This document shows, one piece after another, positions 1-64,000 of a stretch of DNA of 64,000 bases. A program made the translations under genes and the position numbers. Where the stretch lies: positions 50,299,885 to 50,363,884 of the forward strand of contig CAIIXF020000001.1 of assembly GCA_903813345.2 (NCBI GenBank), read 5' to 3'. Numbering within the stretch: position 1 is the stretch's first letter; every line of letters begins with the position of its first letter. The DNA is from Owenia fusiformis. Lineage: Eukaryota > Annelida > Polychaeta > Sabellida > Oweniidae. The notes beneath the pieces were generated by a model. It was not told the origin of the DNA, made no database searches, and saw only the letters and a list, made by a program, of their open reading frames with translations.

Positions 1-2723
1 CCTTAAATATTTTCAGATAATTTTACATTCATGGGCTTGCCCCATATGCCAACCAAGAAAGCACTGCGTAGCCAGAGAAGAAAAATGGTTGAAAGCCCAT
101 GATTTATTGTAGAATACTCAGAAACATTGCAGATGTGTTCAGAATAAATTCAGTTTGAGTCATTTTACATATGAGTTCAGTTCTCTTCCTGTTTGACTGC
201 ATCTTGATTTGGATGATGAGCGCACAACGGATGCAGTTGGCCACTACAAATTCAGGCGTGAAAATAAATGCAATGTTTACGCCTGTCTTTTACTTGATTA
301 AACACATTTTAATTTAATTTCACAATTGAACACTTTACACTTGAATAACTACAACACTTATAAAATATATATTTTCCATATTTTTCAACTTCCTGCACTC
401 AATGTCGATTTTAATTGATAAATACATTTTTATTGAGCAGCATATCAGTTATATTACTGTAAACCTCGCAGTATTGCGACCTTGTCCCCGCTAACTTCTC
501 AAATCTCAAAACAATAACAAAATTTACGAAACTTGTTCAAAAGACATAAATGTTTCTTGTTTTCTTCTGCTGCTCCTCTTATGAAACCTGTAACATATCG
601 AAAATGGGAGTTTAATAGTTGAGAAACTAGTACTTGAAATCGACAACTCCACGGAGTAGCAAATCTCAACGAACACTAAATTCCTGAATCTGTATGTCAC
701 AATATAATATTTACCATCTACTCCACACTTGATTAAAAAGACATACACTGGAAATATAGCAGAAGTTTCACTGGTTACTTTAAGCATTTGGGTGTCCATC
801 GAAGAGTTTCGAGTGCACAAATCATAAAGAAAATACAATATTTGAGAACGGACGGACAGAGGGCTTCACTATATCCCTACCAAACGTCGTTCGTTGGGAT
901 AATTAGTCATTATGATATCTACACACAATAAATAGTATAACAGTAATTTTTCATAAATAAGATAAATACAATAAATATTTAAAATAATTTATAAGTTAAT
1001 TTTTAAATACCTGTTAAATATATACATGTTTACTAATCTATTTCAACTATATTGCAAAATATTAATCATAATACCTATAAGACCAACTTTCCTTCCTTTA
1101 ATAGCATACTTAACCTTTTGAATACCAAGAGGCAAAAGTAACAAAATGTCAATATCAAATTGGCAATATCTAAAAAAAATCCAGTTTTCACTGTGTCTTA
1201 TTGGTCATTTTATTTTTACAAAATTAACCCTCTCATGTTGTAGAATAAAGGTAGTTGGAAAAACTGGCAAATTGCCCTGGTAATCAAAAGGTTAAGCTTT
1301 AAGGAATTAGAAGGAAAAGATAATATAAAATGTTAGATCTTTTCAAAAATTATGCCAACGTCTCCCTTAGTAGTCCCAATTCACTTTATTTTTTGAGGAA
1401 TGGACTCAAGATGATATTGTAGATTCAAGATTCAGAAATGTCCAAATTCGTTAGAATTTTAAAAAGGGACGTCCTGTTTTTTTTTCAATTCAATGTTTTG
1501 CCAGGTAACCTGGAACATTAAGGATTACCCTGAGCTAAAGTCAATATTATTTGTGTTCTTAAATTGAATGTCATGAATCACGAGAGCAAACGTTTTTAAA
1601 CTAAATCACAACTCATAATATATCCCTTCTAATACCTTTAATTTAAACATGTTTTTACATTTGATACTCAGCAGTAGTCCAACTGAGGAAGCAGTTTTTA
1701 CAGGACATAAATATCCTTTTAATAATACATTGCAGCATGAAAACATTTAATTGCCAAATGATCGAAACTGAATTTCAATTCATAACTTTAGTACTCAAAT
1801 TCATACCGATTTTACTTACTATTTTTGAATTAATTAAATTAGTCTAAATAACGGTATAATATATACTGAAATCTGAAGGGGAAAAGAGGAAAAGCCCTGG
1901 AGCCGGGCTTAAACTAAAAGAATAACAAGACAAGGTAAATTATTGATTTAGTATATAACTTTACACTAAACAACCAGCAATGTGATCTCTGACATTTTAA
2001 ATATAATTTCATTAAATTCATGGTAACGTAAAATACTGCAAATGTGTAAAATGTATGTAATTTACTTATTAGGTAGTGTGCTCACTTAAAGTCCCCGATT
2101 AATCGGGCTACGTATACCGCCGTGTTTACATTAGGGGATTAGAAGGGTTTATTTTTTATTTAGGTATGCAAGCTACGTATATCAATATTAGGCCTTCATT
2201 CATGTACTCGTGTGCATGTAATCAGCATGCCCTTCAATATTATGTAAACCAGGCTATTCAAGTATAATGTACACTATTTATGTGTGTACTACATACAATA
2301 CAATTCCCTGGGAAACAAAACACAAATACGTTTTATATGTTCAAAATGAGCCATTTGATTGATGCAAACACTAAATAGCTTCATAAATAACATCTACAAA
2401 GTATATCTAATTGTAATTTTCAATTTCAATGTTGAAACTTCCCTGGTTAAGATTATATGGGAAATCATCACGAGACGAAGATCGTTCGCCTTCCTGGCTT
2501 ACCTCTGAATCGTGTACCGGGCAATCTCTTTATATAGTTTAGCGAGAGTGGTGCGCCTGCGCAGTTTTAAACTTTGGCGCACACTTTAAATACAGAGATG
2601 CCATCATTTGCTGGCTCTAGGAATCATCTTTTAAAGCTCGAAGATGTTCATACTTGAGCGTAAATATTGACTTTGATAAATAGGTAATTCCAATGAGGGA
2701 ATGAGGTTAAACCAATGGAAGGA
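1..2723. other. AT-rich intergenic DNA, no gene recognised
   Basis: No open reading frame here resembles a protein I know. The longest (minus strand, 524-838, 104 codons) has biased composition and no neighbouring exon. Visible structure: a loose inverted repeat at 30-101 (CATGGGCTT and AAGCCCATG arms), which recurs in tighter form near 41441, and a perfect 14-bp palindrome CCCGATTAATCGGG at 2094-2107. The right end probably contains the 3' end of the oxidase transcript. Confidence 0.5.
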
Positions 2724-2729
2724 TTTATT
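2724..2729 (-). terminator. Candidate poly(A) signal of the oxidase gene
   Basis: The minus strand reads AATAAA about 240 bases after the oxidase stop codon at 2970-2972. I saw no earlier copy of this hexamer between the stop and this point. Placement fits an ordinary 3' UTR; cleavage itself cannot be seen. Confidence 0.45.
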
Positions 2730-2969
2730 GTAGTAGAAATACTGTAAATCTAGATATCATTGCGAATTAAATTATCTTGAATTGTAATTGATGCGCAAAA
2801 ATATATAGGCCTAGGTTTGTCAATATATTACTGGGATTTTAACAACTGCAATCACAAGGACACGTCCGATTTGATAATTCAGTTAGGAAAATTAGGAACG
2901 AATAAAAAATCTGCACAATAGCAAAATTTTCTAGATTAACATTAGTATTGTACAGATATTAATGTTAAC

Positions 2970-5900
2970 CTAATGTAGCATGCATAGTGCGCTAACCATG
3001 AAAATGACGTTGGAAAGTACCAACTGAACTGGTGAGGAGCTGGTGGTTGGACTTTCTCTATTGTAGTAGCCATCTGAGAACGTATCCACCGACATATCTG
3101 CTATCCCACCCTGTGCCCTGGAGTGGACACTTCGTCTACGTCTAATGATACTATTGTTCTCTATCCATTTATCTTCGTGCTGGTTGTAATGCTCATCTAA
3201 TAGCTCTTCCACTGAGTCTAAAGCCCCCTCCATCCACGCTTGCTTACCGCTGTAGCAACTTCCGACAATGTGCACGTTCTCATCTGCAAATGGCTTGATC
3301 ATTAACTTAGAGATGATTTCCCAATTGTAGCCAGCCCTCCAGGCGTAGAAGGCTGGGCCTTGGGGTCCACCGTGTTTCCAATAATGCATCACGCCTGTGT
3401 ATGGACGTGCTAAGTCTTCACGACGAAGTTGATGTACCTCTGCGAGCTGGTTTTGTGCCTCGGATAAAATCGTCTCGGATATGTTGTACTCACTAGTAAG
3501 CATGTTGTCAGCGAGAGGATTGACAGCCAGATGACTGTTCAACGTGGAGTCATCCCAGAATGAAGCCTGTGGCTGAACAGGGTACACCAACATCATTGAC
3601 TTCCTGTTCAGGTCTTGCACTATACCAGTCGAGGGTTTCTCTTGGCCCATGTATATCATCTGCCTGACGGGAAGCGTGGTGATGGATCTTCCTGTCGTAA
3701 TGCCTAGATTCTCCCACCATGGGTTCTCGTAGCCAAGGTACATTCGAAATGCTTCGATTCCGCGAACAGCGTTAAGTCCATTTTCGATAAAAACATTGCC
3801 GTGGAGGGGTTGCCAGTCGATGTCCATAAGAGCATCTCTGGGTAGAGCCAGGATGACACGCTTTGCACACACAGTGGCCTGTTCCTGGAAAACATGAAGG
3901 ATTTGTTTAGTTCAAACTTAGTACAAACTGAGAATTACATTAATCTATAGTTATGAAGCTGATCCCCGAGTAGATGACCACAGACAAAAAATGTAGAACA
4001 CGGACTACACAAGACTCACCCTGGTGTCTGATGTGATATAATTCCTGGTGGTTGTGATCTGGAAACTCAGTAGCTGGTTCTGCCCTCGTCCTTCTATTCG
4101 TACCAACTTATGGTTCATATGGACTTGATGTCTGAAAGTTTATTCATTCATAGTAAAATTGTGGTTTCAAATGGCATCTTTATCTTTAGTCTCTATTTGA
4201 ACTTAAAGGAGAATGTCGCAGAGAATCTCATTTAGAGTTTTACCTTTCTGGGCTACTATCTTCAAACTGATTCGCCATTGTCGTAGGGAGAGTGCTCATT
4301 CCGCCCTTGAGCGTTTTGAATCTCATCTCATCAAATACTCCTTGGGGAGACGCTGGCACAGCAAACGCAGCGTTCATGTGAGACAGATCAATTCCCATAG
4401 CGTCTGTAACGTATTCCAATGCTTCGTTTGAGCCACCATATTTATGCCAGATTCTGTCGTACCTAAAATGATTTAAATATGGTCTTGTTTAATATTTTAA
4501 ATATAGTCTTGTTTAATATTAATTCATAGTGATTCAAACTCATTTCAGTCAGTATAAGTAATATTGACAATTACCTTTGTCTAAATAAGTCAACGCCATC
4601 TTTATCTTCTTCATCAACTGGATTGAAATCAACACTTGAAGCAGGATTTGGGACACTGGCCTCATAGATCTTTCTACGCAGCTGGCTTGGAGCTTTCCCC
4701 AATTCATCTTGGTACATTTTATAAGGTACTTTAGAACTCCCTAGGTCGTTATATTTCATATGTGTCCCTCTGAGATACCAGATGTTGTTCTGAAGGTTGG
4801 ACTTATAATCACCTCTGTAGTCTTGAAAATCCATGATTGTCAAGTTGAGGGACGCTATGGCTTTGCTGACAAAAACGTGTCCCATTGTCCCAGCGTTGGT
4901 TTCGATCATGGGAATGAATCTCATCGCCCCTATCTCCGCCATTCTGTAGTCAATACCTGGAATATAAAAAAATAAGTACTTCAGATAGCGTCCATGATGC
5001 ATCGAGATAATAGAAATTACGGATAATGCTATAATAATCAGATTGACTAATTAGATTAGATGGAAGATGAACACCATAACGGATCAATGAAATAAAAAAT
5101 TGATGAAATTTATAAAAATTATCAGACAATTAGTTTCTTTGTGGGTTAGTTCATATTTTGGGGGTTATGTTTTATTTTGATTGGTTGTACTGGTACTTTA
5201 GATGTTTCTGTTATTTGCTTTGTCTCGCTCGGGGTCTCGCTATTGTCTCAACCCTTTAGTTCTTATTCCATTACTTTATAAAGTTAAAGGCTTAAGGGTT
5301 ATACCTGGTAGTTTTCGGCTGTATACACGACCTCCTATTCTGTTGGAATATTCGAATAAGTAAATGGACTGTTTGCTTTCCTTTAACTTCCAAGCTGCAT
5401 ATGCGCCACCTATTCCACCCCCTATAACGGCGACGTCTATCGGATTACCTGGAGATACAAATTAATTAAATGCAATCAAAAGAAGCATATTATTTGATAT
5501 TTCAAGACTTTTTGATTCATTTACGAGTTAGACTAGCTTCTAGTTAGAATTTCTTTGCTTTTCAGTGATTGATAATTGTTTGTTTTTATTTTGGATCAGA
5601 TAGGTTTAGTCTTATACCATGCAGAGTTTGTCAGAATGAAGTGCGTAATTAAAAGTAATAACAAGTACCTTAAAGGGAAAGGGCATGTCTGTAAGTTTTC
5701 ACTTCATAATTCTTTTAATTCAAAATCTAATTTGTACCATCAGTTTACTTGGACATTAATTTTCTTTTCTTAAATATGAAAACTTAAAATTCGCTCGTGT
5801 AATTAGTGAATTAATCTGCCTTTTGAAATTAAAAAAGGTGGGAGAATTTTAATTGTATCATATTGCTTACTATGTGGGCAAGCTATTCATGCTTTGCTAT

Positions 5901-6301
5901 TTTCAAAAAAAGTCTGTACATCTTGTAAAAAGTCCATTGTTGCTGAGATTAAAGATCATAAAAAAATATTTTAGATCTTGGCTATATTCCTTCCAGATAA
6001 ATGAAAAATAATTTGGTAATTTAGGATCAAAATTCCGGACAATACCATTCTATAGCAAGACTTACTGCAGTCTGTGTGTTGGGGAAATGCATCGGTGTAG
6101 CTGGACAGAGTGGTGCAGAATAAGGTACACAAGAACCAAACTGTAATTGAAAATTAAAAAATAACTGCAAAACATATATGGAACGAAAACTGCAAAACAA
6201 TTATTGGAACGAAAATATGAATCATTAAAGTGAAAAAAAAATACAAAAGTGTAACTATTTTATAAGTATTATTATTCACACTTACCTGGAATATTTGACA
6301 T
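2970..6301 (-). CDS. L-amino-acid oxidase-like flavoprotein, secreted or GPI-anchored (7 exons)
   Basis: Exons in transcript order: 6301-6286, 6140-6066, 5448-5305, 4956-4575, 4462-4244, 4131-4020, 3884-2970. All junctions are GT-AG and phases agree, giving 1863 nt and 620 residues. The ATG at 6301 opens a 16-nt coding exon. Together with exon 2 it encodes a hydrophobic signal peptide (about residues 1-22). Exon 3 carries the FAD Rossmann motif VIGGGIGGAY (38-47), the ribose-binding Glu at about 63 and GGRV (69-72). Exon 4 begins with AEIGAMRF, the motif typical of amino-acid and monoamine oxidases. GGMSTLP lies in exon 5, and the C-terminal flavin segment SGKQAWMEGAL ends near residue 538. 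Family enzymes oxidise L-amino acids to 2-oxo acids with release of ammonia and H2O2, often for defence; substrate here is unknown. After the enzyme domain come RRRRS (about 564-568) and a terminal hydrophobic stretch (603-619) like a GPI signal. A polyamine or other amine oxidase is the main alternative. Confidence 0.87.
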
Positions 6302-7459
6302 TTCAAAATTTCGAATACGTTTTTCTCTCTTGTACGTTTCAGTAGATTGACTCCTAATTGTGAGAAGAAAATTTCGTAATATTGTACTTTTCAGTCTGAT
6401 TTCTTATCTCTGCTTAAAGTAAAAAAAATATTTGTCCTCTTCTTTGAATGAAGACTGATTTGACACTCGTCGATTAATATAGTTGACTTTCAGGAAATGT
6501 GTCAAATGAGCTGAACAAAATGAGTTCAAGCTTAGCTTCACCGATTTCCCACATTCTTATGTCAGTCTGCTTATGTCGCGATGAGTATCGTTAAAGTATC
6601 GGTTCTATGTCCGTCATGGCGGACGGAGGATCTGTTTCTTTATTTTTACATAATTATTTATATTGAACAACCTGGTGATAAAATCTTACGACCCGAGCAT
6701 TGTATAGGTGTCAATTAATATTTCAAAATATGTCTTCCCAAAGTTCCCAAAGTGTAACGCACCGGCATAAATCAACGATGTTTTAAAACGCACCGCTTGA
6801 TTTCACGCCAAACAGGATACTCGAGATACAAGAGGAAGCTGCTGAAAATGACGATGCCGTTAACACACAAATAATAAGGAGTATAAGCTTGCAATCTTTT
6901 TCACCACCCAAACGTAAATGGAAAATATTTAAGCGGTGCATTTGTATGGGCGATTGGTCATACTGTACGTATAGGTTGGCGTTTCGATTTTATATGCAAG
7001 CTTAAACTTCCTAATATGGAGGTTAAGCTGCATGTTTTCAACAGAACAATTCTGCCCCCTCTCTTTATTTCTAGGGACCTAATTACAGCTATTTTTCTTT
7101 TACATTATACTCAGGTGGGCAAGTGAATATTACGTAGAGAAAACGTATCTCCAGAGAACCATAATTCTACACGTTCACGTATTGGGTGTCTTGGTTTATT
7201 TTTAAAATAGACTGTCTATGGAAAATTTAGCTTGCTATATAGGTACAAATAATAAATTATATATGGACTATCGAAATATTCGTCGAAATACACCATTTCC
7301 TAGCAAAATATATGTGTTGTTGTTTTAACATCTCGTTTGTAACACATCGAGCTTTTCCGCTTCAAATTAAGGTACATGCTCGCATAATCTCGGAATATAG
7401 TACAATGGTATGTGTAAAGTAAAGTTACATTACGTCTAAAAACAGGTAAAACTACTCAC

Positions 7460-7620
7460 ATCTAACAAATCCTTGTCGATGTCCCCCATTTTACTGACAA
7501 GCAGGGTGTTCATTTTGTCGCATGACGCATCGGAAGAGAATACCGGCGCGTTAACGTTGATCACTGTGTATATTGGAAGGTCAAGATAGCCTTCAAAGCG
7601 TTCAGTTCACGCATTATATA
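7460..7620 (-). promoter_or_regulatory. Possible TATA promoter and short first exon upstream of the oxidase
   Basis: On the minus strand a TATATAA (7614-7620) is followed by an ATG at 7513 that opens 18 codons (MNTLLVSKMGDIDKDLLD) ending exactly at a good donor, GAT|GTGAGT. This could be an alternative or untranslated first exon of the oxidase, whose coding start lies 1.2 kb downstream. Two earlier ATGs hit stops quickly, and no matching acceptor is certain, so this is a weak call. Confidence 0.25.
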
Positions 7621-8411
7621 ACAAATGACGTTAGTTCATGTTTTGATGCCCGTTTTGATGGTTTGTTAAATGTTTTGAATTAGATACTGTTGACAAAAAC
7701 AACAAAACATTTCTTGACTCTTTTACAAGGAAAAATCAGATTATATCATCATGTCAGAATTATGACTTAAATTTCTTTTCATCAAAACATGGCCGAAAAA
7801 TTAACTGACTCATCAGACAATGAACAAATATTATATAGCTGGTATTAGAGATATTGGGTTTTAGGATTGGAAATTGCTAGCATTTTTTACGATTTCCAAA
7901 CCAAAATGCTTCGTGAAAATAGCTCTTAACAAACAGAAGAACAATATATTTTCAAGAATTAAAAGAACAAAAACAGTTTTATGTTCCAATTCACGCCCGC
8001 TCCACAAGTTTAAACCAGAAATGAGGAAAAGCTAAACTTCCGACACGAGTTTGTTGAACCATACTTTCCTGTATAAAAGTATATTCATAACAAACAATGA
8101 CGGTATCAGGGTGACATGAACTTATTGTTCATTGCTATAGTAATAAGATTAAAGCCGTCACATTTGCTACGGCGACCGACCGTACTGGCTATCATTTCTG
8201 CATTTAGAATTTCTGTGATCGGATTCTTTACTTGGTTAATTGTAAAACTACAATTTCCATACGGCCTTAACATCATGACGCATGGTCAGCGTAGGACATT
8301 CCTACGGTGGGTGTCGTTTTTCTTGACACAAACCAAGGTAGGCGCAATGTGGTCGCAGGGGACCCATGACGGCGATCCTTAGGTTCGCACTCAAGGTCAA
8401 TTTTATAGGTT

Positions 8412-8814
8412 GTTGCAAGGGTTCCTACCTATGTATTTTTATCGGTGTAAGAGGACAAAGTACATGTAGTACTAAAAAGTGCTCCCTTGTCCGTTCTGCT
8501 CGACCAATAGTCGACCGTACAAAAAGTAAAAAATTACTGTAAAAAAGCGGTCTTTGGCGGGGTAAAGTGGACACCTGTTTTTAAATGGCCATAACAATTT
8601 TCATGGTGTTCAATAGTTATATGAAAATTGCAAATCTCACATTTAATTCCTAACGTTTCTCTGAAATAAGTGTCCCTTTCATAATCTGAACTGATTTCAA
8701 TCAAGAAAATATCAGTTCTTTTGCAAGGGTTCCTATGTATCTTTATCGGTGTAAGAGAAACATTTAAAGGGACAAAGTAGTACTAAAGAGTGCTCCCCTG
8801 TCCGTTCTGCTCGA
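8412..8814. repeat. Diverged direct repeat pair of about 93 bp
   Basis: 8412-8503 and 8721-8814 align end to end: both begin TTGCAAGGGTTCCTA, share TTTATCGGTGTAAGAG and end in CCGTTCTGCTCGA. The second copy carries a small insertion. About 217 bases of unrelated sequence separate them. No open frame spans either copy. This is probably part of a dispersed repeat. Confidence 0.7.
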
Positions 8815-11800
8815 TCTCACCATTTTGCAGTTTGATGCTCATCATATCTAGAAATCACTGCAAAAGGATCAAGGACGTGTACAGAAAGTAAAATCGTGGT
8901 TTCTGAAGGGCAATAAAGTAGAGACCAAAGCAAGATACCCCTTTCATTCGAATACGCTAATAAATGCTAGGATTTGCATTCATTTTCAAATGATAGAAAT
9001 CATAACTAATCTTCAGATTGATGATATACATATTTTCAACGTTGTATAGTGTTTTCTGTGAGAGCTATAGATAGTTATATGAGGCATATAATGTAAATTA
9101 TCAATCCATGTAATTTAAATCGGATGTTACTTCCTGAGTTCATTAAGTAAAATGTTTCAAACGAGACTATGAGCATTGGCCATGACTGTGCACTGATGCA
9201 TATGAATATGTTATGAAAAGTTTTGAAGGGTGCGGTGTTCTTTGTGTACTCATCGTACTAATCTCACATAATGCCTAGGTCACATTTGCTTCGATTCATC
9301 GGCCGGCGACCGGCCGGTAAAGTATTTTGATCAAAAATTGAAGGTGAAATCTCAAGTTTGAGGTCAGATAGACATATGATTTTTTAAAGTTTGGTCAATT
9401 TGAAGTAAGTTGAAATCAGTTTTGAACAAACTACTGAAGATATGACCATCTAAAATCACTTGCCATAGACCTTCAGGGACATTGGAAAAGAAGCCAAGAT
9501 ACATTTTCACCTTTATCATTTGTATTTTTGCTGGTTATGTAAATAAAAATTCAAATATAAAGAGGCTTTAACACGCAGTGTAATGTAAGGGAGTTAGGGT
9601 TGCAAAACTTATGGAGGGGAGTGTACGATAGATTTGGCATCATGCAATGTATTGTACCATGGGCTTCGAATGATCAGAACTCCATGGAGAAACCTCCGAA
9701 CTTTTAGTGGATTTCCCAAATTATTTTACATTTATATACAAAATGAAGTCTAAGGGTAAAATTAGCGTCCTATCATATTACAATCGATTCGTCATATTAA
9801 TATATGATAATACAAATGCATAGTGCCTTTCAAGTGATAAGCCCAAAAACGGCAATGTTATTGTACGTCCATTTTTAATTGCGTACTCTGGATGAAATGT
9901 TCTAAAAATTATCAAACTCCGCCAATGTTTTATCAATTTCTCATAAAATGAAAGATGAGTATCTACTCAAAATGTTAAAGTAGAGATTAATATGGTGCAA
10001 TCTTATTGTAATGATCCTGGCATCATTACTTTGTACTTTTATTTGTACATTCATTTTATTTCATATTGAGTTTGTGCATTATCTTTTAGATACTTGTTTC
10101 AAATGTTATTTTGTTTATAATGTGATTTTACAAGGACCATCAGTCCTAAAAGTGTTTTAAAGAGAAAGAAGCTTAGCCAATGAGAGTCAAGTTAGGGGGA
10201 TAAGTATTTAATGCATTGACCAATGGTGTTAGCTCTAGCTGATTGTTATATTTTGTGAAGTAAGTAATATTTTTAGGGTTAAGGACAGAATGTAGTTTTG
10301 AGGCTGGAATAGTGAGCGTGTGAGAAACATGGGAGAAAGGTCCTGGATTGCTAGAGTTGAATTTGAGACTGATAAGTGAATTGGGACAAACAAAGGAGAA
10401 ACCTAATGAATTGCTCGAGTTGGGAAATGAACTTGGAAAACCAGAATTATGGATGGATATTTTAGGATTATAAACAAGACTAGGCTATAATGTAGATTTC
10501 AGTCTGGTAACCATGGCTTACTTTTTGTTTCCAGTTTATAACTGAAATCTCATTGTCTCAGTTCCTTAAGTTCTCAGTCAACCTCGTGGTTTTGAGATCT
10601 CGGAACCTTGATGCATTTCGAGGGATAAGGGTGTTTCAGTTTAAACTCATTTTTTATACTTTCCAACTTTAGTCTTGAATATTCAAGTGAATTTCTGTCA
10701 GGCTCTGTAAGGAATATCCTCTGTTATTTGGCTCAGAGATCAGTGTGTATCAATGTATTTCCAATGAATTTCTGCTTTTTGAGCGTTCCATTATTTTAAG
10801 GTGTTCATGGTCATTGAAGTGTTGATTAGTTCAGGTCATGCATATATGTAGTGCAGAGAACTTTTGTCATGTAAGTTGAGTTAAATGTTGGGAATGAGAT
10901 AGTTAGTGAGATTGGTGAGATTCTTAATCAAGAGTAAGTTCAATAATAAGATTGTTCCTGTTGAGAGTATAACAGTTTCTTATTCGTTCGAACTTCGAGA
11001 CTCTGATTATGTAAATATTCCTCTGTAAATATACCATTTTATACAGTATATTCTATATATTCAGATTTATATCATTATTAAAATTATATAATCTTAATTT
11101 CTCTGTCTGTTGTTTTGCGTAAAGTGGTCAATTTGATCTAAGGTTGATTTTGAACAGATTGTTTCAACTTCTCTAAAGCCCATATATTTAAGGGGTCATA
11201 TCAAGCTCATTATTGCGATCTGTTGAGAATACTTAGGTGCAAGTTGTGTTTAAGTTTCAATTTCAATCATTTTATATTGCAATCACCCCCTTCCACAGTA
11301 AGCACTATTTTGGTCCAGTTTGTCATTTAAAGGCATCAGCACCTTCCAGTATTATATTATTCCAAATTTCCTTTAATGACCAAGCAAATAATTTGATTAA
11401 CTCAATTCAAGATCAAGTCAAAATTTAGTTTCATAATATTCCCGGCCCTAGCCACGCTACCACGTATTTGTTCAGAGAGAGGGCCCGGGTTTTATTACAT
11501 TATTGTCAATAAAATGTTTTAAAGTGTATTGATGCTTTTTTAGATGGAAAACACAAGCGCAAATGCACGAAAAAATTCCCCCAACTCATTCTATAAACAA
11601 CTCGGGGTCCCTTTACACACATCATTTTCTGTGACGGGAGGGCATCAAACAACGGGCCGGGCAAATTCAGTCACAAATATCAGGGGAAAATGGGTCCTTT
11701 CAAAATTTGGCATACTTTCCACGTCCATCTACACAAGTAGCTTTCTCTTGTGTTTGTCAAAGCGATTAAAATTTAATATGGACCTCTTCTAACAAAATAC

Positions 11801-11852
11801 TACAGTGCAAACTTAGAGGTGACATGCTGATCCGAAAAGTGCCAACCAAGAG

Positions 11853-11872
11853 CCCCCCCCCCCCCCCCCCCC
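11853..11872. repeat. Homopolymer run of 20 C
   Basis: Twenty consecutive C residues, about 30 bases before a putative DTWD1 promoter. The true length may differ, because such runs are error-prone in assembly. Confidence 0.9.
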
Positions 11873-11903
11873 TTGTGCCAACCTTTTGTTTACATTTTTG
11901 GTG

Positions 11904-11972
11904 TCACGTGACTGCCATGTGACCTTTTTTACCGGAAACAAAATGGCAGATTAACTTTTTCCACGCTATTAT
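11904..11972 (+). promoter_or_regulatory. Probable DTWD1 core promoter and non-coding first exon
   Basis: A cluster typical of TATA-less housekeeping promoters: palindromic GTCACGTGAC E-box (11904-11913), an ETS-type ACCGGAA (11932-11938) and a YY1-like AAAATGGC (11942-11949). A donor-like GTAAGTAG follows at about 11972. An acceptor-like ATTATAG at about 12946-12952 would join this leader to the exon carrying the DTWD1 ATG at 13017. The motifs are visible; the start site and the leader splice are inferred. A short upstream ATG-GCA-GAT-TAA sits in the proposed leader. Confidence 0.5.
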
Positions 11973-13016
11973 GTGTAAGTAGATCTCCTCTATTTTATTA
12001 ATATAAGAAACTTCCCACGCCCTAGGATTTTGTTAATATATATTATACAAATATAGTAAAATTTTGCGAACATTCTAAAAGGTTATTGATATTGATTGAG
12101 ACTTGCTTTATCAAACAACTGTTTTCTGAACACAATTTATTTTTTCAATAGCCTACACAGGGGCTGTGTTTCAATATTTTCCGTCAATTATCATGAAATT
12201 GTTGTGAATGATCAAGAAGAGAAACGTGATATTATTTGATTATGTACTGATTTGATTATGGACTTGTGTGGAGAACCATACTCTGTGGAAATGCTAATCT
12301 TCAACACACAGGGAGTTAGTCACCCCTCCCTCTTCATTAGAGAGAGCGAGGTGACTTACTCCCGTGACTGCGGAGGGAAGGTCTTTCACCACATAAACAA
12401 TTGACATGATTGGTTCTTGTCTCATGCTCTTGTCACATGATTGAAAGATTACGCGTCAAATCTAATAAACACACATGTGGTGAACCATATCATCAAAACT
12501 TTAACTCCTAAATCCTTCAGCGGATCTTTCTTATATTTCATGATTTGGGAATATTTTGACAAAATAATGATTGAGAAATTGTTTTTGAGAGCATAATTTC
12601 ACTTATAAACTTTCTCCATTTTTACTGCTGTTGATGAGCAGATATCATTGGTTTGTTATTCCATTAATGTGAGTGAGCAGTGAATAATAAAACAATTATT
12701 TAATTCTATTTTTGGTTAATAACTGTGACACTTTCACAAGATGATATTTCACTAGCCCTTCAGGGTATGTTGCACAGGTATTCACCTCAATAGAATTAAA
12801 TATTTCTATATTATTTTTTAGTCACATGTAGAAATGGACCAATCAGACAGTGACATACATGTAATAAATACAAATATGCACTGTACAGATGAGCTCAGTT
12901 TAATGGTCATATTTACTGTACTCACTAACATTGTACGTCTTTTGAATTATAGAGCACAGACCAAAAGTACAGATCAAAAACACTAGAGACATTGAAACAA
13001 GAAACAAAAGTTTGTC

Positions 13017-16000
13017 ATGGAAGAAAATCCATTCCCAGGTTTGAAGATATCAGACTCCGCTGGGCTTCACAGTGTGGAGGGACGATTGAAGTGTAAAAAA
13101 TGTGGACAGTCTAGAAAGTACTATTGCTACAGCTGTTGTATTCCACTAGAAGAGACAAAAGGAATGATACCAACTGTTCAGGTTCTCTTTGCCATTATCA
13201 ATTTAATATCACAAACTTGAGATAAAATTTATTAACTTATTTTTTTTCAAGCATTTATCGTAGACTTAGTAGTATTTTAGGTAAATAACATGCAGGAATA
13301 TAATGGATATCTGAGGTGAGGGGGATATATATACAGGGTGTCCAATAAATAAGGTGAAAGATATTGTAACTTTCTTAATATTGCACCAATCTTGATGAAA
13401 TTTTCAGAGTTTGTAGCCCAAACCTTTTTACCTTTATTCTGTGAATTCAAAGCGTCTTCTATTTGATTGGCCAGAGTTGTGGTTGCTATAGTAACTGAAA
13501 CAACAAAAAGGCGGGGCAAGTTTGTTTACGTCACAACTTTCTAAAACATATTTATTCTTTCTGATAGCTTTATTCATACTTATTCATGATCTGAGTTCAC
13601 ACACAGCTATGCTCACTAGTGAAACTATTAGGGCACTGGGGCTACCCCTACTTGCACACCCTCCATATTCCCCAGACCTTGCACCCAATGACTTTTACTT
13701 ATATGCAGAACTCAAGCGTGACTTTGGAAGCACTGATGAACTCAGATCGCATGTCTTAGCAAGACTTCAGAAAATGGGCAAGAATGGGTTTGAAAATGTG
13801 TTTAGAGAGTGGGTGAATAGGCATAAGAAGTGTATAGCTAGAGATGGAAATTATGTTAAATAGCTTATTTTCATAACAATGGGACTTTAGGACTGTTTTT
13901 TTATATTGTATTGGTGGTAGTAATAGACCTTGGAATATGAATAAAGCTATCAGTAAGAATAAATATGTTTTGGAAAGTTGTGACGTAAACAAACTTGCCC
14001 CGCCTTTTTGTTGTTTCGGTTGCTATAGCAACCACAACTCTGGCCAATCAAATAAAAGACGCTTTAAATTCACAGAATAAGGGTAAAAAGGTTTGGACTA
14101 CAAACTCTGAAAATTTCATCAAGATTGATGCAATATTAAGAAAGTTACAATATCTTTCACCTTATTTATTGGACACCCTGTATATATCCTACTTTATCAT
14201 CTGGTGTATCTTCCGCTCAGCAATCTCGGGAATTTCATTCAGTGCATTTTCGTGCAATTGATAAAAAAATTAATCTAATAAGTATATGATTAAGTACATT
14301 TATGTAGTTAATGTTCAGTTTTAGATTCAGGGTGTAACCCTCAAGAAATATTGTATTTCCCTCAGGATATACCCTGTATCCCAAACCTCCCATTTAATAA
14401 CCCTCTTATATGGTATAATCCACACTGCAATAAGGAACTCATTCTGATACTCATCACTTCTACTTTTAAGAGCATGATTTCAAATAAGGGATTGTCATGG
14501 TAAGCAATGTAAAGAAATGAAGTGATAAAGTCTTGCATCAAATGTTTGCCTTCTTCAATATCTACATGTATATGAGGGGCACATGCATGACTAATTATTG
14601 CATCTAAATACTTAGATGTCTAAGAGATCAATCTATAATCAGTGTACATTATAATTTTTAACTTACATTTCAGCTTCCAGTGAAGGTTGAAATTATAAAG
14701 CATAGGAATGAGATTGATGGCAAGAGTACAGCAGTTCACGCAGCAGTTGTTGCACCAGAACATTGCACCATACACACATATCCTTGTATACCTGACTATG
14801 ATAAATCAAAGGTAGGCACCAGAACGGCACTATACTGCTCCAGAACATTGCACCATGCACACATATCTTTGTATACCTGACTATGATAAATCAAAGGTAG
14901 GCACCAGAACAGCATTGCACCTGACACACATATCTTTGTATACCTCACTATGATAAATCAAAGGTAGGCACCAGAACAGCATTGCACCTGACACACATAT
15001 CTTTGTATACCTCACTATGATAAATCAAAGGTAGGCACCAGAACAGCATTGCACCATACACATATATCCTCGCATACCTGACTATGATAAATCAAAGGTA
15101 GGCACCAGAACAGCATTGCACCATACACACATGTATACCTGACTATGATAAATCTAAGGTAGGCACCAGTACAGCATTGCACCATACACACATATCCTTG
15201 TATACCTGACTATGATAAATCAAAGGTAGGCACCAGAACAGCATTGCACCATACACACATATCCTTGTATACCTGACTATGATAAATCAAAGGTAGGCAC
15301 CAGAACAGCATTACACCATACACACATATCCTTGTATACCTGACTATGATAAATCAAAGGTAGGCACCAGAACAGCATTGCACCATACACATATATCCTT
15401 GTATACCTGACTATGATAAATCAAAGGTAGGCACCAGAACAGCATTACACCATACACACATATCCTTGTATACCTGACTATGATAAATCAAAGGTAGGCA
15501 CCAGAACGGCACTATACTGCTCCAGAACGTGGCACCATGCACACATATCTTTGTATACCTGACTATGATAAATCAAAGGTAGGCACCAGAACAGCATTGC
15601 ACCTGACACACATATCTTTGTATACCTCACTATGATAAATCAAAGGTAGGCACCAGGACAGCATTGCACCATACACACATATCCTTGTATACCTGACTAT
15701 GATAAATCAAAGGGAGACACCAGAACATAACAGCACTATATTGCTCTAGAACATTGCACCATGCACATATAACCTTGTAACTTATGATATGACAAATAAT
15801 AGTGAGGGGATGATAACCTTAAAAACATAAGTGAATTCTAATCCTGTTCTGAGTTCCTCAAATGAGATTACAGTTTTGAAGCTGATATGCTATACACATG
15901 TAGATAAAGAATTAATTCTCTTATAAAGAGTGTAGACCATGATCCTTGGCAGATCAATATAACTTTGGATAATCTTTAAAATGATATAAGACACATACTA

Positions 16001-17411
16001 TGGAGACATTGGTATATGACACCCTGTAGATAAAGAATTATTTCTTTTATAAAAATAAGTGTCTGTAACAGATTGTAAAAATATTTTGAAACAATTTACA
16101 GTACAGAAAGCTTTTTTGTCCTTACATACAGAAAATATAATGAAAATGTATTTTTCCAGACACTTTTGGTGTTTCCCTGTAAGGAATCTCTAACATTTGA
16201 GCAACTTATAAAACAATGTGCACCTCTACATAAAGATGACAGCACCATCCAGGACACAGAAGCTAGCGATGAAATAAAGGAACCACCTTATAAAGTGATT
16301 AAAACAGATATCGCGACAGACAAGACCCAGTGTGCTGGTATAGGAGATAAGTACACCAGTCCATATGACACTGTTGTGTTCATTGATAGCACATGGAATC
16401 AGACCAAGAAGATCTACAATGATGAGAGGCTCAAAGGTATGTAAAGTGACTACCAAAAGGTAATGTCCCAACACGTTATCATAACACATCCTAGAACTGG
16501 TGGTGTTTTGTTTTTTGTTTTAGCCATAACTGGCATTTGACATCACCTAGTCATAATTGGAAATACAGTAATACTGTATGAACACCTGTGGAACCACAAA
16601 AATATGTTCACTGTAGGTAAGTGTTCACTACAGAGAGACACTCAGTTGAGTAGTTTAGAAGAGGTGCCACTAGACACAGGTGTTCACTAGAGAGAGGTGT
16701 TCACTAGGACAGGTTTTACTGTACTCTATGTTAAGATTATTTTTATGAAATTGAGGTTGTAAGATATTCAGTAAGAAAAGTATAAGTATTTCCATATTTA
16801 AAGTTCTATGCATGCAATTTTTACTGAATACTTCATGACAATGTTAACCTACAGTATGTATATTTCATTATTTAGATTCCTTTATAGGCTTATTTTAGTT
16901 TAATAAAAATTGGGTTTTCAACTTACATGTCCAAAAGTCATCAACATATGAAATTTGAACCAAAATCTGTCAAATGGTATCTGAGTTATCAAAGATTACA
17001 TTTTTAACAAAAGCTAGAGGCCGTTTTGAATTGAGTGGTCATATTGAAAATATTGCCACTATGTGTAACATGTATATCTAAATTGATGAAAAATTAATAA
17101 GAAAATCTGATCTACATGTATATATTTCAGGTTTACAATGTATAGAGTTAAAAAGTAGGGAAACTAAGTTTTGGCGACACCAAAAGGACAAACCACGTAC
17201 ATATTTAGCAACAATTGAGGCCATTTATTATTTCCTGCTGGAATATCACCAAAGCTTCGTGCCATCAGAATATATAGGACAGTATGACGATTTGTTATTT
17301 TTCTTTGTGTTCATGTACGGAAAGATCAAAGAGTTATATGATGGAGGGAAACAGCTCAAGGCTTACAGTTCACCAGAGACTGACAAAAATAAAGCTGAAG
17401 AAAAATGCTGA
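13017..17411 (+). CDS. DTWD1: DTWD1, tRNA-uridine aminocarboxypropyltransferase 1
   Basis: Four coding exons: 13017-13181, 14674-14811, 16160-16436 and 17131-17411, joined by GT-AG introns with phases 0, 0 and 1; 861 nt, 286 residues (human protein about 304). Exon 1 holds two CxxC-like pairs (Cys26, 29, 37, 40), a probable zinc site. Exon 2 has DGKSTAVHA and TYPCIPDY. Exon 3 has the family signature DSTW (177-180) within [13 protein letters not shown]. Exon 4 has FWRHQKDKP and TIEAIYYF. The human enzyme uses S-adenosylmethionine to put the 3-amino-3-carboxypropyl group on U20 of certain tRNAs, and the same role is expected here. Intron 1 contains a dead mariner. Intron 2 begins with a minisatellite made from the end of exon 2. 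The last codons (EEKC, stop) differ from the duplicate at 34756-35054 by a 13-bp length difference. Confidence 0.95.
13334..14180 (+). mobile_element. Internally deleted mariner transposon with long inverted repeats (DTWD1 intron 1)
   Basis: Flanked by TA on both sides, with inverted arms of about 240 bp beginning CAGGGTGTCCAATAAATAAG and only a few mismatches between arms. Between them lies the C-terminal part of a mariner transposase (about 13595-13863): [16 protein letters not shown] contains the third catalytic Asp. The first two catalytic residues and the DNA-binding domain are absent, so it cannot transpose by itself. It could move only if a full-length relative supplied transposase. 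Confidence 0.85.
14757..15722 (+). repeat. Minisatellite built from the DTWD1 exon 2 / intron 2 junction (about 14 units)
   Basis: The unit is mostly 67 bp, with 85-bp variants (twice) and one 61-bp variant. Each unit copies the last coding bases of exon 2 (ATACCTGACTATGATAAATC), the 5' splice site AAAG|GTAGGC and the start of the intron (ACCAGAACAGCATTGCACC). Intact GTAGGC donors begin at 14812 (the true one), 14897, 14964, 15031, 15098, 15159, 15226, 15293, 15360, 15427, 15494, 15579 and 15646. The last unit is mutated to GGGAGA at about 15711. Use of any downstream donor would include an in-frame stop (TGA at 14878-14880). Confidence 0.92.
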
Positions 17412-19810
17412 GGCATACATGTTACTGATTGATAAATATTAAATATTTAACATGTTAATAGAATAACTCCTTATTTATTTAGTTGTTCATGCCTCATAGG
17501 CATTTCAATAAGTTATTATACAAGAGAGATTTTGTCACAACTTGTCACAACTTATTTAGTGTGTGTATATTATGTCACCACCACACATGGTGACATATTG
17601 TTTTAGTCTCCAACTTTTTTGTGGACGGCGGTTAGTGTTCGGTGTTTGGCAGTAGGCGAATGTAACAAATCATGGCGTCTGTATGTTATGGCATGTGATG
17701 ATATTTTGTATCTATATGCCTTGTATTATTTCTTGTTGCCTTATTTTATTTGCACAAATGGGCATTGGTATGATCATTTGTTCATATACCATGCGTAGTC
17801 GCCACAGTTCAAGGATATCTTCCACCGCTTAAGGGAAGGTAACTGTGGTGCTCACGCATGATATATGAACAAATTATCATATTCCATAGTTCTCATGTCA
17901 TATGAGTCTGATTACGTCGACTGTAAAGTAGTTAAATTCGATGAAAACTAAAAATATCAAAACCGACACTTTCCGTCCACCATCTTTGATGCGAAAGTGA
18001 CGGCCGTTACCTTCCCTTGATACTGACCAATGAACACTCATTTATCTTTAAAAGTATTTACTCGTCATAGGTCACCGTTACTATTCCACCGAACTTTCCG
18101 TTAGAGCGATATAGAGAAGCTGTTCATCTGTCAATTTGTCTGTGCATTCATCTGTCTGTATCCATCCGCCTCTCAATCCACCCTATCCTTTCAGTGCAGT
18201 CATCAAATATTGTGAGACTGATTTTTGGTTGAAAAATGCATGATTGTAAGCAGTTGTACAGAGTGACACAAAAAATGACACCCACATTACATTGCATTTC
18301 TTGTTTGTCTATTAACATATTATGGACTAACAACATGAAAAATTATGTCCCATAAAATCCCTTGCTTGCCTTGAGGCTCATTCTGCAGTTCTGACTCTAA
18401 ATAGACGACACATTTTGTAAAGCTCATAAATGTGCATCTAGGTGAGTTAGTCATCTGAAACTTCTTGTGGAGTTGCAAAATGGAGAACAAACAGGGCAGA
18501 ATTTTCTCAAAGAAGTTATGAAACATTATGTGGGTGGATGTCTTTTTTGTATCTCGCGGTTTAAAAAAATATTTTTCCAAAATGGCCACGACTTCAAAAA
18601 ATGATGGGAATGGCACAAATAAAAAAGATACAATATCTGCATTCTATTCTGAAATACTTTCTCTTTGAGTATAATAAAGCTTCACTTTGAGAGGTCTCAG
18701 AATTAACGTAAACTTCCTTTTTCTTGATGCCAAATTTTCTGTTAACAATTCTGTTTTTGTAAGAATTTATATGTTATATGATCCCGGGAATATGATACTT
18801 GGATATACATTTACAACCTGCATTTTTTAAATTTCTGAGATTTTGGAGCAAATGTTACGTTGTCAATTTCCCCTTCACAACCTGTTTAATCATTCTGAAA
18901 AGTTATAAACAATATATTCATGATTAACTTGGATTTGATATCATTTTCAATGCGATTTTTGAGCAACCTTCAGTTTCAACCTCCAGAATTTTAAGTATGT
19001 TTTATTGCTTTCATTCACAACAAATCAGGAACATATTCTAAATGCTTCTTTGTGTCTAATGTAATGATGACCATGGGTTTTCTAGAAACTAGAAGACTTG
19101 TTTTGATGGAATATGAACTACATTGAAAGGCATATTGAAGCCTGATTAATTATAGAAATACGATACAATGGACCAATATGTGGTATCCTAAGATTTAATA
19201 TCCAGAAGAAAAAATTGAGGACATTATGGAATTGTTGACGCACATATTTCATGTAGTGAACAATTGGTCTCTTATTTTAAGCCTGATTAATTCCAATGAA
19301 ATATCCTTCAATCTGCTTACTGACGGTATTAATACACTTAGCATTTGCTTTACCTAAAGCTTCTGAGAAGATAACTTACTCTTCACCCCCTCTGAACTCA
19401 TCGAGTCAACCAGAGGACATTCTGACAACCATCTCACCTTTCTGACAGGCATCAGGCAACAAAAGTACACAGCATGCAAATGGCAATATTTTGAGAAAAT
19501 GTGAAATGGGACACTGTGCAATATACATCCATCAAATCTAAGGATGTGCTCAGAGTAATTTGGTATCTTAAAATGTATTTCTGAGCATACTTCTTATAGT
19601 TACACAAAATGGTCTTTGTTGATGAAATATTTCATATTTTAAATTTTTTATTCCTTTTGGTGTGACTGTATAACCTGCTCCGCCCTACCCAAACTCACCA
19701 ACTTGATTTTATTATAACATCAATATAGTTGTATCAGTCCACATGAAATTTTTTTAGAATAATCAAAATGTCTCTGGAACATTACTGAAAATTTCATGGA
19801 AAAATATCAA
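17412..19810. other. DTWD1 3' flank with dispersed repeats, no further gene seen
   Basis: An ATTAAA at 17438-17443 could serve as the DTWD1 poly(A) signal. A hairpin TATGTCACCA...TGGTGACATA sits at 17571-17596, the end of a repeat family also found at 50722 and 35195. A foldback of about 110 bp occupies 17772-17880, with arms GTTCATATACCATGCGTAG and its complement. The remainder matches 35055-36600 with indels. Confidence 0.55.
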
Positions 19811-20160
19811 TTATTGATAAAGTTAGAGCATATAGTGCATTACTTCTGGGACAACCCTCGTACATCTGCCTAAGACACCATACATAGCATTTTCTGCATT
19901 TCGTAATAATAAATTAACATTCTTGCGAAAATTCACATTATAAGAAAACCAGACTCCCAAATACTTGAATGAGTCTTCAATTTTGAGTTGTTCTCCATCA
20001 TACAAAAATCTAAATCTTTCTTTGTTTTTTTTCTTAGAAAATATTACAACATTGGTCTTTTTAGCATCAACGATACGTTTATTTTGCTTGTATCGACCAC
20101 TTTGTAAACCTTGCTTTGTTTCTGATAAGATAGAAGTCCATGATTTCTCATGGTGATCAG
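19811..20160 (-). mobile_element. LINE reverse transcriptase fragment
   Basis: Reading the minus strand, DAKKTNVVIF is followed by DSFKYLGVWFSYNVNF and a helix ending AENAMYGVLGRC. This is the usual order at the C-terminal end of non-LTR reverse transcriptases (KTK-x-x-VF then FKYLG). The frame is intact for about 60-100 codons only. It lies in DNA missing from the duplicate copy near 36620. Confidence 0.7.
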
Positions 20161-21393
20161 AAATTGTTTTCGCAAGAAGGATGCATAAATGAATACAATT
20201 TCAACATTGCAAAATGGGCGATGGTACTAAAAGAGTTGCTTTAGGAAACTCAGATATGTAAGTGACTTTCGCCATTTTTGAACCTAAATTGTCATAAGTG
20301 AAACCCCTTAAAATAAAAAAAGTGACCACCCCCCTTGGCAATAGCTGGCTACGGGCTTGAATGACTGAATTTCATTGCTTACAGAGTGACTTCATGTTTG
20401 TCTCGGTACGACATTAATATGTCGGGTGGTTTTAAAACACATTCCTTTCCCTAGAACTAGAGAGTTACCTGGTGAAACGTTCAGATATTTATGAACTTGT
20501 GTGTCCGGTTATCAAATTTCGAGAATATTTCTTTATCACCCACTAATCTAGTTATTCCGTGTATATATCGGTTCATTTTTTGGGACACCCTATACTTACT
20601 AATTATTGAAGCATTATTCTGATTATTAAGACAGCACAGCATAAACTCTTGTCCTGCCCTCTGAGAGAAACAAATGCGCTAGCGGTGGTTAAACATGAAC
20701 TAAACTTAGATGTTACTAAATACAAAACATTAAAAAATAAGACAAATTTCCTAATTTTTGGCGACAAAGATCTGACAAATGAAAACAATTCCAAAATCTT
20801 TAAGGCAGTTTTGAATTTCATTAAATAATCGATAAATAGTAATTTCAAATTCAGGGCACCAACGGGGGTACAGACAGGTAGAAAAACAGATAGTATCTAA
20901 ATTATATATTTTTCTTACTCTAATAATGACTTTGACTAAATGTTATATTATATTGTAATTTAAATTCACTTAAAGCGGCAGTAGAAATGCCCTTTCTGGG
21001 CGATTATGCCGTGAATAACAATGAAAATTTATCTATGATTTTAAGAAAGAGTATTTATTATAAAAAAAAATTCTGATTATTGAAACATGTTTCTTCTGCT
21101 TGATTATTTGTTGAGGACATGTTGGTTGGATTCACGACCCTTGGTGTGATGGCCCCGTCGCAGAGGGCGAGGCTGCTTAGTATCTACTAGATAGCCATTC
21201 TATTCAAAGATAAGTAATTAAGTTACTCTTCAGATGAAATTGTTCATGCATTTTGATTTGTCCACAGCTATTCAAGCCTGCCTCCAACATAATTTGATTG
21301 ACTGATGTCAGAAAACAGTATTAAGCTATAAATTCGAATGAGCTTACATATAGTATGGACAGTAGAGGTTCATGCACTGCCAGGGACAATGAT
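20161..21393. other. Non-coding DNA shared with the duplicate copy
   Basis: Aligns with about 36655-37481. It includes a transposon-like right end, TTTTTTGGGACACCCTATAC, near 20575-20595. No coding potential recognised. Confidence 0.5.
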
Positions 21394-22654
21394 CACGGTG
21401 TTATAGCATGACGGTTACGACACCTCTTAAAACGAGATTAGACGACTACGATCACTGATTTATCCAATAAAATGGCCGCGATGGAACAGAAAACTAAGGT
21501 TGGTGCATTATTTTCTTCTATTGTGTATCAATGAAAGGATGAACGATTTTTGTAGGCATCGCATTCGGTGATGCATTTAGTAATGTATATTTTGAACGTA
21601 TTCTTTGCAAATTGATGCCCGGGGATAACATGAAATAAGCGAAAAACTGTTGAGTTTGAAATTCAAAACTACACAAAATTTAGTTTGTTTATTTTTGTCG
21701 TTAGGGCATGGTCTACATTGCCTAACGACCTCGGGGTATATAGATGTAACCTACATACGATCATAAAAAGCCAATTGAGCATTGGAAACCACCTAATATG
21801 TTCTACTTTAGCCATAATATTGTATTTTTAATTTGCGGTTAAATTGATTGACGGTTACGCGAACCTCGTTCAAATATGTATCCCGGATTCATTGTTATTA
21901 ATTTTGTCATATTCATTAGTACTTGATGCTAATTCTTCTTTCGCCTCTTCATTGCTATCTTTTTGACTTAAATTGGTTTCATAAATAAAGCAAGACACAA
22001 TTTTTTCCTTGCCCTAAAGAGGCTCAAACAAGAGCGTCTCTTGCGAGTCCTAAAAACAAATATAAGCAATTCAATATTCAATTTCTTACCACCCATTATA
22101 ACAATTACATGGAAAGAGGCTATCAGAACTAGCAACCTTAACTTGAAAGATGTACATGCAAGTAACCGTCCGCTAAATATCTAATGTACATCTAATACAA
22201 TACGTTACCGTCCATAGAATTCATACGTAGTCGTCTAACGACATTGCGTTTGAAACCTTATTATTTACAATATGACCACGTTCCTGTTCTGGATTTGTCA
22301 TTTTATGGCTTGTTTATACACAGTTTACTTACTGTTAATAGTTTGAGTGGCTTTGAGGCACATATACTGAGAAATCACGAGAATGGACTAAAAAATATGA
22401 ACTTGGACATCTCAGTCGGTAAGTTTACAGCTTATATTCCGCTTCTAGTAAACCACCTAGCAGATTTGACCCAGTCTTTAACCATCCATATATACGTCAC
22501 CGAATGGAACTAGTTGAAAAGGAAATCTTATCTGTGAATCTTGCCTACAGGCGAGAAAGAGGACATGCTGTCTTTCCCATCCGCCATTTTTTGTTATCGT
22601 TACAGCAAATTTTCGCAAATCGCCTTGACGTAACCGTCATGCTATAACACCGTG
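21394..22654. mobile_element. 1.26-kb non-autonomous DNA transposon with perfect 26-bp TIRs
   Basis: Ends are perfect inverted repeats (21394-21419 and 22629-22654) starting CACGGTGTTATAGCATGACG. The duplicate copy at about 37482 has the uninterrupted sequence GACAATGATGCATTTAG. Here the same site reads GACAATGAT, element, ATGATGCATTTAG, implying a target duplication of up to 5 bp (ATGAT). The 89-codon frame inside (22244-22513) is not recognisable. The superfamily is not identified. Confidence 0.88.
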
Positions 22655-23600
22655 ATGATGCATTTAGCAAAGGAAAACCAGCTCTTATAAGTTAACTGAT
22701 ATAGCACTAATCTGCCAATGGATACATTGCATCCAAATTTGTCTAATAGTGTTTTTCAAACCTTTATCATAAAAGTTTGACAAAAAAATAAAAAGGCAAA
22801 CTTGGATGCAATTGCAGTTTCTTTTTTGATTATCCTGAGGCATCCGTTACAAAAGAATTGCAGCATTGTCATCGTAGCAGCATTGACATAACATTCAACG
22901 CACAAAAACGCTAAAAGAGTTCATATAACCAGGAAAACTCGGAGGAAAGCCAATACTATTCAAGTTGCTCCAGAATTGCTGAAATTTAATCTGGAGACGA
23001 GGTGTAGCGTAATTCTGGAGAACTGTCCGTGGAGCAACTTTAAAGAGCAGCATCTTTGATCGAGTACTAAACGCACTTCCCGGAGCATCAGTCAACATGC
23101 TCATGGTAAAATAATTTTTAAAAAGTCTAGTAGGTAAATAATTCATTGAAGCAAACTTTTATTTCGAATACATTTTTAGTCTGTAATCGGATAAGGGTCC
23201 TTTGCAACAAAGAATTCCAGCCAAACTTCACTGGGTGTGACTCATTTAGTTTTTTCAGTTACTGATCTTGTACATTTTTTGTAACTGACTTTTTGCACTA
23301 TAATAATTTTAGGGCAGTGAGTCATGAATCCAGTTGGATAATTAATATATACCGATGGTTTTCTATTTAATATAAGCATTTTTCTCATATCATACTATTA
23401 TGTGACATAGAATTAAATATTTTTGGTAATAATTTTTACATTTGTAGATATAACGAACGACACTGACTTGCCCGTATCGTTTAGGACTAACATACCTGTT
23501 GCCAACAAGTGACATTGGTTTAGGCAATTGGAGTTTCAAAAAGTAATGACAACTTTTCTGATTTTCAATTTTTTCAGTTTTTACGAATGAAGGCATTTAA
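22655..23600. other. Non-coding remainder of the first duplicated block
   Basis: Aligns with about 37482-38800 of the second copy. It ends at the shared phrase TACGAATGAAGGCATTTAAA, after which the copies diverge. No gene seen. Confidence 0.5.
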
Positions 23601-23639
23601 AAAAAATAGTACCGTGGGTACTGGGCTCACAGGGTGTTG

Positions 23640-24800
23640 CTCAAAAGTTAAAGATGGCTTACATGACAGAAAATAAAAAGAAGATATATTTTTTGCTGAT
23701 TTTTTGTAACAAAATTATTTCAAGCCACTTGCCACTATTTGGACTGACTGAGAGACAGATGGACAAATCGATGTTAAGTAAAATGGCTGAAAAAACGGAT
23801 ATAATTTTTTGCCAATTATTTGTAACAAAATTATTTCATACAACTACTCTTTACAGTAACATGGCTTTTTGCAATGCAGGACACCTGAAATTATTTGTAA
23901 AGCTAGGAAGTGGGGCAAAATTGAATTTCACGAGACAAAAATGGCAACCATTTTTCAAATAGGCAAGCTTTTGAACCAGGAGTCATAGGGGAGTTTTTTG
24001 TATTGATGTTGAACAAAAATAACTTGAAATTGGAATCCTATCGACAGAGGTTTTAAGGCAAATGGTCCAAAAGAGGATTTCGCGAGACAGATGGATAAAT
24101 CAATGTTAACTAAAATGGCTGAAAATGAAAAAAAACTGATATAATATTTTGCCGATTTTTTGTAACAAAATTATTTCATACAACTACTCTTTACAGTGAC
24201 ATGGCTTTTTACAATGCAGGACAGCTGAAATTATTTGTAAAGCTAGGAAATGGGCCAAAAGTGAATTGAGCGAGACCAGAATGGCGACCATTTTGAAAAT
24301 AGGCGAGCTTTAGAACCAAGAGTCATAGGAGAGTTTGTTGTATTGATGTTGAACAAAATTAACTTAAAACGGGAATCCTATCGACAGAGGGTTTAAATTA
24401 AGGCAAATGGTCCAAAAGTGGATTTTGCGAGACAGATGGACAAATCAATGTTAACTAAAATGGCTGAAAATAAAAAAAATGGATAAAATTTTTTGCTGAT
24501 TTTTCGTAACAAAATTATTTCATACATCTACTCTTTACATTGACATGGATTTTTACAATTTAGGACACATGAAATTATTTGTAAAGCTAGGAAATGGGTC
24601 AAAAGTGAATTTCGCGAGACAAAAATGGCGGCCATTTTGAAAATAGGCGAGCTTTTGAGCCAAGAGTCATAGGGGAGTTTTCTGTATTGATGTTGAACAG
24701 AAATAACTTAAAACAGGAATCCTATCGACAGAGGTTTTAAAACGTGCCACTATTGTTGCCGGACGGACAGACAGACGGACGGACGGACAGACGGACAATT
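23640..24800. repeat. Three tandem units of about 340 bp with a terminal GGAC/AGAC microsatellite
   Basis: The phrase ACATGGCTTTTT recurs at about 23862 and 24202, with a diverged copy at about 24541. Each unit also shares TTTTTGTAACAAAATTATTT, AAATTATTTGTAAAGCTAGG and CCTATCGACAGAGG. The array ends with a GGAC/AGAC tetranucleotide run at 24760-24796. The open frame at 23654-23962 is only the first unit read through. Probably a repetitive transposable element. Confidence 0.8.
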
Positions 24801-25627
24801 GAGTGATTGCAAAAACTCACCATGTGAGCTAACGAGAAAAAATATAAACATCTTAAATAGTTCATCAGCTTCGCCCCAAAATTTAGGCTATCGGTATCAA
24901 GTTAGGGGGAATAATCACCATATTGATTTTTGGGAAGGTTAAGACCTCTAGAGAAATAAAATATGGGATAGCATTGCAACAGTGGTAGCTAAATGGGTGT
25001 TATCACCCATTTTTCAAAATGGCCGCCGGTGCACGAGTTACAATATAAAAATGGATATCTCTAAGCACACTGAGATGCAAAAACTCGTATGTCTGTGTTT
25101 TGGAGGTCAGGGATTTCATTTATGTCTAAATCAGAGAAATCCTAGATGGTTGCCAAAATGGGTGCCAAAACGAATATGTAACTACTGATTTAAGCTAAAT
25201 AAAACTCTTAAGAACAGTGATTTTGGAGCCCATGTATATTTTAGGGGTCACGGATTTCATTTATGTCTAAATCAGAGTCATCAAATAATAACTTTTTATA
25301 GAAATCCAAGATGGCCAAATGGCAAAAATGGGTGCCAAAACGCATATGTAAATATAGATTTAAGCTCAAAGAATGGTTACGAACAGTGATTTTGGAGACC
25401 ATGTTTAAGTTTTAGTGGTCAAGGATATCATTTATCGTCGGTTGAGAATAATAACTGAGATTTTCATAGATTTTCATTATTCGAATCATCCTCTTTCCTA
25501 CTGTGATATTCCCTTACCCCAATCTCCTCTCAATAGCCTGCTTTTCAGTGTCAAATTGTCCTAACTCCATAAAAAATTCAAAAATACAATTTAACTTTGT
25601 TCTATGTATTACTTTAACACACCGGAA
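24801..25627. other. Short degenerate tandem repeats, no gene
   Basis: Phrases such as AATGGGTGCCAAAACG, GATTTAAGCT and ATTTCATTTATGTCTAAATC recur two or three times between 25000 and 25440. No coding exon recognised. Confidence 0.5.
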
Positions 25628-25629
25628 TA

Positions 25630-26124
25630 GCCTGACTACGGTAAAGTCAGATACCGTTGTCACAAATGGCGGACATAACCGTCGCTTCAACTGTTTAATC
25701 ACTTGGTCCTCATTTCATGGGATTTTATCGTCGTTAATTCTGTGCATGCATTAAGCTCTTGTGATAATGTATCATATGAAATCTCATTTTCGGTCAAATT
25801 GGGTCGTGAATCGCCACAATATAGCCTCTTCGATATCATCAATGACAACGGAATCTGAATTGAGTAATTTAGAAAGACAGCGGCATATGGTAATTACAGT
25901 GTCCGTTGTCCCGTATCTCATTTTGATCGGTTAAATTAAAGACTTTATTTCGTAGTAGAACATTATTAACTGTACAATGAGTATAAAGACACTTTGATTG
26001 ATTGTTGCTCCAAAGGAATTTAGTCTAGGTGCTCTATTAAACATACAGTTCATGAAAATCTAATTGAAGCGACGGTTATGTCCGCCATTTGTGACAACGG
26101 TATCTGACTTTACCGTAGTCAGGC
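25630..26124. mobile_element. 495-bp MITE with perfect 61-bp TIRs and TA target duplication
   Basis: Arms 25630-25690 and 26064-26124 are perfect reverse complements, beginning GCCTGACTACGGTAAAGTCA, and TA flanks both ends. The size, TA target and lack of a transposase frame fit a Tc1/mariner-type MITE. Identical arms imply a young insertion or recent conversion. Confidence 0.88.
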
Positions 26125-26919
26125 TAACCCGGGGTGTTTAACCAATCAAATTGTTTGAATTACACCATGTGACTAAGAATTATTATATTGCAATTTTAAA
26201 CTGAGATTTGAATTTATTTCTGAAAAATACTGATAGAGAAATTTGTGTCCATTGAAATACAAGCAAATTGGACATAGCTAAGCTTTAATCTTTCGATGTT
26301 ACGAAAATCTCGGAATTGAATTGTCCCATCTCCGTTTTTAATATGCTAAAAATTGGCAGAGAAAATCTTAAAATTCATGAATTCTTTAGTGTATATACCC
26401 AATTTTTTGATAAAAAGAATGTAAAAACTTCACAAATGACAGAGAGATAGTATTGCAGTTACAGATGTCTAAACTTTCAAAATTTATTTCTCAGTTTCAC
26501 AAAAATGTGAGTTGGGACATTTTTATTCTCATAGGGCGATATAGCGATTTCTTTAGGTTGCGTTTTTAACACCCTGGCTTGGGTGTCACAAGGTATTGCA
26601 AAAAAGACTAACGCGATCAAAGGGGCAGCAAGGACTGTCGAGAGAAAATTCATAAATTTTTATTTTTTCTGAGCTATCAGGTCAATATATGGCTTGACAT
26701 CTTTTTTGACATACCTATTTTCTTAAAATGTATGGATAAACTATTAATTTCAGCATTAAGATGTGTAAATTCAGTTCAAAGTTTCTATTTTTATTTATTT
26801 TATTTTAATTTTATTATAGTGTCATGAGTTAAAATACAATTACATATATAAAACAATAGTACACTGTTAAAATCACCCCAGGCCCCCTATGGGCCTATAA
26901 GACACTTTTGTAAAAACAT

Positions 26920-28500
26920 ATAAATCATGTTTTGTAAATAAAATGTTCCCGTCGTTTAAGCATCCGGTCACAGGCTTTTGCAGTGAAGAGACAAATTCTG
27001 TCATTAGACATTAAACACTGAAATTTACTCTCTGCATCTAAATTCATGAAACCAGTTACAATAGTAGGAACGTTTGCATACAAGTCTAAACGGATGTCTT
27101 CATAAGGAGAACAGTTCAAAATTACATGTCTTTCGTTTTCAATTGCATTATAACATAAAGGACACACCCTTTCATCAACTGGCAGCCTTTCATAACGACC
27201 AGTTTCTATTCTGATTGGTGCTACACCACATCTTATAGAAGCAAATGACTTTCTTTGAGAAATAGAAAGTATTGATGTAACATATCTTTCTATTTTTATG
27301 TCATGTTTATAGGTTCTAAAAGTTCTGAGTTTGTTTCCTTGACCTTGTTGCCGCTTTGTATCGTCCCAGAGTCTTGTTTGCCAGTTGTTCTGCACTTGAC
27401 GTTCCAGAGGCGACACAATCGCCGACACCGGGTCGTCATCATTAACCCAGAGAGAATCGTAAACCTGCCTCAGGTGGTATAAGGTGTTTTTATCGCACTT
27501 TGAAAAAGTGCTATATTGTCGTCGTCTTGTGCTGTTGGGCGGGCGGGAGGGCGGGCGTGCGGGCGGCACATAAACCAAATCTTGTCATCAAATTTCCAGG
27601 ATAACTGCTTACCTGTTCAACTTGAAAATTTTACAGATGCAAGAGCAGACTAGTACCAAGATCTGATTAGGTTAAGGGCATGCTGGGTAAACTACGTGGC
27701 GGCCATTTTGAATTTTTCAACAAATCTTCTCATCAAAATTCCAGGAAAACCACTTATCCGTTCAACTTGAAATTTTTACAGATGCAAGAGCAGACTATTG
27801 CCAAGATCTGATTAAGTTTTATGTATGCTAGCTGAATTACATGGTGGCCATTTTGAATTTTTCAATTTGGCGGTCAATTTGGTCAATTTTCAAATTGACC
27901 AAATCTTTTTTTTTAAAACATCTACAAGTTCTCAGAAGTTTAAATCTGACCTCAGATTTCAGATTTGACCTTTCATTCACCTTCAGTGACCTTGAAAAGG
28001 TCAAAAAAGTTGATTTTCTAAATTGATATTTTGGATTTAAATTTAGGTCAGCTTAATTACAAAACACCTACTGAGGTCTGAAAAAGTGAAATTTTCAAGG
28101 TCGAAGGTCATCAAATTAGGTCACAAACAATGTTATCTAAATTTTCCCAAAGTTCAAGACTACAAATAAATTCTTGTCATCAAAATTGCAGGAAAACCGC
28201 TAACCTTGTCAACTTGAAATGTTTACAGATGCAAGAGCAGACTGGTGCCAAGGTCTGATTAGGTTTTGGTAATGCTGGGTAAATTGCATGGTGGCCAGTT
28301 TGCTCTTCAAAGTGCGATATTTCTCACTGTGTGTCTTGTTCTTTCCACTGTTAGCACGTAAAACATTCCAATAGTAAATACGGTTGGTCAACCTATTGTG
28401 GCTAAGAGACTGAAGTCGCAAGTTAAACTTATGGTTTTTCTTCACCTGTTTTTCAAATGGTGAGGTCCACCCCATCTCGCCCTGGACAGCAAGGTTGGGT
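26920..28500 (-). mobile_element. LINE ORF2 3' fragment interrupted by another element
   Basis: Minus-strand frames 28475-28315 and 27495-26925 belong to one protein. Removing the insert at 27496-28314 joins them in frame (EKYR then DKNTLYHLRQVYD). The downstream part ends with the cysteine motif common after the reverse transcriptase of many non-LTR elements: SFASIRCGVAPIRIETGRYE, then CPLC...H...C. The catalytic core is absent. The fragment lies in DNA unique to the left copy of the segmental duplication. Confidence 0.75.
27496..28314. mobile_element. 819-bp insertion inside the LINE fragment
   Basis: Short inverted ends CACTTTGAAAAAG and CACTTTGAAGAG. Inside, a phrase of about 110 bp (CAACTTGAAATTTTTACAGA, then TGCAAGAGCAGACT) recurs three times, near 27610, 27760 and 28210. 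An ER5-type TGACCT-n5-AGGTCA lies at 27987-28003, as in the repeat at 50150-50640. No transposase frame, so non-autonomous. Confidence 0.65.
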
Positions 28501-29151
28501 GTATACCTGCCTAATCCAAGAAATACTCTACAGGCTCCCTTTTCTATAAAGGGAGTCCCACTTATAGATTTTTAAGATTCACTGCGTTTCAAGAGGAATA
28601 TCAGCTGAATTAATGTTCATCCAGGGGGTTTCATTGTAGATAATAAAAATATATGTTAGTCTTGATGAAATATCCAAACTTAAATATATTTTGACACTGG
28701 TCAATAATCGTTGAATGCCTCCCATGTACTAATTGTTGCACCTTTAAGGTAGATCTTCAAAAGTGACATTTTGAAATAATTGCAATACTTGCCCTTGTTA
28801 TTTTCAGGTTTAAATGAGGCATGGAGAAATGAGTGTATAGCTTAGTTTTTGTGTAAAACACACCCTTGTTGTTTGAAATCAATTGAAAACTGAAATGAAG
28901 ACAGTTATGTCATTTTTGATATATGCTACTAGTATCAGTATGTAGTAGAGTAGATAGCACAAGGATCCTAATTAAGGTTATAGCCCATGTCTTCCTACTT
29001 TATCTTAAAACAGAATTCAAAAAGTATGAACATATTTGTCGCAATGTTTTCTGTAATGTGATTTTTCTTATTCCAGGCTTCATATTATATCAAACATTGA
29101 TACGTATATGAACAAGATACCCAAGATGAAGCATTCCATATGTGAAGGCCC

Positions 29152-29160
29152 TATATAAAG
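29152..29160 (+). promoter_or_regulatory. TATA box of SMB1
   Basis: TATATAAAG lies 67 bases before the ATG at 29219, which would leave a leader of about 35-40 bases. It is well placed for an intronless gene. The homologous site before SMB2 reads TATATGAAG. Confidence 0.6.
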
Positions 29161-29218
29161 CATGACCTAACTTTACAGCAAAAGCCTCACTGCACAACGT
29201 GCGCCTAAAACGATAAAA

Positions 29219-30880
29219 ATGGCAATGAAAATATTATTGTTGTGGACAGTTACATTGGCAATACTCTATCAGAAACTTAATGCGGAGTCAGAATTTACTC
29301 AGCTTAACCACACTAATGGTACTAATCCTAGCAGTAATCAGAGTAACGGTTCTCAATTTAACAGTACTCAAACTGGCAGTACTGTAATTAATGTTACTCA
29401 AATTAACAATTATCAAGAAGATGATATCGAGGACACTGGTAGATGTGGTTTACCTATTGATATGTATAAGAACTGTCCTGCGAATACATGCGGTGGGAGA
29501 TGTGGAGATAGGGCAAATTACACCAAAAGTGGTAGTTTATGCTCTTGTGACAATGCTTGCACTATTTATGGAGACTGTTGCAGGGACTACAAGTTGAAAT
29601 GTGGCAATTATAGTCAAGATGAGTTTGATCGCGTGAGATCGACTGATTTTACGTGCAAGAAGCATGCTCCCGATCAGTATATCTTTATGAAAGAAACCTG
29701 TAAGCCGAGCTACAGCGACGAATCCGTCATCAGAAAGTGTTACACGAATTCTGGGTTTGAAGGTATGGTACCAGTCTCAGATCCTAACACTGAGATTGTA
29801 TATTCCAATTACTTCTGTGCCCTGTGTAATTATGCTAGAGATATCGTGCCTTGGAAGTTGACCGTCATGTGTAAAAAAGCTGGTGGTTTGTCTCCAGGAA
29901 ATGAAATTAGATGGAACGAACTCATATTATTATTACATAACTCTCGTATTGTTGAGAGGAGATGCGATCTATACACTCAACCACAAAAAGCCCTTGAAAG
30001 TGCATCTTCACAAAAATGCGTTCCTATCAATTCCAGATGTTCTTTGGAATGTAGAGATCCTAACATCATAGAGCTCTGTAAGGAGGGAGAATATGACCCG
30101 CAATATGGCCGATTTGAAATTGTTCAAAACAAGTATTGTTTACAATGTCAAAATCATGCAGCGCTAGAGATATGTCCAGCTGTAGAAGTGAGGACTAACC
30201 AGCAACCCATGTATGGATTCTCCTACTCTTTACTGTTAAATGTAGTAGGAGAGTCTGTACTCAATTTCAAACTTCAATCGGGATTTGGTATAAACAAGAT
30301 CAACACAGAAGCAAAGGTTGAACATGATGGTGAAGTGCGTTTGACCGCATGCGGCGCACCACTTGTTCTACTTAATGAAAAATGCGAGCTGGATGGAATA
30401 TACATTGCCATTTCATGCAACTATGACAGAAATTCATCAAATGTCACGTATATTGCGCTAACTCAAGACCAAAGAATTAGGATAAGTGAAAAAGTCAGAG
30501 AAATATATGACGCTATCGGGCAGGTTGTTTTACAATACTTTTCAAGTAAAATGAATGGCGGCATAAGATTAATAGCGAAATGGTATGTTCATATGCCTTA
30601 TGACACTGATGTCTGGAGATCAGTGCTTTTAGAATATGAGAAACCCTTGGTAGATTCTCTGCGAATAATCCTCCCTGGTATAGAGTTGAATGAATGCATC
30701 TATACCAAGGCTGGGAGTACGGTTATTCCGAGAAAAACAATCGATATATCGAGCGAAAATAGTACAGCTGTATCGAATCACACGAAGACGATTAAAAGTG
30801 GCACCTCTACAGTTGCAAACAAGTCGCCACCAGAATTTATAATTTTGATATTGACAATATGCGCTGCATGTGCCTTATAA
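29219..30880 (+). CDS. Secreted or GPI-anchored somatomedin-B domain protein, copy 1 (SMB1)
   Basis: Single open frame of 553 residues, no intron. Residues 1-22 form a signal peptide. Residues 28-65 are rich in Asn, Ser, Thr and Gln with many N-glycosylation sequons. A somatomedin-B domain at about 86-128 has the expected eight cysteines (91, 95, 108, 110, 114, 120, 121, 128) and the core CSCDNAC...DCC. A second cysteine-rich ectodomain follows (about 145-320; CYTNSGF, then YSNYFCALCN), of a type I associate with extracellular regions of some invertebrate class-B-like receptors. Here no seven-helix region follows. The protein ends in a hydrophobic tail (536-553, FIILILTICAACAL) like a GPI signal. 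Function unknown; ligand binding at the cell surface is inference. It is paired with the copy at 45135. Confidence 0.85.
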   Translation: MAMKILLLWTVTLAILYQKLNAESEFTQLNHTNGTNPSSNQSNGSQFNSTQTGSTVINVTQINNYQEDDIEDTGRCGLPIDMYKNCPANTCGGRCGDRANYTKSGSLCSCDNACTIYGDCCRDYKLKCGNYSQDEFDRVRSTDFTCKKHAPDQYIFMKETCKPSYSDESVIRKCYTNSGFEGMVPVSDPNTEIVYSNYFCALCNYARDIVPWKLTVMCKKAGGLSPGNEIRWNELILLLHNSRIVERRCDLYTQPQKALESASSQKCVPINSRCSLECRDPNIIELCKEGEYDPQYGRFEIVQNKYCLQCQNHAALEICPAVEVRTNQQPMYGFSYSLLLNVVGESVLNFKLQSGFGINKINTEAKVEHDGEVRLTACGAPLVLLNEKCELDGIYIAISCNYDRNSSNVTYIALTQDQRIRISEKVREIYDAIGQVVLQYFSSKMNGGIRLIAKWYVHMPYDTDVWRSVLLEYEKPLVDSLRIILPGIELNECIYTKAGSTVIPRKTIDISSENSTAVSNHTKTIKSGTSTVANKSPPEFIILILTICAACAL

Positions 30881-31172
30881 CATTTTTTATCATAAAACAG
30901 CATGTGAAAATCATTGGTTTGGTTTGGAGATGTCACCACTAGGTATTCTACATCCATGATGGGCACTATTGATCAAGTCCCGGATTACCGTATTCTATAT
31001 GAACACGTACCCTCCCAAGAGTAGAACCATGACAAAAATGAACCAAAGATAACAACAAAGTGTGTGTTTTGGAACATCTCAAATATATTCTCTTTATGAC
31101 GGTCCTGCAAATATGGACTTGAAAATTATGACCAATACATAACGATTATCATTAATATATACTATTTAAATA

Positions 31173-31178
31173 AATAAA
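31173..31178 (+). terminator. Candidate poly(A) signal of SMB1
   Basis: AATAAA about 290 bases after the SMB1 stop, followed within 30 bases by TTTTTGTTTTGTTTTAT, a typical downstream element. Confidence 0.5.
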
Positions 31179-31446
31179 GGTTTACTGGAAGAATTTTTGT
31201 TTTGTTTTATACTACCAACCCGAAGAACATGTTTAGGACTCCTCGTATCGGCATTACAAAAACATCCCTAAAGGCCTAGAAACGGGAAAGATAATTTGTA
31301 TATAATAATTTTAGTTGACAGTTTTCAAAATGGCGTCAAACAGATTCGATTTGTCGGATACTATTGGTATATCCTATGGTTTTGAAAAAATATCATTTTA
31401 TCCCATGGTTGCAAGGATATAGATCAAATATCACATGAAGATATAT

Positions 31447-31968
31447 TTGATATGTGGATCAAGATATCATATACAGCAAAAAATGTTCAAACCATCGAAT
31501 ATCACTTTTAAACTGTCGAATGTCATTTCTTAAAAGTGATATTCGATGGTTTTAAAAGTGATATTCGATGTTTTATTACTTTTTTAAAATCCTTTTTCAG
31601 AATTTTTGAAAGAATTTTTTTTAGATTTTTTAAAAATTTCTTTTCAATGCTTTAAAAAAAGTTTTTTCAACTTTTTAGTATTTTGAAAATAAATGTTGAA
31701 AAAAATGTTGAAAAAAAATTTCTGAAAAAAATGTTCAAAAATTTGAAAATTTTAAAATGAAAATTTGAATTTTTTTTAAATTTTGAAAAAGAATTTTAAA
31801 AAATGTAATATTTTTTTGAAAAAAATCGAAACCATCGAATATCACTTTTAAAACTATCGAATATCACTTTTTAAGAAGAGATATTCAATAGTTTAAAATT
31901 GATTTTCGATGGTTTGAGCATTTTTTTGCTGAAATATAATATCTTGATCCACATATCAAATACAGGGT
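31447..31968. repeat. AT-rich foldback of about 520 bp
   Basis: The left end ATTTGATATGTGGATCAAGA and, after it, AACCATCGAATATCAC are mirrored at the right by their complements, ending CTTGATCCACATATCAAAT. The centre (31570-31830) is almost pure A and T. Smaller hairpins of AAAGTGATATTCGATGG repeat inside both arms. Confidence 0.8.
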
Positions 31969-33149
31969 GGTCCAAAAATGCATTAATGGGCTGATATTCT
32001 CACATGTTTTAGGGGAAGGTCTAAAATTTATATGGGTACCATAAAGGTCACTTATTAGTCTCAGTTTGGAGAACGAAGTTTATCAGTCTACTGCACGCTA
32101 CATCTGCTTTGGACAATAGGGAGGTTAAGATTGGCGTAAATTGCCCATTACCTATACCTATACGTAGTTTGTTATTGCACTAAGCGGTATTTTACCTAAG
32201 TTACAGGGTTTGCGATACGTAATTACCTATAAATGGCCGTTCTTGGTGTTGACATATTCTGGCAAATACCATACAGGCCACCGCACGGTATAATTAGGAT
32301 GTCATTTTTATCATAAATTGTTGCATACGATTTCGTAGCCTTTTACGTTAATCTTGAACTCAGTTTACAAAGCGAATTACCTATACGTATCCGTAACAAA
32401 CATACGGATAGGGATAGGTATACGTATATTTTTACGCTAATCTTAACATCTCTATTGTTGACATTTTTACATATTGTAAATTTAAATGTCTTCTTTTGAA
32501 TATCCATAATTTGATTTGGGTGATATTTCTATATTTTTCATTAAAAATAAATATTAGCCCAGAAGACTGTTCTCGAAACCGAGACTTGTCCTTTAAGAAG
32601 TTAGAAAATATTGAAGCTAAAGACCCAAAACAACTCGGACCAGTTTTTTAATAAAAATAATAATTTCAAAACTTTTATCATTATATTAATATGGGGTTTT
32701 AAATATTTTGTTTTGAATTTAGTATGACATATACTCTTCAAAAAGTTAAGGATTAGTCTTTTCCTCATAGGTCATGTTAAACCCCAATGTGTTCTTAGCC
32801 CCAACCGAAAGAAAACTGATAATGTAAATAGACTTCATCAAATTAAGACATTTTCATCAAATTAAAACAATATTATTATATATAATATTATGTCATGCTA
32901 AACCTGAAACAAAAAATTAAACCCAATATTATGATAAAAATCATCATTTTAAAAAGTGGTCCAAGTTGTCTTGGGTCTGAGATGTCTTGGGTCCAAGTTG
33001 TCTTGGGCCCGAGTTGTCTTGGGTCCGAGATGTCCAGTTACAAGTATATCCTATCGAACTTCATGCTTTGGAGTATTAAGAGTAAGCCATGTTCACACAT
33101 TTAGCACAAAAATGAAAACCATTAGACGGACAGATAGTATACAACAGGA

Positions 33150-33285
33150 AAAATCATTTTTCGATTTTTATTTCTAATATTCCATACAATTCAATTGTAC
33201 ATATAATGTACAAATTGTGAACTAAGATAACCTTGGTGAATGTAATATGTTTTCACATGTAAGCTTTTAAGACTTGTGTTATCCT
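33150..33285. repeat. Right end of the duplicated unit (copy 1)
   Basis: TTTTTCGATTTTTATTTCTA through CTTTTAAGACTTG matches 46815-46945 almost base for base. Immediately after it the sequence switches to DTWD1 intron 2, so this is the inner junction of the tandem duplication. Confidence 0.8.
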
Positions 33286-33848
33286 GTGTTATACTTGTTT
33301 ACCTGACAAAGGCAGACGCTAGAACAGAACAGCACTGTATTGCTTCATAACATTGCACCATGCACATATGTCCTTGTAAATTATGATATGACAAATAAAA
33401 CACCATCTCATTCAAATATATCCCAGTGAGGGAATGATAACCTTAAAAACATAAGTAAACTATAATCCTGCTCTGAGTTTCTAAAATGAAATTACAGTTT
33501 TGATACTGATATTTCTATATACATGTAGACCATGATCCTTGGCAGATCAATGGAATTTTGGATTAGCTTTAAAATGATATTAGACACATACTATGGAGAC
33601 ATTGGTTTATTAAACCCTGTAGATAAAGAATTTTTTCTCTTATAAAGAGTGTAGACAAACCTTCTTTTTGAAATGCAATGTCAATCTTTGCAAAGATTTC
33701 GGAAAATGATCTTCTCCTTAAATATAAAAGTAAGTGCCTGTAACAGATTGTAAAAATATTTTGAAACAACTTACAGTAACTTAACAGTTGGTGAGAAAGC
33801 TTTGTTGTCCTTACATACAGAAAATATAATGAAAATGTATTTTTCCAG

Positions 33849-35054
33849 ACACTTTTGGTGTTTCCCTGTAAGGAATCTCTAACATTTGAGCAACTTATAA
33901 AACAATGTGCACCTCTACATAAAGATGACAGCACCATCCAGGACACAGAAGCTAGCGATGAAATAAAGGAACCACCATGTAAAGTGATAAAAACAGATAT
34001 CACAACAGACAAGACCCAGTGTGCTGGTATATAGGAGATAAGTACACCAGTCCATATGACACTGTTGTGTTCATTGATAGCACATGGAATCAGACCAAGA
34101 AGATCTACAATGATGAGAGGCTCAAAGGTATGTAAAGTGACTACCAAGAGGTAATGTCCTAACGTGTTATCATATCACATCTGAGAACTGGTGGTGTTTT
34201 GTTTTAGCCATAACTGGCATTTGACATCACCTCGTCATTATTGGAAATACAGTTAAACCTGTGTGTATTGCAAAAAAATGTGTTCACTGTAGGTAAGTGT
34301 TCACTACAGAGAGACAATTTACTCAGCACTCAGTAGAGTATGTGAAAAGAGGTGTCCACTAGACACAGGTGTTCACTGTTTAGATTATTTTTATGAAATT
34401 GAGGATGTAAGATGTTCAGTAAAAAAAGTATTTCCATATTTTAAATTCTGTGCATGTAATTTTTACTGAACACTTCATGACAATGTTAACCTACAGTATG
34501 TATATTTAGATTCCTTATTTTAGTGTAATAAAAAAAGGGGTTTTCAACATACATGTCCAAAAGTCATCAACATATGAAATTTTAACCAAAATCTGTCAAA
34601 TGGTATCTGAGTTATCAAAGATTACATTTTTAACAAAAGCTATATGCCATTTTTAATTGAGTGGTCATATTGTAAATATTGTCACTATATGTAACATGTA
34701 TATCTTAATTGATGAAAAATGAATAAGAAAACTGATCTACATGTATATATTTCAGGTTTACAATGTATAGAGTTAAAAAGTAGGGAAACTAAGTTTTGGC
34801 GTCATCAAAAGGACAAACCACGCACATATTTAGCAACAATTGAGGCCATCTATTATTTCCAGCTGGAATATCACCAAAGCTTCGTGCCATCAGAATATAC
34901 AGGACAATATGATGATTTGTTATTTTTCTTTGTGTTCATGTACGGAACGATCAAAGAGTTATATGATGGAGGGAAACAGCTCAAGGCTTACAGTTCACCA
35001 GAGACTGACAAAAATAAAGCTGAGGCATACATGTTACTGATTGATAAAGATTAA
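33849..35054 (+). pseudogene. DTWD1: Truncated DTWD1 copy (exons 3 and 4 only)
   Basis: Exon 3 copy 33849-34127 and exon 4 copy 34756-35054 keep their splice sites. Exons 1 and 2 are absent, because the duplication began inside intron 2. Exon 3 carries a 2-bp insertion (GGTATATAGGAG against GGTATAGGAG) that makes an immediate in-frame TAG before the DSTW motif. Exon 4 is open and ends [12 protein letters not shown], a different C-terminus from the active gene. No start or promoter is seen, so it is not expected to make an enzyme. Confidence 0.92.
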
Positions 35055-38000
35055 ATATTTAACATGTTAGTAACATGTTAATAGAATAACTCTTTATTTA
35101 TTTAGTTGTTCATGCCTCCCAGGCATTTCACTAAAGTTATTATGCAAGAGAGATTTTGTAACAACTTGTCACAACTTATTTAGTGTGTGTATATTATGTC
35201 ATCACCACACATGGTGACATATTGTTATAGTCTCCAACTTTTTTGTGGACGGCGATTTGTGACCCGACTTATATGACATGGGAAATCTGGGGTAAGATTA
35301 TTTGTTCATATACAATGCGTAGGCGCCACAGTTCAAGGATATCTTCCACCGCTTAAGGGAAGCTAAGGTAACTGTGGTGCTCACGCATGATATATTAACA
35401 AATTATCATATTCCATAGTTCTCATGTCATATGAGTCTGATTTGATTCAAATATCAAAGCATTACGTCAACTATAAAGTAGTTTAATTCGATGAAAACTA
35501 AAAATATCAAAACCGACACTTTCCGTCCACCATCTTTGATGCGAAGGTGACGGCCGTTACCTTCGCTTGATATTGATCAGTGAACACTCATTTATCTTTA
35601 AAAGTAGCCTAGAGGGATATAGAGAAGCTGTTCATCTGTCCATCTGTCTGTGCATTCATCTGTCTGCATCCATCCGGCTCTCCATCCGCCCTAGCCTTTC
35701 AGTACACGGTGACACAAAAAATGACACCCACCTTACGTTGCATTACTTGTTTAACAATTTCAGATGTGTAGCTCAAGTGGGTCAAATTTTATGAGCGTTA
35801 CAACACTTGCTCTAAATGTTGTCCATTCCTTTGCAGACACACATGGATTCTACACAAAAAATGCCACCCAGCTTTTGTAACATAACTTTGTAAATACTGA
35901 TGATTTTGGCTTGTACTTTCAGGGAAATGAAGTCCATTCATTTAAACACAAAATAATGTAGTTGTCATTGATTAACTTATTTCCAGAATTATGTTACAAA
36001 GGGTAGGTGTCATTTTTTGTGTAAGATCCAGTTGTGCCTGCAAAGGAATAGACGACACATTTTGTAACGCTCATAAATGTGCATCTAGGTGAGTTAGTCA
36101 TCTGAAACTTCTTATGGAGTTGCAAAATGGAGTGTACTTTTAATGTGTGAAAAAACTAGTCAGAATTTCTTCAGACAAAACGTTTTAAAACATCATGTGT
36201 GTGGGTGTCATTTTTTGTGTCATACAGTAAATAAAAAATTCCAAAATGGCCACGACTCAAAAAAACGATGATGACCATGGGTTTTCTAGAAACTAGAAGA
36301 CTTGTTTTGATGGAATATGAACTACATTAATTGAAAGGCATATTTAAGCCTTATTATTTATGGCACAATGGACCAATATGTGATTTCCTAAGATTTGATA
36401 TCTAGAAGAAAAGATCGAGAGCATTATGGAATTGTTGACGCACATATTTCATGTAGTGAACAATTGGTCCCTGATTAATTGAATCCAATGAAATATCCTG
36501 AAGACCACATATCAATTATCAAAGTATCTTCAATCTGCTTACTGATAGTATTAATGCCATTGGCATTTGTTTTACCCAAAGCTTCTTAGAAGATACCTTC
36601 ACCCCCTCTGAACTTGAGGAGTCAACCATATGAGAAAGGAACTGGTAGAAGTCCATGGTGATCAGAAATTGTTTTCGCAAGAATGCATAAATGAATATAA
36701 TTGCAATCGTTGAAAATGGGCGATGGTACTAAAGGAGTTGCCTTAGGAAACTCAGATTTGTATGATAAACAAATTAACTCAGTGTTAGATGACCAGGCCC
36801 TTAAGTGACTTTCGCCATTTTTGAACCTAAATTGTCGTAAGTGAACCGCCTTGAAATTAAAAAATGTCCACCCTCTTAGCAATAGATAGCTGGCTATGGG
36901 GCTGGATGACTGAATTTCATTGCTTACAGGGTTACTTCATGTTTGTCTCAGTACAACATTGATATATTGGGTGGTTTTAAAACATACTTTTCTCTAGAAC
37001 TAAATAGAGTCACGTGGTGAAACGTTCAGATATTTATAATGAATATGTGTATCCGATTATCAAATTTCGAAAATATTCCTTTATCACTCACTAATCTAGT
37101 TATTCCGTGTTTATATCGGTACATTTTTGGGACACCCTATACTTATTAATTATTGAAGCATTATTCTGATTATTAAAACATTTTTCTTCTGCTTGCTTAT
37201 TGGTTGAGGAAATGTAATGTTGGATTCACGACCCTTGGTGTGATGGCCCCGTCGGAGAGGCGGGGCTGCTTAATGCATTTACTAGTATTCTATTCAAAGA
37301 TAGGTAATTAAGTTACTCTGCAGATGAAATTGTTCATGCATTTTGATTTGTCTACGGCTATTCAAGCCTACCTCCAACATAATTTGATTGACGGATGTCA
37401 GAAAATAGTATATAAGCTATAAATTCGAATGAGATTACATATAGTATGGACGGTAGAGGTCCATGCACTCTCCATGGACAATGATGCATTTAGCAAAGAA
37501 AAACCAGATTTTATAAGTTAACTGATATAACACTCGTCTGCGAATGGGTACATTGCATCCAAATTTGTCTAATAGTGTTTTTCTCAAACCTTTATCATAA
37601 AAGTTTGACAAAAAATAAAAAGGCAATCTTGGATGCGATTACAATCGCAGTATTGTCATCGTAGACATTTCGCAGCATTGACAAAACAGCCAACGCACAA
37701 CAACGCTAAAAGAGTTCATAGTCAGGAAAAACTCGGAGGAAAGCCATTCGATTCAAGTTGCTCCACAATTACTGAAATTGAATTTGGAGACGAGGTGTAA
37801 CGTGAACGTAATTCTAGAGAACTGTCCGTGGAGTAACTTTGAAGAGCAGTATCTTCGATCGAGTAATAAACGCACTCACCGGAGCATCAGTTATCACGGT
37901 ATTGTCCAATAGGTAAATCATTCATTGAAGCAAGCTATTATTTCGAATACATTTTTTTAAGGTTCTCGCCTCTAATCAGATAATAAGGGTTCCATTGCAA

Positions 38001-38800
38001 CAATAAAATTCAAGGCAGACTTCATTGGGTGTGGCTCATTTAGTTTTTTCAGATTTTTCATTTTTTGTAAATGACCTTTTGCACTATAATAATTTTAGGG
38101 CAGTGAGTCGTGAATCCAGTTGGATAATTAATATATACAGATGGTGTTCTATTTAATTTAAGCATTTCTCTCATATCATGCTATATCGGGTGTCCCAAAA
38201 ATGAGCCACTTTTTGACAATTATTATCTCGGCAACCGAAAAATTAAATTCTCTGTACTTTGTATTTTTGGAAATATTTTTTAATCATTGGTATTTGTTAC
38301 AGGTATGACTGTCGACTTATATCAAGAAGAGCATGAAGTGTATAAGGAATACTTTTTTCCTTAAATATGAGACTTAATACAATCAATATACTTTATATAT
38401 ATTAGTATTTATAGTACTTCTTTTCTGAAATTATTGGAGGTTGAAAAATTGAACCAATACACGTGGCTATTTCAAAATGGCAGACGGGGAGGACACGGGT
38501 CCCCAAAAGAACATTAGGTAGAGACGAAGTTACTTTAAAAAAGCTCTCATTTCCCCCGATGTAAACCTAGATATCTTAATATAAGTAACTCAACATTCAC
38601 CAGTACCGTATCAACACGTGGACTTGCCTTGAATTTTTTAAGCTGTTGAAATCGTTCATTTATAGATAACAAACGACACTGACTTGTTCAGTTTGTTGCC
38701 AACGTGACATTGGTTTTTAGGTTAATTGGAGTTTCAAAAAGTAATGACAACCTTTCTAATTTTCTAATTTTTTCAGGTTTTACGAATGAACGCATTTAAA
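35055..38800. other. Duplicated non-coding block downstream of the DTWD1 pseudogene
   Basis: Aligns with 17.4-23.6 kb. It contains the TATGTCA...TGACATA hairpin (35195-35221), a foldback copy at about 35298-35408, CTGTC/CATC-rich sequence near 35630-35690, the empty target site of the 21394 element at about 37482, and a copy-specific stretch starting TATCGGGTGTCCCAAAAATG at about 38185. No gene. Confidence 0.6.
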
Positions 38801-41800
38801 AAACGAGAAAACCATAAAAGTCTTAAAATGACGTTTGAAAACACACAACTCGTACGATGCAATATTGCTTGGCACGCCGTTTGTGATCGAAAAAGAAAAG
38901 TGTGCACGTAATTTTTTTTCTCAATTTGGAACTTGTCGTACTTCCCAGTAAGGAAAATAATACTTTTTAAACTTTAATGTTTTTAGAAAAGAAAGTTTCT
39001 GGAAGCTGTATATATCAATGAATTGAAATATTTTTGTGTAACACCCCAGTCACATTTCCTACGGCGACCTTGCGGTCTATCATTTCTGCGACCAGTACTC
39101 GCCGCGGAATTTCTGCGCTCTCATACTTTCGCAGTCACATTTCCCACGGCAGCCGCACGTTGAATTTTAAATTTCTGTTGATAAATATTTTTTTTTCATT
39201 TTATTTACATCGGGACAATTGATAAATGTTATTCATAGTGCTAGGATGTAATATCAAATGAAAAGTGATCGTGAAACATTGACAAATAATGATTCAATCT
39301 TGTTGAGCCAGTTGATTTCTACGGGGACCTCAGAAATGAACAAATATTATAACTCCGAGTTATAATTTCTACGGCGACCCTGCGGCCTGTAAAAACTGGA
39401 TACGCCGTACGGAGGCCGCAAGGCGAGCGTAGTTTTCCTACGCTCGCCGCAGAAATACACTTATTTAATTGATCTGCGGTCGACGCACGGCCTCCGTGCG
39501 ACAAATGTGACTGGGGTGTTAGGAGGTGGACTATAGTCCAAATCACTTTTTTCTGTGCGTCAATCAAACCCAAAAAATAAAACAATACTCGTGCAAAATA
39601 GAGTGTCTAAGTGCGCTCGTTAGTGATTTTTAATTTACCTCTACTGCACTTAGGTCAATACACCGTTCGAAAGCTGAGAGTGTCAGCTTTAAGAATCTTA
39701 CCTCCTTTCGAATTTCACTGAATGCGAAATTCAAAGTCAACATTTCACCCGGGGTATATTCGTCAACACTACCCCTTGTAATACGAGTAATGTGTGACGT
39801 CATAACTGCGAGCCGAAGTAATGGCGGACCATTTAATGAATATTCGAAAAACTTTGGTGAGGTTTCATGTTCGAATCGTAATATTATAGACCTCAGAGTA
39901 GGTGTTATATCGACTAATACATCCCGCAGGACTAGGCACAAACGTTTTCTGTAACCCGAACGACCGATTTCGGTCTTTTAACAATGAACAGGATAAAATC
40001 TTTCGGTCATATATTACTTCGGTCGTAGTGCGAGGAAAATACATGCTGCTAAAATCATTGAAAGTGCAACAGGTATTGCCCGAACCAAGGGAAAGATCAA
40101 TACCCGGTGATTTCAGCGGGAAGTGGCGTTTCGTTCATTGGATGAGCTGCGCGCGCACGCATAAATGTGATTATCCAATATAATTAGGGGAGGGCTATTT
40201 GAAGTAGTTTTTGGTCTCAGGCGCGACCCAGGGCTGTTGTCTTAAGGACATTTCGTTGAAAATGAGCCATTCGGCTGATAATTGGTAAGAGTTTGCGATC
40301 TTATAATGTATAACTGTTACTCAGACACATATTTTGACACGATTCTGTTGGAAATAAGCTTTGAACCGAGAGATATTCACGATTGATATGCACATTTTTG
40401 ATTGTGCCATTGCTTTTCTATTGCACAACCCATGTATTGATAGAAGAAACATTAATAATACAGATTGGTTTACCTTCAATACATGGCAGACACTACATAT
40501 CGGTATATTAATACCAGTTTGTGCCTTAAATAGTTTTATATTTCCATCCACGGCCTGGAGCCTGGGTGTGTTTGTCTCTTATGTGTATGCTTGTGCATTG
40601 ACTTCTAATCACTAGCAGAATTTAACATGATGCAAACTCGACATTATAACTCATGCTGTAACATTTTGACTTCGCTGGAAAACAATAGGAATTATTTTTC
40701 TTGCCAATCAATCATGAATCACAATCAAAATTTCAGAATGATCAATCAGGCAATGATCCAAATCAAGTTATAACATTATATGATATTCAGCAAGAAGTCC
40801 GGTAGAAATACAGAATATTTAAACATCAAAGCTGAAAGTTAAAAGCTAATCTGTCAATTTTCTGTCTGCAAAAGAGCGTCCCAAGAGCGTTTACATTTGA
40901 CACAATAACAGACTGAGGCCTTGAAATCTAGGATTCCCCAGGAAAATATGACGTCATACTAATTAGCATAAGGATTTCCCTATTGGGGTGGGTCGAGCCT
41001 TGTTCGAAAACACAATCCATAAATACATGCTAATTTCTAAGGAGATAGGAAGTGTATAACGTGTTTATCGATTTTGTTTAAAGATTTAATCAATTATCAA
41101 ATTGTTTAAGTGGATAAAGTGGTCACACTTGCTTCAATTCATAGCGAAATCGACGGATAGAAACTGACCGAATTCCCGATATCCTACCCCGTATTACTGT
41201 AGGCTATAAGCACAGTGACCTACAGAGGGCGCTATCACAAACAAGTACTGGACGAACCGATAAATTCCCGGGTATTGTAACGCCCTTGCCCGAACATAGA
41301 ATGAAATATTTGTTTTATTATCATTCTCTACGATCACTTTGCATTTCAAAGAAATATAAAATATTTGTTTTAACCCGTGAACATTTATTTTAATCAATGA
41401 ATATTTCATAAACCCATCAGTTCACATGACTTCGTACAAGCATGGGCTTTCAACTCTTAAAAGCCCATGGTACAAGTATCATTGAAGAGTACACTTTTAT
41501 TTTCGCCCAGTGCAGTTGTCAGAATTCCCGGGTGGTCAATACATAGACCCAATACATATAGATCTCATTCATACCTTCAAAGTTATGCTGAAAACATATA
41601 TAAATATTATCATGTCACTATATCGTACCATTTAAAAGTTAAAAGATACACTTTTGATTATGATACTCTGACACCGTTTTCAATAACTTTTACTCATAGC
41701 ATTATTGGACTTCACTCAGAAGTGAAGGTTATCTACAAATGATAGACTCATTGCAGTAGTTTGGAGTAGTTAATTTTCATTGGTATAACGAAACGTATGA

Positions 41801-42382
41801 GTTGAAAATAAATTTGTGAAGTTTTCTTAGTGTTTTTATGAAAAATAGCATGCTCCATCAAGCTGGACAAATTTTTCGATGACACCCCGTGATCATGTGT
41901 GCAAGTTTGGAGAAAATCCGATGAGCGGTTTTCCTGAAAACGCGATGACAAAAAAGCGGGACGATCACGATAACGATCACAATCACGCCGTCATCATGAC
42001 GACTACATGTATATCCCATCGATGGCGTGATAAAAATATAAATGTATATTTATAATTATAAAAATGAAAGTGTATTCATAGTTTAACCCAAATAATATAT
42101 GAATATTATAATCTTAAAAGCCTGTTCAAAAAATCATCAAATAATGTCATAATTAAAAAACAATCCCAATGTATGTCTATGCTAGCTTCTTGAGTTTACT
42201 AGATTAAATCTGGAATCACGATTCAATACCCTTGCAGGTGAAATAAATTGTTTAAGTCAAAGTTTGCTTCTTGAAAGTATTGTAAATGAATTATTTACTT
42301 TATCTGGTCAACAATGTTTGTGATAATAGTCTTGCAAGTTAGGCATTTCGTCCCCTCCCACTTTGTATTTCACCTTGAAGTA
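38801..42382. other. Intergenic DNA without recognised genes
   Basis: Contains one TIR element (39039-39521), a more GC- and CpG-rich patch (about 39600-40270) and a hairpin at 41441-41469 (CATGGGCTTT with AAAGCCCATG). Short frames at 39630-39941, 39902-40183 and 40361-40615 show no family motif. Confidence 0.5.
39039..39521. mobile_element. 483-bp non-autonomous element with TAACACCCCAGTCACATTT ends
   Basis: 19-bp inverted ends at 39039-39057 and 39503-39521. The interior is unusually GC-rich with repeated CTACGGCGACC and CTCGCCGC phrases. Related sequence (CACATTTGCTACGGCGACC) occurs at 8158-8180. No clear target duplication. Confidence 0.75.
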
Positions 42383-44623
42383 CAGGGTGTTAAAAACGCA
42401 ACCCCAAAAAATCGCTATATATCTTGAAAAATACTAACTCAATTATGTTCATTTTCAGGAAAGAAAGATGAGACTGTGTATGTATAGCTTTTGTAGATGG
42501 TTAGTTGTAAAACATGATGCCTTTGACACCTGCTCAAAAGACAGTTGTACTAGGAAAATACGAAAAACGCAGCCAGAGGTGACTGCAACCGCAAAAAAAC
42601 AAATTACTTCCTAACCATAGTCACGCGGTACTAACTTCGACCGTTAATTTGAATTTTTGACGTACCAGATGCTTTAAAATCAAGAATTGCGAGTCTCATA
42701 CAGCACCGTTTTTCTTCAAACTTATTACATTAAAGGCAAATTAAAATTGCCTTTCTGTCGGTGCATTACTTTATTGTAAAGAGTCCCTCGTTCTAGCAGC
42801 GTTTTTGCTGTTAGAAGGCCTTAGCTTCTTACAGTTGGGGACCAAAATGCCGCTGGGAGTAGGGACTCTGTTTAAGAGAATAATGTACCATCAGAAAGGG
42901 ATTTTGGTTATGCTTTGAATGGAACAAGTTTGAAGAAAAACGGTGCAGCATGAGACTTGTAATCCTTGATTTTCAAACATCCGGTAGGTCAAAAATTCAA
43001 ATTAACGGTCGAAGTTAGGACCGCGTGATGGTGCTTTGGCCTTCAAATTTGGCACAAATCATCTTCATTTTGACCATGACTGTAAAATCCCTTGAGTGAT
43101 TTTAATTTCACTCTACAGATTTACCATACATTAAATGAAGATGATTTGTGCCAAAGAAAAGCCAAAACAAATGGTTAGGAATTAATTTAGTTTTTTGTGG
43201 TTGCAGTCACCCCTGACTGCGTTTATCGTATTTTCCTAGTACAACTGTCTTTTGAGCAGGTGTCCAAAGCATCATGTTTTACAACTAACTAACAACAAGA
43301 GCTATACATACACAGTCTCTTCTTTCTTTACTGAAAAATGAATTAGTATTTTCCGATTATATATAGCGATAATATAAGCACATTTTGAGCAGGTGTCCAA
43401 GGCATCATGTTTTACAACTAACTAACAACAAGAGCTATACATACACAGTCTCTTCTTTCTTTACTGAAAAATGAATTAGTATTTTCCGATTATATATAGC
43501 GATTTTCCATTCAGGTTTTTCGTATTTTACTAATACTAATGTCTTTTGAGCAGGTGTCCAAGACATCATGTTTTACAACTAACTAACAACAGGATACAAA
43601 CATGTAGTCTCTTCTTTCTTTCCTGAAAAATGAATATTATTGAATTAGTATTTTCCAAGATACTGTACAGTGCGTATCAAAAAAACGCAACAGATTGTTA
43701 TCTCGGAAAAGCACAAAACCAATGATAACAGCATTAATTTCATTCAATGCACCATAAAGCCACGTGTCTCCTCTTTACAATGATATATCATTCATTGATA
43801 TTTGGTCATGATTGGGCGAGTAATCATTCCATTTGCAAAGTGGGCCAAAATTAGCTTTTGGCCAGGTTATAAACATCGCAAAAGTCAGTGCACGGAGCCT
43901 AATGCAATATTGGAAAAAAAACATAAAACCAATGCTGACTGCATCCTTTTCATTCAATGTACCAAAAAGCCAAATTACTCCTCTTTGCAATGGAATATCA
44001 TTCATTCACAGGGAGTCATGACTGGCCGAATAATCATTAATTTTGCAAAGTGGGGCAAAATTCTGCTCGGACCCAAGTTTTAAAAATTGCAAAAGCCAGT
44101 ACAAAGGGCATAGGGGCTATTGGAAGAAGGTGTGACAGGTGTGGCATAGACAGTAAAGTGTCCATACTCATACTCTTGCAAGAATACATCCTATACCCCT
44201 CCAAATTGCCACCACTTCCTCGCACATAAAGATGCGCTCATCTGCCCACGTCATACATGGTTCAGCCCTGAGTCATCTGAAAACCATTACCACATGTGAA
44301 TGATAGACATATCATCGGAAAGAGGAGAGATGTGGCTTTATGATACATTAAATGAAATTGATGTAGTCATCACTAGTTTTGTGATTTTTCAAGATAACTA
44401 CTTGTTGCGTTTTTTTTGATACGCCCTGTATAGAGATTTTCCATTCACGTTTTTCGTATTTTTCTAATACTAATGTCTTTTGAGCAGGTGTCCGAGACAT
44501 CATGTTTTACAACTAACTAACAACAGGAGCTAGTCTCTTCTTTCTCCCCTGAAAAATTGAACACAGTTGGATTAGTATATTCCAAGATATAGCGATTTCT
44601 TTAGGTTGCGTTTTTAACACCCT
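42383..44623. mobile_element. Composite foldback element with internal tandem repeats
   Basis: The left end CAGGGTGTTAAAAACGCAAC is mirrored at 44604-44623. The first kilobase is a near-palindrome: arm 42383 to about 42800, arm about 42850-43380, sharing for instance ACGGTGCAG and GTACAACTGTCTTTTGAGCA. The right arm's distal unit of about 130-140 bp (GAGCAGGTGTCC, then ACAACTAACTAACAACA) is repeated four times, at about 43250, 43385, 43545 and 44480. A separate MITE is nested between the last two. No protein. Confidence 0.8.
43668..44428. mobile_element. 761-bp mariner-type MITE nested in the foldback
   Basis: TA on both flanks. Ends are CAGTGCGTATCAAAAAAACG and, at the right, the complement of CAGGGCGTATCAAAAAAAAC. 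Inside, a segment of about 145 bp (AAAACCAATG through AAAGTGGG) is present twice, at 43717-43860 and 43925-44065. It interrupts ATTTTCC-AGATA sequence of the host repeat. No transposase frame. Confidence 0.82.
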
Positions 44624-45067
44624 GGCGGGGGTGTCACAAGGTATTGAAAAAGACTAACGCGATTAAGGTAGATCTTCAAAAGTGATATTTTGAAATAATT
44701 GCAATACCTGTCCTTGTTATTTTCAGGTTTAAAATGACGCATAGAGAAATGAGTGTATAGCTTAGTTTTTGTGTAAAACACATCCTTGTTGTTTGAAGTC
44801 AAGTGAAAACTGAAATGAAGACAGTTATGTCATTTTTTGTTATACTAGTATCAGTATGTAGTAGAGTAGACAGCACAAGGATCCTTATTAAGGTTATAAC
44901 CCATACCTTCCTACTTTATTTTAAAACAGAATACAAAAAGTATGAACATATGTGTCGCAATGTTTTCAGTAATGTGATTTTTCTTATTCCAGGCTCCATA
45001 TTATATCAGACATTGATACTTATATGAACAAGATACCCAAGATGAATCATTCCATTTGTGAAGACCC

Positions 45068-45076
45068 TATATGAAG
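45068..45076 (+). promoter_or_regulatory. Degenerate TATA box of SMB2
   Basis: TATATGAAG sits at the same distance (67 bases) from the ATG as TATATAAAG before SMB1. The A-to-G change should weaken TBP binding. The flanking promoter sequence is otherwise nearly identical. Confidence 0.45.
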
Positions 45077-45134
45077 CATGACCTAACTTAACAGCAAAAG
45101 CCTCACTGCACAACGTGCGCCTAAAACGATAAAA

Positions 45135-46772
45135 ATGGTAATGAAAATATTATTGTTGTGGACAGTTACATTGGCAATACTTTATCAGAAACTTAATGCG
45201 GAGTCAGAATTTACTCAGCTTAACCACACTCATCTTATTGCAACTCAGCTGAACAATACTAATCCTAGCAGTAATCAGAGTAACGGTTCTCAATTTAACA
45301 GTACTCAAACTAGCAGTACTGCAATTAATGTTACTCAAATTAACAATTATCAAAAAGATGATATCGAGGACACTGGCAGATGTGGTTCGCCAATTGATCT
45401 GTATCAGAACTGTCCTGCGAATACATGCGGTGGGAGATGTGGGGATAGGGCAAATTACACCAAAGGTGGTAGTTTGTGCTCTTGTGACAATGCTTGCACT
45501 ATTTATGGAGACTGTTGCAAGGACTACAAGTTGAAATGTGGCAATTATAGCCAAGATGAGCTTGATCGCGTGAGATCGACTGATTTTACGTGCAAGAAGC
45601 ATGCTCCCGATCAGTATGTCTTTATGAAAGAAACCTGTAAGCCGAGCTACAGCGACGAATCCGTCATCAGAAAGTGTTACACGAATTCTGGGTTTGAAGG
45701 TATGGTACCAGTCTCAGATTCTAACACTGAGATTGTTTATTCCAATTACTTCTGTGCCTTGTGTAATGATGCTACAGATGTTGTGCCTTGGGATTTGAAC
45801 GTTATGTGCAAAAATGGTGTTGGGTTCCCAAAAAATGAAATTAGATGGAACGAACTCATATTATTATTACATAACTCTCGTATTGTTCGAAGGAGTTGTG
45901 ATGTATACACTCAACCACGAAAAGCCCTTGGAAGTGCATCTTCACAAAAATGTGTTCCTATCAATTCCGGATGTTCTTTCGAATGTAGAGATCCTAACAT
46001 CATAGAGCTCTGTAAGGAGGGAGAATATGACCCGCAATATGACCTATTTGACATTGTTCAAAACAAGTATTGCTTACAATGTCGAAATCATGCAGAGCTA
46101 GAGACGTGTCCAGCCCAAGACGCGAGGACAAACCAGCCACCCATGTATGGATTTTCCTACTCTTTACTGTTAGATGTAGTAGGAGAGTCTGAACTCAATT
46201 TCAAACTTCAATCGGGATTTGGTATCAACAAGATCAACACAGAAGCAAAGGTTGAACATGATGGTGAAGTGCGTTTGACCGCATGCGGCGCACCATTTGT
46301 TCTACTTAATGGAAAATGCGAGCTGGATGGAATATACATTGCTATTTCATGCAACTATGACAGAAATTCATCATATGTCACGTATATTGTGCTAACTCAA
46401 GACCAAAGAATTAACATAATAGAAGAAATCAGAGAAATATATGACACTATCGGGCAGGTTGTTATACAATACTATACAAGTAAAATAAATGGCGGCATAA
46501 AATCAATAGCGACGAAATGGTTTGTGCATATGCCTTATGACACTGATGTGTGGAGATCGGTACTTTTAGAATATGAAGAACCCTTGATGGATTCTCTGCA
46601 AAAAATCCTCCCTGGTATAGAGTTGAATGAATGCATCTATACGCAGGCTGGGAGTACGGTTATTCCGAGAATAAAACAAACAAAAAAAACAGTACAGCTG
46701 TATCGAATCACACGAAGACGATTAAAAGTGGCACCTCTACAGTTGCAAACAAGTCGCCACCAGAATTTATAA
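45135..46772 (+). CDS. Somatomedin-B domain protein, copy 2 (SMB2), altered C-terminus
   Basis: Intronless frame of 545 residues, closely similar to SMB1 over its first 500. It shares the signal peptide, Asn/Thr/Ser-rich segment, eight-cysteine somatomedin-B domain (CSCDNAC...DCC) and second Cys-rich ectodomain. Differences cluster just after YFCALCN. An eight-residue insertion near residue 33 adds another N-x-T context. At about 46673-46692 the sequence has 20 bases where SMB1 has 27, shifting the frame. The protein then ends in a basic, non-hydrophobic tail (RRRLKV..., HQNL) and stops at 46772, while the old hydrophobic tail survives out of frame to a TAA at 46807-46809. If real, SMB2 would be soluble rather than anchored. 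The shift lies in an A-rich run, so a sequencing error is possible. Confidence 0.8.
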   Translation: MVMKILLLWTVTLAILYQKLNAESEFTQLNHTHLIATQLNNTNPSSNQSNGSQFNSTQTSSTAINVTQINNYQKDDIEDTGRCGSPIDLYQNCPANTCGGRCGDRANYTKGGSLCSCDNACTIYGDCCKDYKLKCGNYSQDELDRVRSTDFTCKKHAPDQYVFMKETCKPSYSDESVIRKCYTNSGFEGMVPVSDSNTEIVYSNYFCALCNDATDVVPWDLNVMCKNGVGFPKNEIRWNELILLLHNSRIVRRSCDVYTQPRKALGSASSQKCVPINSGCSFECRDPNIIELCKEGEYDPQYDLFDIVQNKYCLQCRNHAELETCPAQDARTNQPPMYGFSYSLLLDVVGESELNFKLQSGFGINKINTEAKVEHDGEVRLTACGAPFVLLNGKCELDGIYIAISCNYDRNSSYVTYIVLTQDQRINIIEEIREIYDTIGQVVIQYYTSKINGGIKSIATKWFVHMPYDTDVWRSVLLEYEEPLMDSLQKILPGIELNECIYTQAGSTVIPRIKQTKKTVQLYRITRRRLKVAPLQLQTSRHQNL

Positions 46773-46814
46773 TTTTGATATTGACAATATGCGCTGCATG
46801 TGCCTTATAACAAT

Positions 46815-47822
46815 TATTTTTCGATTTTTATTTCTAATATTCCATACAATTAAATTGTACATGTCATGTACAAATTGTGAACTAAGATAACCTTTGTAAA
46901 TGTAATATGTTTTCACATGTAAGCTTTTAAGACTTGCGTTATCTTGGAAACCTATTACTTTGAATACTGACTTTAACAAATTCATCTACATGTATTCTCA
47001 AAGCAATCAGCTTCCACTCAAGAAAATTCTTTAAACTGATTCATGTTTGTTCAAAGAGACAGGAATCTATAAAACAACTATCAATTAAATCTTATTCTAT
47101 CCAATCTTAATACTGTATCTCAGAGGCATCTTAGTTCTAAACAACAATATTCAATTAAATCAAAATTCAATGTATTCAGAGAATACTACTATGGTATGAA
47201 ATGAAATGAGAAACTAAGTTTCATATGTTGCACTAAAATATTCTGTAATTTCAAACTGATTTTTTGGTTCGATTATAAATTAGGATTACAGGTAGCCTAC
47301 AATTTCAGTTAAATTATCTTGGGACAAAGTCAATCATGTCCATGGTCCCACACTCTTATCAGTACTGGACTTACCCATGCATTCGACAAGAGTCATTCAC
47401 TGGTCTGTGTTGAGATACAGTGAAGATAGATGAGTTTTTTTCTTTCCAAAACTTAATGGAAAGGGCATTTAAACCAATGAAAACGGTTAAGATTGAAATT
47501 GCTGATTCTCATATGGCATTTTACAAGGTAGGGTAATATCAATCCATGTATCCTGGTGAGAGTGTTGATTAGTGTCATGCCTTGGAGATTATCAATTTTA
47601 TCCAACGAGTGTTGATTAGTTTCATGCCTTGGAGATTATAAATGTTATCCGACATATTCGTGAGACATTTCTTGTTATTAACTAAGATTTAGGCTCCCAT
47701 TTGAAGTGTCAAACTAGGTCTCTTCTCTTATATTCTCTCTATCATGGGAGATATTCCTCAATTTAGTCTGACATAATTTTTAGTCAAAAATGTCTTTTCC
47801 ATGTATTAATTTCTTCTATTTC
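46815..47822 (-). other. Right end of the duplication and UBR5 3' flank
   Basis: 46815-46945 is the second copy of the duplication end. From 46946 the DNA is single-copy within the window and leads to the UBR5 stop at 47823-47825, so most of 46950-47822 is probably UBR5 3' UTR and intergenic DNA. SMB2 and UBR5 converge. A 30-bp phrase (AGTGTTGATTAGTGTCATGC) occurs twice, near 47562 and 47609. Confidence 0.5.
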
Positions 47823-50800
47823 CTATACAAATCCAAATGCCTTTGTTTTTATGGCAGTGAGTAGCTTAGATTTGAGTATAAGTTTAGTAGTGTATATAGG
47901 TATGTATAGTCTCGAGATGCACGTGTTTGCTGTGGGTAAATGTGAGTCGTCAGCAGGACGTACAGTGATGGAGGGCATAGGCTGGAATCCTTCTTCACTT
48001 GCTGGTAAGGCAGGGCTTGATGTCCAGAAATACACCTGCAAACACATAAAGTATATGTTAGTTAATGGGGAAAACTTAAAACTGACGATATTGCACCTAA
48101 ATATGAACAAGGTGTATTTACCTTTTTGAAGCGTGTCATTCTATTATTACAATTAAAATATCAGACGAAAGGTTCAAAACCTACCGTGAAATTAAGACAT
48201 TTTACCTTTGAGCTTGACAAACTTTACATAGGTTTACACATATTAGGCTATATCAGATGGCTATTTTACATACCAGGTCTTGTCTCTCTAATGGAGTCAT
48301 CTTCTCCACAATAGACCAGTACCAACGTTTGAATCTCTGCACCTTGTCGCTAGACTCGCCACTCTCATCATTAAATGATGTATAGTTGATCAGACTTTGT
48401 ACATTGATGTCACCAACACCATTCAACAACAGCCTCAAATCCTCTGCCATTAAGCCTTCTAGGGAGCTACGAGGTAACACATCGAATATTCCCATTCTGA
48501 GTGCCTCAAGAGCTTTCTCAGATTGTTTAACAAGACGTAGGTCTGCATACAGGCGGACATAGTCATGAATGTTATTGGCAGTGACCTCTATATCTGCACC
48601 TCCTGGCAGTAGTTCTACTGGACCTCCTCCCTGGATAACAAAATTCACTAATAATGATTATTTAGGCTCCATATACATCTAGAATTTTATTGAGGTATTA
48701 TGCTTAATAATAACGATTGAAAGCATCCTTCAATTCATTTTGAACACCCTTGGTATGTGCAGCTACCAATAATGGACTAAACAGATGCCACACCGTGACT
48801 GTGGCATTGCAAGCGTTTATTTTTTGCGATAAATTTGAAATCTATGATAACTTATAGTGTAGTATGGAAGTTCCCACATTTTTATATATTTTTAGACAAA
48901 GTAATTTAAACCCTAAATATATGCATTAAGGCTTCTTTCAATCAAGTAGAACTTGCCTATAATTATTATTTGATAGTCACCCTCCCTGTCATCTTTCTGA
49001 CTGTACATGGATCAAAAGAATGGAGTTTTGAGGGATTTAGTCAGTCACTGAGGATTTTTTCATGCAATCCATCACACAATATTGATACCCATGATATGTG
49101 AATTTTACATTGTATCCTTTCGAGTATTATCAATGTTATGTTACTTATAAATAAAAAACTAACGTTTAACCAATACTGTATTGTAAAATCTATGTTTACC
49201 ATGTAACTGTATTGTAATTGTTTTTTGCAATTACTTTAACATGGTTTTTCTTTGAAATAAAAAATAAAATAAAATTCAAACGATTGAGTTAAAAGAAATG
49301 ATGACCCACCTCTTCAAGACTGAGATCTACAGAAAACGTCAGGTCTAGTGACGAAAACATTCCACCTCCATCTTTGCTCTCTGCATCTACTACCAGGCGA
49401 CGTAGACTTTCATACATGACGGGATCGAAGAAGGCAAGATCATGCCAACCAATCTTACGACCAAGTAAGTACTTTAATACATGGCGGTTTAGGAACAGTG
49501 GAAGCATTTCATTTTGTAATAAACACAACCCAATTATTCTGAAATAGGAACAGAAAATTATAAATTGAAAATGATTTATCTATTCATACAAGTTGTATCT
49601 ACAAGTCTTCAATTTTTTATAACTGAGCAATGCTGTCTTTCCTTCAAACACATCACTTCATGAGCCCTTATATGAGGAATATTTTCATTTTATGTATACA
49701 TATCCATATTTTCCATTATTCTTATTTTGTTCATTGCAAAATATATATTCTACATTTTTACCTGCCAACATTTCTAAAAGCATTTAATCTCTCGGGTCTT
49801 GTTTTGCCTTGTCTTGGTGAATAGTAGCCTTGCTTTCCGGGCTGAAAAAAGAGGGCGCTGTTGTCTTGGGCCTCTTCTTCCTCTTCTTCAACATCACTTT
49901 TGCGTCCTGTGACACGTTTCATTTTTTCTGTTGACAGGTTAAAGATATCTAAGTCCAGTAGGGCCTCAGCACTTATTTCTCTGAAATATAAGATCATAAT
50001 GCAAATTGTTTTATCATTTATGATTGAACAAAAATTTAAAGGGTCCATCTTGCAAATTTGTTCTTCAGTAGAAGTCCTATGCCCATAAGGCAAAGCTTAC
50101 ATCTGAAACAAGGCATTAACATGACAAAATGTCACCACCTAAAACAATTTGGTCAATTTAAAGCAAGTTGAAAAAATACCTCTTTGACTTTTTTGACCTT
50201 GAGAAGGTCATTGAAGGTCAAATGTCAAATCTTAAGTCAAATCTTAAGTCAGATTTGAATTTCTGAGAACACGTAGATGATTTTGAAAAAAAATTTAGTC
50301 AATTTGAAGCAAGTTGAAAACAGACCTTTTTGACCTTTTTTGACTTTGAGAAGGTCATTGAAGGTCAAATGTCAAATCTAAAGTCAGATTTGAAGGTCAA
50401 ATGTCAAATCTAAAGTCAAATCTAAAGTCAGATTTGAATTTCTGAGAACATGTAGATGATTTTGAAAAAAAATTTAGTCAATGTGAAGCAAGTTGAAAAA
50501 AGACCTTTTTGACCTTGAGAAGGTCATTGAAGGTCAAATGTCAAATCTAAAGTCAGATTTGAACTTCTGAGAACATGTAGATGATTTAGAAAAAAATTGA
50601 AGTCAATCTAAACAGTATTTGTTAAGTTATAGGAAGTTGTAAGAAATTGTTACAGACGCCGGACGCCAACCTCCAACCTCCAACCACCAACCGCCGTCGC
50701 AAAAAACGGAGACCATAACAATATGTCACCACTTTTGGTGGTGACATAAAAAAAAAACGGAGACCATAACAATATGTCACCACTTTTGGTGGTGACATAA

Positions 50801-53800
50801 CAAATCAGACAATTTCTCAAAGCTTATACAATAGTGGTGGCCATTTTGAATTGAGTGACCACATTGGAAAGTCCTTATAGATCATTGGTCCTATGCTAAT
50901 CGTCATGAAACTAAGGATTTTCGATTGGATGGTGTCATTTTGTTTTGTTAGGAAATGATTTATCTTTGAAATGATATATAATAAATGGCATGGTTTAACA
51001 TATATCATATGAATCATTCATCTTTAAACTTGGGTATTGTTTTTTTTGGCCCACCCTGTAGACCTTACATTTTAAAGCCATAGAAATTTTGGAAATGGGA
51101 GTTTTCCCTGTGTCAGTTGGACATCATCAATTCTAAACTATGGTTATAATATTCCAGTAATGCTGTCCAGACCTAATGAGAATATTCAGAATGATGAGAA
51201 TATATCTAGCCTCCCTCTTATATCTAACCCCTACAAACCCTTTCCTTTATAGCAGTAGACATACACACCTGCCATGTGACATGATCACCTCAACAGCCTC
51301 ATCAACTCTCTGCCTCAATTGCTCCTCTGAGGCCAGTAGAACCAACACCTGGGCCTGGGGTAGCTCTAGTAGCATCCCAGTGATCTTTGGTGCCAGAGAC
51401 TGAAACATTAAAGTTCAACTATGAACATCATGTTAGTATACTATATGCTATACTATGATGCTGAAAGAATTAAGCAATCGTTTTCACAAGTAATATGAAA
51501 AGTAATACCAAAATATACAATGAGACTAAAATCCCCCTAAACTAGCTTTATAAGTGGTAGGTTGCTTAAGTCTATTTACTAAGACCTTTCTTGAAATAAT
51601 GTCAGATAAAGTGTTTCACAAAACACTAGTTATGTTTTCAGAGAAAGTAATTTGAAAAACCATCATGTTCTAGGTATACTTACTGGTTGAAGACCTTGCA
51701 CTTTTGGATACAACCTCTCACCCATCTGTCTGCGACTGGCTGTCAATACACTGCTACTGGGTTCTCCCGCCAATGGGGGTGCCCCAGCAACCTCCCCACC
51801 CTCAGCACTACCCCCAGAGGTTGCTAGATCTGTGGGCATAAAGAATGGCACTGCGGTGTATGAGAGAGCGTGACGGGATTCACGACGTTGGCGCTGCAAT
51901 GTGTTTGCACGTTGACGTTCTCGCTCCCGGTTCCTCAACCGCTGGAGTAAATCTGAAAAAAAAATTACATGAAGCATTTAAGTGAACTGCAAAATTAAGT
52001 TTGTTCAGAGTATTACTTATTAGATGTACTGAATAGGGGTGAGACGAGTCGAAAAAATCCGATTCGAGTTTCGAATCCGTTTCGAGTCGCGCGAAGTGCG
52101 AACAACATCGCTTTTGACCGTTCGTATTTTTAATGCGTCAATGGTGGAAAGCCGGAAATATAAACAAACACAATTCGTCGTAAGTTTATTCTGATTTTAT
52201 TACATATATTCTTTCATTTATGTGTACATACAATATAATAATTTAATACAAGCATATCCAAGTCATTGAAACTTATATATTCAACGCAATATCGAGTAAA
52301 AACATGCATATTGACAGTATTTTTCTGAATTTTTTTATTTTTTCGAATTTTTTTCTCAACTCGAAAATGATTCAATTCATCAACTTTGACTCGATTCGAC
52401 TCGACTCGAAGCCCCAAACCCGCGAGTCCTTGACTCATCGGGTTGTCTTCTCACCCCTAGTACTGAACTATTATAACTATTCAATGCATTTAACACATCT
52501 GATCCGCTTCAGAATTCGTTCCATGATTTTTAAGTTTAATGAGACATGAATAAGTTTGTTGAGAGCTATTCAGAATGACATTCACTTACTATACTGCAAA
52601 GTTTTACCACCAACTTGGCATGATTCAAGGTTGGGTATTTTCCGTTCCACTAGAACAGCTTGAGCGAATGCTGTGTAGAAGCTCCTAGCAACCCCACTTC
52701 CTTCTCCAGGCTCATCCTTGAAGACCACCTTCACCCTGTGGACTGCAAGAGGGGGTCCAGATGTGCTTGTTCTTCTGTTGAACTGTGTGTTCATTTGCTT
52801 TATGGTCTGTTGAATCAATGCATCTCGGTCACGCTCAACCTGCACACAGAACAAAATAGTTGGCCATATAGTGTATGTTTTCAAGATGAATACAAAAAGT
52901 GGGCATGGGGTTGTTCATGTAAAATTCAAGGATTTTTAAGGGACGCGAGTAAATCCTATATGGCACATGATATATTATTGACCAATCAGATTTCAGCATT
53001 TGGTTCAGCCCTTGTCAGAGAAATATTTTGTGATTGGTCAAACATCAATAGTATATCATATGCCATATAGGATTTACCATTCACCGATTTTTAAGTGGAG
53101 TGAAATAAATGAAGTCAAATATGTGCAACATTTGCCAATTAAAGTATTCAAGGGGCAATATGCTTTCCAACAGATTCTCTTTGCCCAAAGAATTTTTCAC
53201 TTCCATGATATTGAAATAATACCAAGAACTTGTTAAATAGATATTATTTGGATTTTGTGAGAGTATCACATACCTCAAGGGATAAATCTCTCTGGACAGA
53301 ATTTCTGAGTTTTTCCATTTCCCTCCTGAACTTTGCCTCCTTCACAGGGAATCCTCCTAGTTCACTGATTACTGAGCCTGGCTCTAAGCCCACATCATCA
53401 CAGAACACACGACCAAACAAATCCAATCCTAGCCTCCAGCGACCCAGAAGAATGTCATGTGACACTAACTGACCAATAGGATGGCCACTTGACTTGGGTT
53501 CATTTTCTGTGTTTTGGACCTGGACTTGAGAGGTTTCTATGTCGACAGTGTTCGCTACATTTTCATTGGCTCCCACCATGTCTACGGATGTATCCAATGT
53601 AATTGGACCCGGAGTTGAACTAGATGTATCAAGGTTTAGGGGGGCTGTACTAGAGTTTGGAGTATCCACAGCAATGGGACCTGGTACAGACTCGGATGTT
53701 TCAAGATTCAAAGGAGCACTAGATGAGCTGGGGGTATCCAAAGCAAGAGAATCTGGAGTAGCACTAGCAGTCTCTATGGCTAGAGACTCAGTATTAGAAG

Positions 53801-56800
53801 ACAGAGGTCTAGATGTATCCAAGTTCAGGGGCCCCATGGCTGAACCGGACACACCAGCCACCCCTAGTGGAGTAGAGGAGGTCGAGCCTGTAGTATCTAA
53901 GCCCAATGAGGCTGCTATAGTGGCTGTGGAAGGCTGAGGCATATTCAGTTCCAGAGGGGTTGTGATAGAATGAATACCAGGCTCTTCTGATACACTCTGT
54001 GGCACACTGGGATCAGTGGAACTTGTATCCAGAGAGCTGGGTGACTTCTCAATGTCTGTTGGTTTATTGGGTATTGCTGCATTACTAGCTCCAGGTGCCA
54101 TGACAAGTACGGATTGGGGCAGGGACTGGCTAGCATGAACTATCACAGTCGGCTGAGTAGGTGTAGCATCCTTTGGGGCCACCTCAGGAGGAGTTGGTTC
54201 TGGTTCACCTCTGGGGGCATCAGGAGCCGTAAGTATAGTATCTGTCTGTGTGGTAGTAGTACTGGGACCTGTGGTTACATTAGGGGCAGAGTTAATAGGG
54301 CCAAGAAGTAGTCTAGATGATGATGTGTCCATCATGGTTGCCCCAGTGGTCTGAGGAGCCACTATGACACTAGTACCAGCTGGATTTTCAGTCTCCATAG
54401 ATGTGCTGCTCTCAACCAGGGGAGCCTCTTGTGACAGAGTCTGACCAGGTGTAGATTCACTTGTACGTGATGATAAGGCTAGATGGGTGGGCAGTTTATC
54501 AAAAGGACTAGGCTGGGCAGGAACACTTGGGGAGGGTCCAGTGGAGTCACTCACCCTGGTCAATTGGGATGTGTAGAAGGGTTGCCTTGGGGCCCCAAAT
54601 AGATCCTCCTTCCTAGCATTTGGCTGGAGGAGCTGTGGCTGGTCAGCAAGAGGGAGAGCTTCCTCAAGGGTGAGTACAAATGGATCTGGTGGGGGACAAC
54701 CTAAGAATGTAGTCGACTCAGACCTCTGGAAGAACGAATGTTTCCTTCCTTTGTTTGTCAGATCAGACTCGCCTGTGAGGGACTCTGTCTCCATGGCAAC
54801 ATTATCCAGGGGATCATCCTCTGTCTCATCATTCTCATTCTCATCTTGCCAGGAATGCATGGAAACACCATCCTGTATGAGTTCACCATCTGCATCAGTT
54901 CCACTTCTCATATAATAGATCAGGGCATCAAACACATAGGCAACATGCTTGAATGCTGAGATGTCTATAACTGGGAGACTGTCAAAGTGTTCATCGTTAT
55001 GTGACCTCATTAAGGATAGTGCATACTGCAAAAGGTCCCTTCTGGCATTGTTACTCTCTGCACCTTAAATAGATTTCAATTACTTTCAGAAGCCGTTTAC
55101 AATATAAAAAAATGCAAATTGTATACAATTTCTGGATGTACAAAACTTTAAAGTACACATTACTTGGTTCAACTTAAATATGTTTCTAGATTTATGTTTG
55201 AATTAAAATACATGTACATTGCTAAATTTATGTTCACTAAAGGTATAGTGTTCAGAAACACATGCACAGTTTTCACAATACAAGTGTGTGTACAGTTTAT
55301 CCTGTTCATTTCAAAACATCTGAGAAATGCTCTTACTGCTTGCTAGTCCAAATCTACTTCTACGAGGTATCCTGGGGTCAATGATGGAAGATGTGGATGG
55401 TTGTTCATCTCTCGTCTGTCTATCTCTGAGTCCCACTCTGGTGGAAGAGTGGAGGGGGTGCATGGGGTGGGTGGGGTCTGTGCTGTTAGTGATAGCTGAA
55501 CCAAACCTCAGCTGGGCCTCAATGGAGTCCATTACAGCTATCAACCAGTCCCATGTAGGCTTCAGTCTGAACTCTAGATACAACTGAAACATAATGTCAA
55601 TATAATATTTAATTCAATCTTCTTGTGTACCACATCGTTATGTTTCAAGTCTAATACCTTTCAAGCCTAATACCTCAAAATATTAGGTGATCCTTTAAGT
55701 AATATATTAAAAATTGGATATATGTATTACTTCCCATTTTATTTTGCCTTGCCATATCAAATAACTCAAGAAGGCCCATGCATTTAAAATACAAAGCATT
55801 AACATGCAAAATGTCACAACCTGTCATTTGTTACAGATGCTGACCTAATACTAGATTAATAATTCAGATGCCCTGTGGTACAAAACATACCTGTAGATCC
55901 ATGGACTCCTGGAAGGGTATATCAAGGCAGCAGGGCAGGCTAGGGGCAAGGGCATGGTAGTCCTGTAACATGGTCAACAGGTCAGCTATTTGCCTGATAA
56001 CAATACTGAAGCCTCTTGCTAGCTGTGAGGCAGTAGTTGCCATAGTGGTCTGCTCATGGGGACTAGGAGCTGCACTGGTGGATGTGACAGTTGGCGCTTG
56101 ACGAAGCGCTGATGGAAGGAATGGATCGCGTGGTGGGATGTCTCGATAGCCAGAGACACCAGATGGTGTTGTCATGGTTGTGGTGGTAGTAGTCCTGCTG
56201 GTGTTGGAGGCGTCCCGCTGACGCACTGCCCACTGCATTGGCTGGGGGGTCTGTATTGTTCTCTGACTTCCTGTCCCTGGAGAAAGATTGGCACTGGGTC
56301 ATACACACTCAAAATAATTATGCACTCTTCATGAATTAAATCTGTTGCAGAACTGAAAATTGGTTACATATTTGATAGATAATAGACAATGTTATTATTC
56401 TCTTCTGTATTTGAGCTACTCGAGTAGCCATGACACTTCTTTCTTGCACAGGAAGCTCAATGGGTGAGCAGAATTGCCTTACGGGGCACCATAAGAAAAA
56501 GATACAATTGTGTTACACATTTCCTTTATTTGTGCTTGGAAATCAGTGCACTAGAATGTATGATTAAGTGTGCATTAACAGTAATCTAGATAAAGCATGA
56601 AACTTTCCACAAAAAATCAGTATTCTGATGAAATGTGTAAAGTTGTTTTCTTCATTCCCACCAATCCCATCATACATCTATATTTCAATTTCAAGTTCTC
56701 TAACCTGGAGTTGTAACTCTCCGTTCTAGTTGCTCATCAAAGAGAATGTTCAACACATCATCTTGTTCTTCACTGGCATCACTCTCATCATCCCTCTGTG

Positions 56801-59800
56801 AAGAGCCCACACTCTCCTCTTCAGAGAAATAAGCCAGGCTTCCCATGCCTCCCTCAGAGCCAGCAGTTGCTGCAGTCACTGCACTACGCTGTACACTGGC
56901 AGCATCGTCCACAACCTGTTCTTCTTCACTATCAGAGTCTGATTCAGCCAGCAGGTCTAGATCCATGTCACTCTCACCACCAGCCTCCTCAACCACGTTG
57001 GACCTTTCAGAGTGTCGGTCCTCTTCAATCTGTTCGATGTTCTCATCAATTGCACCTTCCCCGATTTCTACATCATCCTGCTCAGCCCCATCAATTGCTG
57101 ACCCCACGTCCTCTTCTTCTCGGTCTCTAGAAGTTTCCGCAGGCTCAGCAATGTTGTCACCACCAGATGGGGTTGTCTGGGTCTGTGATCCACTACCAGA
57201 TGATCGCGGAGGAAGGGGTTCAACCAAAAACAACTCTTCACTTCCCTAAAATTGAAGGTTACATATGGAATGGAAAGTCTCATATAATTACCATTACCAT
57301 AACATAAGAACCACAACAAGATAACAGCCCTGGAGTCATCAGCTATATACAATTGTTTTGTTATTCGATAATGTCCTGACCATTCCAGCAATTTTGAAAT
57401 TCTCCAACTTTTCCAGGTCAAGAAAATGGGTTTTTGAATGACTTTAAGAGTGCTGAAAAGACATTTTATTCATATTCTTCTTTGTAAAATACCTAAGATC
57501 AGCTGAAATAGAGATGACAGTTGAAATAGAACATACCTGGATAGCATCTATATTGGAGGTGACCAATTGGAAAGGAGCAGTAGGTCTAGCCACACCCATC
57601 CTAACTGGGGCTATTAGGGAGTCTGCAGTCTCACATAGTTCCTCTATTGCTATGTTGATGAGTGCCTGGAATGCCCGCTTACACTTCACCAGTGGTTGAG
57701 CAAGATTCAACAACCTAAATAGAGGAATGATTGAAAATATTTCTAAAGTAGATGCAAACTAAACTATCTACAAGGTGTTCCATCATTACTATCTCAATCA
57801 TATTCAAAGTACAATTCCAGAGCAAAGGAGGGAGGGGCTAAACATCAGTGGATTTGGCTGGAAGTTTTTATGCTTGCTAACCACTACCAGAGCACCAACT
57901 GGGCAAATTTGATCCAAAAAAGTTCTAAAACCAGAACACCTTAAAGGGCATCTTTTGATAATATATTCGAGGGGATCTTTAGTAAGGCTAAGTTGTAGAG
58001 CATCCCACACGTAATCAGGAAGCTGTGGGTCATTCCCACCAAGTTGGAGTGGCTTTTCACATCAGCCCTTAGCATAGGATTTGACCCTCAATGTTTCAGA
58101 TTCTGATTTCAGAAAATTGATTGCGAAATAATGTGCTCGGTTCTAGGGACAATGAATCATTGCAGATTGAAATACTAAAATGGAAAATGTGAGAACATTT
58201 CATCCAAATAAATCAAAAATAGCAATGTAACATTAGCATGTGGAAGTGAAGATAATGATAAATGCTTACGGTTTCTTCTTAGCTGATGATGGTTGCAGTT
58301 CAATGCTGATGATGACAAATATCCTCGCAACAGATCTGACAAATCTCCTTCCTACAGATTTGGCCTCCAGTTTCCTTCCTTCAATAGACTCATTCTGCAT
58401 CTCACGAATAATTGTAGTCAATATTGTATCTAACATCTGGAATAAATCAGTTATTTTAGTGAGGTGAAGAGAAGATGGCAGATATTTTATTGGTTGCTGT
58501 TTTAATAGATTTACTCTCATACTATTAACATTGTTGTGGAGAGCCAAGATATATAGGTAATGAAAAATAGGATACTACACAGGTAGTAATGTATCCAAGA
58601 TTTACAGTTCCTAGTTAATGGCATCAGGAGAATACAAATAAGTGCCACAAATTAAGATATAGCTGTGTTCAACCCTCAACAGTGACTTTGACCTTCTTTC
58701 AATGCTTTTTTAGACCACTATAATGCCAAGTGATTTCACCCATGTGTGCTATGATGTTTTTCATTTATTGGATATTTTATAATCTCAACAAAAATTGGGG
58801 AGATTTTAGTAAAGATTTGAGAAAGCATTACATTTATATCAAGTTCAACTTACCTCGCTTGTGCACTTGACTAAGAGACAATGTGTGAACTTATCCAGTC
58901 TTGCTGTGCCTGACTGACTGGCTAAATAGGCCTGTTCCTCAAACATACCCTCGGTGGGAACATCCCATTTCTCTCTGCTGCCACACATTACAACAGCCTT
59001 AACAGCATTCCAATCATTCAGAATTCTCTCAAGGGCCCGACGACTGAACCGTGGAGGTTCTAGGTCATGTTCGGGCATCTCAGGCTCTAGATCAGGCGCC
59101 ACCGTCTTTCTGGCTGCCCGGCTCCTAGAGCTACTGGGTCTGTATTGCCTCTGTTCATTCAGCTGTCTACCTGTGGTCTGAGCAAGGAATAATAATATAT
59201 TCTCACCCCTACTGTTTGACAGTTTCACAAGATCAGTCTCTGCTAGTAGTTTATTGAGGAGGTCAAACCTCGCAGTTTGATTCCCAGCAATTAAGGATTT
59301 ACATTTGCATTTCTCCCAACAATCGCAATAGGCAGTTGGTGAAGTTTTCTTTAATCTGAAAAGACAAGAGACTCACTGAATAATATCAGTAAAAGGCATA
59401 AATCTTATTTCAACTCATCTAGTGTCTAAAGCCTCAGTCAAATTTGCCCTACAGTGTACACTGCACAGTGGCAGTAGCTTCACGAAATCGATATAGAAAA
59501 TCTACATCATACTGCTTCTCCATATATTTGATGGTGCATATTTTTTCTCTCTAGTTGGGGAAGTTATGGATGCCAAACAGTTGCCGTGACTCAAATTTGG
59601 GATCTCAATTTAGGCATTAGGCTATGTTTAAAATAATCCAAAACTATTCTGTATTCCTAAGCAATTACATTGAAGAAAGCAATTACATTGAAGCCAATAG
59701 AAACTAAGAAGGCTGATACAGCCCTACATCCATCTTATAATGACAACACTTCCATAGATTCATTTATATTTGACAAGATTTGGATATAATTGCTTAAAAT

Positions 59801-61285
59801 GCCATTTTAATTCTGTTTCAACTATAACAACCTAAGAGTATTTTATAGTTGACCTACTTGCACTCATGCCCTTTATGGCAAACCCTGGCACATTCAGTAC
59901 AACAACACAGAGTGCCAAGGAGACCACATGTCTTGCACTCAAATATGTCCTGTAAACAACAATTATATACCATGTACACATGCTGTCAATCAAAGAATTT
60001 AATATACATAGAATTCAAAAATTTTGATTATATATTTCTACAAAATCTTCAAATACACATGAACATACAGCAGCTAGCAACACAGCCTAGGTAATATGTT
60101 TAAATGCAATAAGAGAAATAAAAATCAATAGTTATTAATAAGGAAGAATTTTGATGATTATTTAAAATCAAAAAAAATTATCATAACTGCCATTTCTATA
60201 AAATCATAATCTAAAGTACAGTATCTAAAACAAAATATGAGTGCTTTTCTTAGCTTATAATTTGACTTTGTTACATATACACATATTCACCTGATTTATA
60301 TGCTCAGCCCCTGTCCATGTGAAGCTACATGTGTCATTTGAGCAGAGAAGGTGAAGTGGGGAGTTGTCTAGGCTAGAACCAGGGGGGTACAACATGGTCA
60401 TCATCACCTCTTTGCTGCCCCCTGATAACTTCTTAGCTGTCTCTACTATGACAACACCAGCAGGGTAGGCTCTACCACATACCGACTGCATGAATGGGGT
60501 GTGACCTTCCATGTTTCTGCAACAAGCAACACAGACCCCATGTTACAAAACAACAAAAAATGAAATATCTTTTCTTGTGTTGGGCAAATATTTTCTTTTA
60601 CTGGACATATTTTCGCTTGTATAACTATCATACACATAAAGATTTTATGAAAATTGATTAATTTAAACTGATTACATGTATATTCAAGATTAAGGGAACT
60701 CTCTTATATACCTGCATGTTAATTAACCCGAATAAAAATCATTTTTTACTCATAACTTGACATTGTTATTCATCACATTAACAATAACATAATGGTTCCA
60801 TGTCTATTAGTGTCTAATAACATTGTGATTGATGAGAAATGACCATGGAAACTGTTACTTTTCACTTAATCAAACTTTAATCAAAAATAATGGATTTTGT
60901 TTAAATTAATTACTTGGCCTGCAGCAAATCCAGCAGGAATGGCTTCAGAGGTAAAAATTCGCAAAGCAGCTTCAATATTGCTAAAGCGTTTGCTCTACGT
61001 TCCTTCTCCTCTGTCTTGTTATTCGCTGTTTCTTGATTGGCAGTTGAAGAAGAGGCTACAAGAGGCACATTTGGTGACGTGCCAGTGCTGGTTGTAGACA
61101 CTGATGATCTACGTTCTGGTTCTGTTGTACGGACACTCTCGAAGCTTGGGGGATCAACTGGGGGCCAGCTGAGGGTTGGAATAGCAATACTGGCATCCTC
61201 TCGCTCCCCATCTCGACCAGAGTCTAATCCACTGACAGCCCTGGCAGCACTTGTAGCCCTGCGCATCATCTCACGCAGACTCACA
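47823..61285 (-). CDS. UBR5: UBR5, HECT-type E3 ubiquitin ligase (C-terminal 17 exons; 5' end outside the window)
   Basis: Exons in transcript order: 61285-60914, 60516-60291, 59949-59858, 59355-58854, 58436-58270, 57714-57537, 57245-56705, 56276-55891, 55583-55337, 55063-53274, 52839-52590, 51952-51684, 51399-51269, 49980-49762, 49538-49310, 48630-48274, 48035-47823. Every junction is GT-AG and all phases close, giving 2,055 residues from a protein of about 2,800 in vertebrates. Order: [10 protein letters not shown] region, UBR box, helical repeats, a very acidic linker (exon 7), a Ser/Thr/Pro-rich insert in exon 10, the [15 protein letters not shown] segment, MLLE domain, HECT lobe, and C-terminus ending [11 protein letters not shown]5 is mainly nuclear, binds N-degrons and PAM2 proteins and builds ubiquitin chains. 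The exon starting at 61285 begins mid-codon (phase 2), so the UBA and RCC1-like exons lie upstream, beyond 64000. Confidence 0.96.
47919..47921 (-). other. UBR5: UBR5 catalytic cysteine codon (HECT)
   Basis: TGC in the context [13 protein letters not shown], the conserved HECT active-site segment, in the last coding exon. This Cys forms the thioester with ubiquitin. The C-terminal FV that follows 31-50 residues later is also conserved, so the ligase looks catalytically intact. Confidence 0.93.
48636..49309 (-). other. UBR5 intron, nothing notable
   Basis: AT-rich intron sequence between the last HECT exons. I see no repeat or nested gene. Confidence 0.5.
50150..50800. mobile_element. Repeat-rich element in a UBR5 intron with AGGTCA motifs and terminal hairpins
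   Basis: A phrase of about 150-170 bp (TTTAGTCAATTTGAAGCAAG, then TTGAAGGTCAAATGTCAAAT) is repeated three times. Each has TGACC(T)-n5-AGGTCA-TTGA-AGGTCA or close variants (50194-50220, 50352-50367, 50510-50536). It ends in CCGCCGTCGCAAAAAACGGA and two copies of a perfect stem, TATGTCACCACTTTTGGTGG and onward (50722-50748, 50773-50799), 51 bp apart. The same hairpin end occurs near 17571. Confidence 0.75.
50801..51268. other. UBR5 intron remainder
   Basis: Contains GGTGGCCATTTTGAATTGAG (about 50835) and a transposon-like end TTTTTTTTGGCCCACCCTG at about 51040-51060. No coding exon. Confidence 0.45.
51269..51684 (-). other. UBR5: UBR5 MLLE (PABC) domain
   Basis: [10 protein letters not shown] at the end of exon 51952-51684 continues into exon 51399-51269: [20 protein letters not shown], then [11 protein letters not shown]. 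The KITGMLLEL motif is the PAM2-binding core shared with poly(A)-binding protein. It recruits PAM2-motif partners. Confidence 0.93.
52034..52459. mobile_element. 426-bp hAT-type MITE in a UBR5 intron
   Basis: Flanked by a perfect 8-bp duplication GTACTGAA (52026-52033 and 52460-52467). Ends TAGGGGTGAGA and, at the right, TTCTCACCCCTA are inverted; subterminal ACGAGTCGAAAA matches TCGACTCG-type sequence at the other end. An 8-bp target duplication with TAGGGGTG ends is typical of hAT elements. No transposase. Confidence 0.88.
52950..53076. mobile_element. 127-bp foldback (MITE-like) in a UBR5 intron
   Basis: Arms TAAATCCTATATGGCA and TGCCATATAGGATTTA, extended by imperfect pairing through GATATAT...GACCAATCA, form a nearly complete hairpin. 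No coding sequence. Confidence 0.75.
53580..53960 (-). repeat. UBR5: Degenerate protein repeat within UBR5 exon 10
   Basis: On the minus strand the frame encodes seven or eight imperfect units of about 14-18 residues built on [13 protein letters not shown] and LALDTPSSS. This is part of a Ser/Thr/Pro-rich stretch of about 300 residues between [14 protein letters not shown] and [20 protein letters not shown], both conserved. The vertebrate protein has an unrelated shorter linker here. The frame stays open, so it is coding. Confidence 0.8.
58854..60516 (-). other. UBR5: UBR5 UBR-box zinc finger
   Basis: Three exons spell [44 protein letters not shown] and [20 protein letters not shown]. The Cys and His spacing is that of the UBR box, which binds destabilising N-terminal residues. 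All expected zinc ligands are present. Confidence 0.94.
60535..60610. repeat. Inverted copy of the 62.2-kb repeat
   Basis: GAAATATCTTTTCTTGTGTT and ATTTTCTTTTACTGGACATA are the complement of sequence at about 62222-62275. Lies in a UBR5 intron. Confidence 0.7.
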
Positions 61286-62221
61286 CTGGAAACACATAAA
61301 TAAAAAAATAAATAGAAAAGTTCAAAAAAGTGAAACTCATAATATTATATATAACGTTGTTCCAAATAAAACTACCATGGGAACTTCACTTGAAAGAAGA
61401 CATATTGTTTTAAAAAAACCACTGTATTTATGGCCAGAAAGTACCCATGGTGAAAGATATGACCGTCTAAAATCACTTGCCATACTGCTCATCGACCTTT
61501 CTTGGAAAAATGAAACGTTTCTTACATCAGGGAACAAAAAACAACCAATGGATCATAGAGTCGATCTAGTGCATCATTATTAAATATTATGGATATCGCA
61601 TCACATTTACTTGAAAGGGTGAAAGCTGAAAACAATGAATAAAGACTTTGACATTTTCAGATTAGTTCAGATTCCTTTGTGAAAATGATATTGGGAATGT
61701 TGTTTCTCGTTAATCTCTAATAGAGGTATATTTCCTCCTTTCGCTAAATGAAAAGAAAACAAGAAAACTCCCAGGACTTTCAGAGTCTCGTGCATTATTG
61801 ATGGCATGTAAATTGTAGATGGCCCATTAGGATAAGAGCAAATTATCTAAAAAAAACACACACATGACTATTCATTCATTAACTAATGGAATCAATAACA
61901 CAGATCACCTCACTTCCATTATAATGTACTGTAAAATTGATGAGGTTTTTTTCAACAAAAAGTCCAAGAGCAGCAAAACATTGCATACTTTAACACCTCT
62001 CTTTGGCAGACAACTTGAAATGTGAACACTTTCTTGGTCCCATCTAAGATTTCCATCATTGCTATCAGAGCAGTATTTGAGTTATTGCAAAGACAGAGAA
62101 CAGAAGGACAAAAAGCTTATTAGAATTACTCAGATGCGAGTAGGTAGTTACCAGTTTCGCCACCAGGTGGCTGATTCGGGGGAATTAACATGACAGGGTA
62201 TTACAAAATTCGCATATTAAA

Positions 62222-63070
62222 ATATGTCCAGTAAAAGAAAATATTATCTGCCAAACACAAGAAAAGATATTTCACTTTTTGTGGTTTTACAACATGGGGT
62301 CTACGGGGAATCTCCCCGACCTAGAAGTCACATTTTCAAAGAAAATTAAATTTTCAAAGTTGTTAAACTCTTTTCAAAACCACATTTCTAAATGTAATTT
62401 TACATGTAGATTCCAAATATGACATCAGTTTGACTGAATTATGAATTTTTAATGACGTAAATCAAGATTATTTTTACTCGCATCTGGGATATTCGCCACA
62501 GGATTTTTTCTCAAGTAGGTGCAAAATTCTCATTTTCAAATTCAGACCAAAATTTGTAAAAGATGTTCATTTTTCATGATTTTTCTCATTTTCAAGTGGA
62601 TGCAAATGGATTTTCAGGTGGATGCATGCCTGTTTTTAAAATCTCAGGTGGGTGCTGCGCCTACTTGCTTTAATGCTGGGGAGATCAATGCTTATCTACC
62701 CAAACTACCTCTGATGTATAATCATTGCTACACTTGAGAAATATTGCCCTGTTGTCCTATTAAATTTTCAAAAGATTCTCCTTGGTTTGTGGTCCATGCA
62801 ATTCCTAGTCATTTAATAGACAGACAGACAAATGGACAGAAAACATCATCTGTCTGACACAAGAAAAGATATTTCACTTTTTGTGATTATATAACTACAA
62901 CGAGTCTATAATATACCTGACCTAAACGTTCCTTCTCAAAGTTGATGAACAATTTTGGAAATCCGATTTCTCAATTTAATTTTACATGTAGATTTCAAAC
63001 ATTATATCACTTTGACTAATTTTAAATATCTAATGATGTAAACCAAGATTATTTCTACTTGCATCTAGTC
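62222..63070. repeat. Two diverged direct repeats of about 260 bp
   Basis: Units start with ACACAAGAAAAGATATTTCA and end AAGATTATTTTTACTCGCATC (first) or its diverged form (second), about 600 bp apart. A third, inverted partial copy is at 60535-60610. Confidence 0.75.
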
Positions 63071-63799
63071 TATTAGTTAAAATGATATCAGTGGCATACA
63101 TTATGTAGAAGCCGTATCTCTGATATTAAAATTTAGCTCAACACGTCACAAAGAAATTTTGGTCATCTCCAAACATAGTTGTGTCAATCTCTAGATGAGC
63201 ACAACTAGTCGTTGTATTGTACCTTGTTTAACACCAATGAAGGTGAGCAATACCTCTTGGGTATATCCCATATATATCTATGTAATCATGAAAGGCAGAC
63301 CCAGGAACCCCTCCTTGGAGGAGCCCTGTGTTCATTTATGTGCACCCATATATAGACATAAGTGCTCTCCTTATGCGTCGGACCATGGGACAAATCCGAC
63401 TTCTATTGCTCTGGGCCGACCAGGACTGCGAGACTGTCAGTCCGAGTGTCCGGCATAAAAATACTCACCAAATTATGGTCCAAAGTCCGATTGATAATCA
63501 GGTAAGGCATTGATATATTATGGACATAAAAGGCATTTGTATGAAAAATGACACCCAAAGTTCATACTACAATCGAATTCCCGGGTGGCTCCAGTATTTT
63601 CAGATTTGTTGTAAAGCATGATTTTTTCACAATCATTTCATTTCGCGAGTACTCTACACCTGGCAAAATCGTGAAAACACATGCTAGCAAATTCAATGTG
63701 TTTGACAGTCTATTCGGATTACTGAGAATGAGAAAATACATGTACAGCATAAATTTGAGTAGGCCTATGTAAAATTTGAAAGTTACTCCGATTTTTCAT

Positions 63800-63930
63800 T
63801 TTTTCCTGGACTGGCAAGAACCAGTCTGGACCGGCTACTAATTAGAAGTAGTCAGTCCAGGGACTGGCTACTTTTGGTCTGGACTGGTGAACTCCTCCGA
63901 CTTGTCAGTCCCTTGGTCCTGTGACTAATT
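63800..63930. repeat. CAGTCC/GGACTGG short-repeat patch
   Basis: GGACTGG and its complement CCAGTC(C) occur about ten times within 130 bases, in both orientations, so the segment can fold into several hairpins. Non-coding. Confidence 0.6.
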
Positions 63931-64000
63931 TTGCTTTAAGGTGAGCACTGATAGACATACAAGTACACACCACAGCCTTTTGTACGAGTTGTGGACCACT

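Follow-up and report, generated by a model that had tools for sequence, protein, structure and literature searches.

In the annelid Owenia fusiformis, a gene that we take to be DTWD1 runs at one of its exon/intron junctions into a tandem array, each unit of which repeats the end of the exon together with its 5′ splice site (donor). This raises the question of which of these donors is used, and whether the array acts on the gene or has no selected function. We analysed the locus within a window of 64,000 nucleotides (contig CAIIXF020000001.1 of assembly GCA_903813345.2, positions 50,299,885 to 50,363,884); all coordinates are those of this window, and a slash in a motif marks the exon/intron border. 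The gene model consists of four coding exons, and exon numbers refer to these, 'exon 2' being the second coding exon:

13017–13181 (+): DTWD1 coding exon 1, with the start codon and the CxxC...CxxC part; open frame joining exon 2 in phase
14674–14811 (+): DTWD1 coding exon 2, 138 nt, acceptor TTTCAG/CT; inside the Pfam DTW match (residues 35–258)
16160–16436 (+): DTWD1 coding exon 3, 277 nt, acceptor TTTTTCCAG/AC, donor AAG/GTATGT
34756–35054 (+): DTWD1 coding exon 4, containing the stop codon; the preceding intron 3 is 18.3 kb long

The four exons join in one open frame that encodes a protein of 292 residues. This protein matches the Pfam DTW profile (PF03942) from position 2 to 193 of 195 (E 2.7e-32, 112.6 bits) and thus harbours the full-length domain of a DTW-domain tRNA aminocarboxypropyltransferase. 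Its naming as DTWD1 rather than DTWD2 is our assumption, based on the human sequence. The acceptor at 16160, which had been proposed in the initial annotation, is indeed the one used by the 292-aa open frame. Since all four exons are open and together encode a DTW domain at this E-value, the gene, if in use, must be spliced productively. The donor of exon 1, CAG/GTTCTC, is low on our approximate consensus score (top 44% of GTs).

Other open reading frames (ORFs) were observed within the DTWD1 introns and elsewhere in the window. In intron 1, the stretch 13495–13863 (+) resembles a fragment of a mariner-type transposase, and its Pfam matches all fell below the cut-off (PRORP 0.0021, DDE_3 0.014, DUF7083 0.097). 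A long ORF within intron 3 (29171–30880, +; 569 aa stop to stop) looks similar, as judged without alignment, to one at 45087–46772 (+; 561 aa), and a Somatomedin B domain is found in both (E 6.2e-07 and 4.7e-07, respectively). On the reverse strand, ORFs at 48253–61344 resemble exons of a large HECT ubiquitin ligase, presumably UBR5; one of the three ORFs tested matched Pfam HECT (48253–48657, 5e-24) and the other two (52582–52914 and 53244–55064) gave no match. ORF 2970–3911 (−) is similar to L-amino-acid oxidases and FAD amine oxidases (best PDB match 8jt7_A, 7.2e-35) and had no Pfam match at 0.001. A search against Rfam at gathering thresholds returned no match in the 64-kb window.

The array is located at 14751–15720 (+). 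By unit parse and alignment, with the units cut at the donor, it contains 14 head-to-tail units. Each repeats the end of exon 2 and its donor AAG/GTAGGC, which is found in 13 of the 14 units, confirming that the donor at the DTWD1 exon/intron junction has been multiplied as initially described. The first intron bases of donors 1–13 are 14812, 14897, 14964, 15031, 15098, 15159, 15226, 15293, 15360, 15427, 15494, 15579 and 15646. The donor-to-donor spacings are, in order, 85, 67, 67, 67, 61, 67, 67, 67, 67, 67, 85, 67 and 67 bp, so that 67 bp occurs ten times, 85 bp twice and 61 bp once. With units within about 10–100 bp, the array is a minisatellite. Unit 1 is the last ~61 nt of exon 2, and the remaining elements are as follows:

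14751–14835 (+): first 85-bp copy, 61 nt of exon 2 and 24 nt of intron 2 (TRF, period 85)
14812–15712 (+): array units 2–14 in intron 2, with a GT donor ending units 2–13 (parse and alignment)
15494–15645 (+): units 12–13, a block copy of units 2–3 (14812–14963), with 150 of 152 bases identical
15710–15718 (+): broken donor of unit 14, AAG/GGAGAC (GT to GG; intron side from 15713)
15719–15800 (+), end approximate: decayed 15th unit without a donor, 69–77% identical to the others

The longest TRF rows across the array scored 1157–1432, and the top score in 20 dinucleotide shuffles of 10001–20000 was 62. The period-67 row comprises 10.0 copies with 94% matches (14846–15511), and the period-85 row spans 14751–14914, likewise with 94% matches. 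The array had been placed at 14757–15722 in the initial annotation, and it is present there, but it starts near 14751 by TRF and fades near 15800 through the 15th unit. The donor is lost in both of the most distal units (14 and 15). Similarly, the string AAAG/GTAGGC had been assigned to 13 units; this is correct for AAG/GTAGGC, but the ten-base AAAGGTAGGC occurs only 12 times in the array, because unit 6 reads TAAG. Outside the array, AAGGTAGGC has a single occurrence in the 64-kb window, at 8335 (+). An exact search with the 22-base junction string yielded 0 matches in viral_contigs and 0 in genome_contigs, as expected for an animal gene. Two further tandem repeats were observed in the window by TRF. 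One is a second large array at 23752–24741 (344 bp x 2.9), with a short CGGA/CAGA repeat after it at 24760–24796. The other, a 133-bp unit at 43250–43503 (x 1.9), was duplicated recently, judging from its 99% matches.

Assemblies often misjudge the size of tandem arrays, and either the count of units or the block copy could accordingly be unreal. We consider such an artefact very unlikely here: the units differ in diagnostic bases and in length (61, 67 and 85 bp), and the distal end holds a decayed unit, which argues against simple stutter.

From the arrangement of the units we infer an order of events. An 85-bp tandem duplication of the exon-2/intron-2 junction (61 nt of exon, 24 nt of intron) would have founded the minisatellite, an 18-bp deletion would have given rise to the 67-bp unit, this unit would have been amplified, and block copying would have taken place between units 2–3 and 12–13. 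The long units are 2, 12 and 15, and unit 2, once a single base is set to that of unit 15 and one stretch of 18 bp is deleted, gives exactly the start of the 67-bp form. Four pairs of units are identical (units 3, 4 and 13 are alike, as are units 9 and 11). Minisatellites commonly show such a mosaic of duplication and conversion. A ten-base direct repeat, GCACCAGAAC, occurs at 14752, within the exon, and again at 14816, within the intron, and may have helped the array to form. Because the exon part of unit 1 is coding and lies inside the DTW match, the exon is presumably the original from which the array was copied. The earlier proposal that the array grew from the exon/intron junction is supported in that the units repeat the DTWD1 junction, from which they would have arisen.

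To which protein each donor would lead was read from the predicted frames. Donor 1 gives the open frame of 292 aa with the DTW domain and is the sole productive one among the 13 GT donors. All 12 later donors lead to an in-frame stop after 123 codons:

14878–14880 (+): TGA common to transcripts from donors 2–13 (predicted translation)

The stop is the same for all later donors because it lies in unit 2, which all of them retain, and it precedes the last exon junction by 293–1042 nt across donors 2–13. As nonsense-mediated decay (NMD) acts on stops farther than 50–55 nt before the last junction, these transcripts are expected to be NMD targets and would be degraded. The claim that any later donor adds an in-frame stop is therefore true for all 12, and the idea that went with it, of decoy donors or an NMD switch, is a fair hypothesis as regards the single productive donor and the 12 that stop early. 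Working decoys would draw a substantial share of the transcripts to donors 2–13 and to destruction, so that DTWD1 would be lowered, possibly by a share that rises with unit number. The common premature stop speaks for such decoys, as does the fact that the 12 extra donors match the true donor at every position from −3 to +8.

In addition to being identical over these positions, the 13 array donors reach similar scores that place them among the top 1.3% of 3490 plus-strand GTs (approximate matrix score 4.46), with a predicted U1 pairing of −9.2 kcal/mol. The donor of exon 3 reaches a matrix score of 5.78 versus 4.46 and a U1 pairing of −8.4 versus −9.2 kcal/mol, and the donor of exon 1 lies far below the array donors by matrix. 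Both splice-site matrices, as well as the U1 5′ end used for the pairing, are approximations; they serve as a rough guide, since the exon 1 donor lies only in the top 44% and the accepted exon-3 acceptor at 16160 (2.77) is outscored by an AG located 28 nt farther upstream, at 16132 (3.16). Use of this AG would shift the frame. From the donor outward, units 2–13 match unit 1 free of mismatches over 3–51 nt upstream and 11–35 nt downstream. Folding of the RNA from 14674 to 15720 gave a minimum of −181.6 kcal/mol, a value that is uninformative by itself.

The long units also contain acceptor-like sites, one in unit 12 (exon start 15526) and one in unit 2:

14842–14843 (+): acceptor-like AG in the 85-bp unit 2 (exon start 14844; approximate acceptor score 1.01)

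Both score 1.01 (top 8.7% of the window AGs) and slightly exceed the true exon-2 acceptor at 0.81 on the approximate matrix, as would fit array units that act as internal splice units, either through an 85-bp-unit acceptor and the next donor (15526–15578) or through recursive splicing at AAAG/GT. Such a role is nevertheless highly improbable. As an acceptor, AAAG/G is only at the median of the window AGs (top 51.7% by the approximate matrix, three units tested), which argues against a recursive splice site. Splicing from donor 1 to 14844 would leave an intron of 32 nt, and the predicted 53-nt cassette 15526–15578, although possible by score, would bring a stop at codon 130.

Next to the decoys, a U1 snRNP sponge had been suggested. 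The array offers 13 potential U1 sites within 0.9 kb. Moreover, intron 3 downstream harbours AATAAA 23 times and ATTAAA 12 times, and intron 1 upstream AATAAA four times, which would suit a U1 guard in cis against premature polyadenylation. However, the nuclear pool of U1 amounts to roughly a million, against which 13 sites in one gene are trivial, and we reject the sponge. With regard to the guard, intron 2 contains no AATAAA or ATTAAA in its 1348 nt, and the array is separated from intron 3 by exon 3, which has a donor itself. Either U1 role, in trans or in cis, is extremely improbable.

If the donors were kept by selection, they might be unusually conserved among the units. The comparison used the 67 alignment columns in which 12 or more of the 14 units have a letter, and these gave 59 windows of nine columns. 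The nine donor columns contain 2 deviating cells in units 1–14, both in unit 14, and 19 of the 59 windows, the donor's own included, have two or fewer (median 4). Unusual conservation of the donor was thus not found among the 59 windows, in a test of little power (32 deviating cells in 924). As the donor columns vary like many other windows, their intactness needs no selection. This counts against working decoys, and by this weak test the decoy set or NMD switch of the initial annotation, insofar as selection would maintain it, is unsupported.

The closest measured precedent that we found is the VNTR in intron 18 of human ABCA7. According to the available part of its description (PMC5954066), this array is built of 25-bp units and opens with the two bases of the exon-18 donor, with 23.7 copies in the reference and alleles of 298 to 10,678 bp; its length is tied to Alzheimer's disease risk. 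Use of the next-unit donor keeps 25 bp, shifts the frame and creates an NMD target. In cell lines, it accounted for 2 ± 1% of isoforms at steady state, independent of array length, and cycloheximide substantially raised the stop-bearing transcripts. Longer arrays came with much more skipping of the downstream exon, and a section heading associates VNTR length with decreased ABCA7 expression (PMC5954066). In DTWD1, the downstream exon 3 has 277 nt, and its skipping would shift the frame. Like this VNTR, the DTWD1 array is a minisatellite set against an exon and takes in the exon's own donor, in 13 of 14 units. In contrast to the 25-bp unit that starts from the GT, as described in that part of the paper, the 67-bp DTWD1 unit includes ~50 nt of coding exon.

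This precedent bears on the decoys in both directions. The rise of the counterpart transcripts when decay is blocked, the lower expression of longer arrays in the heading and the exon context within the DTWD1 units, unlike the ABCA7 unit as described, favour them, whereas the retention of one ABCA7 unit was independent of array length (PMC5954066, available part). In DTWD1, moreover, exon 2 would lengthen from 138 nt with donor 1 to 223–972 nt with donors 2–13. We therefore regard working decoys as unlikely. As each unit supplies a full exon tail and donor, the array could also be read as a heritable dial, in which allele length would set the share of DTWD1 sent to decay and hence the amount of a tRNA-modifying enzyme; this is quite unlikely. 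On the evidence of ABCA7, arrays of this kind need not be harmless.

We consider it probable that the array is a neutral minisatellite founded on the junction, with donor 1 mostly used, a modest leak from the later donors into decay and no selected function. Transcripts from donors 2–13 would stop at 14878 and be degraded. Donor 1 would be preferred because only this donor gives a short exon with the upstream acceptor. The leak could exceed that in ABCA7, because the later donors are alike and strong and carry 3–51 nt of identical exon context, whereas the ABCA7 unit starts at the GT. Among equal donors, the intron-proximal one reportedly wins in vitro, an outcome ascribed to Eperon et al. in 1993 and opposite to the preference for donor 1 that we predict here. 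Binding of SRSF1 is able to shift the choice between competing donors, according to the available part of PMC5585400.

Repeats at exon/intron borders have also been described in other genes. In the accessible portion of a study of human segmental-duplication genes, internal tandem repeats occur at exon-intron boundaries, and cryptic splice sites or new introns were invoked for some (PMC2812944). Like the DTWD1 array, these gene-modifying repeats straddle the borders and accompany alternative splicing, but they average 30-bp units x 4. In fission yeast, a 24-bp AGGT segment underwent multiple duplication, as retold in part in PMC4974935. The Rogers model of intron gain, as given there, resembles the DTWD1 array in its tandem copies of an exonic segment with AG/GT. 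However, both ends of the new intron derive from copies in that model (PMC4974935), whereas the 292-aa frame uses the acceptor at 16160, outside the array, which argues against intron gain by AGGT tandem duplication.

A literature search found nothing joining DTWD1 with repeats. A paper by Zhuo et al. is said, by its title, to concern tandem arrays that supply splice signals. The arrangement of the DTWD1 array belongs to a known kind, and it is set apart by its long unit, which takes in ~50 nt of coding exon, and by the 13 identical donors. To our knowledge, it is the second VNTR, besides that of ABCA7, that has absorbed the exon's own donor.

The effects of position and of local sequence on donor choice are usually studied with engineered minigenes. 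In DTWD1, 13 donors that are identical from −3 to +8 lie in one transcript, with exon lengths of 138–972 nt, so that position can be separated from local sequence. The conflict between the predicted use of donor 1 and the intron-proximal outcome in vitro makes this locus useful, and the array is a natural test of choice among equal splice sites.
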